Under the pieces are notes generated by a model that was given only the letters and a program-made list of their open reading frames with translations, ran no database searches and had not been told where the DNA came from. Position numbers and translations under genes: made by a program. Shown piece by piece: positions 1 through 64,000 of a stretch of DNA of 64,000 nucleotides (its first letter is position 1; the number at the start of each line of letters is the position of its first letter). The stretch is from the NCBI GenBank assembly GCA_006384855.1, contig VCJN01002216.1, forward strand, positions 1-64,000. Direction: 5' to 3'. Source of the stretch: Tetraselmis striata. Taxonomy: Eukaryota; Chlorophyta; Chlorodendrophyceae; Chlorodendrales; Chlorodendraceae.

Positions 1-969
1 CATCCACAGTCTCATGACTCATCATCGGCCGATGAGAAGTTGTACGTATTAGTGTGATGGGTGGTTATTGGACTACATCGTCATCAGGTGTGCGCGAAGG
101 TGCTTGCACTGACATATAAAGTATCTTTCATTTGATTATATTAGGACATATTCATTTGTCATATGGATCTCAAGTGGTGCCGCTGTCTGCACCTAAGGAC
201 GATCTCTATATATCTAGCTTGCAGTAGGCGCAGAGCAGAGAACTGAACAATCACAGCGATGTTATTATGATATTGTGCTGGCCAAAAACCGAATCGACGT
301 TCTTCATAGAAGTCCCCCCCCCCCTCAGACTTGAAACAGCACATTGGTTTCGGAGCAGCTGCGTGTGTGCTCCGAAACCACGCTGTCTTGCTGCGCACAC
401 ATTGCAGTTGATTCACAAAATCGAATACTGAGGTATATGCCTACCTCATGTTGGTTTTCGGATTCGAAAATTAGTACAGTCATGAGGCGGGTAAACCAAA
501 TAAATAATGAAATACTCTTGGATATTGTGGACAACATGTATGATAAATGAATAGCATCTTCTTTTGTTGAGCATCATATTTGATGTTGAAGCAAGTGTAT
601 GATGTAAACGTAGCATTGTTATAAACCTCCCCAGTATCTGACCCTACATATGAAACTTTGCTCTAATATAGAAGCATCCTCTGCTCAAATAGAAAAGGAG
701 GGCAAAATACTGTAAGGCTTAACTATGGATTTATGAGCAGGTTATATTGAATTGGAAAGGGTGTCTAGTGCAAGGTGCATGGCCAGCCGAGAAGCATTGC
801 AGGGAAAGGGCCATGGGAGGCGGAGATGGTGAAGCACAGAAAGTGCAAGCAAAAGTCACCTCGGAGCCGCTCGTTTGCTGTCAGAAAGTCACTGCAGCAG
901 ATGGCATAGGTCTTTGGGCTGATGCCATCCCACTCGAGCGAGGCCGCCAAGGCATTATGCGGCGTGAAC
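1..969. other. Intergenic, no gene seen
   Basis: I see no frame with a recognisable domain or a phased splice structure here. The only clear structure is the hairpin at 346-379. A short C tract lies at 314-324. Confidence 0.6.
346..379. repeat. Perfect 12-bp hairpin of the dispersed GGTTTCGGAGCA motif
   Basis: GGTTTCGGAGCA (346-357) is followed by a 10-base spacer and its exact reverse complement TGCTCCGAAACC (368-379). The same 12-mer, exact or with one to two changes, recurs singly or in clusters near 4026-4790, 8932-8975, 12446-12560, 15124-15440, 27142 and 61000. Two arms meeting head to head suggest the motif is the end of a small foldback or MITE-like repeat; this is inference. Confidence 0.75.
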
Positions 970-979
970 TCATGGGGTC

Positions 980-2661
980 CTACGCGATGAGCTCGCCGTT
1001 GTCAAAGTAGAATGCGAACTTGTTGTCGCAGTAGATGTGGCCGGTGACAGTCTGCGGCTGCCCCGGGACTGCGGGCGCGGTTGTCTGCACGACCTGCTGC
1101 CTGACAACGGTGTCGTCACAGTGTACGGTGAGGTTGCGGGCGCCAGCATGCAGACGATATCGGCGTTGGTCAGGTTGCCTTGCACCGGCCGCCGGCCCGT
1201 TGTCCAGCCCCAGCATGGAGGTAGTGGAGCCCCAGATGTTGGGGGCCCAGCTCGTCGTAGAGGTTGAGCCCATAGTACTCCCCTGGCTCGCTTGCGCGCC
1301 CAGTGCAGAGGCATTGGACACCGTATAGCCCCAGCCGTAGCCGGCCTTGTCCGCGTTGGCCAGCATAATACTGTGAAGCGCATCAGACTGCTGCGGTCGA
1401 CGTTGGCGTGGTGGAACATGAACATCGGGTCGTTGGGGGATGTGTCGGGATCCTTTAAATCCCCGCACGACGTGCCGGGGGTCCTCCCGACAAGCTGATG
1501 CGCGGCGGGGTGCATGCCGACTGCATGCTGGAGCCCCGGCGGCTGATGATGGTGGTGCCGGCGACGCCCCTGCCCTGCTCGACGCAGGAGTACCAGTCCA
1601 GCCACCGTCTCACCAGCTCCGCGCAGACGATAGGATTGAAGTTCTCCTCGGAAAAGAATGGAGCCGCGGTTCCGTAGCGCACGCTGACGTTGCCCGCGTC
1701 GTTGGTGCTGTCGGGGCGGCGGAGCCATCCCGAGGAGCTCCCGCCGTTGATGAATGAGGAGTCGCCGGGTGTGTTCGCCGAATACACTATGATGTCAAAG
1801 CTATATGCTTCTCAGACCACCCAGCGAAGCGGCTGTCCACCACTCATGCCGACACCCGTCTCAGGGCTGCTGCCCAAGTACTCGGGGACATGAACGGACG
1901 GCTCCGCGATCTAAGAGTCCCAGTGGGGCAGCGAGCCGATGCTGCGGGTCGGCAGCAAACAGCGCTTGGGTCGGCATGCCCCCCCCCGGGGGGGGGGGGG
2001 GGGGGGGGGCGCTTGGGGCCGGGGCATGACGGCCAACAGCGCTTGGGGCCAACAGCGCCTGGGGCCGGCAGCCTACAGCATTTGCTTAAAAACCAGCATA
2101 AACGCGGCGTGGAAAGTCGCAAACGCCGGGGAAAAGTGGTCCCGGTCGCCCGTAGCATTGGTGGCGACGACCGCATGCCAAACCACGAAGTCGTCGTAAG
2201 TGAAAAACGGGGGGCCGGAATAAAGCCGCTGGATTGATGTTCTTTATCACCCATAGTGCACCCACAACCGCGGCCCACTCGTCGTTCTGGATACTGCGGA
2301 AATCGCAGCGCACTCGCTGCTCGGCGGCGGCGGGGGTGTTCGTGCAGCCGCCGTCGGTCGCGTTGGCGGGCGGCTCGACAACGCCGCCGGTCGACACGCC
2401 ACCGCTGCCGCGACAAGGCCATTGTCCCCGCCCAGCGCGGGGCGATTCCCGCCCTATTCGCCCTCTGTTGGATCTTCGGGTCAGGCGATCATCCCCGGCG
2501 GCATCGGCCTGTCGCCCTGTCGCCGCCGGCGCCGCATTAAGCCCCGCATGCGGCAGCCAATACGATAACAACACCGACACGCGGATTGCGGCCGCAGTCG
2601 TCGCGGCACTACGCGCAGCCTGCGGGATCTCGGTATACCGCTGCGGTGCCACGTGCGCCAC
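980..2661 (-). CDS. Tyrosinase-like type-3 copper protein, frame interrupted (partial or decaying)
   Basis: Type-3 copper proteins oxidise phenols with two copper ions, each held by three histidines. Reading the minus strand: an N-terminal part to about 2250 ends with RVRCDFRSIQNDEWAAVV, like the helix before the CuA site of tyrosinases. At 2200-2088 a second frame gives YDDFVVWHAVVA, then RDHFSPAFATFHAAF, matching the three CuA histidines. GSLPHWDS near 1940 resembles the usual LPYWDW strand. From about 1560 to 1370 comes a CuB-like part, GMHPAAHQLVG then NDPMFMFHHANVD. The C-terminus, ending at a stop at 980, reads GHIYCDNKFAFYFDNGEL, an extra module after the core. The pieces lie in different frames: a one-base slip in a C6 run near 2205, a likely intron around the 1981-2010 homopolymer (donor GTAGGC after FKQML), and further shifts near 1370 and 1240. 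It could be a real gene with small introns and assembly errors in homopolymers, or a pseudogene. The start is not resolved. Confidence 0.72.
1981..2010. repeat. C-run fused to G-run inside the tyrosinase-like gene
   Basis: About eight C are followed directly by about twenty G, a self-complementary homopolymer pair. Short copies of a GGGGCC...AGCGCTTGGGGCC phrase flank it (1965-2060). It sits where the tyrosinase-like gene probably has an intron. Confidence 0.8.
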
Positions 2662-3395
2662 GGTATATCCTCTCGTGTTCTGCTGTCGCAGGAGTGATGC
2701 GAGTGCTACTTTGAAGAGGAAGGGGGGATGGGGAGGGGGGCATATGCAGCAGTTAACGACTACTAGTAGCCATGAGTCGGCACTTCACTACTTACCTACG
2801 TACGCTAACTCGCTGAGCGAGGCACTGGGCTCGGCACTGCTTGATGCCGGTCGATGGGCGAGCGAGCAAAGTACAACGGCGGGGTGTGACCGGCTGGCGA
2901 TACTCTATCTGCTAGATATCTACCTGCGTACGGTTTACATGCAGACGTGTTGTTGTTACTTGTGCCTGCTGTATAAAACTTAGGAGCATCGCAACCGCCT
3001 TGTGCTCGTGTGCATGTGTGCTCACACAGCCACAATCGTTCCATCATGCAAGCATATGTAATACTTGCACAGCTGCACTTACTGTCCGCGCTGGGTGCTT
3101 CCGCCCGTATGTACAGACTGCACCACATTTGGTTCGCATCGAACTTTTATTGCAGTAATATCATGTATGTACGCCTTCCTTCAATTACATGACGAGCATT
3201 GGCATACGCTGCCGGTGCGCACAGCTTCTGCCTCGGCTGCTGGCTGGAAGCAGCCCGCGGATTGCAGACCTGCATACTCACATAGAATGGCGCGCCGGCC
3301 TGCAGCGAGGTGAGGGAACGACCCAAGTGGTGCGGGCACGCAGGGTACGCGGCGATGGCTACTGACAGTCGGCCTTCGGGTGCCTTGTGGTGAGT
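2662..3395. other. Intergenic, nothing recognised
   Basis: No supported frame. It separates the 5' end of the tyrosinase-like gene from the 3' end of the large minus-strand gene, so it should hold the terminator of one and the promoter of the other. Confidence 0.5.
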
Positions 3396-3545
3396 TCAGT
3401 ACCACGCGGGGCGCTCCCGGGCAGGCGGGCTGTGGGACCGCCCGCGGGTAGCCCCAGGGCTGTGCGAGCGGCGGGAGCGTGCGGGGCTGCTGCGCCGCAT
3501 GTCCTCCAGTTGCCCTGCTTGCCCCGGCGGCAGCTGGCCCCACTC
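3396..3545 (-). other. Last exon: Ser/Arg-rich basic tail
   Basis: The acceptor GGCAG|GAGTGG joins in phase 0 to the donor at 5155 and gives a tail of about 49 residues containing LEDMRRSSPARSRRSHS and ending RERPAWY before a TGA. Basic Ser-Pro/Ser-Arg tails often bind microtubules or are phosphorylated; that role is inference. Confidence 0.65.
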
Positions 3546-6499
3546 CTGCCAGAGGGGGAGGGGGGGGGGGGGGGCGACTAAGTTATTGGTGCGGTGTCAC
3601 CTCCCTTTGGTGACAATAAACGAATGGGTGCTGTGAAAGCCCCTCCGCCCCTGGCTGAATGCGCCACGGGTTCTTTGCATATCTGACAGAGGGACATACT
3701 GGATTGGCACGGGGGAAAACCCAATATATTTGCGCAATGCCCCAGCACGGTGTTATTAATAAATTATTTATACACAACAATGTAATAATGAATTACATAT
3801 TATAAGGCCATCCAGTAGTGCCCTGTACATGGACACGTATATACTGACCATAAAATGGGTATGAATTCCCTAAGTAAGATTGTCTGGTGGGCAATAGTAA
3901 ATTCTAAGGCCCCGGGAACGATATGGGCGTAGTTTTCTTAAGCACAGCCATAAGGGGTAGTGACTCTCATTGTAAAGTGCCTATATCACAACATGTCTTC
4001 CGGGCAATAGATACGCGGGAAAATTGGTTTCGGAGCATCTGGTGTGCGATTGCTGTGGTTTTGGAGCTGTTGGTGCGACCAATATGGTTTCGGGGCATTT
4101 GCTGTGATGTGAGTGTGGTGATGTTGGAGTCGGTGGTGCGGGCAATGTGGTTTCGGAGTATTTGGTGTGTCATGGTTTTGGAGCCATTCGTCCGGGCGAT
4201 GTGGTTTCGGAGTATTTGGTGTGTCATGGCTTTGGAGCCATTCGTGCGGGTGATGTGGTTTCGGAGTATTTGATGTGTCATGTTTTGGCGCCTTTTGTGC
4301 GGGCGATATGGTTTTGCCGGAGGCGCCATTTTGTGTGTGTGGACAGTGTGGTTTCGGAGTATTTGATGTGTCAAGGTTTTGGAGCCATTCGTCCGGGCGA
4401 TGTGGTTTCGGAGTATTGATGTGTCATGGTTATATATAGAGCCATTCTTGCGGGCGATGTGGTTTCGGAGTATTTGATGTGTCATGTTTTTGGAGCCATT
4501 CGTGCGGGCGATGTGGTTTCGGAGCATCTGGTGTGTCGTGGTTTCGGAGCCATTTGTGCGGGTGATGTGGTTTCGGAGTATTTGATGTGTCATGGTTTTA
4601 GAGCCATTCTTGCGGGCGATGCGGTTTTGGAGTATTTGGTGTGTCATGGCTTTGGAGCCATTCGTGCGGGTGATGTGGTTTCGGAGTATTTGATGTGTCA
4701 TGGTTTTGGCGCCATTCGTGCGGGCAATGTGGTTTTGACGGAGGCGCCATTTTGTGTGTGTGGACAGTGTGGTTTCGGAGCATTTTGTATTGTGAACTCT
4801 GCGATTTTTGAGCATATTATGTCATTATGTGTGATTTTGTGGCAATTACAGTCAGTGTGTCGAATTTCGTTTCAGAAGAGGACTTGGTGCCGGAATCATC
4901 GTTTTGTGCGGACTTGGACCGGAGTTGGTGCTGTTGGTGTAGAGCATTTCAACGGTCAAGTCAATTCGAGGTTCGATGTGCAGGTCATGAACAATTGGTG
5001 TTTCAGCTTGCCGTGTTGGCTATTGTGCAACTACCGGCGGCCTGCCCTGGATTGGTAATTGGGGCCCAATGCATGTGGGATGATAACTGTGGGAACAGGG
5101 CGACAAGTGGGTGGGTGGGTGGGTGGCGGGAGAACGATGGGAGGGTCCACCTGCAATGACGAGTCCAGCAGCGCGATTTCGCGTGGCAGCGGAAGAAGCG
5201 GAAGCGGTGGCCCCCACGCAACCGGAGGGCCTCGGAGCGCCGAGTGGCATCCCGCCTGCCCGGGCGCTCCCCGCGGTGCAGGCGGCACTCCCGCGCGAAG
5301 GCCCTCCCCGGGCGCCAGCTGCCCCAATAGGCGCGCTGCCGCCAGCGTTCCGCCGCCGCCGCGCTGTCCGGCCGCCAGCATCACCAGCGCGTGCAGCCGC
5401 CCGCTGCGGGCGCCCTGATGGCACGCACGCACATGACCCCCCCGCTCAGAGAAGCCCGTCCAGGCAACAACCCCACCTTCACTCGTCAAAGCCCCGAGTA
5501 CCCCAAGGGTGCCAATGTGGCGTTAAGGACAGTACTTCTGCTCCCAGAATCCGGGTACCGACACTTGGACAAGAACTTCGTAGTGAATCCGTGATGGTTT
5601 TCTTCTGATTTCGAACTGCGAGGGGAGGGCGTGTTCTCGTAGAAAATGCTCCCAACATCACATCGCCACCCATACCACTCCTCGTACAACCTGCCCAGGG
5701 GGACATGGGCCCGGTGGGCGCCACCTACTGTGTGATCATGGATTCAAGGCATCCACAGGTGAGAGCAAAGCCAACTACGGATGTGCAGAACTCCGGTTGT
5801 CCAGCGAAATGACAACTGGGGCACGCGCATGCAGCACAACCTGGTGCCTGAGGTGACAACATAAGGCTGCTGGGGCACCTCTACAACCCGTTGCCTACGC
5901 CTAAAGCTGAGCACGCGTGTAACCTACAGGAACATCGTTCGCTGCATGTTCTCGGTAGGTCTGTTTGCATTTGGCCTCTGGCAGGTAGGAAGGGTATTTA
6001 TTCGCGGTGTTCTCATCGCCGAGTCGGCACCCACAGGCAGAGCTTGACATACAATAGGCCACACGGGTAGGCGGGTACGCCATACACACAGTTCATGCAG
6101 CTATATGCTGATTTCATGGGACATGGGCCAGCTCGAATGGCCGGTTTGCCCATTTCTGGCATAGGCACTACCTGCAGCAGCTGGGCGAGCTCCGCGGGGT
6201 CGCCGGGCGGCGCGTTCGGGGGGCTGTCCGGCTGCAGGCCCAGCCACGCCGCCTCCAGCGAGTAAATTAGCTGCCGCGCGCTCAACACGCGCCAGCCGCT
6301 CGCTAGCCCCTGCGAGGCGGCCGGCCGCCAGCCAGGCCGAGGGGCAGGAGGGGGCGGGAAGGGAAGGCAGAGGCAGTGCGAGGCGGTGAGGGGTGCAGAA
6401 GTCGAGCGAGTAACACGGGCGGGTGGGTGGAGGCGCACGGTGGCCTTCCCGGGGTCGGAGTGCTTGCACTCGGTGGAAGTCGGCGGGCGGGCGCTGCGT

Positions 6500-6547
<48 letters not shown>

Positions 6548-9500
6548 TTTGGCGCACCCTTTGATTGGATTCATAGCATGATGAAGCATTCTTCCGGTTC
6601 AGATAAAAAGACTGTGATATTGATGGTTTGTGTACGCTGACATGCTTGTACTAGTCTGGGTGACCCCGCCGCAATTTCCCCCCCTTTTTGCCCCAAGTGG
6701 GGGAATCGACATCATGCGCAGCCCTGAGAACAGGTTGACGGCACGCCTGTCCGCAGGGGGACGGTCAAAAGGGGGGGGGGGGGGGGGGGGGGGCGTGGGA
6801 GAACAGAGGGCTTCCTTGCGGGCTGGCCCACCTCATCCGCGCCGTCCATGCTGAGCGTCGCGAGGTGCAGGTGGCCGCAGCTCTGCCGCCCCCGGATGTC
6901 CGTCACCTGCAGGACGCAGATAGCCTCTCCGTCAGACACTCGGGAAAAAGAGCGGTGCATGGTGGCGTCCGCCCTGAGCGGAACGATTGGGCGCCTTTCC
7001 CCGGCGGAGACTTTGTGCTTTTATTGGGGAGGGGGGGGGGGGGGGGGGGCTGTTGGGCGGGTGGGTTTAGGCGGGGGGGGGGGGGGGGGGGGGGGGGGAT
7101 CAAGGGTTTGCATTAAGTATCCGCCAAAGGTACCAATGTCAGATGCTCCAGCCGGATCAGCAAAACACCAATGTATCGAGTTGTAGATTCCCCATAAAGT
7201 GGAGCCTACACTACATCCATCCACTGTTTCCAGCCCCAATGCCTTGATGAATGAGGCGAGTCGGACCAAATCGCGATCTTTCACCGAAGTCGAAGTTTAA
7301 ATTGAATCCATCATTGGAGCCTCGAGAATCGAAAATCGGCCCGCGTCAAAGCATTGATCACCAAGATCAAAGTTCCGATTTTTAGCTCTGACAGCTTAAT
7401 GCAGACCTGTTGGGGAAAGAGATATGGGGGGGGGGGGGGGGGGGGGTGGCGCTCCGCACCTGCACACGGAGGCAGAGCGCCACGTGGCCGGAGCGCGCCT
7501 CCCTGCTCTGTGGCCGCAGCACCGCCCGCGCGAGCGCCTCCGTCTCGGCGGCGCTCCGCATCTCCCGCGCGCTCACCTGCACGGTCGACACTAATCAAAA
7601 CAACAGCAGTGTGTCCGACGAGCCCAATCATCCCAAATGACGGCGAGCTTCTGCATGTGGTGTACACCGCCCCCCCTTCCCAAGCACCGCCCCTGAATTT
7701 TTCACATACCTTCCTCGCTACTATTTTTTATTCATTATTATGTGGGGAAATGTTTGGCGTCGCGCCGCGAATCAAAAGCCTGCATCAGCTGCGCCCAGTA
7801 GTGGCAACTGGGGGCCGCCTCCCCGCAGGTAACCACAGCGGCACCAAAGACTTCGCCCCCGGGCGTGCTGAGCCCAACTGGCCCTCACTGGTTGCCATGG
7901 TGGAGCATGGCCGGAGGTGCCCATCACATAACTGTGGCGCGGTCGCTGGAAACATAGGTGGGTGGATGAAAAATGGCCGCTGGAAACACTGGGGGCGGGT
8001 GGATGGAAACAAAGGCGGCGGCGAGCTGGACGGCTGCTGCCCCGCGAGGTTCCACACACCCTCCTTCACGAGAAGCGGCCTCAGTGCTTTTCGGTGTGAT
8101 GAGCTTGAAGCGCAAGGCGGGGGGGGGGGGGGGGGGGGGGGGACATGCGGCGTGCAGAACGCACCGGCTGGGCTCCGTGGCGGGGCGCTCCTCCCGGCAG
8201 CACCGCCCCAGCCGCGCCCTCCCGCGCGTTGGCGTCCAGCAGGTCCAGCAGCCCCGCTGGGCTCGCCTCCACGGCGCTCACATGCACCTGCGCGCGAAAG
8301 GGGGGGGGGGGGGTGGGGGGAGGGGGGGTGGCAAAGCGGCCAGTCCGGACAGGTTCAGGGCTATAAGAACTAAAACCCTAAATTTCAAACCCTAAAAGTC
8401 AAAAGGAGGAGTGGGACCTGCTCCAGTTGGGTAAGTTTGGGCGTGTAATGACAGACAGTGTACAGTGTAGTGTCAGACAGTGTAGGAGCTGTACGAAAGT
8501 CAGCCACACCGTGACACACAGACACTAATTCCGTCGGTAAATTGAGTGACGGCGAGCAGCTTGACTTTCGCAATGCTTCATTATGAGGCACGTTCAACCC
8601 CCCGGGGAAGGGTGGGGGGGGGGGGGGGGGGGGGGTTTGTTGGCTGGGGAGGGGCAGCAGCGGGCTCACCTGCCAGGCGTGCACATGCGGCAGCTGGTAC
8701 AGGTCCTTGAAGAGCGCCTCCGACAGCGCGGTCAGCTTGCTCAGGCCGCCCACACCGCCCGCCACCTGCCACCGCATCCAATCAGCCACACGCTCTGCCA
8801 TCAGCCCATTCAGCAGGACCTTCTTCACGGATAGCAACAGGTTAGAGGGCGGAAGGCATCCGCGCGGACAGGCATTCCAAGGGGGAGGGAGTGGATTGGA
8901 TCTATGTGTCCAAGAGGAATATGGTTTCGGAGCATTTTGGGCTGCATTGCGCCTGGACATTGTGGTTTCGGAGCATTTGTTGTGTGTAAGGCATGCTTTC
9001 AGCAAGGTACATTCTATGCCATGAAGGCGGCATGTATGGTTACGGAGCATGGGTTACACTGACTGCTGAATAGTGTAAAGGGTGTACTGTAAGAAGGCAA
9101 CGCGTCTCCCGTGGGAGTCTGGGACTGCGATGAACTGCTCACTGTCGTACTGTACTGTCTGTCACTCCGGGCGGTAGTGCTGCGGTTGAGGGGAGAGGCG
9201 AGTGGCATAAAAGGGGGGTAAGGGGGGGCAACGCGCCAGCAGCTCCGCCGCCGGGTCGTGGGTGGCCGCCGCCGCCAGCAGCATGACGGTGTCGCCCCCC
9301 ACCGAGCAGCGCGCTGCCGCCGCCATCTCGGCGCTCACCGCGCCGTTGGCCTCCGGCCCCCAAACCGCGTGGTAGCGCCCCGTGTGGAACTCGCCGCTGG
9401 CAGAGTCCGTGATGCGCACCGCCAAGGGGCCCACCTGGGGGCAGCGCACATCGGTGATGGGCCGAGACACATGTGTGCTGAGGGGTGAGCACTACTTGAT

Positions 9501-9717
9501 GCTGCGGATATATAGCTGGAACAATCGGTACATTTAAGCGTGGAATCGTCGCGGAACGGTTAGAGAGTGACACATAGTTACAAATACAGGTACATTTTTA
9601 TATATGGTTTCAAAATTATCAAGCAAAATAATGGTTGCAATGTGACAGATGCATACATTTACTGCGCTATCTACGGACATCGGTGTACACGAAAATATTT
9701 TTACCTACAAACACAGA

Positions 9718-9776
<59 letters not shown>

Positions 9777-12700
9777 AGGCGACCAACGGTTACATAATGA
9801 TTCCGCCATGTGTATATCGGTATCATCGCGCGGGCATTGCCAGGGCATGCACGCAGGCCCCTCCCCCACTCACCCGCTCCACCGACACCGGCCCACCGTG
9901 GTGGCCCGCCACCGCCTCTCGCAGGCAGCAAACCAGCTTCACTTCCGGCGCAGCAGCTGCGCGCTGCTGCCCGGACACCGGCGGTGATGGCGGCGGCGGC
10001 CACGCGTGTGTAGGTGGAGCCTCGCTGTCAGGGGCGGCTGACCGCACACTCGAGCGCGCCTGCGGGGTGGTGGACGCCGGGAAGGAGAAGTCCGCGGTGC
10101 GGGGGAGTGCGGTCGGGGCGAACTGGGGCTGTGGCGGCGGCGGCGGTGGTGGAGACTGTGTAGCCGGCGGCGGTGGTCGAGCTGTCGGCAGCGACGAGGG
10201 CGATGGCGATGGCGGCGTTGGGTGCGCGCCCGACTGCCGGCGCTGCTGCGCGCTGTGGAGCGCCTCCACGACGTCTGCCAGCTGAGCCTGCGCACCGGGA
10301 CCAGCAAAGGCGGGAGAATCAGCACCTGCTGGGGGCTCGGCCGGCCAACCCCTGGAGGTGAGGCAAGACGAGGTGAGGAGGGGGGGGGGGGGGGGGGCGT
10401 TGAGGGTGAGGGTGAGGATGATGGTGATGACATGACATCCAGATAAATATATAATCACAAGTAGGCACTTTTCTACACTTTTCCGCTTAAATATCCCTAC
10501 TGCTCGCGTATGGCTTTAACCTCGGTAACTTGGGTAGGAACTGTTGTAGGAACTGCTTTGGGAACCGAAGCCCTGACATGCCGCATACTCTCACGTACCG
10601 TAATAGGTACCGCAGTACGTACTATTATCCAGCGAAGCGCCGATTTTTCGGCGGTGAGCTTTATTGCCGTACGGGTACCCGTATACTGCAGCGGATCGGG
10701 CCTATAGGTGCATGACTAAAGCGCTTATCTACTGGAATGTACTACTAAGTACTATAATCCACCCACCCACCCACCCGCCCACCCGCCCGCCCACTGTCCT
10801 TAATTACACAGCCGTCCGATTACGATCTCATGGTTGGGAGGCTATGAGTACTGGTACTCGCTACTCGCTGCTGGTAATGGAAAAAAAAACTCTGGTACTT
10901 CAAAGCTCTGGCAATGCGAACGCTCGCTGCTGGTACTGGTACTCGCTGCTGGTACTGCTGGTGCTGGTACTGGTACTCGCTACTCGCTGCTGGTATTAAT
11001 GGAAAAAAAACTCTGGTACTTCAAAGCGCTGGCAATGCAAACGCTCGCTGCTGGTACTTCAACGCGCTGGCAATGCAATTCATGGAACTGTAGGCCAGTG
11101 ATATAGAACCCGTTCTTTTAAAATTTTCTGAAAAATCGACGCATCGCTGATTCAACTTCCAAGTCACTTCATATAGCAGTCATGGTTCAATCAAGTTCTA
11201 TGGGTCGGAGCCTTGGGGGAGGCCCACAGCGTCGAACATGCAGCAACACAGACGGGACGCTCCATGGCAGGGGAGATGACGGCCCCGGTGCATGGCACGC
11301 AAGGCAGTGGCAAGCAAGCACTGGTTGCTAGCTGACAGGGTGGCGGGTGGCGGCGCGCCTGCAGCTGCGCGACGCGGCCCTCCCGCAGGGTGGCGCCCTC
11401 CAGCGCGGCCCGCAGCCCGTCCTGCAGCTGCTGCACCTCCGCAAACACCTGCGGCCCCACCCACCCACCACCCGGAGGCGCCCAGCCATCCGCACATCCA
11501 TTCAGTGCATGGCTTGGTCACAGACAAGTTAGCACATGCACCAGCACCTCCCGAGTGGGAGAGAGCAGAGACTCAAGTGGGGTTTTACGTGTCAACGCAA
11601 GAGACGTAACGTAAGAGACGAATCGCAGCCTTTCAAACTTCTTTAACGTCTGACATAAACGAGCCTACAGGCTTATTTTCCGGGTTTGTATAGATGCGCC
11701 AGTACCCGTGTCCTAATGGGAAGGGGAGTGGGGAGAAGAGGGGGGGCAAAGGGGAGGGGAGGGGGCTCACGGCCTCCATCTTGGCAATCTTGGCCTCCGC
11801 CGTGGCGATGCGTGCCCGGGCCGCCTCAAGCTCGCTGGCAGCGACGGCGGACGTGCGCTGTGCCGCCGCGAGCTGGCCCTCCAGGGAATCCCGCTCCGCC
11901 TGCCCCGCATCCACCACGAAGGCCACCAGAACATAGAGATAAGACGCGCCGCCCCGTCCCAGCCACAAACAAAAGCACAAGCACAGCGTCGTCCGGGCAT
12001 ACACACGCGAAAGTCGGTGCCATTTTGGGTGGTAGATGCGTGCATGCGGGAGGCGCGTGAGTGCTGCGGCAGGCCGCACCCGCGCGCGCCGCGCCAGCGT
12101 GTCCGCCTGCGCCAGCTCCGCCTCCAGCCGCAGCGCCATCTGCGCGCCTGCACGGAGCTCCTCGCACTGCGCGCGGAGCTGGCGTACGTCTGCTGCCGCC
12201 GAGTCTGACGCAGCCGCCTCCCGCCCCTGCACATCACGGGTGGTGTCAAGGGTGGGTTAGCAAGGAGTCGTGTAGTCCAGAAAAGTCACTTTGGGAGGGA
12301 TGGCAGGATAACTTGCCTTGGCAGACCTGCTGGAGAGGTTCTTCAGTGCCGCCTGCGCCGACAAGCACCGCTGCCCACTCAGCTCTGGGACTCTGGCAGC
12401 ACTGGTACGAAACCCTAAACCAAACCGAAACTGCCCGTATTTCTGCTCCGAAACCACAACACCAGCACGAAATGCTCCGAAACCGCAGTACCCGCTCTAT
12501 ATGTTCAGAGATCACAATGCGCGAATGTCGGACGATGCCTACACTGAATGCTCCGAAACCAATTCCTCATGTCGGGACAGTCATCACATGCGCGGAGTGG
12601 TTTTTATGCAGGACTACTAGTGCGCAAGGGCTGAACCAGACAACGGGGATTGGGGGGGGGGGGGGGGGGGGGGATGCCTCAAGCTCCTGCAGAAGCTTCA

Positions 12701-15700
12701 TTTCGGGGTCCTCCTCCTCCTCGTCCCCAGAGCCGCTCCCTGGGGCGGTGCCCTTTAGGAGCCCGCTTGCATCGGCCGCGAGAGCCACGCTGCGAATGCG
12801 CTCCCGCAGGCGCGCCGCCTGGGACGACATGCCATCCCGAAGCGGCAGCGGCGTGTTGGTTTGCTCATGATAAGTAGCTGATGAAACTGTCTAGGGGTGC
12901 CGGCGCTCCAATAAGAGCCCGTTGTATATAGAACTCCAAACTGAACCTGCATACAAGCTATGGAAACATTCCATGTAGTTCCGGGTTTGCTTCGCCTAGA
13001 TGTGACTTGTGGCAGGTATGGCGACCTCTTATTCGCAATGTTCTTACTCGTTCCCGGGGTGTCATGCTCACGCGGGGGCGCGGGCAGCGGGTGGGCAATG
13101 CGCTGCGCTTGGGCCGGGGGGAGGCCGGGGGGCGCACCGCCAGATACGCGGCGTCGCGCTCTTCGCGGATACACTCCACCTCAGCCGCCGCGGGCCGTGC
13201 CTGCGCCAGTTGCGCCCGCAGCTCCTCAATGGTGGAGCGCGCGGCGCGCAACTCCGCCCGCAGCTTGTCGTGCCCTTCTTCCGCCGCCTGTCTGGAATCC
13301 TGGCCGGACTGCAGTAGCGGGTGGGCGGCCGGGGCCTCGCTGCGCCGGCCTCCATCCGGAGACGGCACCGCCAGGGCGCTCCAGTCGCCCGCCGGTCCCC
13401 CGCCAGCCTGCAGCCGGGCGACCTCCGCCTCCAGGCGCGCCACCTCAGCGATGCGGTCCCCCAGCTCGCGGTCCGCTGCCGCCAGCGTCTCCTTCAAAAG
13501 GCCCAGCTCCTCACGCAACGAGTCCACCTGCGCGGCATGCGGTCATATATATACTCATACCCGCACATACATACACAAATAAAACGCTATACATAAATAC
13601 ACACACACACACGCACACACACACACACACATACATACATACATACATACATACATATGTTTGTATGCGCATACATATACATATGCACACGTAGATGTAC
13701 ATATGTGGTGCGGCAGCAGGGCGGGTCATCGCTCGCCCACCTCTATCTATCTATAATTCCTCTATAGTAGGTCAAGTTGTATGATGGTCAAATTGATACC
13801 AGTTGACGTCAGAAGTTACCCCATTTCAAGGATTCGGTGATGCCCTTCAACCACTCGCAGCGTCATGTATTTGACACCCCTCCCAGTGCTGATATTGGTG
13901 TATCGCCATCCAGGTGTAAGATATTGCTGGCGCGTGCTACTAAAAGGCATGAAATTAAGCCAAAAGATACAGATAAGCAATCTTACAAGCTATTGGCAGT
14001 CAGGCACTAGCGATACTGGCACGCACCTCGGCCCGCATGGCCTCCGCCTTCGCCCTCTGCTGCGCCGCACGCCGCGAAGCGAGGTCTCCCATGACGCGTG
14101 CACCCGCGCGCACCCAGCGGCTGCGCGCCATGCTGTGGTGGCGCTGCGCGCTGATGGCGCTCCGGGGCGAGGTGGCAGGGCTGCTGTCCTCATCTGCGGG
14201 GAGAACCACCTGCGGCGACAAAGGGGGGGGGGGGGGGGGGGGGGGCATCCGCGCAACCACCGTCAGCGCACACCTACAAACGCACCCCGCCAACCTAGTC
14301 GCCAACAAGAGCATTCCTAGGGACACTGCCTGCCACAGTCAGCCCCTGGGAACGATATGGCGCGTTCACTGTCTTGCAATGGGTGGACGGCATCATCCCT
14401 CACATACGGAAGGTGTACTCCGATCATCCTTTCGTCATTTTGGGTTCAGCGGTTCACCCATGTTGGGGCGCGGTAAAGGTCTTAAAGCATCTACACCTAT
14501 ATGATGTGAGGTTGCTCTCACGCTGTCCCGCAAAACTTGTCTCCCTCCCGTAAACCACCTACAGCTCCATTTAAGGTCTCTCTCTCTCTCTGTGCACAGA
14601 TTCCTCAACTCTGACAAGACATTTTTCAAGACAAGAAAAAGAATGCCGTATTAAAGTTTGAAATTTGACACGCACGCACAGACCATTTGGCCTTGCCAAA
14701 AGCCCATCCAGCAGGGACCATGCACTGCACCGACCGCACCTCCGTGCGCGCCGCCTCGAGCGCACGCTCCGCCTCAGCTCGGCCACTTCTTGCCACCTGC
14801 AGCGCCTGCGCGAGCTCCGCCTCCCGGTGCAGCGCGGCTGCCGAGTTGGCCGCCCCGGCCTGGGCCAGCTCCTCCCTCAGCCCCCGCAACTCCTGCCGCA
14901 TATCCCGCAGTTCCGCCCGCAGCTGGTCGCGCTCCGACATCAGACGATCCGCGCGCGCTTCCGCCTCCGCGTTGGCCGCCTGCCAGGGGAGTAGAGAAGT
15001 GCGGTGTGAGACTGGAGGGATAGCCATGCCACCGCCCCAGCCGCAACGCACCCAGCCTGAAAACTTTACGAGCACCAGAAGAGGGCAGGCAGAAAAGAGC
15101 ACCGGCCAAGCTCAGGGGATTAGGTTTCGGAGTATTTGAAATGGGCGGTGTGGTTTCGGAGCATGCATGGTTGACATTATGCGTGTGGGGCGTCATGTGT
15201 GCGAGGTTATAGATTCACATTGCCAGTAGTTTAGGCATTGTTGTTTCAGAGCATGTGATTTGGGCTTCGGAGCATTTGGCATATCGAAGCGGGCTGTGTG
15301 GATTCGGAACATCTATATGTTGAGAGAGTGCTTTCGGGGCATATGGTATGATCGGATTGCACTCACTCAGGAGCAGCTGTGTGAGTGTTGTGGCTTGGGA
15401 GAATGTGAAGCAGGCGGTATTATGGTTTCGGAGCATGAAGCGCTTGCTGAGAGGTCGAGCATTGCACGCTTGACGCAACAGTTGTCCGGATGATGCTGTG
15501 CGGGCGCCATCAGGTGAGAGCTACGAGGGTTGCAGCACCGGCGGCAAGGGGGGGGGGGGGGGGGGGGAGGCGCACCCACGCGCCATCGCCTCTCACCCTG
15601 TCGCCCGCGTTGGTGTGCGCGTTGATGAGGGAGAGCAGGCTGGCGAGGTCCGCACGCAGCTGGCCTGCCGCCGCGCGCAGCTCCGCCGCCTCCGTCTCCG

Positions 15701-18700
15701 CGCCCGGCGCCGGCTTGAGCAGCTCCAGCAGCAGCTCCGCACCGTCAAGCACCCCGAGGTACGCTGCCTGCGCCTCTGCCAGCCGTCCGGCAAGCACCTC
15801 CCGCTGGCCCGCCAGCTCCAGCACGCGCCCCTGCAGATGCTCCAGCCGCGAGTTGAGCCGCTCAGCCAGCGCCTCCTCCTCCTCCCCCTCCCCGCCCTCG
15901 CTCTCCGCCCCCTGCGTCGCCCTGCTCAGCGCCCGCAGTAGTTCCTTTGCCTCGGCCAGGGACGCCTTCGTGGCAGCCAGCTCGTGGCGCAGCGCCCGCT
16001 CCGTCTCCTGTCGCCGCACATCCCCTTCCACATTGTCCACACAGCCGTCGCTGATGCTGGCTTTGGCGCGGCCCAGCTCCTGCGCAACAACAATAGCGGC
16101 TGAGCTTACTAGGCAGGGTCGCAGAAGGCCACCACATGTAGCGCGGCTTTAGAGGCGGCCAGGACGGCGGAGGGGGGACGGGAAGGGGCACCTGGTGGAG
16201 TTCCCGCAGGAATCCTGGCGCAGCTCCAATGGTGCCGAGTGCCTGTGAGGGAGGAATGAAAGCACAGGCAGAGTGAAATTCAGCCTGGGTGGACCGGCAC
16301 TTCACACGTGCGCACTTTTGTGCTGGAAAGATGCAGTTGCAAAGGGCCGCGCTTCCACAAGTGTCATCTCCGTCCATACTGTTGTTTTGCGCATGCAGTG
16401 GCCGCCTCCGTGGCCACGCTCGGGAACGGTGGGGGAGTGAAGGGGGGGAGGGGGGTCATCTTTGCACCTGCAGCGCTGCCTGCGCCTCGCCCTCCAGGTC
16501 GTCCAGCTGCGCAAACAGCGCGCGCGTCTGCGCCTGCTCCCGCCGCAGCGCCCCCCGCAGCGCCTCCGCGTCGGCGGCTGCCGCCCGACGCGCCTCTAGC
16601 GCCCCAGCCAGCTCCGCGCGCATTGCCTCCGCCGCCGCGCGCCCATCCGTGACCGCTGCCCCCAGTTGCGCCTCCCTCAGCCGCCCCACCTCGCGGCGCG
16701 CCTCCTCGGCTGCCGCGTCTGCCAGGAGCGCTGCCTCAGTCGCTGCCTCAGCGTCACGCCGCAGCCGATCCACCTCTGCCCGCAGGAGTGGCACTTCGTC
16801 GGGACTGCTTCCCGGGGAGAATGGCGCAGAGCCCTCAGCGGGTGGCTCTGCTGACTCCCGGATTGCGTGGGGCTGGGCGCCGGATGCGGAAGAGGGGTAC
16901 TCAAGCGGGTGACGTGGAGACGAGGGCGGCGGCAATAAGTCAGCGCCCTCCCCCAACGCCTCCTCCGCCGCAGCCTTCCAGTGCAGCGCCTCCTCCGCCA
17001 GCGTGCGGTTGTCCACCTGCGCCTCTACCAGCCGCTGCTTCAGCAGCTCCAGGTCCGCGGCCACGTCGATGCTGCCCACCGCGACAGCGCTCCGCTGCGC
17101 CTCCAGCCACGCCAGTGCCGCCTCCAGCCCGCCCTCAGCGCAGCCCGACTGCACGCTCTCCGCGGTGCTGCGCCGGCTGCTGCGCGCGCTTCCGCCCTCG
17201 CCCGCGTGAGACAGCCGATGCAGGCGCAGCACAGAGCGCAGCAACGCCTCAAGGTCGCCCGTCACCGCGGCGGCAAGCCCCGACAAAGACTCCTCGGAAC
17301 CATCATCGCCAGCGGCCAGCATCCGCGCGGAACTCAGCTCCGCCCGCGCATCGCTGACATCACCCACGAGCGCCGCCCAAAGCTCGGCATCCGACGCATG
17401 CGTGGCTGCATTTGGGAGGCACACCGCCGACGCGAGCTCATCGCGAAAACTAGCCGAAAGCGCTTCGGGCTGTGGCCCTTTTCCGATGTCGCGCCCCGGG
17501 CTTTGAGGCGAGATCATGACCTGCATGCGACCCTCAGGAGCGGAAGGTGGCGTGATGGAGCCTGGCGGATGCGGCGACATTGTCGGCAACAGTCGTTGCA
17601 GGGGCGCCAGAGCTTGGAGGCCGCGCGCGGTTGCGTCCGCCAGCTCGGCAGCCAAGTGGCGCTGCGCTGCTGCCGCGCCGGCGACCGCCTCCATGGCGCG
17701 TCCCAGCGAAGCTCCAAACGTTTCGGGCGGAAGTTCGCCGGCGTCGACCGCGTTGCCCGTGGTCGATGGAGTTCTGGGGTTTCGCTCGCTGCCGGCCCGT
17801 AGGGTGGCGGCCATGTCGGAGAGCCGTTTCGCGGCGGTGGTAGAGCGCTCGGGGGCGGCTGCTATATTGCTGTCGGCAAGCGCGGCAACGCCGGCCATCT
17901 CAAGGAGGACGTCGCTCCGCGCGTGCAGGTACGCGGCGAGCTCGCGCACCTCCGAGAGCGCGGGGGCCGTAGCGGCCGCCTCAGCGGAGAGTCGACGTGA
18001 CAACTCGACGAAACCAGCCTCCGCGGCCGACTCGGTGCGCCTCAACTCCACCATCAAGGATCCCCGCGAGTCGAGCACCGTCGCCAGCTGACCCTGCACA
18101 GCGCGCAACTGGCCCAAGGTCGCCTCGTGGCGCGCCAACGTCGCGTCCGCCTCGGCTCGGGCGGAGGTGGCGTCGCGGCCAGCCTCCGACGCCTGCCCCG
18201 CCAGCAGCACCAGCCGCGCCTCCAGTTGGTCGATGTGCTGGCGGAGCTGGGCTGTCTGCACGACCGCCGCCTCCGCCTTGGACGCCTCCGTGTCGCGCTC
18301 GCCCAGCAGCCGACCGACCACCTTCCGCAGCTGCTGCACCTCCTCGTCGGACAGGGTGCCGCCATCCGTCGATGACGAGGCACGGTGTCGACGCTGCTGA
18401 CCCTCCGGTGTCATGGCGTCTTGCAGCGTGCTCGCCGCCAGCTGGGTCACAAGCTCGGTGAGGGCGTCCCCGGGCGAGGGCGGTTGCGCGCCGGGCTGCG
18501 ATGACCTCGAATTGCCTTTCGCGGGGCTGTCGCTCGTTCCCTCGCCTCGTCTGAGAGCGTCCCTCGAAAGCATGACGAGGTGGGCCTCGAGTCGGTCGCG
18601 CGCGACGCTCACCTCTCGAAGGCGCTCGCGCAGCTGGTCCGCCTCTTGCGCGGCAGAACCCTGTACAAGGCGTGCGGTACAGGTGAATTAAACTAAACTC

Positions 18701-21700
18701 GTCGTACTCGCTAACCTGGCAGAATTTGCGCATCGATTGCAGGGTTGATCGATTTAGGTCGCACTTACAACCTGGGACCAAAGCAATCGGAGCAAGTCGG
18801 GGTCTCCCCATCCCAAGCTGCCAATTGCCGCAGAGCAGATACGAAAAAGTGAGGGGTGAAACGCCAGCCATGCGGCCGCGAGTATAAAGGCAAGCCCGAC
18901 CCAAAGCTACAGGGAGCGAAATACCTTTTCGAGGATAAGGGCGTCGCATCTCCGCGCTGCGGTCTCTGCCGCCGCTTTAGCGATGCCTACCTCATGGCGC
19001 AGCTCTCGCTCGCTTCGCTGAGAGGCTGTCAACTCGGCGCGAAGAGAAATGCACGTCTGCTCCACTGATCGCACACGGTTGGCCGAGCTCGGCGGCGATG
19101 TGGTTCGCGCCGCTCTGACAGGCGACCACTCCCGCAGGGAGCTGCTGGCGATGCTGTGGTCGGTTAAGTTGTCTACGGCAAAGCTCACTTCTTCTCCATC
19201 GCCTTCAAGATGCAAAGCGGGGTGGTTGGCCATGCTCTGCAAACTATGAAGACGCCAACCCTCCACCTGCGCCTACGATACGGATGCGGATGGAATGATC
19301 TTGCATTGGGTCAATCTCTTTCAGTGTGTCAGTTTGATTGCCCTACTGTTAGAACAGGAAACACAGGCATAAACAACAATGCGCGGACACACCAGTGGTG
19401 CATGCTGAGCCGGTATATAATAATGGCCAGCGTGTAGTTGAGTGCATGCTCTGTGCGCGCTATCAGGCATTCAGTGCTGCTTTGCAAAGCTCGGCATATC
19501 CTAGAGCACACCTCCAGCATGGAGACCTCGCACACCAGATCGCGGTTGTGCTCCTCGTGCGCGGCGAGGTCGACGTCTCTCAGGCTGAGCTCCGCCCGCA
19601 GCTGCTCAATCTTGTCCATCGCGTCCTGGACGGCCTCCCAGGCATTGGAATCCTCATTACCCACGGCGCCCTACAGACGCAGGGCCCAGGGGTAGGGCGG
19701 GCGTCAACAGCTCAGCGAGGTGCGTAAGGTCAATGCCAATGACATTACGCAAGTACATCCAGCCCAGGCAAAGAGTTTCCAAATGATTGGGCATGCGCTA
19801 CCTCCAGCCACTTGGCAATTGTCTTCGTTGGCGCTCTCAGATTTCGCAGCTCCCGAACCAGCTCCTGCACCAGAGCAGACGCAATCAGTGTGTACAAACA
19901 AGCATGTTCCTCAACTTGTATGTGTGCCTTGCAGGCAGGCCTGGAAGGGTAGGTGCGGCCCCACCACTCACCCGCGGCAAAACGTCAGGAGCGTCATTGG
20001 ATCCAAAGCGCTGCACAATGTTCGCCGCCCGTTCCACAAAGTCGCGCAGGACAGTGAGGAAGGAAGTGCGTGCATGCAGAACTCGCTGCAGCTCCTCGGT
20101 CTCTCCCTGCATGACCGACCAGCGCCCAACATTAAATGATAGCAAGGGCGGGCCAGAATCATGCCTGTAATGTGAAAGTGCGAATACAGGAAGCGTGCGT
20201 GCCTTGAGCCCGGTCCAAGCCTCCTCGCTGCTTAGGGTCCTTCGCATCTTTGCAGCCTCCAGCTCCGCGCTCTTTCTCTGCAACACAGCCGCATCACACA
20301 TAATTGAACAATTGCGGGGAAAATTCGTGGGGGGCGCCCCTGTGTTGCATGTGAGGTGCCTGGATCCAGGGCCACTAGCCGAGAAAGTTGCAGACGCGCC
20401 ATACCTCCAGCTCCGCTGTCGCAGAAGACAGCTGCTGCTTCAGCTCTTCCACTTGGCGCACCGTTGCAGCAGCCTGAGACAAGTGTGCAACACGGAAAGT
20501 GGGACCAGACGCCCTGAGCGAGGGCAATTAACCTCTCGCCACCTCGCCATCTCCCAGTCAGCCCCATCACCCCACATAGGCCACAGACTCCAGGGAGGTC
20601 AGCGAGACACCCACCCGTTCGCCCTGAGCTGTGGAGGATTCCAAGGCTGACTGCAGGTGGAGGCGCAATTCTTCTGTTTCGCGTGTCTTTTGCTGCACTT
20701 GCTGCAACTGGGCACAGAGCGGGGCGGCGGCGTCAGCAGAGACAGCAATTCAACCTCCGGATGGTGCGGTGACGGCGCGTGTGCCTGCCTTAACCCAGCA
20801 GTGTATATGTTATAAGGCAGACGGGTCAGCAGCATACCAGCTGATGCGTGGACTCTGCCTGCCGCTGCTGAGCGCGGTGAGACTCGGCTTTGGCTGCCTG
20901 GAGTGCCTCTTCAAGGTCGCGGATGCGGGCGTCCTTCCTGTCCCTGCCCTCATTCAGTTGCTCTGCTTGCTCGGTCCTCGCTTGCTGAGCACCTGCCTTG
21001 GCCTCAGCAAGCTTCTCCCGTAGCTCCACAATCGTAGTAGAAGCGGTCATTGCGTCCTCCCGCAACCTGGACACCTCCGCATCCCGTTCGCTCAGCTGCC
21101 CACCCATGCGGGATGCCTCAGCATGGATCTTGGCCAGGCTGTCGCGCATGGAATCCAGCTCCTGCAGATGCTCCCGGGCTGCGGTCAACGCTGCCTCCGC
21201 CTTGCGCCGCTGGGTCACCTCAGCACGGAGCTCTTCCTCAACCTTCCTCACCTCCGCCTTTGCTGCAGCTTCTGCCTCCTTGGCCTTGCTCAAGTTGCGT
21301 TGCAGCGACTTGGAGAGCTCCTCCGCCATATCGGCGCGGTCGCGAAGCACGCTCTTCTCCGTGCCCAGCAGGCTGACAGCGGCCTCCAGCTCTGCACATT
21401 GCTTCTGAGTGTCCAACACATCCACACCCTAGTGAGCGCTGAGGGACAGCCCCCCCCCCCCCCCCCCCCCCCCAAACCTCCTCCCCGTACCCATGGCAAA
21501 CATCACCATCATGCACAACAAGCACAGTCACCTGCATTGCCTGGACAGCGGCACTGCTGTCTGTCAGCTGCCCCCTGTCCCCGCTCCTCATCGCCTCCAT
21601 GCTGCTCACAGCGTCATTGTAAGCTACCAACAGTGAGTGCACCTGGTAATCATGGGGCCATGCATGGCCGCCGTCAGTTTCCATCGGGGTGCTGCTGTTG

Positions 21701-24418
21701 CCAGGGGCGGGGTTGTGCTACTCGCACTGCCGACTGCAGATCAATGGCCGGGATGCCGGTGCACTCACCTGGGCGTCGAGCGATTCTCCTTCGATCCCGG
21801 CGTCTTTGATCCGGCACTGAATGTCCGCACTGCCAGCGGCAGCGGCCTGCGCTTTGTCCCGCAGCACCCACACCTGCGCCATCACCCAGCATGCTACGCA
21901 TCAGCCGCTGCCGTCGTTTGCAGCGTCCAAACGACTACAGAGCCTGAACTGCCACTCATGACGTGTCGCGTGAGGTTCCCTTCAAACGAGGCGCACCGTC
22001 TGCCTCAGACGCGCGTTTTCCTCCTCGAGGGTGTCCATGTCGCCGGCGGATGTGTAGGAAGTCCTTTTCGGCGCCGAGCCCAGCTTCCCAAGGTCCATGG
22101 ACATGGAATCATCCATGGTGTACGACGTTGCAGCGTCAATGTTCTGAGCCTCAATGCACTGGACCTCCTCGAGCTCCTGTGTGAGACGCTTGTGCTGCGC
22201 AGCGGTGAATCCAAGAGGGTGTCAGCGCCCCGGGGGGGGGGGGAGGGGGGGGGGGGGGGTGCGACAGCACCGGTGGCCTGCAGAACAGTCAAGTTCCTGC
22301 CAGGAAGGTGTTGCCGGAGGAACACACTGCGGCAAACAAAGCACTGGTGGCATTATAATCCACACCTCGCTCTGGAGGTCCGCCAACTCTGATCGCGTGT
22401 GCTCCAGCTCCATTGTGGAGGCCTACACAGCCGGGTTGCTCCATGTCAATGGCAGGGGCCACAGCATTGCAGTGTCCAAAGCACATGTACACGCGAGGAC
22501 TCTGAACAAGACGGCCTGTCACGCTCCTCCGACTCACCTCAAGCTCCTGCGACACCCGTAGGAGTTCGTCCAACCCCCTCTCGTTGCCGCCCATCAGCTG
22601 CCGCTGTGCGACAAGCCTCACCTGGCGCGGAAAGGACATTCCCATTGCGCATGACAAATCGCTGACACAGCCTTCTCCAACAGAAATGCAGGAGGGCAGT
22701 TTGCCGGGCGGCGCCGCTCACCTGGAGATCATTCAGCTCGCGCTGCGCCAGCTTCGCCGCATCGTACACCTGGAACAACACCTGCTGCGAGCGATGTGCC
22801 TCCTGCGGACGACGGGCCAGCAGTGTGCCAAATGCATCAGCACACAGCAAGATCAAGCGCGGAGGTTTTAGCGCAATGGGATCAGCTTTTCTTTTTAGGG
22901 GCTGGCAGTGGCCGGCGCATAGCCACTTCCATGCTACAGCAATGGGGAGATCTCGGGAAGAGACATGGGAGGCGTATGATGGGAAGGGTGAGCGAGGTGT
23001 GGGGGGAAGGGGGGGGGGGAGGGGGGGGGTAGAGCATGACATGCACCTGGCGCGCGCTCAAGGCGTCTGTTTCCGCCACAGTGGCAACCGTGCGAAACAC
23101 TGTAGCTGCCGCTGACCCGTGCACCTCCTCCGTTGCCGCTGACACCAGCTGCAGGAGCTGCTCCACCTGCCACCCACACGACTGTTAACGCATGGGCCAC
23201 AGCTGCTGGGCTAAGCCCGGCCCGCAATGCTTAGGTCCTGCCCCCCCCCCCCCCCCCCCCCACCCCACCTGGTTGGCCAGCTGAGCATTGGTGTCTTGCA
23301 GATCGGACACCGCGTCGCTGTATCCTGCCATGCCAGGCCTGGAGGAGGAGGGCGCCATGCCGGGTGAGCTCGCGGCTTCCATCTCCTGCAGTCGCGCCTC
23401 CAGAAGCTCTATCTCCCCCTCAGCATCCGTCAGCTGCCCCTTCAGCAGGTCGTTCTCTCCCTGCAGCGCCCGCATGTCGCCCTCGCATTGTTCCAGCACC
23501 TCCGCCGCATGCGCTCGCATCCGGGCCTGCGCAAAGCAGGCATCCACCCAGCCATCATCGCCCAGTCATCATTGCCTGCAATCTGCCTCCTTGTCCCCAT
23601 TTCTGATGCAGAGGCCATGCGTGCCGCATGACTGCCCAGTTGAGAACGCTGCTGAGCGCGCACCGCGGTATCACTTGCAGCGGACGCGAGCTCTGCCTCC
23701 AGCTGCTCCACCTTTGATTGTAGTCGGCGCACTTCGAGCAAAGCGGGTGGCAGAGGCGGCTGAGTATCCGCGGAGCTGCGCCTACTCTCCAACGCCCGCA
23801 TGCTGCAATGCAACATGCATGTCAGTGTGCATGGACATCAAAGCGGCAAAGTGCGCAGAGCCCCGGGTGCCAAGGCGAGCCCCACCTTCCAGCAGCGGAG
23901 GTGCTGTGCTGCTCAAAGCGTTGCTTCAACGAGCTAACGGAGCCAGTCTCCCGCCGCGGGGACGCTCTGTGGGCCTGCTACGCCCACACGTACGGCTCAG
24001 CCCCTGGCGCATGCTGGCGCTTCTGGTGCGTATCGCTGTTGGCCCAGCCGGCAGCACTCAAATCACGAAGTCGCACATGAACGCATCGCCAAGACGCTGT
24101 GGTGTTTCACTGCCACACAGCGGGACATACCGCTTCTGTCTCAGACGCGCTCTCCTCAAAAGAGTCGCCATGTGTATCCTCCAGACTGCCTGTGGAAACC
24201 CAGCGGCCTTTGCTTCATGCGTGTTTATATGACCCCATCCATCCTCCCAACTCCCACGCATACACCCTCCGCCATCGCACAATCGCACCTTCCCGGCCGC
24301 TCCCCTCCTCGCTCTCCTCGCCGTCGCGGCTGGACCGGGCCGACACACCCAGCCCATCACCGCTCCCGGTCGTGTCGCTGTCGCTGTCGCTGTCTGGGTC
24401 GCTGCTGCGCAGCGGCAT
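3396..24418 (-). CDS. Giant coiled-coil protein with a C-terminal, kinesin-14-like but motif-less motor domain
   Basis: Start ATG at 24418 opens an acidic Ser/Asp leader; stop at 3396. My exons, in transcript order: 24418-24289, 24189-24131, ~23976-23886, 23802-23664, 23526-23269, 23166-23047, ~22800-22722, 22621-22538, 22422-22366, 22194-21997, ~21872-21766, ~21643-21531, ~21430-20838, ~20710-20610, ~20472-20404, ~20280-20204, ~20110-19971, ~19867-19803, ~19675-19515, ~19265-18925, 18660-16468, ~16243-16191, ~16081-15602, ~14981-14742, ~14211-14028, ~13529-13137, ~12834-12674, ~12231-12086, ~11912-11770, ~11452-11345, then the motor exons from 10351. Where checked, splice sites are GT-AG and phases agree (for example phase 1 at 24289/24189, phase 2 at 23886/23802). 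Most exons up to 11345 are heptad-rich Glu/Arg/Leu/Ala coiled coil, for example LREKLAEAKAGAQQARTE. Total about 2,900 residues. N-terminal coil plus C-terminal motor is the kinesin-14 layout. It could instead be two adjacent genes, but I find no stop or new start between the parts. Confidence 0.72.
4026..4790. repeat. 54-bp tandem array in the last intron of the giant gene
   Basis: About fourteen units beginning GTGGTTTCGGAGTATTTG, each near 54 bp, with point changes. A second phrase, GGAGGCGCCATTTTGTGTG, occurs at about 4318 and 4739, so there is a higher-order period near 420 bp. Because 54 is divisible by three, long frames stay open on both strands (an 18-residue repeat on each), but the array lies between two phased exons (5155 and 3545) and is best read as intronic. 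Each unit carries the window-wide GTTTCGGAG motif. Confidence 0.88.
6504..6545. repeat. (GA)n microsatellite
   Basis: About twenty GA dinucleotides within an intron of the giant gene, upstream (on the transcript) of the exon at 6308-6171. Confidence 0.95.
9721..9773. repeat. (CA)n microsatellite
   Basis: About 25 CA dinucleotides in the intron between the first two motor exons of the giant gene. Confidence 0.95.
10750..11085. repeat. CCCA/CCCG run and a ~123-bp tandem duplication in an intron
   Basis: 10760-10792 is a CCCACCCG-type run. A block with ACTCGCTACTCGCTGCTGG, an A-run and CTCTGGTACTTCAAAG starts near 10849 and again near 10970, a period of about 123 bp, followed by a third partial piece. 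It lies between the exons at 11345 and 10351. Confidence 0.8.
12440..12562. repeat. Cluster of inverted TGCTCCGAAACC motifs
   Basis: Three copies of the dispersed 12-mer in minus orientation (near 12446, 12472 and 12548) inside an intron of the giant gene. Confidence 0.8.
13560..13690. repeat. (CA)n / (CATA)n microsatellite
   Basis: ACAC and CATACATA runs directly upstream, on the transcript, of the exon starting near 13529. Confidence 0.9.
15120..15440. repeat. Degenerate cluster of the GGTTTCGGAGCAT motif
   Basis: At least seven variants (for example near 15124, 15151, 15244, 15266, 15303, 15331 and 15425), spaced irregularly, in the intron between the exons at 15602 and 14981. Spacing is about 20-95 bp, unlike the regular 54-bp array at 4026. 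Confidence 0.75.
16468..18660 (-). other. Giant central exon (about 731 codons) of the coiled-coil gene
   Basis: An uninterrupted minus-strand frame bounded by the acceptor TACAG at 18661 and the donor CAG|GTGCAA at 16468. It starts GSAAQEADQLRERLREVS and continues as Ala/Glu/Arg heptads broken by Ser/Pro linkers. It is by far the longest exon of the gene; its neighbours are 17-160 codons. Nothing enzymatic is visible. Confidence 0.85.
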
Positions 24419-24954
24419 GGTCGTCCTATAGTCTCGAATTGACGAGCTCCTGCCGCCGCGACAACGTTGCTCGCGTCCGCTGTTCAGCCGCCTTTGCCTG
24501 CACTGCTCTGCCCCCTTCACACCGGCTGCTCCCGACCAGGACCAGCCTGCGCGAGGTGGGACGGCGTGACTGTGTGTCGGTCGATTTGGCCTGGCAAAGT
24601 AAGGTATGAGGGGGTAGCCCGCAGTCGCAGCAGGGAAAGGCAGCTCAACTCTCGATGAGTGGGTGTTCGCCAGCCAGCAGCAGCCAGCAGGGACCAGCAA
24701 GTACCCGTAGTCGCGACGAAGTCGCTGTTAGCATTACCCCGTTCATGCTCGGTTCGTTGACTTTCATAGAAGATAATTTCAAACGAGTCTAATTTTGCCA
24801 AAATAATGCGAGGGCATACTTACATGAAAGAAGCGCCAATTTATATGGCTAGCTAGGAACGCTCAGCGAAAGGGGCGGGAAAGGGGGAAGTCGGAGGCGG
24901 TACCTGCAAGGCGGAAACGGAAAACAAGAGGCTGCTGCCGAAGGCAGCGAGGTG
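24419..24954. other. 5' flank of the giant coiled-coil gene
   Basis: No supported coding frame. It should hold the promoter of the minus-strand giant gene, but I cannot point to a definite core-promoter element. Confidence 0.4.
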
Positions 24955-25140
24955 AAAGATGGCAGGCGAGCTGCTGCTGGCTGTCCTACTACTAAGTAGC
25001 ACCCCGGCCAGAAGCGCAAGGCTCGCGGGCGACATGGCAACCTGTACGGATGAAACATGATGGTACCGGTAACTTAACCGGTTGAAACCACCAACAGACC
25101 GTACGGGTTGCACTAGGACAGTTAAATTGTTGGGAAACCC
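24955..25140. repeat. Direct repeat, copy 1 (~185 bp)
   Basis: Begins GATGGCAGGCGAGCTGCTG, contains AAGTAGCACCCCGGCC and GTTGAAACCACCAACAGACC, and ends near TTGTTGGGAAACC. A diverged copy in the same orientation lies at 28910-29098. The pair brackets about 3.8 kb of repeat-rich DNA and could be terminal repeats of a non-autonomous element; I see no primer-binding site or polypurine tract to confirm this. Confidence 0.8.
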
Positions 25141-26333
25141 CAAAGACAGGTTAACATCAATTCAAACATGCAATCGGGTCTGGTTTTGCCAATTACACAC
25201 GTTTCGTTAACGACTGCGAGTACGGGCAATCGGCAAGCAGCGTGCCGACCAAACGAAGGCGAAAGATGTCTGGAGTTGTAGAAGGGTCTCGCGCCGAGAG
25301 GTTTAGGAACCTCGATCGAGGCGGAGGCGCATAACGGACGCAGGTGGGAGATGCTGACGGCGCCAACGTCGGCACGATATAGGCCGGACGTGTCGCGAAA
25401 TCAAAGCGCCGATCCCCGACGGTGCCATGCATGCATGCAGGAATTGCCGCGCGCCGTGGCGGCGCGCGACATGAACCGGAACTGTAGGCCAGTAGGAGCG
25501 GGCATGTTGGCGACGAGTGCCAAGCAGAGCGGCACAGGTAGGACGAGTACGAGCTCCGCGCGCGGGCGCGCGAGCGCGCCGCGTATAGCCAGGTGAAGTA
25601 CGGTACGATCTACGCGTCGCGACGGTTACTCTGCATATGTACCGGCGGCGTACATATATTACGAGGATGGGCACGCGAATCCGCGCGACGACGGCAGTGT
25701 ACGGCAGCTGCCATCACCATTGGCGGTCGTCTCGCCGCCTTGCGTACGAGGGCCGGCACCTCAAACGCATAACGCATCGAAACGCGGGCACATGAGACCT
25801 ACTAAGGCCGTGCCGTACTGGTGGTATTGATGTGTGTCGGGGGCAGTTGCCGGCGACGTCGCAGAAGACCCGTCGACTCGGTAAGTTGTCGGCGCGGGTC
25901 TCGCATCGCAGAGTGTGGCGAGGCGGCACCCGCGACGGCTACCGACCACCTCACACGCCGCAGACCTACGATGACACCACGAAATGCATAGGTCGCATTC
26001 GGTGGCGGAGTTACCCCTCGGCGGGCAGCTTGTGTTGTCAAAGGTGGGATGTCGTGAAGTCGGGATGGGTTGGCCGGCGTAGAGGCTCTGACAGCCTACG
26101 CCATCCTGTAACGATGCCAGTGTTGTCGGGACGGGGGTAACGACGAGGCGGGCGCCGCTGATGCACCAGCGACGGCCGCCGAGTTTCCCAACCCAGAGTC
26201 GGACATGGGTAATTACGGTCACCACGCAAGACGTCGAGCACGCCATATGGTAGAGCTGCCCCCGCCGGGCATGCACCTGCAGGTCGTCGTTGTCCTTGTG
26301 ACGACGACATCGCAATAGGAAGCGTCGGAGACG

Positions 26334-26575
26334 TGTTATGTACTCTATACTGCTGTACTTTGTACTGCGAGAGCCGACGAAGGAGCGAAGAACTGGCGAC
26401 TGAGGCGGACGAGAACGAGTACAAGCCAAGCGAAGTACGAGTATGAGCATTGCGAGTGCGAGTACAAGTGAAGGCGAAGTACTGGTACGAGGACGACGAG
26501 GCGACAGTACGCGCGACTACAAGGCGACTAGTAGTGCAGGACAGTATTACGAGTACCCACATGGGGTGCAAGTAA
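26334..26575 (+). repeat. Inverted repeat, left arm (~240 bp)
   Basis: From TATGTACTCTATACTGCTG through GAGAACGAGTACAAGCC to CCCACATGGGGTGCAAGTA. Its reverse complement recurs at about 28060-28300 with few differences, leaving a spacer of about 1.5 kb. The open frames in both arms are shadows of each other and I do not call them genes. Confidence 0.85.
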
Positions 26576-28059
26576 CCTGTACTTACGCCTGCGTAACAGT
26601 AGGAGCGCGATTGTTGTGCGCGCTGGTAAAATACCTAGCGTTAAATAGAGCGCTGCCTTAGGAGCGTATTACCAGTAGGTACTAGAACCTGCTGGAACCA
26701 TCTAGAACGCTATAGCATTTGCTATAGCAATAGTAGAGAAATATTGTATCACTGTGCTGCGGACAGACGAAGGTGCTAGCAACCTGTCTGTAGTTAGTTG
26801 TGTGTTACTAAAATAGCGACGGGCCGCGGGTTCGGACCGCACACGTCGAATTTAGTATTAGTATAGTAGTTACACGCAGCACAAGTGGTGGGAATTGGAA
26901 TATATACGCAACGCACGGAATGACGGAAACCAGCGACTATAAATAGGCCGGCAAAACCACCGCCGGGCGAGTCACCCAGGTTACCGGCATTCCGGTATTG
27001 TAAGAACCCTTTTTCCCAAATCTCCGCTCATTATTCCTGGCCGTGTGGAATAACGATCCAATGGGCCCTTGACTCAGCTCCTGCTTTAGGACTATCTACG
27101 GCTATTCGCTCGGCCTAGGTCCTAAGGGGGCTGTAACACTTGGTTTCGGAGCGGTGACCGGAGCACATGGTTCCGGATTCCACAAGAGAGGCGGCATAGC
27201 AACGAGAGCGAGAGGCGAGTTAGGGATAGAAGAAGACTTCAGATGTCAAGGATCCTATGGCGGGGACGCCCACCGAGGATGCGCACCGGCTTTGATAGAT
27301 GGAGTCAAGTTCGACGTGGCGAGAACGATGTAGCGACGATGAGGAGGATGCGACAACGAGCGAGCGAAATTATGAACTAGCGAAGGGACGAAGATCGCGA
27401 GTACCAAGGAGCAGCCGAACGTTCGATCTGAGATGTGTAACGATGACGCTGCAAGCTGCGAAGCCATGAGGGCGGAGCAACGTGCGACTCGCGACCCCAG
27501 CTACAGTTCCGACGACGCGAGTTGGCGATGGCGCGACATCAACCAGAACCGACATGTATCAGCCGTTATCGGCACAGTAGCGACTACTGGTAACGAGCTG
27601 GTATAGCGAACAAGAAGAACCGCAGAATTTTTTTTCTGCGATGAAGAATGAACCTGCCACATGAAAATCGAACTCATAAGACGAAGAAGACAGAACAGCT
27701 GTGGTTACCGGTACAACCATGAGGTGCTGGTACGATTAATTTCGTACGCGAGTGCAAAACAACTGCAGACTCAGATTCGAGGAGAGCGCTGCGAGATTAT
27801 GACATGAGCCGTCAGGTGAAAATCCTGGGTGACCACGGCTCATTGTCCGGACGCGCGCATTTCTCTCGACATGATGCGGTATGGCGGAGGAGACCCTGCT
27901 GCCTGCTGCCAAGACAGAAGACTCGACGACGGCCAACGCGACGATGGCGCGATGGGAGCTGCGGAGAGGCGACCGAGACTCGGCGCGTTACCTGCCTGTA
28001 CATGCTGTATGCTGTACGGTACCGAACGAAGCGCGTCGTACCATAGTAGGAGATAATAC

Positions 28060-28300
28060 TGACTTGCACCCCATGTGGGTACTCGTAATACTGTCCTGCA
28101 CTACTAGTCGCCTTGTAGTCGCGCGTACTGTCGCCTCGTCGTCCTCGTACGAGTACTTCGCCTTCACTTGTACTCGCACTCGCAATGCTCATACTCGTAC
28201 TTCGCTTGGCTTGTACTCGTTCTCGTCCGCCTCAGTCGCCAGTTCTTCGCTCCTTCGTCGGCTCCCGCAGTACAAAGTACAGCAGTGTAGAGTACATAAC
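28060..28300 (-). repeat. Inverted repeat, right arm (~240 bp)
   Basis: Reverse complement of 26334-26575. With the flanking direct repeats (24955 and 28910) it makes 24955-29100 look like one composite or rearranged mobile block. Confidence 0.85.
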
Positions 28301-28509
28301 AAGACGCGCGGGACCACCGAACCGCGCATACGCCTCCCATTGTATCCACAGCAAACGTTGTTGCGGCACGGTTTGAGAAAGGGAAACGAGCCCCCTCAAA
28401 GCACAGGCGCATGAGCAGTGCAATCCCCGAAACGGATGACTGATTACGCGGGTAGTTTCGAAAAACCACAACGTGTAGCGATCGTCGATGCCACGAAGCC
28501 CTGCTGCGG

Positions 28510-28680
28510 GGACACGCGGACAGGGTTGAAGTGTCTTGCATGATTGCAAACGGCCGTCTCCACGACACGGACGTCCTCCTCCGTAGTCAGCGCCGATTTG
28601 TTGCGGTAGGCTTAGCTGTTGTCGTTGACAACCGTGACGAGCAGCGGCCATGGTATCGAGCGCGTCCGCCACACCTTACC
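28510..28680 (-). repeat. Dispersed repeat shared with 48250-48420
   Basis: The minus strand here and the plus strand at about 48250-48420 both encode a stretch with CQRQQLSLPQQ / CQRRQLRLPQQ followed by GGRPCRGDG / GGRPCRRDG. They are copies of one repeat in opposite orientation, 20 kb apart. No family recognised. Confidence 0.7.
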
Positions 28681-28909
28681 TCAAGAGTTGACTATTGCGA
28701 GAGGTTGCTCCACCGCGGGAGCTCACGAAAGCTCGTAGTACTGCGACTCACTTGGCTTCGGGTGTTTAGGTTTCACCCAACCCCCCCCCCCCCTCCCCCC
28801 TCTCCCCCCCGACGGCGGGGACCCTCCAATTCTAATTCCATACCATGCGCATCGCCACCTGAAAACGTCCCAGCTGCAAAACCATGGCAAAAACGGAAAT
28901 TTGCGAGCT

Positions 28910-29098
28910 GGAAGATGGCAGGCAAGCTGTTGCTGGCTACCCTACTAATAAGTAGCACCCCGGCCGGGAGCGCAAGGCCCGCGGGCGATGGGGCAGCCCG
29001 TACTGAAACTTTATGTTACCGGTAACTTTACCGGTTGAAACCACCAACAGACCGTACGAGTTTTAGTTGCACTTGGGCACTTAAGTTGTTGGGAAATC
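28910..29098. repeat. Direct repeat, copy 2 (~185 bp)
   Basis: Diverged copy of 24955-25140, including AAGTAGCACCCCGGCCG and GTTGAAACCACCAACAGACC. Confidence 0.8.
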
Positions 29099-29100
29099 CG

Positions 29101-30104
29101 ACAAACATGTTTCGATCATGACACAGACGACTCACAAGTTTATTAGTGTGAGACGAGTACCCGCGGGGAAGCGACCGCGTGTGATGCTCCGCCAGCACGC
29201 TCATCATGCGCCCTACTCCTTGCTGGCACCGCCCGTACTACTGCTACTACTACTACTACTACTCCACAACTGCACTATACTACTGCACGGGTACACAGGA
29301 AAAGCCAAGCAAGCTGTTGGATTTTCACACAAGTGAATCGGCGAAAACGTGTTATTGCGCTACGTTCAATGCTATGAAATTAAAGTAGCAACTGTGTACT
29401 GTGTCACCCCGGGCCGTGGGGCAAACACAAACATAACGCTTGAAAATGAGTAATGTCTCCCGGTGCAAAATTAATTTGGTAGGATTATAATATTATATAC
29501 AGTATTAGTTAGGATAAAGGTCGAGCAATTATTAGGAAAGAATACGAATATAATTATAGAACGAAATAAATAATGCGTCGATAATTTCGCGCAAGGAGGG
29601 CTGGACCGCTGCCGAGGGGACTCCGTTACCGGTGTCCAAGAGAATCCGCTGCCGCGCGTGTGACGCCTGCTTCATGAGGACTCCGTTCTACGACACGCGC
29701 GAATGGGCGTGTGCCGAGCCGCTTCCGCTCACTGCCGCATCTGTCGCAACCCTTGGTGATGGCGCCCTTGCGGTAGCCGCTAGCTGCACCGTACGGCCGT
29801 GCGTAACCCCTCTACTCCGTCCGAACAGGGTCATACCGGGAGGGGCGCTCGGTGTCGCTTGATATGGTGGCACGGCAGCAAGCATGCTTGGCAGCGCATG
29901 AGATGAATGCCGAACTACACGTGGCCGTTGTCATAACCAAGACGTTCGGGGCGCGGGGAGCTTTCTCGGGCAGCTTCCCCCCCCCCCCCCCCCCCCCCCC
30001 CCGCCCTCCCACCACCACCCGGTGCCCTTCTTAACGTCATGTTACACCTGCCAATCTGCCATAGGCCCACCGCCGACCAATGGTAGCCACCTATGTGCAT
30101 CATC
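29101..30104. other. Intergenic; ACT microsatellite and poly-C tract
   Basis: An (ACT)n run lies at about 29238-29262 and a C tract at 29979-30002. A plus-strand frame at 29632-29862 has a CRACDACF cluster of cysteines but no other support. Confidence 0.5.
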
Positions 30105-30690
30105 ATGGTCGTCGGTTGGAGATGGGATAACGAAGACGCAGACCCGGCGGATAGGGAGCTGGTGATAAAGATGATTTTCGACGACGGCGACTCTGAAGAG
30201 CTAAGTGAGTCGGAGAGACAACCGCTATACCTAACGACATAGCAACTAAGCGATTTCACTCGCAGGTTGCCTCCAGGCGCCATTGACGACCTACCGGCGG
30301 TGCGCCCGTACGTTGCGACCCTTTGCGTTGCGCACCCGTTGCCAGCGCCAATGCTTTCGGGGAGTGCTTGCCCGCGTTGCCCCATAGTTTAGGTATTGGT
30401 GAGAGTATCGCGCTAGTAACGTGCAAACAATGATTTGCTTTGCTTCCCTACACACGCATTGATTTCGTTTAGATGCTTGCGTGCATACATGTGCACCTCA
30501 CATGAGTTACGCAAACTTCTCGACGACGTCGACAGCGACGCCGAAGGCATTGTCGCGGGGGTTGTGGAAGGCAGCCCCTCTGACGACAGCCGCGGCGACA
30601 GCGACGGCGAAGGAGACGCTGGCGCGAGGTTTGATTTCAGTTTCGGGACCAACATCTCTCGAGGGAAGTACGACGACGGGAAGAGGTGAG
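30105..30690 (+). CDS. Possible acidic protein, uncharacterised and weakly supported
   Basis: An ATG at 30105 opens a 45-codon frame rich in Asp/Glu (DNEDADPADRELV, FDDGDSEELSESE) that stops at 30242. A second plus-strand frame at about 30500-30686 is also acidic (LLDDVDSDAEGIV, SDDSRGDSDGEGDAG) and ends at a GTGAGC donor after YDDGKR. They could be exons of one gene or the acidic head of a transposon protein. I cannot join them in phase with confidence, and no family is recognised. Confidence 0.25.
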
Positions 30691-31813
30691 CATGTATCGT
30701 GTCGACTCCCCCTCCCCGTGTGTGGCGCCTACTAGTCCGTTGCTAATACCTGCTCCTCGACCCCCTTCGCAACAGACGCCGTCAATTGTAAACCGGTGCC
30801 GAGGACACTCTGATGCATGCCGCGCTTAATCTATGCGAGAGAAAGCTGGAGCACAACATCAAGACGGCGGCGTTCGAGAGGCGGTGGCCGCAGCGATGGC
30901 CTTCCCGGTGCCCCCTTTGTGACCTGGTGCTACCCCTTCTCCGTCAATCTACCGCTCTCTCCGTTCGCTCATCACTGGCAAAACCAGACTCAACTTTAAA
31001 ACAAAATGTTCTAAATAAGTTAAAAAAAATCCTCCTTTCCTCAACCGCTTTTTCCGGCTACCGTGTTGCTCAGTGGTACGGGTTACTAGGCACCTGTCAT
31101 TGCGCCCTTTTTGGGTGCAGCACGAGTGGACATAAAAGCAGCCATTACAGCTGAGCCTGCCATCTTCCAGTTTCGCTGCGTGACTAGCGCTACACGCAGC
31201 GCCCCCCTGACCGTTTTCCCTCCACGCTTTCACTTACTTTTAAACCTTCCTGCCAATTTCGGCTCTTGTCCGTGTAAAACAGCCTGCGCGACCTTTTTGC
31301 AGAACTATCTATACTCAACTTTGAACAAACACGCCTCCTGCTGCTAGCTCATGTAATTAATAAACACGGAAACCGTACCGGAAAGTAGCAATATTCCGTG
31401 CATCACACAGCCAGATCCCGGAATGGGTACAGCAAGTATTAAGGATTTATACAGCCGCCGAGCGAGCGCGAGACGGGGGCTACGGGTACGACGCCACGAC
31501 TACGGCGCGACATCGGCGCGACGGCGTGACCTACGCCGACGGCGACGGGCGGACGACGGCGCGAGCGCGAAACATCAAACGCTACCTGTATGAACTACTA
31601 CGACGGCAGCGTATGACGGCGTCGTGATGTTGGGTTTGGTGACGGCGTAGCATTCCACTGCCTCTCCTTGTCGACGAGAGGTATTGCCGCGGTTGTCATA
31701 CTATAGCTTAAGCGAGAAGGTGTGGCTTCTCGGGCCGTTCAAGCCAGGCACCGCCACCCTGGCGCGAGTGCCACCGTGCCGGCTCTTGGTCGATCGTAGA
31801 GCTTATTATCGCG
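30691..31813. other. Intergenic, upstream of the C1D gene
   Basis: No supported gene. 31440-31600 is dominated by ACG/CGA-type trinucleotides (CGACGGCG phrases), a low-complexity block. The promoter of the C1D gene should be in the last few hundred bases. Confidence 0.5.
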
Positions 31814-33099
31814 ATGGCGGAGATTGAGGTGCCGGAGGAAGTGCAGGCTCAGCTGGACGAATTTGAGGTACTGCGCGTAGCTCCTGTGCCAACGTGCGTA
31901 TCGCTGCTCTCTCGGGGAGTGCTCTGACATAAGTCATGTTGGCCCCTGCGCCATAGAAAATCATAGGGAAGTTGGAAGAGGCGCTGGAACCCTTCTTGGG
32001 CATCACGGGGAAGGACATGGAGCAGGTGTGCGCAGAAGGTCTGGTGTGTTGTGGTATGACGTGCACATTACATCAATGACACGGTGGGCTCACAGGTGCT
32101 TGCATGCCGCCGCGCGCTGCAGCTGGAGCCGCTGGAGGCTGCGCAGCTGCAGCTTACACTGGGCGAGGCAGCAGGGCAGTTATTCAAGCTGTATCTGCTC
32201 TCAGTGGGGATAGACCCGCGAGAGCATCCCATCGAAAAGGAAACGGTACTGTCCGCCATGCGTTGGCTTACCGATCCCCGCGTCACGCTGCCCGATGGGC
32301 ACTTGCACGGCTGCCGTCTGATGCGGCCTCACAGCATGACAACACATCTCTTGCTGTGGCGGGGCGTGCGTGCAGGAGCGGCTAACGCAGTGGGCGAAGC
32401 GGCTAGCCAAGGCAGCATCAAAGAAGGAGGCGTCCGAGTCTCAGCGGGGATTGGCTCTCAACATTGGGGCAGCGAATCGGTTCATCGAGCATGCCATCCC
32501 AGAGCTCAGCAAAGAGCAAAAGCAGCAGCTTCGGGAGGTGAGGAGTGCCATGTGTACATGCACACAAGCTGCTGTTGATGGACGCTCAGTAACAATGGGT
32601 GCATCCAGTAACTGAATGCGCACACGTGTCTTCACAGGTGGGAAAGGCCGCCAAGAAGGAGAACAAGGCTGTGCATGGCGATAAAGCATCAAAGCAGAAG
32701 GGGTAAACATGGCAGGCTGGCCGTATGGGAAGCTTGTGGGTGCACCATTGCGCTCAGTGTTCTTAGCAGTCACGCCGCGCAGCGGATGTCCCCCGGCTGA
32801 GCATCTATCTCTATGTGCAGGGCTGCAGCCGGTAGTGCATCTGCGGAGGACTTTCTGGCGAGTGTGTTTGGCAGGCAAGAAGAGGCTGGTGCGCCTGCAA
32901 AGCGGGGAGCCACAGGCAAGACGCGCCGCTTTGCAGTCCGTTCAAAACCAGGTCCAATGCGCGCCAACCGTGATATCACAGGACGGCGCGCATATCTCTC
33001 TCCCATGCGGGCACTCACGACCCTGCGTACATGCCCCACTGTGCAGGAAGCTCACCAGACGCTGGGAAGGCGAAGAAGGCTCGCAAGTCTAAGAAGTAG
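31814..33099 (+). CDS. C1D / Rrp47 (Lrp1) family nuclear exosome cofactor
   Basis: Seven exons, all GT-AG and in phase: 31814-31867, 31957-32025, 32096-32245, 32376-32537, 32638-32702, 32821-32951, 33047-33099; 227 codons plus stop. C1D/Rrp47 proteins bind Rrp6 and structured RNA and help the nuclear exosome trim rRNA, snoRNA and snRNA precursors. The Sas10/Utp3/C1D domain is clear: LEEALEPFLGITG, LEPLEAAQLQLTLGEAAG, LFKLYLLSVGIDPREHPI (the hallmark G-D/T-P-x-x-H-P-I), then LNIGAANRFIEHAIPEL. The tail is Lys-rich (AGKAKKARKSKK), as in other members. ATG at 31814 is the first in-frame start. Length and domain position fit the family (150-230 residues). No defects seen; likely functional. The only close alternative is another Sas10/Utp3-domain protein, which would normally be longer. 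Confidence 0.88.
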
Positions 33100-33950
33100 T
33101 TGCAAGCACCACAAAGCTCTGCTCTATCGCCTGACCGTGCACGCATGTGCAGCGTATCTGCGCTGCAATGATGCTGAGATACATCCACGCCGTTTAGCGT
33201 CAAGACCGCCACAGGTGGAGAAGTACTTATAGCCGTCTGCACATAAGCAGGGTTGTAAACATATATGCTCGGCATCTCATGATTATTTTTGAACGTACTG
33301 GATGATAGCACAGCGTAGGTAGTGTATGGTGACCCTTTCGTTGCCTGGCTGGTCTAAATTTACACAAATTCAAGACGAAGCGGTCCGTGATATCCTGTGC
33401 ATTTTGACAGAGCCGTTGTTGTTTTATCTGATGTATCGATGTGTTGCGCTACTTGAGTGGCCCACTGGTGCACTGACTCCGTGCTTGGAAACATCCGCCA
33501 CTGCGGCGCCGTTGCACAAGTGTGATGCCAATGCATATCTACCAAAGGTTGGGAAATCCCTGCCGAGCACAATTGCTGCTCTGCCTATTTCGCAAGTCAG
33601 AAGAGTGCAACGGCTTGCTACACGTCAATGCTACGGCACAGTCGTGACACATGCTTGCCACTACTGTACGCCTGAACTCCTAGAGTTCATCACTACATGT
33701 GGTGGCTGTCCGCAGATACGCAACGCGGCATTGGGTATGGCTATCACGCAATAGCCTGAAATGCAGGTCTGTCATAAAAGGCATAAATGGGTGGATGGAC
33801 CAATAATAAGCAGGATCGATTATCATTTCGTCTGCGTTACATTCTTCCGCATACCAGTTGTGAGGGGATGCGCTTATGGTGACAAGAGTCTGTGCTACTC
33901 CGAGGTTGTGAGGGTGAGTATGATCTTATTACAGTCCGGCAGGGCGCCGT
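33100..33950. other. Intergenic; 3' flank of C1D and probably part of a Ty3/gypsy LTR
   Basis: A plus-strand frame of 142 codons at 33326-33754 shows no domain or splice logic. The right part may already be LTR of the minus-strand retroelement. Confidence 0.4.
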
Positions 33951-34082
33951 GCTGATATATCAGCATGCGCAGTGCGGCCGACATGGCGCAGGCGCAGCCG
34001 CTACGAGTGGTGCGCGCGCTACGCGCCTTAATGTGTGCTATTGTTGATTAGGGTTCGTGAGGGTATAGGATATATCCTAACA
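33951..34082 (-). mobile_element. 5' part of a Ty3/gypsy 3' LTR
   Basis: On the minus strand a polypurine tract AGAGTGGGGTGGAA is followed directly by TGTTAGGATATATCC, the expected polypurine-TG start of a 3' LTR, just downstream of the integrase/chromo-like frame. The LTR continues to lower coordinates; its other end is not identified. A related LTR start, TGTGAGGATATATCC, is on the plus strand at 35805. Confidence 0.7.
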
Positions 34083-34117
34083 TTCCACCCCACTCTGATG
34101 AATCTGAGCCAGCAGAT

Positions 34118-35527
34118 TCACGGTGGAAACCTTTGCGGGTGGCTCGCCATAGCAGCAAGGTATGCTGGTGAGGTCGAGATATGTTTGTAACGTTCTGACA
34201 GCATATAATGTTGCATCAGCGGTGAATACCGCATCGTTTCGTAGGGCATCCAGTCATCTCCGGTTGCTGGAAAGTTATGGAACCTTACTTTGAACAGCAA
34301 GGCTTTGCCCTTTTCATACAGTCTGGGGTATAGTGCCAATTTACAGTCAGTGATGTCCGCAATGATTGGGTCATCAGTTCTGCGCGTCTGTCTGCTAATC
34401 AAGGCATCGGGTATGTCTGTTTGCGCAGATATGGTATCCCAGAGTCTCAGTTTAGAGACATGAAATACTGGGTGGCACTCAAGCTCAGGTGGCAACTGTA
34501 TTCTGTAGGCCTGAGGATTCACCTGTTCGATGACCTCATAAGGTCCTACATATCGTTGTTTGAGCTTAGGATACTTCTGTCCTCTTATGATCATATCGTC
34601 AGTTGTTATCATTATCTTATCACCGATCTGAAAAGTTATCGGCTGCTTATTGTTTTTATCATAATAGTGCCTTTGGTATTCTTTGGCAGCAATTATGATA
34701 TTTTCATGCACCAAATTGTGTATATATATCCCGTATTTTCGACAGAATGTCTACGGTAGTCTCTCTCACTCCAGTTTTGGGGTTCACAATATCTATAACC
34801 GAGGATGGAAGCCGTATATTGCCTGGAATGGAGTAAATTTTGTTGTCGACGATTCTGTGTTATTGTAATTGAACTTAGCAAGGGATAGGTAGTTCACCCA
34901 ATCCTGCTGGTTATTGTAGCAGAATGCTCGGAGCAACTGCTCAATTATCTTATTCAATATTTCAGTCTGACCATCAGTCTGCGGATGGTAAGCAGTATTG
35001 AGGTTTAAGGTTGTGCCAAGCTGTTTGACCAGTTCTTGGAAGTATGATGATGTGCACTTGACATCTCTGTCTCCTATCATACAGGTACTGAGACCGTGGA
35101 GTTTGTATATATTTTTGATGTACAGTTGTGCCAGTTCAGGAGCCGAGATGGCTTTCTGGCATGGTATAAAGTGTACCTGCTTTGTGAACAAATCCACAAA
35201 AGTGGCAATACAGTCAAAACCATCAACCGATGGCAAATTTGTGATAAAGTCAAGACTGAAATATTCCCATGGTACAGTTGGTGTTGGTAGTGGCTGTAAA
35301 GCCGTTGCTGGGGCCTGCGTATGTTGTTTTGTCAGCTTGCAGACTTTACAGTTTCGGATATATGTTTTTATGTTTTGGTGCATGTGCGGCCAGCAAAAAA
35401 TTCTTTTGATCATGTTCTCTGTCCGGAGTATACCGTTATGGCAAGCCGTCTTAATATCGTGATGTTCTTTGATGATGCTCTTTTTGAGTTCATCATCTAC
35501 AGGAATAAATATTTTGTCAGCTATCAT
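34118..35527 (-). pseudogene. Ty3/gypsy integrase with C-terminal chromodomain-like region (interrupted)
   Basis: The 35527-34793 frame has the integrase zinc-binding H-H-C-C set (KEHHDIKTACHNG ... RNCKVCKL) and the DDE core (SLDFITNLP, MIGDRDVKCTSSYF, YHPQTDGQTEILNKIIEQ). After a frame change near 34750 the 34714-34118 frame has the GPYEVIEQVNPQAYRIQLP / HPVFHVSKLR barrel seen after integrase in Ty3/gypsy elements, then VRFHNFPATGDDWMPYE, a chromodomain-like strand set. RT and protease are missing upstream on this strand. A retroelement relic, not a host gene. Confidence 0.9.
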
Positions 35528-35621
35528 GTATAGTTCAGTATGGTAATCATATCTTACTGATGCATTTCTTGATTACATAAGGGCTTTCACAAAAGCGCAC
35601 TACAAACAGAACTAACAGCAA

Positions 35622-35804
35622 CTATGAAAGGTTGCCAGCAAAAGAGAGACACATGCCTGAAACCATATCTTACTCCACTTACGATACTGAATTTCTGGGT
35701 GTAGTGATTGCCTTACATTGGCGACACTACCTAGAGGGATGCAAACATTTTACCGTATGGTAGTCACTGACCATACAACCCTCCGACATCTGCCAACCCA
35801 GGAA
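35622..35804 (+). pseudogene. Ty3/gypsy RNase H fragment in opposite orientation
   Basis: The plus strand reads SYSTYDTEFLGVVIALHW, RHYLEGCKHFTV and, after a one-base slip near 35760, VVTDHTTLRHLPTQE, the standard order of the Ty3/gypsy RNase H domain. It ends directly at GGAA|TGTGAGGATATATCC, an LTR start at 35805. It faces away from the integrase on the minus strand, so the pol gene is split and inverted. Confidence 0.8.
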
Positions 35805-35854
35805 TGTGAGGATATATCCTATACCTTCACTCCAGTGTACCAGTACGTATTATA

Positions 35855-36350
35855 CTTCTGTGGGTGAGGTGAGCAAGGGGGTGCACCGCACAGTGCGTGG
35901 TATCGCATGCTTGGCTGCGGATCGGGGTGCGTGCCCTCTCATCGCGGGGCACTCGGTGCATCACCGGGCTCACCAGGAGGCCTTGCTCGCAAGAGATTTC
36001 CTCGGGGTCCTGAGCTTGGTGGCCGCTCGAGAGCTGGGATGAGAGTTACCCCCCCATGGTTGAGTAATTACTCGAGTAATTACTGGTTTACGTCCCTCCA
36101 AGATTTTACTTCAAGTAATAAATGGCCCTGGCGTCCGAGCGCGCGACGCATTGCTGTTTAGCGGCGTGTCTGGCCGAAGCGCGTAGCTTGTAACTGGGCC
36201 ATTGGCACCCTTTGTACCTTTTTGCAGCCTGTGCATGGCTTGCCTGGAAAGGAGCGGGGCGGGGGGGGGGGGGGGGGGGGGGGTTGGGGGGGCGCTGCTG
36301 GCGGGGGGCGGGGGGGGGGGGGGGGGGGGGGGGGGGGGCGCTGGCGAGGA

Positions 36351-36387
<37 letters not shown>

Positions 36388-36697
36388 CATGTAATTACTC
36401 GAGTAATTACTGGTTTACCTCAAGCTGTGTATTTACATGTAAGGGGTAACTCTCATCCTAGCTCGAGAGCGCGCTCGCTGCCTCATCAGACGGCGCTGAT
36501 TCGTCTGCCATCCCGTTGCTGAAGCTGCACAGCACGTCCGAGGATCACCCACGCACACACGTGCTCGCGTGGCCCGGACTCTGAACCGTGCGCGCATCAC
36601 TCATCCATCCCGCCTTATGCGGGATGCGGGCCGCTTTTAGGCGGCTTGCTGTGTTGATTTTCTAATTCTGGGGAACTGTCCTTTTTGTAATTCACAC
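35855..36697. mobile_element. Insertion of ~840 bp bounded by a 17-bp direct repeat
   Basis: TACCAGTACGTATTATA occurs at 35838-35854 and 36698-36714, which fits a 17-bp target-site duplication. The left copy lies within the plus-strand LTR. The insert holds the foldback block 36026-36469. I recognise no coding domain. Confidence 0.55.
36026..36469. repeat. Foldback block with terminal inverted repeats, twin palindromes and G tracts
   Basis: The left arm 36026-36052 (CTCGAGAGCTGGGATGAG...) and right arm 36443-36469 are near-perfect reverse complements. Just inside each end is a perfect palindrome centred on CTCGAG: 22 bp at 36063-36084 and 20 bp at 36391-36410, each followed by TGGTTTAC. Three long G tracts (about 36259-36386) fill the middle. 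Size and symmetry are MITE-like. Confidence 0.75.
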
Positions 36698-36736
36698 TAC
36701 CAGTACGTATTATATTTTCATTGGAAAGCTATCGTA

Positions 36737-36984
36737 AAAAGTAAAGTAAAGTTCGCCCCGGGACATCGGCCGAAGCCGCCCCAGCACTTGACCTCGTGCG
36801 CCAACTGCAGTCGTAGGTCTGGCATAGCCCATAGAGCATTGCCTCATTCGAACCCCGAAGGGCTAATGCATCAACCGAGTAAACCCGGGACACGCCGGGC
36901 CGATATTGCCGAAATACATCGGCCAGGAATCGAACCCGGTACCTCTCGCACACGAGACGACCGCTCTACCGAGCGGACAAGGGA
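36737..36984 (-). mobile_element. tRNA-derived SINE with perfect 15-bp target-site duplication
   Basis: The 15-mer TGGAAAGCTATCGTA occurs at 36722-36736 and 36985-36999, exactly flanking 248 bp. Read on the minus strand, the insert starts with a tRNA-like head carrying a D-arm/A box (GCTCGGTAGAGCGG) and a T-arm/B box (GGGTTCGATTCC), followed by a body, and ends in an (ACTTT)-type tail (CTTTACTTTACTTTT). Head, internal RNA polymerase III promoter, simple tail and duplication together define a SINE. The tRNA part is too altered for me to name an anticodon. Confidence 0.88.
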
Positions 36985-36999
36985 TGGAAAGCTATCGTA

Positions 37000-37465
37000 C
37001 TGGGGTACGCACGCGTGACGCGCGCCCCATCATACCGCTGTCATCACGAATTCATTTGGCGAGCGAGGTGTCAGACACGCGGTCGCGGCGGGGATGACGA
37101 CAGCATACTGGACACCAGCACAGCACACGCTGCCCTTCCCACATCCTGGCCCGACATTGTGTGGAGTCTTCTACCAGGTACCATCTTACCGTACCATCTA
37201 GCAGCGACTACTCGTCCCAGCGCTTCCACACAAGTACGGACCTCTCCGCCAGACTTCAGCGTGTGCAGCCGAATTGCAGCCAATAGTACGATATCGCCGA
37301 CTTCGCCTTCTCAGCGCGGGCGTGATACCGTCGAACCGGAAAATACCTTCCCACCACCCGCGACACGCCCAACAAGTATCGTTGACAGAGTGACTGCTCA
37401 CAGTAGAGCTCAGCTCCCACTCTTTCCGAAAGCCCCGCCAGCCGACAGCGCAGACGACGCCCACC
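37000..37465. other. 5' flank of the BI-1 gene
   Basis: No gene seen. It may contain the rest of the disrupted LTR and the promoter of the gene starting at 37466. Confidence 0.4.
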
Positions 37466-38874
37466 ATGGCTGCTACAGCCCCCAGTTTCGCGGGATCCTT
37501 CCCTGACATGTCGTTTGATAAAGTTTTCGAGTTCTCACACCTGTGCGCCGCCCACGCCCCCCCCCCCCCCCCCCCCCGGTGCTCATCCTGCTCAACATAT
37601 CGCTAGCAGCGAGGGTACGAATAAGGGACCGCCGTTTTTACAAAGGCAAGTCCCTGCCTGTCGCGTGCGACTGACACAAGCTGTTTTTTTCCGGGCACCG
37701 GCAGGACACCCTTCGTGAAGAGTCACCTGCGGAATGTATACCTCACGCTGACAGGCGCGCTGGCGCTGGCCACCGTCGGCGTTCTCGCCGACATCAAGTT
37801 CCACCTGGGCGGCACCATCTCCTTCCTGGCGACCCTGTTTGGCGTGATGTGGCTGAACGCGACGCCGGCCACGAAAACCAACCAGGTGAGGGCACTGCCC
37901 CCCCCCCCCCCCCCCCCTTCTCCCTCCTGTTGGGCACTTACTCAGCAGGGTGACAGTGAGGTCCAGGATGGCTGGCCTAGGTAGACACACCGCCGCAGGC
38001 AGGTCGCCACGGGGTCCGCAGTGGAGTGCAGCGCCGCAGGCCATGCCTGACGGGTTTGCCCAACGCCACAGGCAAGCCGGACGGGAGTGCTTGGCGCGGT
38101 GGCCTTCGCGCAGGGCTGCTCCGCTGGGCCACTGATGGATGCCGTGATAGACGTCAATCCCATGATCATCGCGTACGCCATGGCAGCCACCAGCGCGGTG
38201 TTTCTCTGCTTCTCCCTCGCGGCGCTCGTCGCGAAGCGCCGGTCCTACCTGTATCTCGGAGGTACGTATAATGCTGAGCATGCTCGCTCGCTCGTTTCTG
38301 CTGCATGACAGTGAGAGCAAGGACTGTCCCGTTTTACCCAACATCCCCTCCCCCGCATGGCCCCACTCTCATCTTCAGGCATTCTGTCCTCCGCGGTGAC
38401 GGTGCTGATGATGGTGCGCATGATGAGCATGTTCGGGATGGGCATGCCCTTCTCCCTGGAGCTCTACCTTGGGCTGGGCATCTTCATGGCGTACGTGGTC
38501 TTCGACACCCAGGTGCGCACACCTAGTCCCTACGACCGGTCTGCTTGCTACCTGTACCTCCCCTTTTACACCCCTTCCTGCCTGCAGCGCTGGCTGATTG
38601 TGCCCTTTCTGTGTACAGGTGATTGTGGAGAAGGCAAGCCGCGGCGATGCCGACCACGTGGTGCACGCACTGGGCCTGTTTCAGGACTTCATCGCCATCT
38701 TCATTCGGCTGGTCATCATCCTGGTAAAAGCGCAACCACGAGCACGCCACATCCGAATTGTGCTTCATGTGCTGTACATGTGTGAAGTCCTATATAGTCC
38801 TTGCCTCAAATGTTGCTGTGATTCAACAGACCAAGAAGGAGCAGGATAAGGAGCAGAAGAGGCGCCGTCGCTAG
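37466..38874 (+). CDS. Bax inhibitor-1 (TMBIM6 family) ER membrane protein
   Basis: Six exons in perfect phase: 37466-37542, 37705-37885, 38072-38261, 38379-38512, 38619-38723, 38830-38874; 243 residues, the usual size of plant BI-1 (about 245). BI-1 is a multi-pass ER protein that moderates cell death and ER calcium. The start CCACCATGG is in good context. The N-terminal part has FDKVFEFSHL then TPFVKSHLRNVYLTL, as in BI-1 before the first membrane span. At least six hydrophobic segments follow. Family signatures: ATKTNQ loop, GPLMDAVIDVNPMIIA, AYVVFDTQVIVEKASRGD and ALGLFQDFIAIFIRLVIIL. The C-terminus is the expected basic tail (KKEQDKEQKRRRR). Introns 1 and 2 each carry a poly-C tract just after the donor (37557 and 37900). 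No defect seen. Confidence 0.93.
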
Positions 38875-39299
38875 GATCGCTGCCATGGGGCGTACTTTCA
38901 ATTCCCCCGCTCTTACACCGCTTGACTAGATAGTATGCACCAGGATTCAGATGATGGGAATTGGGTGCATGAGGGTGCGTTCAGCACGGTCCTTCTCAGT
39001 AGTCTGTAATGAGCATTGTTCCCGCCCCGCCCTACCTCGGCAACCCTACCTCGGGATTTCGAAACTTGATTATTACAATGACATCAATGACATAAGAATG
39101 ACATTGCAGCATTAGGGCAGCACGTTGCTCCCTGGGGGGGGGGGGGGGGGGGGGGCATGTGCAAGCGGCGGCGCGTCTGACTTCCATGGCGACCAAGTCT
39201 GGACCAAAAAGTGCAAGTCGCTCGGAGTGAGCCTGTTGTGTGTTTAGGCTACCTTTGGCGGTCATGCGGATGATGGCCTGGCCAGGCGGGTCACCCTTG
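38875..39299. other. Shared 3' flank of two convergent genes
   Basis: BI-1 (plus) and the EF-hand gene (minus) converge here. A G tract lies at 39137-39155. No gene. Confidence 0.6.
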
Positions 39300-40179
39300 T
39301 CACTCGTCTTCGTCGAGCACCCAGCCCTCGAGCGCAAACATGAATTCCTTGAAAGCTATAGTCCCGTCATGGTTCCAGTCCATTTCCTGGAATCGCTTTG
39401 TGATACTCTTGTTCAAGCTGAAGAAGGGGGGTAACATGCAAGAGTAGCATGGTGTGAGGAACATTCAGAGACCAGGCGGCGCTGCGAGGCAGAATGGAGC
39501 TGGGGCTACTCACTTCTCTCCTCCCTTCCCCTCGCCTGGATCAGTCATGCCTGCCAGCACCTCCTCCTGCGCACATCGGTAATGTCACAAGATCAGGCAC
39601 ACCCCTACATTCCATCGCCAAGTAGGCAGTCTGCAAGTATCGCTCATAGCACTGACGAGGCTCACCTTTTTGAGAATCCCATCGCAATTTGTGTCAAAAA
39701 AGACAAAACAGTCCAAAATGGTTTTGAACGTGTCCGTGATTTCTTTCCTTACCCCATCGATGCCCCCGGACTGCCCTTTCTTCAGAACAAACAGGGCTGC
39801 CATCAAAACCACATACTCTTTGAACTCGATGGAGTGACTCTGATCCATGTCTGAGCTGTCGAAGCAGTCAGCTATCAATTTGTCGTCCTCCGCCGTGAAG
39901 CCCAGCTCGCGCAGCCCCTCCTCCATCTCCTCCATCGTGATGTGCTCATCCCTATCCCTGTCGCACTTGTTGAATACCTCACGGCAGAGGTCGAAGCCGT
40001 GGTGCAGCTTGGGGAATTTGAGAAGCAGCGACATGAACGTCTGCGGCTTCTCCGTCCTCGATTTCGCATATTCCTGCGTATGGTGCAACACGCGTGGACA
40101 ACCAACCCCTCTGACTGGCATGCCGGCACCGCAACAACGAGCACCCACGAAACAGGGAGGGAGGGGGGAGGGGGGGCGG

Positions 40180-40210
<31 letters not shown>

Positions 40211-40609
40211 GCTGCCTGTGGTCACGGAGCTACAGGCTGACAGGTGCACATGCAGTCCCATGAAGCCTGCCCCCTTCATCACAGGGTACTCCCCGATGAT
40301 GACGCCCCCCCTCCCCCCTCCTCAAGTACGCAGGTAGCCCACAACCTCCAACGCGTGCTGCGCATGCCACCGAAGCTGCTGCGACGGCGCGACAGCTATC
40401 CGCGGCCGAGGGGGCGCGCCCTCCACAAGCCAGGCCCGAGCACCAGGAAACACCCGGGAAAAGAGGACGCCAGAAGGCGGGCTGAGGGTGGAAGGGATTC
40501 GGGGGCCTACAGTGACAACTGATGTCAACTTGGCGTCGAAACGCTTGGCAGCGGCCGACTGGTGGCGGACGACCGGCGCGGACGCCGGCGTGGAGCTGCA
40601 TATCCCCAT
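39300..40609 (-). CDS. CML21-like EF-hand calcium sensor with N-terminal acylation motif
   Basis: Four exons: 40609-40520, 40073-39666, 39566-39514, 39417-39300; phases agree and give 222 residues (plant CML21 is about 230). Four EF-hand loops are visible: DRDRDEHITMEE, DMDQSHSIEFKE, DTNCDGILKKEE (split by an intron) and DWNHDGTIAFKE, each with acidic residues at positions 1, 3 or 5 and 12. Before the first hand, FMSLLLKFPKLHHGFDLC matches the conserved FNSIILKFPKI-type segment of the CML21/22 group. The N-terminus MGICSSTP fits N-myristoylation at Gly2 with possible palmitoylation at Cys4, so a calcium sensor on a membrane is likely. A poly-C tract (transcript sense) lies in intron 1 at about 40182-40209. 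Likely functional. Confidence 0.88.
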
Positions 40610-41090
40610 GTACCCCGCGCGCCACGCCGCGGGACCGTCCCTGGTCTAAATCACTTTCAAGAACCCAGACACGCAGCGGAGCAGGCTCGCCAGCTAAGTA
40701 GTGTCGGTGGTGCTGGCGCGCCAAGCGACTCCCCCTGCGGCTTCACTCAGACCGCCTCACGCGCTGCCAGACACATGCCAGACGCAGCTACCTTGCATAT
40801 CGTAAGGATTACACAACTGCGGGTAACCAGGCCCCGCCTCCGTACATCACGACTTCGGGCCTGTAATGAAACTCTTCGCACTGTGATCACTGCTCGCGGC
40901 ATGGCGACGGGATGCCTCATTCCCGACCTGCTGGTCCGGACTGATGAGATAGCGACTATCACGAAATCTAAACGCAGTTATTTCTGTGCGTGTTCGGATC
41001 TGCTGATGCTGCGCTGCGCTGCTGATGTGCACAGGGTACGGTACTGTACTGCTTTATGCTGATGTATTACACATCAGCAACCATCTTCCC
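40610..41090. other. Intergenic, nothing recognised
   Basis: Upstream of the EF-hand gene; should hold its promoter. Several overlapping short frames, none supported. Confidence 0.4.
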
Positions 41091-41100
41091 GCCCCCGGGT

Positions 41101-41428
41101 GTAAGGATATATGTAGCGACTACCACACAAATCCCTATGTGGATACCCAGTGCCTGGTGCGTTTTGCGCAGTATCGTTTCAGTTGGTGCTTCAACGCACG
41201 CATCGGATCCGGGTTCGATTCTGCGGAGAAACATATGATGTATGATAACCCGCAAAGTTGGACGACCCGGCCAATGCGAATCGCCACCGAATCCAAGCCG
41301 AAACGTTGCTGGAGGAGGTCCTCCATCCTATGGGGGGGGGGGGGGGGGGGGGGGGGAGTGTAAGGATGTGTACCACACAAATCCCCATGTGGGTACCCAG
41401 TGCCTGATGCGTTTTGCGCAGTATCCTT
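41101..41428. repeat. ~65-bp direct repeats around a tRNA-like insert
   Basis: GTAAGGATATATGTAGCG...GTTTTGCGCAGTATC (41101-41178) recurs as 41361-41428, about 260 bp away. Both contain ACCACACAAATCCC and ACCCAGTGCCTG. Between them, at about 41178-41230, lies a D-arm-like CAGTTGGTGCTTCAACG and a B-box-like GGGTTCGATTC at plausible spacing, then a G tract at 41332-41356. This may be a second SINE or a duplication; the repeats are too long to be a normal target duplication. Confidence 0.5.
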
Positions 41429-41989
41429 ACACCGGGACAGGTATCGCAGTGAAACCCTTGCAGCGTCTCTAAAACGGCCGTTTAGGCAGCAATCCAGTTA
41501 CGGAAAGCCATGGGTAGGCGACGCTCCGCTATTAATAGTCATCAAGCAAATTGCCGAAGCATTCTGCAAGACTAACTAGATGCAAGTGACGGAATTTCCA
41601 ACACTGTTGGGTCACCGTCTAAAACACTACCATCAAAATACCCGGCACTGCCCACGAAACGTCCGCCCTACCCGTTTGGGCGTCGGCCCATTCGAGTAAA
41701 TAATGCGAGTAAATAATGCGAGTTGGGGCAAGCCCCAACCCGCGGAGCAAAGCATTTCGGGAGTGCGATACATGTGCAACAAAGAAGGCAATGTGAGGGA
41801 GGGCCCGACGCCATAGCTGGAAAATTTCCCATTGTCATTAAAATCCAGGGCGCCGTGAAGAAGGGGGGGGGGGGGGGGGGGGGGGGAACCCCCCAAAGTA
41901 AAGGCAGTTAAGTCCTCGGGTAGGTGTTGACGCAATAACCCGACTACTAATAAAATCCTTGAACTCCGGAACTAACAACCCAAAATTAT
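41429..41989. other. 3' side of the LINE relic; G tract at 41864-41886
   Basis: No gene. Probably includes the degraded 3' untranslated end of the minus-strand LINE. Confidence 0.4.
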
Positions 41990-44900
41990 GACGGTAGGTG
42001 ATACCCCCACCGCGGACACTACTCCACCAACATATGTTCGATAGTCTCAGATTCACCTCTGCCACATGCAGGGCAGTGTTCCAAAAACCGCTCAGGCACA
42101 GCATGAATCCGGGCCAATCGGCGGGCAGTGGGAAATACTCGGGTGCGTAATTGTATCATAATGTGCGACCCGGCCACAACTCCCGCGGGGACACCCACAC
42201 CGTACTGTGGCAACGGGTTTGACGCATAAGACGCATGGACACATATACCCCAGGTTTTATTGCGTGCTAACGATGCCGACGATTCATAACGCGCCCACAC
42301 CGATGCCTTTACTAGTTTAGTGGCATCGCGCGCGGGTAGTGACCTCCACGCAAGTGGAAGGTGCGCCCCCTCAGCTAGCCCTACGTTCGCCCTAGCTAGT
42401 CGATCTAACCACCGCACAGTCCCCGACGTCCACGTGTTAGGGCGCGCCCGACTTGGCTGATCTACTAAATGGGTTATACATGTATTCAGGTCGGATGCTT
42501 TAAGGAACGCCCGAGCCCGTGCCGCAGCGGCCGTAGCCTCTATGGGCGCAATATCCAACTTCCGCATCATCGGTGCAGTGGCCACCCCAGGGGAGTTCTT
42601 ACCCACCCCAATGAGGCACCTACCGCAAGCACTGATCGAGTACGGTTTGTAATTTATTCGCGCCGCTAGTTCTATCCATGCATGCTCCATACTTCACACT
42701 ACCCGTAAGTTAAAACCGGCAGTACACAGGCTTCAAAGACAGACACACACACTTTAATAGGAATTATGTCCCGTCCACCGACTAATACCGAGTCGAGCGC
42801 CTCAATGGCGCGCTTACCCTTCTTAACCCGGTCGTCTACTATGTGTTGCATACCTAAATCCGACTTAATGACCGTACCTAAATACATGTATTCATTTACA
42901 ACCGGTACCCGTTCCTCCGTCCTCAGCAAGCTGCCATCGGGCAGTTTGTTCGCGAAACGCGGTCTCGTCGGAATATCGGCCTAATGCCATCACCGCACAC
43001 TTAAGTACCCCAAACCCCATAAAATGGTCCTCCGCCCACTGCGAGAAGTGGGCGAACATGGCATGCAGGTTATCGAACGAGCATGTGATACCAACAGCGT
43101 CGTCCGCGTACAACTAACCTGGCACCTTTATTTAGTGGTTTCCTTGCAGCTAATGTGTCGGTGCACCCTGATACATCACACCCTAGATGTTTTACCCCAA
43201 CGAATATATCGTTAATAAATGTGTTAAATAGGATGGGGGAAGCGGGGCATCCTTGTTAGAGGCCACGTTCTATGGGTATTTGGGGTCTGATAGTGTTCCC
43301 GGGGCCACCCCTGTCTTGACCCGTACCATACTATCCATGTATGAAGTTTTAATGAAGGTAAGCATATGACCCGTGACTCCTATGGCTTGTAGTTTTAGGA
43401 ATAACAGCTCATGAGTTAGGGTGTCATATGCCTTCCTAAAGTCAATAAAACCCGCGTATGTGGGTAGACCTGCCGCTTGGCGACGAGCCGCGATATCGAA
43501 CAAGCCGGCGACTTGCATGGGGCCCTCCTCATTCCGCATAAAACCCACTTGCCAACGGCGGATTGTCCCTTTAGCTTGGCAGACGTCTTGCAAGTGTTGG
43601 GCAATGACGGTCATAAGGAGTTTCATAGCAGCACCCATAATCGAAATTACACCCCTATAAGAATTGTCCATAACGGTCGCGTCGCCTTTCTTGGGCACCG
43701 ATACTATGGCCGAGCTACGCCACTGCTGGGGGATATAGCTCTTAGTCCATATTCCCGTTAATTAAGGCCAGCAATGCCTTGCCAAAATGGCTATTTGGGG
43801 CGTATATCGCCAATTTTAAAGCCTCCGCCGCAGTAATCCCATCATGTCCCTGGGCCTTATTATTTTTTAAGCCCATGAGAGCCTTAACTAGTTTCTCCCA
43901 TGTTATATGCCCGCCATTAATTCCGTTTAGTGCGGGGGCAATGGGTGGCGGTGTTCCCACGCCGCGGGGGTATATCGCAACCCGTTGTGCTAGGGGGTGG
44001 GGGTCACGCAGCAGCTCCCGATAGTGTCGCGCCAAGCACGCATTGATTTCGTCCGGCTCGGTATTATGAAGTACCCCCGATACCGGATCGCGTATTGGCT
44101 GGTCGTTCGCGCCCTCGAATGAGCCCTGCCCCTTACGGAGAGAGCGCGCCCACTTCCAGAACTCTCGTCTCCCACCACCCTTCTTAAAATCCTGAACCGC
44201 TTTTTGCACGGCCCGCTCCCTCTGGCGGCGGCGGTTGTAACGTACTAGTGTCCGGACCCTATGCCGTGCCATAGTGTGCCGACGCTAGAGCGGCATCCCG
44301 AGGGCCCCTAGTCCCCCGGCACGCCATGAAGGCCATGCGCCGACGATTAATCGCACCTAGGATAGACCGTTGCAGCGGCAGCCCTAGGCCACGACGCCTG
44401 GGTTTGGTAACAGCCCCTACCCCACGCACCGCCGACCAGATTGCCTGGATAAAGTGGTCGGCGCCGGTGTCTAGCCCCCCCCCCCCCCCCTTCCCGAGGG
44501 CCCGCCGTACACAGGTGGGTCATCTAGAGGGGTGAGCACCGCGAACGGATTAGCGGTGACAAAATCGTGGAACGGCTTCGGCCATTCAGAGGGAGAGTCA
44601 CCGTGGGTCGGTTTGGGAATGGACCTTGTAGACAGGCGTTCATGCATGGGAGGTGGACAGGTATCCTCACGGATGGCGCCCACGGGGAAAGAAGACAAGA
44701 GTGATCGGAGGTGTCCGGAGAGTAGTCCACCCATGCCGAGGGCGAGAGAGCGGGGGGGAGGGCCTATAGTGGGGGGCCATGCGATGAAGTGGTCGAGAAC
44801 GCGGCAGCTGCCCCTCCGACAAGTTCCGCGTTCGCGTGCCGATGCATCCCGCGGCCACATGGGCTTACCGCCGGGAAGGCACCTACCGTCAACGCCTGAG

Positions 44901-45379
44901 TAGAGCCGTCAACTCCATTTTATCCATGTTCCATCCCCCCCCCCCTCCTCCTCAATCATATCCCTCGGATAACTCGTACGAAACCGCACCAACTCTTCGC
45001 GCAGGCGATCCCGATACGGTTCCCCCTGTGAGCCGGTGGGCAAATAGGCCAAGATAAATATAGTGGCCGCGGAGTCACTGCAATTTCCCCCCACCCGGAC
45101 ACAGTTCCAACATGGGTGGGGCGCGCCGACTGCCCGCGCCCGGTACGACGACCGGACTAACACACAACACCCACGTTCCGATGCAACGCGGTCACCGAAC
45201 GAATATATAGTAGTCGGAGTACCCATTAAAACGCACTCGCATATCGGTCGCCCTGACCGTGGTCCCCTGAACGAGCAAAACATCTACAGATCGCTCGATC
45301 AGCAGCGCGCCAAAATCCTCCACCTTAGAAGACAACCCATTCACATTAAGCGTCGCAACGCACAGGTGGGCGGGCATGG
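41990..45379 (-). pseudogene. Non-LTR retrotransposon (LINE) ORF2: APE endonuclease, reverse transcriptase, C-terminal zinc knuckle
   Basis: Starts MPAHLCVATLNVNGLSS at 45379, the opening strand of AP-type endonucleases, with DVLLVQ following. WNMDKMELTALL near 44930 fits the GDWN region. From 44272 down comes LKNNKAQGHDGITAAEALK (start of RT), then VPKKGDATVMDNSYRGVIS, AGFIDFRKAYDTL (RT motif A) and VYADDAVGITCSF (motif C, catalytic pair intact) near 43110. 42690-42019 is the connector ending CPACGRGESETIEHMLVE, the Cys/His knuckle before a disrupted last cysteine. Several frameshifts and stops separate these pieces, so it is a dead copy. The minus-strand GGGGG run at about 44930-44950 causes one frame change. 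Confidence 0.9.
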
Positions 45380-45438
45380 AAGGGAAGGGGAAGGGTAAGG
45401 GGTGGGGAGGAGGGCGCGCGGGCGGCGTGGCGATCCCA

Positions 45439-45771
45439 TTACGACCGGTGTTCCCGCAAGTACCACCCCCACCGGCTTGCAAACGTTGCTTGTGAACGCT
45501 CGCGGACATGCGCACCCTGCCCTTGGGTATAATACACATCAAAGCGCACTAGCCCATCCCGCTGCGACACACGATCGATCTTCGGAATGGCCGAGGGCCG
45601 GCCATTAAACGCCCGATCGACGCGGCTCCAAAAGGCAGGTAGTGGCGACGGGTCCACCCAACAACATACACGACGCAGGGACGCCTCAGCGCCCCCGGCC
45701 ATGGGCCCAACCGTCCAAGGGCGAACCCCCGTCACTATGACGGCTGCGCCCGGTGGCGCGCGGTTGCCCAT
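45439..45771 (-). pseudogene. Possible ORF1 end of the same LINE
   Basis: A minus-strand frame just upstream of ORF2 with RAFNGRPSAIPKIDRVS and LVRFDVYYTQGQGAHVRE. Its position fits the C-terminus of a LINE ORF1 protein. I do not recognise a definite domain. Confidence 0.45.
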
Positions 45772-46037
45772 ATCGGGGCCAACCCTACCGGAGCTACGGT
45801 TATGTTATCCCAGGCGGGAAAAGTCGGTAATGCGGTAGGGTTCTACCTGGCAAACATTCCCTAGCGCGAGGTATAAGGGTTACGGATCCCCGAGTCGCCG
45901 GCCGGACAGGGCCGACAGCACAAGGGCGGATACCGCTCGGTTAAGGACTAGTTTTTTACGCGATGGGGCGCTAAGGCCTGCCGGTTTGACCGCGGGCGGG
46001 CGGAGGGGGGGGGGGGGGGGGGGCGAGGGGGGGCGCT

Positions 46038-47190
46038 CTACGTGGGCGTAGCGCGCTTCTTGCCCTGTGGGCCACGCTTCGGTCGCTCTGGTGGGGGCAG
46101 CTCATGTTGGTGGCTTTCATGAATTTTCATGTGGCCAAGGACCTCCCCCTACCCTGAACTCTGGGTGCCCAGCAGCGCCCCTCCGGTAGGCAGTCTTTGT
46201 GACCAAGTGAGCGCGCTCAGACCCGTGACAATCACAGTTCAGCAAGTCGCCATACTAGCTTATGTAATAAGGGATATGGCACTGCAGAATTTTGAAGTAC
46301 ACGGTGGCAACATCATTCTCACCTGCATCATTGACAAATGCCTGCACGAATTTCTCTGCCACCTGCTTGACCTGTTGGGCGCGAGCCTCCTGCAAGTGCA
46401 GAGGTGGCAGCTGGGCGGTGCCAGGTGTGCGAGTTGGGTCCACGGGCTCCAGCAGCAGCTCCCAGAGTTGCTTGCAGATTTCCAAGGCGGTTTGCACCTT
46501 CACATCATCGGAGGCGCTTACCGTTGGGTAAGTCAGGCCCGCCGTGATGTGGAGGTTGATGTGCTGGAGATAATGTACCTTATGCTTGGCTTAGATGTGT
46601 AGCAGTGGGGGCTTGAGGTACCTGCAATGTGCATATAGTTATAAAAATCAGCAACATAGTATTACCAATCAGCATGAAACATATTTATACATGTGCAAAC
46701 GCTGCAAAACAATTCGAGTTAACATTCCTCTCTGTAGCATGCAGCCTTGCAAATTCCCTCAGTTCGTTCTTGATCTTCTTTGGGGGGACATTGCGGATCA
46801 TCTTCTTGCAGCACGGGCACGTGTATGCCTTGTCCACGATGCCCTTTACAAAATTGTGAGACGCGCATGCCGGCTAGCTCCTTGTCCTTTTTACCGCCCG
46901 GGCGGGCTGCTCGGCGTGCTGCACCGCCTTGCCCTCACCAAGCTGCATCACCTCAGCCTGCAGCTCAGCCAGCTGTTCCTCCACGCTCCGGCGTGCGAGC
47001 TGTAACTCATGTGTTGTTGATTGGGCGGCCGCCCGGTGCGACTCCAACGAGGCGACCGCGCCATCGCGCCCGGCGTGCGGGCGGGCAGCGTAGCGCCGTG
47101 GCCCACGCGCAGTGCTGACGAAGCGCCCAGCGCGCGCCGCGCTCGAGGCCTCGTCCTTGCCTTGGCGGGTCGAGGCCGTCGACAACAATA
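46038..47190 (-). CDS. Unrecognised multi-exon gene: coiled coil, CPCC motif, basic tail
   Basis: Minus-strand pieces in order. 47188-46880: ELQLARRSVEEQLAELQA coiled coil. About 46890-46740: KDKELAGMRVS, then after a one-base shift HNFVKGIVDKAYTCPCC followed by KKMIRNVPPKKIKNELRE, a possible metal-binding CxxC. About 46560-46320: INLHITAGLTYPT, TALEICKQLWELLLEPVD and QQVKQVAEKFVQAFVNDAG, predicted helical, ending at a GTGAGA donor. About 46103-46038: LPPPERPKRGPQGKKRATP and a stop. These look like true exons because each is bounded by splice-like sites and has non-repetitive composition. I considered a RAD50-type zinc hook but the flanks do not match. Function unknown; the 5' end and exact joins are unresolved. 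Confidence 0.5.
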
Positions 47191-48249
47191 GTTGGTGCCT
47201 TTGTTACTCGCGTTTTGCGGGCGACGGGCGGGCGGGTTGTTGCCTCATGCCGCGTCCGCGGGCGATTCGGTACCCCAGACAGTACCATTGCGGTCAAACC
47301 ATGTAACTACGAGTGCGCCCCCCCCCCCCCCCCCCCCCCCTTTTCGTCCCATGGGCCTCCTGCCAGTCTCTTGGACTGACCGACGACCGACCAGGTGGCC
47401 GGCTCGTTGTGTGGGTGGGCCATGTGGCAGAGATGGCATGGCACCACCGCCGGCGGCTGTGCATGACGCCTTTGTATTAGTCCGTGGTTTATTCGGTATC
47501 CGAACTACGGTAGGTACGGTTACCGCGGGAAGCGGTGTGTATTAAACCCATCGCAGTAGCATATATTATCTATGATGAGTAAAATAACCCCCCATTTAAG
47601 ACTGATATTGACTTCGGTTCGGTTTTGAATATCTTTCGAATATTTTAAATATATTGAGTTAAATTGGTTTATGGGGTTTCCTCTTCCCAACATGCTAATT
47701 GCCCTAGCGCTTCCCGTACGGTTTTGCGGTTCCATCCGGTTATATTACCGGTACAAGCCATGTCATCTATATACGGGTTATCCCACCGCCGGTGACGCTC
47801 CGCTTCCGGCCGAAAAGCTACTTAGGGCAGCCACCTACCACCACTTGCATGACCATCTTACAGCTCGCTGCATTCGCGTACTTGTACACGTGACGGTTAT
47901 TACTGACCAATTCCGAACCGGGGATCATGTTGTCGGTGCGAGTCGTCGAGCCACGCTCATGTGTTACTTCATCGAGAGCGACAGACAGCCCCTGGTAATC
48001 GCGGTATACTTGGTTCGTGCACCCGAGGGGGTTACCTAGTCTTGCCCCGATAGATTTAGCAGCTCAGACATACAGTTTTGGCGACCACGTGCACAACGAG
48101 GTGGTGGAGCTAGGGGGACCCAGTTGGAGGAGGGGGGGGGGGGGGGGGAGGGGATTAAATCTCAGCACCCGTAGTCGAGTCACAATACCGGCCTACGGGG
48201 CTCCCACAGAGTAACAATCTCTTGCAATGATTCAAACTCTGGAAGTTTG

Positions 48250-48420
48250 GTGTGGCGAACGCGCACGGCGGTACCGTGGCCATCGAGTGCCACAGCTGTC
48301 AACGACGACAGCTACGCCTACCGCAACAAACTGGTACGGACGAAGGAGGACGTCCGTGCCGTCGTGACGGCCATTGTTGTATCACCCGCGTCGCGCGCCC
48401 TTGCATGACCTCACGACATG
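48250..48420 (+). repeat. Dispersed repeat shared with 28510-28680
   Basis: Inverted relative to the copy at 28510-28680; see that entry for the shared phrases. Confidence 0.7.
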
Positions 48421-48564
48421 GTTCGCTGTGTGTGGCGGCGCTCCTTTGCGCTACCTTGTGAATTGTCCGACTTGGGGAATGGCGCCGCTCATGCGCCAGT
48501 GTCTTGAGAGATCTCGTTGCTCTCGCTCTAATCAGTTCCCCGGCAACACGTTGTGTTGTGGCCG

Positions 48565-48586
48565 GCATGCATGTCGACATGCATGC
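48565..48586. repeat. Perfect 22-bp palindrome
   Basis: Centred on GTCGAC with GCATGCAT arms; identical to its reverse complement over all 22 bases. Confidence 0.95.
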
Positions 48587-48698
48587 TCCGTGCGTTGCCA
48601 TAGCGTCGCACGTGGCGGCGGCGTCTACTATACCCTCGTCGCCGACTCGACATCCGCGTCGCGATGCGATTACGCAGGGTTGATCGCCTAGGGCAGCC

Positions 48699-48725
48699 TA
48701 CCCACTTGACGCACCAGGCGTCAAG
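48699..48725. repeat. Perfect 10-bp hairpin
   Basis: Arms CCACTTGACG and CGTCAAGTGG around a 7-base loop. Confidence 0.85.
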
Positions 48726-49313
48726 TGGTGACCTAAAGTTTGGCACGCCGGGCTTGTGCGCAACGGTGGTTGTCGCTGGTGCAGCAGCGGCAACCGCCTC
48801 GCCACATATCGCGTCGACTATTTTCGTGCTACTGGTCGACTACGTTAGTTGGCGCCCCGCACGAGCCACCCGCGACCCTGCCGCCCACGACAAGAGCTGC
48901 CCGTCATCGGGGGAAGCTTACCCACTCGACACGCTAAGCATCTCGTGAGAACCGTTACGTTTCCCACAGTGATATTGTGCGCAACGGCGGCTGTCACTGA
49001 TGCAACAACAATAGCAGCCTCGCCGCGATTCCCTTTTAGTTTTGACGCAACTGATCGCCGTCAACTGGCCTCCCGCACATGAGCCAGCCGCTACCCCGCC
49101 CACTGCGAGGTACCCGAGGCACCCCATGGCCTCCACGTTTGTTTGTTCCTCGCCGGTATGCCGTCTGTTACGCTCATTGGCTACACGCATATGCGACAAT
49201 CGGAAACTTCGCCCGCGACACCGTTTGCGTACTGAAGCATGGGCGGGCTTTGATGTACCTCTGCCCGTACCGGTGTCGTTTGTGTTCGTAACACGCGCCG
49301 CGGCGCTCTTAGA

Positions 49314-49335
49314 CAAGGCTGCATGTGCAGCCTTG
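49314..49335. repeat. Perfect 10-bp hairpin, 2-base loop
   Basis: Arms CAAGGCTGCA and TGCAGCCTTG. A G/C-rich stem in a gene-free stretch; no T-run follows. Confidence 0.85.
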
Positions 49336-50180
49336 CTCTAGACAACCGCCCTCCTATGCGCCATGTTGGGCCGGCCTTCCAAGCCGCCCTCACCACCACA
49401 TTGCTCACCGGGCCGTGCGTTACGAGGCAAGATTACTCCCTCCCCGTCGTGATGCGCCCCCTCATGCCCTTGCATGCGCGGGATGTGATGCGGCGCGGCA
49501 AGCATGTATTCGTACGAGTCCCGGTGTTACGCCGTGCCGCGGTGCTGCAATGCGCGCTAGACCGTTGTGCAAAATTGGCACCACCCTTCGTTCAACCTCA
49601 ACAACATAAACAAAACCGACAAGACCTACGGATGCCCTAGCCCCGTCTAGCTGCGCTTCGCGTGCCTTCCGCGACCCCGCTTGGCACGTCTGCCGGTCTT
49701 GTTGGAGTATGTGTTCTAACAAATCCTTCTAGCAGTCTACTGATACCAATATCAGTAGATGGCGTGCTGCGCGCGCGTCCGGACTTCACATCCGACCCGA
49801 GCAAGACAAGACACTAGTACTGTAGATATTATGGATAACTTGACTTGTATCCTCACGCTAGAGCGCGCGCCCCGCTCATCTTAGGCTCGGCGCGCGCAGT
49901 TGCTTTGCTCACTTCATTAGTCCCAGCAGCTCGAGCCCGGATTGCTGCGCCCACTGTAAGTAGCTCCGAGCACTTCCACCTTCCATCACTCACGGTTGAG
50001 CCGTGTAGAGTATGGGCCCTCACACATTCTAGAAGTCTGCAAGTATATCTCGTCCCGGGCGAGATTCTCGAGCCTCCGAGGCCGAGTCTAGTCTCCGAGA
50101 TTCGAACACAAAACTCCAATGTGCTTAGTTATTAGTTATTCAAAATTATAGACAGACGTAGACAGAATTCGAACACCGGA

Positions 50181-50293
50181 GTCCTCACCTATACCACGTT
50201 CTCTTTGATTGGCCTGTATCCCTGGTGAATTCTGCAGTCCTCACCTATACCACGTTCTCTTTAATTGGCATGTACCCCTGGTGAATTTTGCAG
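50181..50293. repeat. 56-bp tandem duplication
   Basis: GTCCTCACCTATACCACG... at 50181 is repeated from 50237 with about four substitutions, each ending at GGTGAATTYTGCA. Confidence 0.9.
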
Positions 50294-50486
50294 CCGCATG
50301 ATGTCATCGTCAGCCGGAGCGGGGTGTGGTAGTGTGAGTGACGGGCAACGCACATGCAGGCACCGGAGCTGCGGAGCGGGAGGTCAGACTGACTACCACA
50401 ATTTGCTACTTTACGACGATCTGTGACAACTGGCTTGGCGACATAACGCGTTTCTCACTGGGACAGCTGGGACGCACGACTTCGAC

Positions 50487-51599
50487 ATGATAGACGACTC
50501 GCCAACTCAACCATGGAACATTCCTATTTCCCCGGGACTTGGCATCACTGTCGACACTAGCACGTCTCATGCTGAATCTTCCGATCAACCGAGACTGGAC
50601 CTAGTGGCCAAGCTAGAGCATCATATATCCAACCTAGGGCAACGGCATGACTTCCAACTAGCACGGAGATATGCAGAGCGAGATGTGCGCTGTCACAGAA
50701 CAGCTGACTCAAAGTCAGACCGACTTTATGGCGGAGCAACGGGACCTAATGGCTGATGTAAGACGGATGCTCACATCCATATCTCGACAGCTGGACAGAC
50801 TCCTACAGTTGATACGCCACCACCGCCACCGTCGCGAACCTCAGTCGAAAGAGCTACCGGACGGACGGGCTACCTCGGCGTTTCCGCGCCTTATCGTCCA
50901 CCCGCGAGACGCCAGACCATCGGCGCAGCGGACCTTGCGGACGGCCGCATATGGGCCCAACAGCGACCACAACGAGGTATCGACCAGTTGGGTAGGGCAC
51001 TGAAGTTCACACTACCGATGCTCCAGAAGAGCTCAGACTGCACGACGTGGAAACACCTTTTCCTCTCCTTCATCAACACTTACGATTCTACATAAAAGAT
51101 GCCCCCTACTTGATCCGAACGATCCAAACATCGACCCACATCTTCAGTCATCCCTCTACCACACTCTAGTGCAGATTGCCCAGCTTCACCCGATGACCCG
51201 AGTGCCACCTCGGAACTCTCTCGGTCACCTCTCTCGGAGATCTCAGTCCACTGCGGTCAACCGGGGTGCGATAGCATTAGACAATATGTGTAATCGTCTC
51301 GACAGACAGGACGTGCATCACACCATGTCACTATTCGACGAGGTGAATCGCCCACTCGACAAGAACTCGACGGAGTCACTTGTCGACTTCCTCTACCGCA
51401 AATGGGAGGCTATCGAGGCGTACGGCGCAGCTATGGAGGTCACCGAGCAGCTCCGCAACTCGTTGCTGATACCGACAGTTCTCAATACACTTCCCGCAAA
51501 ATACGATACTATCAAGATAGACGTTCCGGGGAATGTCGACTTACATCGGTGTATAGCGGCAGAGCCGTTCGCCGCACTCCGTGTCCGCGCCAAACTGTG
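50487..51599 (+). pseudogene. Ty1/copia-like gag relic
   Basis: Plus-strand frames in succession: LDLVAKLEHHISNLGQRHD (50600), then a coiled coil TQSQTDFMAEQRDLMADV and RRMLTSISRQLDRLLQLI (50710-50810), then FTLPMLQKSSDCTTWKHLF (51005), then LYRKWEAIEAYGAAM, EVTEQLRNSLLIPTVLNTL and PAKYDTIKIDV (51390-51525). The last part matches the UBN2/gag helices of copia-type elements (L-x-R-L...LLxxLPxxY). At least two frameshifts and a stop separate them. No zinc knuckle, integrase or RT is seen downstream. Confidence 0.6.
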
Positions 51600-51995
51600 A
51601 TCCGCACGAGCTCATGCAGCTCCCGCACCTCCAGTTGGTACTGCGGCACTCTGCACAGCTCAGAGCCCGCCTAGAACTGCTCGCAGAATTCACAAGTCGC
51701 CGTGGTTCGGCAAGTGTGGATCTTGTGGCGAAAAGCGTTTGACTAGCCAATAATGCACTGCGAGTGACTCGGTGATGTTGAATTTTCAGCGCGCCAAAAT
51801 CAAGGGCCTGAAAATCAAGTACCCCGAAGACTCTAAGGCTCTGGCGTCGACTGGTGCTGCTCTCGCAGCGTTCGAGGACGACACGCTGCAGCTGTGGACG
51901 ACCAGTCGAGCGACGACACCGACACCGGCGACGAGCTGACCCTCGAGGAGGAGGAGATGCTCCTCAGCGGGGTGACCACCCCTACCAATACTCCC
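51600..51995. other. Flank between the gag relic and the tandem 4-kb units
   Basis: A plus-strand frame at about 51780-51930 reads KIKGLKIKYPEDSKALAST; another frame gives an acidic DELTLEEEEMLLSG just before the unit boundary. It may be a fragment of a further element. No family recognised. Confidence 0.3.
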
Positions 51996-52119
51996 ACTGT
52001 GAGATTCAGATGTGACGTAAATGTGCCCTACTGGTGACGAACGACGACATACGGGGACGATACGGGACGGACGAGGGACGTTGATTTCATACCCAATAGC
52101 GACGACTATCGCGCGCGAC

Positions 52120-52330
52120 CTGTAAAGTACTATATGAATTTCTCGTTTCCATAATTTCATCAAATTGATATGCGCACGCGGGCTCGCGTGTCGCCCGCCG
52201 ACGCGGAGCACCCGGGCTAAGTACAGGCGGATGTACGCACTCATTGCACATCGCCGCACATCGCTGACCGCACATCGCTGACCGCTGACCCCGCGGTGTG
52301 CCGCGATGTGCGGCACGACGGGCGGAGGTG
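52120..52330. repeat. Inverted CACATCGC / GCGATGTG repeats near the unit start (copy 1)
   Basis: CCGCACATCGCTGACC occurs in tandem and is followed by CCGCGGTGTGCCGCGATGTGC, giving a potential stem of about 10 bp. It is identical in copy 2 at about 56230-56310. It could be a transposase-binding or regulatory array; that is speculation. Confidence 0.55.
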
Positions 52331-53734
52331 TGGGCGGATGTAGGTGGTACGGTAGGCGGTAGGCGGTAGGTGGTGTTCGTAGGTGCGCGTTTTAATGCAG
52401 CCGCCCTAACTGCTGATGATTGTGTAACGCCCCAGCACGCGCATGAAGTACGGGGTCGCCTCACGGTCACCGCCGCTCACCGTTGAATCAAGCGCGGACA
52501 GCCGCGCACTCGCATCTGTGTTGCCTGCCGGTGGTGGGTTACATCCACCCCAACTCTCAACCCCCCCCCCCCCCCCCCCCCCCCGCCCCCCGCGCGCGGC
52601 AGCAGGCATGCCGGCAAAGGGATGGATAGCGAGTGTGTCGAAGGATGGCGTGTACACATGCAAGCACTGCCACGGCATCGTGACGGGTAGTAGTGAAAGG
52701 ACGGCGCGAGAGCGGCACTTCCTAAAATTCCCGAACTGTAGCCACTCGTTGAAGCGTGCGGCTAAGTTGCGCCGCAAGGCCGCCTTATCACAAGCAGCAA
52801 CAGCAGGGGCGGCAACAGCAGCAGCAGCAGCAACAACAACAACAAGCGCGGCAGCAGGAGTAGCTGCAGCCGTCGGAAACGGCCCGCCGGCGCCGGTCTC
52901 GGACGACGGCGGCTCGAAGGTGGACGATGTGATGGGCGTGGGGGAGGACCCCGTTGGCGAAGACGGTATGGACATCGACGCGCCTGCGTGGCCGCCGGCG
53001 GGCGTCGAACCCGCGATGAGGGCGTGATATGGAAAGGCGATCCCGGCGACTTCTACATGAAGGTCATCGCCAAGAAGTTCCGGGGAGTATGGCACTACGG
53101 CGTGATAACCGGCGTCGTTACCGAGTGGGTGTTGGAGGACTACGGCGGGGCGACCCAGTGGCGCGCTGTTTTCGAGGACGGGGGCATTGTGGACCTTCTG
53201 CGTTCAGAGGTGAGTGGGCCCGGCCTGCGTGCTGGTGGCACCACTCAACTGCGGTTGTATGGAATCACACGCACCCGCCCGGTCGGCGTGGCAGGTTGTG
53301 GAGGCTATGGCGGCTGCCCAGGAGCACCCCCCTGTGGATGCGGACGGGGAGGCTCGCTTGGTAACCGTCCATCAAGGCGATGACTTGTCCAGTGAATCAC
53401 GCACCTTGCCCGGCGTGCGGTCAACACAACCCGGCTGGCGGAGGCCAAGCAGAACACTGGCTGCCATGGCGTGTGCCATGTGCATGTGGTCCTGGGCTAT
53501 GTCAGCATGATCAACCTCTTCCCCCTCGCGCCGTTCCACCTGTTTTTTTTTGGCTTGGGAAGGGACTTCTGGAGGAAATTTGTCACCGTGCAGGGCCACA
53601 TTGGATTCCGAGCTATGAAGCAGGAAGACCGGCGCCAGGCTTTAGTCCCGATACCCAGCAACTTTGAACGCGGGTTGCGCCCTTCGTTTGCAGTGTCCAA
53701 GAATCGAAAGGTAACCCCCCCCCCCCCCCCCCCC

Positions 53735-53766
53735 CGGGCGTGGGCGTGGGCGTGGGCGTGGGCGTG
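53735..53766. repeat. GGGCGT hexamer repeat
   Basis: GTGGGCGTGGGCGTGGGC after a C tract in the intron before the last plus-strand exon. Copy 2 has one unit fewer (57721-57746). Confidence 0.85.
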
Positions 53767-54092
53767 ACGGCATTCCCCTCCATGACTGCAGGGTCAGGCA
53801 AGGTGACGGTGCAGTCCGGCTGGGTCATGGAGGACTGCTTGCACCACATGGAAACGTTTTCCATTCTTAACGCCGGTCTGCTGCTCGAGGAGGCCCGGGT
53901 GAAGGCGATCATGACCGAGAAGGAGCTTCGCGTCCCCAGGCGGTGCTTGGGCACATGTACAAGCGCATGCAAGGAGCTGCGTGGTTCGTCACGCGGTGGG
54001 GGTTGCAGAATGTGGTGACGGAGGAGGACGGCCCCGAGCGCAAGGCGCAGGTGGACGCGCTCACTAGGGAGGGGAGGACTCGATACCCCGCG

Positions 54093-54192
54093 CGGCGCCA
54101 AGGCGCGGCGGCCGGGGCAGCGCGGCGCCAAGGCGCGGCGGCCGGGGCAGCGCGGCGCCAAGGCGCGGCGGCCGGGGCAGCGCGGCGCCAAG
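54093..54192 (+). repeat. 30-bp coding minisatellite, copy 1 (about 3 units)
   Basis: Unit contains AAGGCGCGGCGGCCGGGGC and encodes a ten-residue repeat (GAAAGAARRQ in the plus frame). Only three full units and a partial one, against about 20 in copy 2. Confidence 0.9.
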
Positions 54193-55143
54193 ACATCGCA
54201 TACAGCGGAATCGGCGGAAAGGGATGCATTACAAGCTGTGGACGGCAGCCGCTGAAAACTATCCGGTCATGCCGCAACAACCCCAGCACTGGCTTCTGGA
54301 TACCTCTGATCTGGCTGACGGCGGCGGGCTGCGGGATGCAGGGCCGCATGACTGAGGTGGCGGTGCTGGTGAGCCCGCAGAGTCTGCATGCGGCGGAGGC
54401 GGCGCAGCCGCATAGGCACTAGACAATGCTCTGAAACGAGCCCCAATTGTCTGCCCAGCGCCTGCCCCAATGTAACGCACCAGCTTGGCAGCAATTGGCA
54501 GCTCTTTTGCCCCCCCTCCACCCCACAGACACACTACCAATACCAGTTTCTCATCCCGGCGGGCAGTTGATGCGTATACCCAGGCTTGTGCGTACGCGGT
54601 GCGGGGGGGGGGGGGGGGGGGGGGGAATCACTATAGCTAAGCTAGTGATGTGAGATATGAGTGCAGCAACAGATATTGTGCAAGATATAATACGATGGCA
54701 TGCAAGCGGGTCCCCGCTCTTCCACAATCATTGGCCCTGCTCCCTCTTGCCCCGCCCCCGGTGCCCTTTAGCTGCTCTCAGCATCCCGAGTGGGATGGGC
54801 GGGGCAGCGGTTGCTACCGAGTGAGGCGTAGCATCGTTTGCAGTAGCAACGCAGCCTTTCCGGTGTGACGCCGCCTGGATGTAACCCAGCAGTACGCGCA
54901 AAGTGCAAGTGCAAGCTGCTGATGGCGGGGATCCCGCGCGGGGGGGGGGGGGGGGGGGGGGGGGCAGCGGCTGTGGGATAGGCGCGGCAGCGGTTGCTAC
55001 AGAGTGAGGCGTCGCATCGTTTGCAGTAGCAACGCAGCCTTCCGGTTGCATAGTGTGACGCAGCCTGGATGTAACCCAGCAGTACGCGCAAAGTGCAAGT
55101 GTTACACGTCCGTGTGCCCCACCCAATGACATTGCGCCCGACC

Positions 55144-55910
55144 TCACTGACGGCATGTCTCGCTCTCCTTCAGCTCCTGGGCCGTCCGCCGCCTCACCCT
55201 GCGCACCCTACCAGCCGCGCGTGCCTTCTCGGAAGCCTCACACACGGCGGCGCGAGTCGCGTCGTGGAACGCGTCCCTGACATGGCGGAACTCCGCCCTC
55301 TTCGTGGCCGTGGTCGGGCAGGGGACTGCCCGCTGATGGGTCGCCATGCATGGGTACTTGGGGCCGCACAAAGCCGGGCTGCCGTCGCAGCAACACTCCC
55401 AGTCCGTCCGTTGGCCGCAGTCCACGCATGACGGGCGTCCGGCCAGGACACGCACATGATAGTGCATGTGGCCGCCTCCCGCCACTGCTCGTAGTGCTCC
55501 GGTCAACATGGCGACGAGCAAGTCGGCATGTCCCGCAGGTGGCTGCGGGGCGGGTGGCGCGAGCGCAGCCTCGCTCGCCTCGACAACCCCTCAGCCCGAT
55601 CAGTCGCCTCGACCACGGCCTCCTCCGCCTCCTGACGTGGCGCACCAGGCGCATCATCGTCGCCTGGCAGGGCGTCCCCCCCCGCAACGGCGCCGTCGGC
55701 GGTGGCCGACGCCGTCGTGGCGGGGTGTTGTGAGGAGGTGGCCCTAGACATAGGTGGGGCCGGCACCGCCATGTGTTGCTCCACATGCGGTGCGGTTCCT
55801 GACGCGACAGCTCCGTCGCACCAGTACCGGCGCCGGCACCCCACGCACGCCTGCTGGGCTTACCACCAACCGGCATGTTTCCTTTGGGAGGCGGTTCATC
55901 CGCGTCGGAG
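55144..55910 (-). pseudogene. Unit minus-strand gene, copy 1 (frameshifted): piggyBac-like cysteine-rich tail
   Basis: Same as the copy 2 gene at 59445-60251 but with one C missing in a CCCCT run near 55590 and a 4-bp insertion near 55845, which split the frame into 55521-55144 and 55844-55503. The Cys-rich end is intact (SCVDCGQRTDWECCCDG, CGPKYPCMATH). Confidence 0.6.
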
Positions 55911-56599
55911 GTGAGCGGCGGTGCCTGTGTGGGTGTGGATACTGCCCGGCCATTAGGGCTCCCGCCGCCTGTCGCTCCGCCGACCCACCACTGTGAGATT
56001 CAGATGTGACGTAAATGTGCCCTACTGGTGACGAACGACGACATACGGGGACGATACGGGACGGACGAGGGACGTGGATTTCATACCCAGTAGCGACGAC
56101 TATCGCGCGCGACCTGTAAAGTACTATATGAATTTCTCGTTTCCATAATTTCATCAAATTGATATGCGCACGCGGGCTCGCGTGTCGCCCGCCGACGCGG
56201 AGCACCCGGGCTAAGTACAGGCGGATGTACGCACTCATTGCACATCGCCGCACATCGCTGACCGCACATCGCTGACCGCTGACCCCGCGGTGTGCCGCGA
56301 TGTGCGGCACGACGGGCGGAGGTGTGGGCGGATGTAGGTGGTACGGTAGGTGGTAGGCGGTAGGTGGTGTTCGTAGGTGCGCGTTTTAATGCAGCCGCCC
56401 TAACTGCTGATGATTGTGTAACGCCCCAGCACGCGCATGAAGTATGGGGTCGCCTCACGGTCACCGCCGCTCACCGTTGAATCAAGCGCGGACAGCCGCG
56501 CACTCGCATCTGTGTTGCCTGCCGGTGGTGGGTTACATCCACCCCAACTCTCAACCCCCCCCCCCCCCCCCCCCCCGCCCCTCGCGCGCGGCAGCAGGC

Positions 56600-58844
56600 A
56601 TGCCGGGAAAGGGATGGATAGCGAGTGTGTCGAAGGATGGCGTGTACTCATGCAAGCACTGCCGGGGCAACGTGACGGGCACTTGTGATAAGATGGCGCG
56701 AGAGCGGCACTTCCTAAAATTCCCGAACTGTAGCCACTCGTTGAAGCGTGCGGCTAAGTTGCGCCGCAAGGCCGCCTTATCACAAGCAGCAGCAGCAGGG
56801 GCGGCAGCAGCAGCAGCAACAACAACAGGGGCGGCAGCAGGAGTAGCTGCAGCCGTCGGAAACGGCCCGCCGGCGCCGGTCTCGGACGACGGCGGCTCGA
56901 AGGTGGACGATGTGATGGGCGTGGGGGAGGACCCCGTTGGCGAAGACGGTATGGACATCGACGCGCCTGCGTGGCCGCCGGCGGGCGTCGAACCCGCGAT
57001 GAGGGCGTGATATGGAAAGGCGATTCCGGCGACTTCTACATGAAGGTCATCGCCAAGAAGTTCCGGGGGGTATGGCACTACGGCGTGATAACCGGCGTCG
57101 TTACCGAGTGGGTGTTGGAGGACTACGGCGGGGCGACCCAGTGGCGCGCTGTTTTCGAGGACGGGGGCATTGTGGGCCTTCTGCGTTCAGAGGTGAGTGG
57201 GCCCGGCCTGCGTGCTGGTGGCACCACTCAACTGCGGTTGTATGGAATCACACGCACCCGCCCGGTCGGCGTGGCAGGTTGTGGAGGCTATGGCGGCTGC
57301 CCAGGAGCACCCCCCTGTGGATGCGGACGGGGAGGCTCGCTTGGTAACCGTCCATGAAGGCGATGACTTGTCCAGTGAATCACGCACCTTGCCCGGCGTG
57401 CGGTCAACACAACCCGGCTGGCGGAGGCCAAGCAGAACACTGGCTGCCATGGCGTGTGCCATGTGCATGTGGTCCGGGGCTATGTCAGCATGGTCAACCT
57501 CTTCCCCCTCGCGCCGTTCCACCTGTTTTTTTTTGGCTTGGGAAGGGACTTCTGGAGGAAATTTGTCACCGTGCAGGGCCACATTGGATTCCGAGCTATG
57601 AAGCAGGAAGACCGGCGCCAGGCTTTAGTCCCGATACCCAGCAACTTTGAACGCGGGTTGCGCCCTTCGTTTGCAGTGTCCAAGAATCGAAAGGTAAACC
57701 CCTCCCCCCCCCCCCCCCCCCGGGCGTGGGCGTGGGCGTGGGCGTGACGGCATTCCCCTCCATGACTGCAGGGTCAGGCAAGGTGACGGTGCAGCCCGGC
57801 TGGGTCATGGAGGACTGCTTGCACCACATGGAAACGTTTTCCATTCTTAACGCCGGTCCGCTCCTCGAGGAGGCCCGGGTGAAGGCGATCATGCCCGAGA
57901 AGGAGCTCGCGTCCCCAGCGGTGGTGCGTTCGGTGTCACGACTGGCGGTGCTTGGGCACATGTACAAGCGCCTGCAAGGAGCTGCGTGGTTCGTCACGCG
58001 GTGGGGGTTGCAGAATGTGGTGACGGAGGAGGACGGCCCCGAGCGCAAGGCGCAGGTGGACGCGCTCACTAGGGAGGGGAGGACTCGATACCCAGCGCGG
58101 CGCCAAGGCGCGGCGGCCGGGGCAGCGCGGCGCCAAGGCGCGGCGGCCGGGGCAGCGCGGCGCCAAGGCGCGGCGGCCGGGGCAGCGCGGCGCCAAGGCG
58201 CGGCGGCCGGGGCAGCGCGGCGCCAACGCGAGTGGGATGGGCGGGGCAGCGCGGCGCCAAGGCGCGGCGGCCGGGGCAGCGCGGCGCCAAGGCGCGGCGG
58301 CCGGGGCAGCGCGGCGCCAAGGCGCGGCGGCCGGGGCAGTGCGGCGCCAAGGCGCGGCGGCCGGGGCAGCGCGGCGCCAACGCGCGGCGGCCGGGGCAGC
58401 GCGGCGCCAAGGCGCGGCGGCCGGGGCAGCGCGGCGCCAAGGCGCGGCGGCCGGGGCAGCGCGGCGCCAAGGCGCGGCGGCCGGGGCAGCGCGGCGCCAA
58501 GGCGCGGCGGCCGGGGCAGCGCGGCGCCAAGGCGCGGCGGCCGGGGCAGCGCGGCGCCAAGGCGCGGCGGCCGGGGCAGCGCGGCGCCAAGGCGCGGCGG
58601 CCGGGGCAGCGCGGCGCCAAGGCGCGGCGGCCGGGGCAGCGCGGCGCCAAGGCGCGGCGGCCGGGGCAGCGCGGCGCCAAGACAACGCATACAGCGGAAT
58701 CGGCGGAAAGGGATGCATTACAAGTTGTGGACGGCAGGCGCTGAAAACTATGCGGTCATGCCGCAACAACCCCAGCACTGGCTTCTGGATACCTCTGATC
58801 TGGCTGACGGCGGCGGGCTGCGGGATGCAGGGCCGCATGACTGA
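56600..58844 (+). CDS. Unit plus-strand gene, copy 2, with expanded repeat exon
   Basis: Same domain order as copy 1: zinc-finger start MPGKGWIASVSKDGVYSC at 56600, barrel-like exon (about 57013-57193), transposase-like exon (about 57454-57694), then a last exon (about 57774-58844) reading GWVMEDCLHHMETFSILN, LGHMYKRLQGAAWFVTRW and GLQNVVTEEDGPERKAQVD, then about 20 ten-residue repeats and a C-terminal KLWTAGAENYAVMPQQPQ ending DAGPHD. The frame stays open through the whole repeat. The product is unknown; the context (tandem, multi-copy, next to a piggyBac-like tail gene) suggests a mobile-element protein. The joins before the barrel-like exon and the last exon do not agree in phase by my reading. 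Confidence 0.48.
58093..58680 (+). repeat. 30-bp coding minisatellite, copy 2 (about 19-20 units)
   Basis: Same unit as 54093-54192, nearly invariant. One interrupted unit at about 58227-58247 reads CGAGTGGGATGGGCGGGGC, a phrase that also occurs outside the repeat at about 59278 (and 54788 in copy 1). Because 30 is a multiple of three, the plus frame and two minus frames stay open; the minus frames are shadows. Confidence 0.93.
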
Positions 58845-59444
58845 GGTGGCGGTGCTGGTGAGCCCGGAGAGTCTGCATGCGGCGGAGGCGGCAGAGCCGC
58901 ATAGGCACTAGACAATGCTCTGAAGCGAGCCCCAATTGTCTGCCCAGCGCCTGCCCCAATGTAACGCACCAGCTTGGCAGCAATTGGCAGCTCTTTTGCC
59001 CCCCCTCCACCCCACAGACACACTACCAATACCAGTTTCTCATCCCGGCGGGCAGTTGATGCGTATACCCAGGCTTGTGCGTCCGCGGTGCGGGGGGGGG
59101 GGGGGGGGGGGGGGGGGATCACTATAGCTAAGCTAGTGATGTGAGATATGAGTGCAGCAACAGATATTGTGCAAGATATAATACGATGGCATGCAAGCGG
59201 GTCCCCGCTCTTCCACAATCATTGGCCCTGCTCCCTCTTGCCCCGCCCCCGGTGCCCTTTAGCTGCTCTCAGCATCCCGAGTGGGATGGGCGGGGCAGCG
59301 GTTGCTACCGAGTGAGGCGTAGCATCGTTTGCAGTAGCAACGCAGCCTTTCCGGTGTGACGCCGCCTGGATGTAACCCAGCAGTACGCGCAAAGTGCAAG
59401 TGTTACACGTCCGTGTGCCCCACCCAATGACATTGCGCCCGACC

Positions 59445-60251
59445 TCACTGACGGCATGTCTCGCTCTCCTTCAGCTCCTGGGCCGTCCGCCGCCTCACCC
59501 TGCGCACCCTACCAGCCGCGCGTGCCTTCTCGGAAGCCTCACACACGGCGGCGCGAGTCGCGTCGTGGAACGCGTCCCTGACATGGCGGAACTCCGCCCT
59601 CACCGTGGCCGTGGTCGGGCAGAGGACTGCCCGCTGATGGGTCGCCATGCATGGGTACTTGGGGCCGCACAAAGCCGGGGTGCCGTCGCAGCAACACTCC
59701 CAGTCCGTCCGTTGGCCGCAGTCCACGCATGACGGGCGTCCGGCCAGGACACGCACATGATAGTGCATGTGGCCGCCTCCCGCCACTGCTCGTAGTGCTC
59801 CGGTCAACATGGCGACGAGCAAGTCGGCATGTCCCGCAGGTGGCTGCGGGGCGGGTGGCGCGAGCGCAGCCTCGCTCGCCTCGACAACCCCCTCAGCCCG
59901 ATCAGTCGCCTCGACCACGACCTCCTCCGCCTCCTGACGCGGCGCACCAGGCGCATCATCGTCGCCTGGCAGGGCGTCCCCCCCCGCAACGGCGCCGTCG
60001 GCGGTGGCCGACGCCGTCGTGGCGGGGTGTTGTGAGGAGGTGGCCCTAGACATAGGTGGGGCCGGCACCGCCATGTGTTGCTCCACATGCGGTGCGGTTC
60101 CTGACGCGACAGCTCCGTCGCACCAGTACCAGCGCCGGCACCCCACGCCTGCTGGGATTACCACCAACCGGCATGTTTCCTTTGGGAGGCGGTTCATCCG
60201 CGTGGGAGGTGAGCGGCGGTGCCTGTGTGGGTGTGAATACTGCCCGGCCAT
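59445..60251 (-). CDS. Unit minus-strand gene, copy 2: protein with piggyBac-like C-terminal cysteine-rich domain
   Basis: An open frame of 268 codons. The first half is Ala/Pro/Glu-rich and low in complexity. From about residue 170 it reads SCVDCGQRTDWECCCDG, then ALCGPKYPCMATHQRA, giving C-x2-C-x8-C-x-C-x6-C-x5-C-x3-H. This spacing resembles the zinc-binding tail of piggyBac-type transposases (C-x2-C...WxCxxC...LC...C...H). A basic helix (AAGRVRRVRRRTAQEL) ends the protein. No DDD catalytic core is seen in this frame, so it is either a tail-only gene or the last exon of a longer one. The frame is conserved but broken in copy 1. It converges with the plus-strand gene of the same unit. Confidence 0.5.
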   Translation of the reverse strand: MAGQYSHPHRHRRSPPTRMNRLPKETCRLVVIPAGVGCRRWYWCDGAVASGTAPHVEQHMAVPAPPMSRATSSQHPATTASATADGAVAGGDALPGDDDAPGAPRQEAEEVVVEATDRAEGVVEASEAALAPPAPQPPAGHADLLVAMLTGALRAVAGGGHMHYHVRVLAGRPSCVDCGQRTDWECCCDGTPALCGPKYPCMATHQRAVLCPTTATVRAEFRHVRDAFHDATRAAVCEASEKARAAGRVRRVRRRTAQELKESETCRQ

Positions 60252-60286
60252 TAGGGCTCCCGCCGCCTGCCGCTCCGCCGACCCAA

Positions 60287-61040
60287 GCCGCGGCGTGTGC
60301 TGCGCCCCGCATAGTCGCCTCGAATATAATATACATGACGCGGGGACGGGGGGGGGGGGGGGGGATTCGTGCGTTTCGTATGTCGGCGGAAAGGCGTGCG
60401 AAGCTGCGGCTGGCGAAGGTGGTGGAAATAAGCGTGGCGGCGTCGGCGGCGTATTACCGTGCGTGCATGCGTGCGCAACCCCGCGGCAGCAAGCGCCGGA
60501 CTCGGCGTGTGCCGGCGGCAGAGCTGCGAAGCCATGGACACGGTACGGGATGCCAAGTTTGGCTAAGCAACTGCCGAGGCTGGCGGCTTAACCCCCATGT
60601 CCGGCGGTTAAGGGACGGAAAGTGCGTAGAAGTTGATCGGCAAAGCGGGCATATAAGCCTGGCTGTGCTAGGTTCCTATTAAGTAATGGCGGTTTGTGCT
60701 AAGTAATTCGTAGGGGTGGAACATGCAGCGCAGGTAGGGGGCGGTATAAATGAGGCCGGGCACATATACTGCTCCACGAAACGACACTGTCGCACGTGTA
60801 GTTGAATAGACGCCCCCCCCCCCCCCCCCCGCCGGGTCGGCCCGCCGGGTCGGCCCGCCGACCCGCCACGGCATGTAATATCTGTCATGCATCGCCGGGG
60901 TATGTGTGAGTGGATGCCCCGCCGCCTCACACCCCCCCCCCCACCCCCCCCCCCCCCCCCCCCATTTACACTTGTGCACTCATTAAGTTTGGGCTGGTTT
61001 CGGAGCAGTACATGTACGTATGTATATACATACAATGGAA
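60287..61040. other. Intergenic with poly-C tracts; one small basic frame
   Basis: C tracts at 60813-60830 and 60933-60962. A plus-strand frame at 60379-60682 begins MSAERRAKLRLAKVVEIS and is Arg-rich; no domain or splice support. GGTTTCGGAGCAGT at about 61000 is another dispersed-motif copy. Confidence 0.45.
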
Positions 61041-62600
61041 CGTAGGACCTGCGCGGAAAGAGGCGGGGCTGGCGGAGTGCGTTGGGGGTGCGTAGAGTAG
61101 CGTGTTGGTGAGATTCGGGGTGCATCGGACGCCGGATGCCCATCCACCCAGCGTAAAAGACGCGTACGTAATATTCACACTATATATATTCACACGCAAA
61201 TGTGTGAAAACCGGACATACCGTGCCGGATGGGTGGGAATACGGCGTCCGATGCAGCCAAAACCCCAGGGACACGCTATTCTATGCACCGCCAATGCACT
61301 CCGCCAGCACCGCCTCATTCTCTGTCGATTTCGAAAACGCCTTCACATTATCCACCGCTAATTGCAATTGCCACCGTGTAATGTTGTCACGATGTGCGCA
61401 CACAACAACACTTACTACCGGTTCCGACGCGGATGGAGGCGAGGCTTGCGGAGTGCGTTGGGGGTGCGTAGAGTAGCGTGCTGCAAATAATTGGGGTGCA
61501 TCGGACGCCGGATGCCCATCCACCCGGCGTAAAAGACGCGTAATATTCACACTTTATTAACACACAAATGTGTGAAAACCGGACATTCCGTGCCGGATGG
61601 GTGGGAATACGGCGTCCGATGCAGCCAAAACCCCAGCACCACGCTATTCTATGCACCGCCAATGCACTCCGCCAGCACCGCCTCATTCTCTGTCGATTTC
61701 GAAAACGCCTTCACATTATCCACCGCTAATTGCAATTGCCACCGTGTAATATGTTGTCACGATGTGCGCACACAACAACACTTACTACCGGTTCCGACGC
61801 GGATGGAGGCGAGGCTTGCGGAGTGCGTTGGGGGTGCGTAGAGTAGCGTGCTGCAAATAATTGGGGTGCATCGGACGCCGGATGCCCATCCACCCGGCGT
61901 AAAAGACGCGTAATATTCACACTTTATTAACACACAAATGTGTGAAAACCGGACATTCCGTGCCGGATGGGTGGGAATACGGCGTCCGATGCAGCCAAAA
62001 CCCCATCCAGCACCACGCTATTCTATGCACCGCCAATGCACTCCGCCAGCACCGCCTCATTCTCTGTCGATTTCGAAAACGCCTTCACATTATCCACCGC
62101 TAATTGCAATTGCCACCGTGTAATATGTTGTCACGATGTGCGCACACAACAACACTTACTACCGGTTCCGACGCGGATGGAGGCGAGGCTTGCGGAGTGC
62201 GTTGGGGGTGCGTAGAGTAGCGTGCTGCAAATAATTGGGGTGCATCGGACGCCGGATGCCCATCCACCCGGCGTAAAAGACGCGTAATATTCACACTTTA
62301 TTAACACACAAATGTGTAAAAACCGGACATTCCGTGCCGGATGGGTGGGAATACGGCGTCCGATGCAGCCAAAACCCCAGGGACACGCTATTCTATGCAC
62401 CGCCAATGCACTCCGCCAGCACCGCCTCATTCTCTGTCGATTTCGAAAACGCCTTCACATTATCCACCGCTAATAATTGCAATTGCCACCGTGTAATGTT
62501 GTCACGATGTGCGCACACAACAACACTTACTACCGGTTCCGACGCGGATGGAGGCGAGGCTTGCGGAGTGCACTGGCGGTGCACAGACTAGCGGGAGACT
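61041..62600. repeat. ~370-bp tandem satellite with internal foldback arms (about four copies)
   Basis: The phrase GTGCGTTGGGGGTGCGTAG recurs at about 61077, 61453, 61823 and 62197 (periods 376, 370, 374). Within each unit GCATCGGACGCCGGATGCCC...GGCG is mirrored about 100 bp later by CGGCGTCCGATGC, and the outer part GCGGAGTGCGTTGGGG...TAGCGTG is mirrored by CACGCTATTCTATGCACC...CACTCCGC. The centre is a hairpin, TTCACAC...GTGTGAA. So each unit contains an imperfect inverted repeat with arms of about 80-100 bp plus a unique ~130-bp spacer holding TTCGAAAACGCCTTCAC and CTACCGGTTCCGACGCGG. Confidence 0.9.
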
Positions 62601-62900
62601 AGATCCATTGTCGCTTATTTACAAGCACGGGCGGTGCTGCCAGACCTGATCGTCTACGGCCGATATAATATTCACACTAAATTAACATCGGTGCACACCG
62701 CCGCACACCGCCGCACACCGCTGCGCGCGCACATTCGTCGCACACATTATCCCGGATTCACTCGCCGTATCCATTACGCCGTGCTACTTCAACAATAAAC
62801 ATTGCGAAATTACACCGACACAATGCCGCACCGACTAGCTCTTGACAATACGTGCATATAAATAGTAGTGGCGCGCTGCTCCTCGCCTCCGATGTGTCGT
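62601..62900. other. Flank of satellite; short CACACCGCCG tandem
   Basis: Three to four copies of GCACACCGCC at about 62690-62725. No gene. Confidence 0.6.
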
Positions 62901-62949
62901 TGACTGCTGCGGAAGGCGGTCGTCGACTGGGTGTTAGTTTCTCCACCTC

Positions 62950-63608
62950 GGCCGCCCGCCCCCCCCCCCCCCCCCCCCCCGCCCCCCCCCCCCCCCCCCC
63001 TTCACCGCTCACAGCGCCATGGCCGACCTCGCCCCCCCGGGCAAACGTGGGCGGCGAGCCTTGTTGTCTCGCGTGTCCGCGCCGCCGGCATCGAGGAGGA
63101 CGAGAAAGACATGAGGAAACGCGTGACAAGGTGGGCGCGCAACAAAACACTCCATCCTCCACATTAGCACGCACCCACTCGTGGCTAACTTGTGCCGCGC
63201 GCAGGTTCGTCCGGGAGCGCCGTTAAGGCCCACCTCAACGCCAAGGCTTCCACAGTGCCAGCGGCGCAACTCGTGGTGGCCGAGGAGGCCGCATCCTCAG
63301 CCGCTTAAAGGCGAAACGATTGTGGCTTGTTGTGGGTGTCTGGGCACAGGGGGCGTCCCGACGCGAAGGTAAGGAAGCTCATGGCGGCGTCGTCGACGGC
63401 ACAGCCTCCCGGGGTGGTGAAGACACTGACGGATGACAAGAAGCGGAAGAGGCCAGTGAAGAAACGCCGAGGTAAGAAACTGACGGTCGCGGAGTCGGAG
63501 GCGCAGGCGGAGGCGCAGGCGGAGGCGGAGGCGGAGGCGGAGGCGGAGGCAGCGAGATCGTCGAAGCGGAGGGTCCCGCGGGCACGCAAGAACAAGAACA
63601 AGCAGTAG
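62950..63608 (+). CDS. Possible small basic nuclear-type protein, weakly supported
   Basis: After poly-C tracts at 62960-63000, the plus strand shows AAGIEEDEKDMRKRVTR to a donor near 63132, then after an acceptor near 63206 either FVRERR and a stop or an Ala-rich frame. A third stretch at about 63355-63608 reads DDKKRKRPVKKRRGKK, an (EA)n-type run (AEAQAEAEAEAEAEA, coded by GGAGGC repeats), then SSKRRVPRARKNKNKQ and a stop. The composition suggests a nucleic-acid-binding or nucleolar-type tail. Joins are uncertain and it may belong to a mobile element. Confidence 0.3.
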
Positions 63609-64000
63609 CCCCCGCCCCCTTACCCCCCCCCCCCCCCCCCCCCCAGGCGGGAGCGGCTGGCGGCGAGGGGGGGCGGGGGGGGGCGGGGCGGGCGTGGTCC
63701 CCCCGCCCCCGCACCCCCCCCCCCCCCCCCCCCCCGGGCCACATCCCCGATGGCAGCTGTCGCGAATATTGTAATTCAAACATTCTTCGGCAAACCGCTG
63801 CCTGCCCCGCCCTCCCCCTCGCGAATATTTATGTAACGTGAGCACTCTTTGGCAAAACATGGCAGCCAAACCGCCCATCTGATGACCTTTGATCGGACGG
63901 CTGGCAGGCCCGTTCAGCAGTACTAGCTATAATGTACACAAAATCCCCACTTTGGCCGAATAGTACGGCTGAGATTTGCGCTCCCATGTACTAATAGTCG
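63609..64000. other. Poly-C/poly-G tracts, no gene
   Basis: C tracts at 63624 and 63713 with G-rich DNA between them (63669-63690). GCGAATATT...TTTGGCAAA phrases occur twice (63761-63795 and 63821-63860), a short diverged duplication. Confidence 0.6.

Follow-up and report, generated by a model that had tools for sequence, protein, structure and literature searches.

A minus-strand gene in the analysed window, a 64,000-nucleotide stretch of DNA from the green alga Tetraselmis striata, is predicted to encode a coiled-coil protein of about 2,400 residues whose C-terminal head appears to derive from a kinesin motor domain, perhaps of the kinesin-14 type. The head would have lost ATP binding and would act as a non-catalytic tether, a reading to which we assign a probability of roughly 0.57. 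Kinesin heads devoid of an ATP site are known in a few groups (yeast Vik1/Cik1, animal KIF26/VAB-8). If the reading is correct, the algal protein would independently add a photosynthetic lineage to these groups, with a head diverged beyond the reach of Pfam; it would mean that a kinesin head can persist as a structural module after catalysis is lost, and that counts of kinesin-derived proteins based on family models may be too low.

Gene Structure and Protein Layout

The gene model runs from 24418 to 3396 and comprises 2,409 residues and 27 splice junctions, with 24418 marking an uncertain 5′ end; the length of about 2,900 residues proposed in an earlier note on this DNA was thus overstated. 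In order, the modelled protein consists of a coiled coil, a proline-rich linker, the dead head, and perhaps a basic tail; once spliced, the motor-like domain measures 328 residues. The upstream coiled-coil part (11337..24418, minus strand) contains 19 model exons, the first being 24418-24289, the last 11448-11337, and the largest 18660-16468 (2193 bases). A hydrophobic signal with a period of 3.5 reaches at least three times the mean in 11 of the 22 segments of 84 residues preceding the linker, and Pfam returned only sub-threshold coiled-coil matches for this part. The linker shares an exon with the first motor-like strand, EVKLVCCLRE (9874..10328, minus strand, open frame, acceptor 10328 inferred from phase). 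Between the coiled coil and the head, 36 prolines fall within model residues 1857-1986 (about 130 residues), and this stretch directly precedes EVKLVCCLRE, where a neck helix continuous with the head is lacking.

The model was obtained with a home-made gene finder that was constrained to a single gene closing with the stop codon at 3396, with any ATG allowed as start, and whose training partly used coiled-coil stretches of the same gene. An earlier output of 139 mostly tiny exons was discarded because introns had been made too cheap. Six motor exons were recovered (9434-9233, 8794-8670, 8287-8165, 7576-7460, 6906-6832, and 6309-6172) and, with either of two penalty settings, were linked to the coiled-coil exons upstream. 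Exons 10328-9874 (in its true frame) and 5414-5151 were omitted by the finder and added by hand, since their phases fit. It is very unlikely that the motor-like exons belong to a gene separate from the coiled-coil gene: although about 1 kb of repeat-rich sequence (10329-11336) lies between the two groups, the linker exon was skipped, and a finder returning one gene that ends at 3396 makes the joining weak evidence, the finder was free to begin at any ATG and still chose the joined gene under both settings, and the junction is phase-compatible in both haplotypes. The putative last exon (3396..3545, minus strand) encodes an Arg/Ser/Pro tail with the stop codon and is open in both haplotypes. The case for its being part of the gene is weak, given a pN/pS of 0.72 (1 synonymous (S)/2 nonsynonymous (N) changes), a preceding 1.6-kb intron that contains a 54-base tandem array, and the imposed model end.

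Loss of the Nucleotide-Binding Site

The three motif replacements quoted in the earlier note are present, namely AAAATHDP at the P-loop, QSREARSGH at switch I, and LSMDGADE at switch II. The residues aligned to these three motifs read AATPAAEL, EARSH, and TLSGAD and do not make up a working nucleotide site; the P-loop has lost its lysine and threonine, switch I its two serines, and switch II its aspartate. The patterns GxxxxGK[ST], G[QSVA]Tx(1,2)GK, SS[RK]SH, and D[LMI][AG]GxE are absent from the six frames of 3396-11448. The loose form SxRSH has two occurrences there, one inside an intron (10928) and one within the last, tail exon (3476), and the second haplotype has a single SSKSH string between exons (C2891:116987). 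Conserved columns that lie outside the nucleotide motifs are retained in 27/67 cases, not significantly more often than those inside them (7/22; Fisher P 0.61).

The helix that usually faces the microtubule has also changed at two basic positions (R to G, K to E). On a bolder reading, which we regard as less likely than not, the head, perhaps once a kinesin-14, has given up its customary microtubule-binding face along with the ATP site and now merely caps a giant coiled-coil rod as a structural element, neither a motor nor a Vik1-like partner.

Evidence for Kinesin Descent

Standard searches did not recognise the domain. A Pfam scan of the joined motor returned 0 families at E up to 10, including neither PF00225 nor PF16796 (Microtub_bd, which we take to be the family holding Vik1), and phmmer against the PDB gave 0 matches at E up to 10. 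In whole-genome searches, the locus is absent among the matches listed for PF00225 (164 matches) and has no row among the 88 matches of PF16796; PF12499 found no match, and its controls gave none either. The earlier note named the lack of any kinesin match in profile searches as refuting; taken literally, stock Pfam gave that outcome, and a signal emerged only in profile tests with controls, in which one type of profile failed. This was the sharp emission profile, in which seven of the eight settings showed no signal, the reversed sequence outscoring the true one in those seven, and z 3.8 (0/400) in the remaining one.

A softer substitution-matrix profile was chosen after this failure, the reason being that a sharp profile penalises the very catalytic positions that have been lost. 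Its whole-profile score stands at z 5.4-7.5 and was reached by 0/500 composition-matched shuffles in all six settings, local scores being weaker (up to 9/500 shuffles). None of 2000 permuted exon orders matched the score of the true order, and 22 other sequences gave whole-profile z values of -4.8 to 3.2 versus 6.9 for the motor. With hhalign, 0/100 shuffles reached the observed match (E 0.0057 local, 0.0088 global), for which the stated probability is low (6% local, 2% global, and 0.8% against a set of seven kinesins). HMMER run without filters gave E 0.0036 with a 49-row profile (1/2000 shuffles as high) and E 0.025 with a seven-row profile (14/2000). These scores show a similarity to kinesin that is collinear over the whole motor and goes beyond composition.

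The nine minus-strand exons that had been read as a kinesin motor form a possible layout with open frames, and their agreement is more than chance; individually, five of the eight motor exons are without a clear profile signal of their own (z < 2). The strongest single-exon signal belongs to 8165..8287 (z 4.74; 0/200 exon-internal shuffles), whose VHVSAVEASPAGLLDLLD is the equivalent of VxVSyxEIYNExxxDLL, followed by 6172..6309, the equivalent of the NINKSL...SKLTxLLQ region, which ends in AELAQLLQ (z 3.12; 0/200). Exon 9233..9434, which carries the equivalents of the pre-P-loop strand and the P-loop, scores z 2.66 (3/200) and has a second copy in the genome at 89% identity. Lower values were found for the switch I equivalent at 7460..7576, with its NxxSSRSH replaced (z 1.78; 9/200), for the equivalent of the GIIPRAxxxLF helix region at 8670..8794, identified from gene model and alignment as GGLSKLTALSEALFKDLY (z 1.44; 15/200), and for the switch II equivalent at 6832..6906, where GKLxLVDLAGSE has become GHLHLATLSMDGADE (z 1.29; 23/200). 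Exon 5151..5414, encoding the last motor-like strand and helix and then a proline-rich extension, is open in both haplotypes, scores z 1.06 (29/200), and has a second genomic copy at 95% identity. All of these exons lie on the minus strand.

Besides the profile scores, the positions of introns speak for kinesin descent, as evidence of a different kind. The phases had been described as mostly 0, which holds for six of the seven motor introns; one is in phase 1, and the start of the third exon had to be corrected to 8794. Three of the seven (columns 132, 218, and 292 of the profile, all phase 0) are common to recognised active kinesins of the same genome. The intron 5′ of exon 8165..8287 lies at column 132, as in locus L047, that 5′ of the switch II exon at column 218, as in locus L052, and that 3′ of exon 6172..6309 at column 292, a position common to nine kinesin loci of the genome. 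Under random intron placement, such agreement has P 0.014 by count, 0.0028 when weighted, and 0.0016 for both.

The earlier proposal is supported in that a long coiled coil ends, C-terminally, in a domain of kinesin origin that lacks a nucleotide site. It is improbable that the head is an unrelated alanine-rich alpha/beta domain of coincidental kinesin likeness. The missing family-database match, weak hhalign probability, failed sharp profile, and biased composition would all fit such a domain, but none of the composition-matched shuffles, permuted exon orders, or 22 other sequences attained the whole-profile score, and the intron positions are common to kinesins.

Relationship to Kinesin-14

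Kinesin-14 membership, implied in the earlier note, is suggested by the tree, in which the dead head groups with kinesin-14 motors in 939/1000 UFBoot trees, the kinesin-14 set having been taken from the first tree and reference sequences. It is not claimed here, as 14 of 40 realigned shuffles also fall among kinesin-14 (1/30 for shuffles without realignment), which leaves the identity unproven. The position of the head after a coiled coil, at the C-terminus of the gene model, is that of kinesin-14, with a proline-rich linker in between; the kinesin-14 neck helix runs straight into the head.

Within the tree, the dead head sits on a branch of length 4.2, an extreme divergence, and is sister to the kinesin-14-like motor L052 (C86:131000-135000) in 609/1000 UFBoot trees, whereas in a FastTree alternative it adjoins the KCBP group. 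L052 resembles the dead-head gene in its phase-0 introns at columns 218 and 292, and differs from it by an intact P-loop (GQTGAGKT) and a filamin repeat preceding the motor. Several active kinesin-14-like motors are present in the genome, which also gives many chlorophyll a/b-binding matches, in keeping with the green-algal origin assumed in the earlier note. No relative was confirmed in a viral contig collection with a kinesin query, nor in viral and prokaryotic contig collections with two short peptide patterns each from the dead head.

Known Systems and Proposed Role

The non-catalytic motor homology domain suggested in the earlier note has a precedent in yeast, where the motor homology domains of Vik1 and Cik1 bind microtubules without an ATP site (PMC4338441). 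As in the dead head, ATP-binding and hydrolysis elements are missing from these domains of the two Kar3 partners, which lie C-terminal to a coiled coil. Vik1 and Cik1 form heterodimers with Kar3 and attach to microtubules, and they are much smaller than the algal protein, with one Vik1 fragment ending at residue 647 (PMC4338441). The algal protein in turn differs, on a comparison by description, by the proline-rich linker before its head. The Kar3-Vik1 coiled coil is thought to reach right up to the heads.

A partner of the Vik1/Cik1 type, in which the rod and an active kinesin-14 would pair through their coiled coils and dead and live heads would alternate on the microtubule, is unlikely here. 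The C-terminal head without an ATP site after a coiled coil, the active kinesin-14-like motors of the genome, and the yeast precedent (PMC4338441) speak for it; the roughly 130 residues with 36 prolines between coiled coil and head, the two basic residues lost from the usual microtubule face, and a tree that does not prove kinesin-14 speak against it. Because of this linker and the lost residues, a loosely tethered adaptor is likelier than a neck-coupled, Vik1-like partner head.

KIF26A/KIF26B and worm VAB-8 (kinesin-11) likewise have kinesin heads in which no P-loop is functional, and they are counted among the non-motile kinesins (PMC12646758). They differ from the dead head in belonging to another kinesin family. 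The KIF26/VAB-8 motor is not located at the C-terminal end. Plant KAC proteins, kinesin-like proteins of actin-based chloroplast movement that show no microtubule-dependent motility in vitro and bind actin (PMC7513868), resemble the algal protein in their photosynthetic lineage and C-terminal class. The dead head differs from them in that Pfam fails to recognise the domain. KAC proteins retain recognisable kinesin motifs. Judged by titles and abstract openings, which are not proof of absence, the literature offered no recognised green-algal kinesin lacking a P-loop.

The best reading is that of a tether of the same general kind as Vik1/Cik1 and KIF26/VAB-8, yet loosely coupled to its rod. An ancestral kinesin motor domain would have lost ATP binding and been kept as a C-terminal head, which may still fold like a motor head and, placed where a long dimeric rod ends, bind its target independently of nucleotide. 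Rod and head could then tether or space a cytoskeletal structure; if the protein touches microtubules at all, the basic tail may be the part that does so. To judge from its sequence, the head is probably a fixed attachment point and not a moving motor.

Constraint between Haplotypes

In the second haplotype, the full model stays open over its 2,408 codons, the sole stop being the terminal one, and none of the 27 splice donors and acceptors is lost; the linker exon (9874..10328) differs by one 6-base in-frame gap. The motor core has a pN/pS of 0.32 (12 S, 10 N), its nonsynonymous changes (10/22) being below the site share (P 0.0067), and the same holds for linker and motor together (17/43, P 9e-6). 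Constraint on the coiled-coil part is similar to that on the motor (pN/pS 0.34; 28 S/27 N).

The alternative of a former kinesin in decay, with its motor part released from useful constraint, would suit the extreme divergence and wholly lost P-loop, as well as the two motor exons with nonsynonymous changes only, 6832..6906 (0 S/1 N) and 6172..6309 (0 S/3 N). It is nevertheless highly improbable, given that neither haplotype carries a stop or frameshift, that nonsynonymous changes are depleted in the linker and motor and in the motor core, and that the coiled coil is under similar constraint. The switch I exon differs by 5 S/0 N and exon 5151..5414 by 6 S/2 N. In the introns of the motor region, the haplotypes differ at 199 of 3528 sites, with an additional 177 gap columns.

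Gene Model and Coding Constraint

The minus-strand coiled-coil gene that ends in a kinesin-like head lacking ATP-site motifs (referred to as the dead head) extends from about 24418 to 3396 in a model built with a home-made gene finder and corrected by hand. The finder's training set consisted of kinesin exons from this genome and five coiled-coil stretches within the gene itself, and its model was forced to terminate at the 3396 stop codon. It joined the coiled-coil exons and six motor exons in one gene; the three hand corrections concern one fused large exon, the linker exon at 10328-9874, and the exon at 5414-5151. The model comprises 28 exons and 2,409 residues with no internal stops, and the earlier note's figure of about 2,900 residues is unsupported. 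The model is uncertain at its 5′ end and in its last exon. Arrays of a 54-base unit lie at 4134-4735, within the last intron, and this stretch varies in length between the two haplotypes.

A second copy of the gene, most likely that of the other haplotype, lies on contig C2891 and was aligned. The same 28 exons in this copy give 2,408 codons with a single terminal stop, and all 27 splice donors and acceptors are intact. Among the model exons the sole real length difference between the copies is a gap of 6 bases, located in the proline-rich linker; the introns lying between 10328 and 5151, by contrast, show differences at 199 of 3528 sites and contain 177 gap columns. Non-synonymous (N) differences are depleted, relative to their share of sites, against synonymous (S) ones in the motor core (pN/pS 0.32; 12 S, 10 N; P 0.0067), in linker plus motor (0.25; 26 S, 17 N; P 9e-6), and in the coiled coil (0.34; 28 S, 27 N; P 8e-5). 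The gene, motor exons included, is coding. Constraint is uneven by exon, with 5 S and 0 N for switch I, 0 S and 1 N for switch II, and 0 S and 3 N for the next exon.

Evidence for Kinesin Descent

Searches of the joined motor exons retrieved no Pfam family, a check named in the earlier note, and no PDB chain by sequence, both at E values up to 10. As these stock searches were empty, a dedicated profile was built from 49 motors, namely seven reference kinesins and 42 same-genome loci picked among the matches listed of a PF00225 genome search (164 matches). Many of the kinesin matches listed are paired on two contigs, and the assembly therefore probably contains two haplotypes.

HMMER without filters scored the dead head at E 0.0036 with this profile (1 of 2000 shuffles equally high) and at E 0.025 with the seven references only (14 of 2000). 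With hhalign, E was 0.0057 at a stated probability of 6%, the score of 26.9 (shuffle mean 13.6, standard deviation 2.3) being reached by none of 100 shuffles; global mode gave E 0.0088 and a probability of 2%, again with 0/100 shuffles as high. Substitution-matrix scores of whole-profile alignments yielded z values of 5.4 to 7.5 (0/500 shuffles in each of six settings) and those of local alignments 2.7 to 6.4 (0 to 9 of 500). A sharper profile produced no signal in seven of eight settings, and the softer one was adopted only after that failure, a selection that has to be weighed. The 22 control sequences (coiled-coil windows, window ORFs, and ORFs from C2891 stretches) ranged from z -4.8 to 3.2, compared with 6.9 for the dead head. 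When the eight motor exons were permuted intact, the true-order score was reached in none of 2000 trials, and shuffling one exon at a time located the signal in exons 2, 4, and 7 (z 2.7, 4.7, and 3.1), the remaining five giving 0.3 to 1.8.

Intron positions provide a second line of evidence. The motor introns align to profile columns 29, 96, 132, 179, 218, 245, and 292; six of the seven are in phase 0, and that at column 96 is in phase 1 in the final model (the placement test took it as phase 0 and found no match there). Of 64 introns inferred in other kinesins, 54 score well, and among these exact phase-0 coincidences occur at columns 132 (locus L047), 218 (L052), and 292 (nine loci). Under random placement, at least three such coincidences arise with P 0.014, an equal weight with P 0.0028, and the two together with P 0.0016; among 120 rigid shifts of the intron set, two reach the count and none the weight.

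Family Placement

In the IQ-TREE phylogeny the dead head lies within the kinesin-14 group, in a 15-member clade with support 100, on a very long branch (4.2); its neighbours are exclusively kinesin-14s in 939 of 1000 UFBoot trees, with L052 as its sister in 609. FastTree also places it among kinesin-14s, but adjoining the KCBP group. The kinesin-14 likeness put forward in the earlier note is favoured by the C-terminal position of the head and two introns common to L052, yet 14 of 40 realigned shuffles likewise fall in kinesin-14 with FastTree (branch lengths 3.7 to 7.1, mean 5.8, versus 4.0 for the true sequence), and membership is not proven.

L052 itself (C86:131000-135000) carries a filamin repeat (PF00630, E 1.7e-8) upstream of its kinesin-14-like motor in the same stretch. 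Two other kinesin loci with intact P-loops show odd switch regions in composite alignment rows, L049 (C1583) with DMSSVE at switch II and L053 (C2675) with STRAH and DLGGST; these are either alignment artefacts or further atypical motors.

Lost Motifs and Possible Function

In the alignment, the P-loop block GQTGSGKT corresponds to AATPAAEL in the dead head, switch I SSRSH to EARSH, and switch II DLAGSE to TLSGAD, so that the switch I arginine, second serine, and histidine and the switch II glycine are kept. Where HVPYRDSKLTRLLQ is aligned to NAPPGDAELAQLLQ, one arginine and one lysine of the usual microtubule face of kinesin are missing. Conserved columns are retained at 7/22 within the nucleotide motifs versus 27/67 outside, a difference that is not significant, and a sparing of structure over catalysis is therefore unsupported by the data.

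A period-3.5 signal is present in 11 of the 22 windows that precede the linker and in none of the six that follow it. The protein would thus be a long coiled-coil rod bearing, beyond a proline-rich hinge (about 130 residues, 36 prolines), a terminal head unable to cycle nucleotide. Because of this hinge and the lost charges, the head may act as a tether rather than as a stepping partner, and the tail following it (predicted pI 11.5), provided that the last exon is genuine, could be a binding site for microtubules or for other acidic partners.

Non-catalytic kinesin heads as such are already known. The heads of yeast Vik1 and Cik1 can hold microtubules without nucleotide cycling and alter their partner's movement (PMC4338441), and VAB-8 is likewise described as a non-motile kinesin that promotes cargo pausing (PMC12646758). 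The dead-head architecture with such decay in an alga was not found in the open-access literature searched. In a 2006 survey, three of the 23 Chlamydomonas kinesins remained ungrouped (PMC1434745); unlike the dead head, these were detected via recognisable motors.

Neighbouring Features

The window belongs to contig C1791. Close to the end of this contig, a match to the tyrosinase central domain (PF00264, E 8e-11) lies immediately downstream of the gene, on the minus strand at 970-1794. Ty3-like retrotransposon remains, also on the minus strand, lie at 34118-35572 and include Integrase_H2C2, an rve core below its cut-off, and a Tf2-1-like SH3 domain. The source is a photosynthetic eukaryote, as indicated by 63 matches to the chlorophyll a/b-binding family in the 224-Mb genome.
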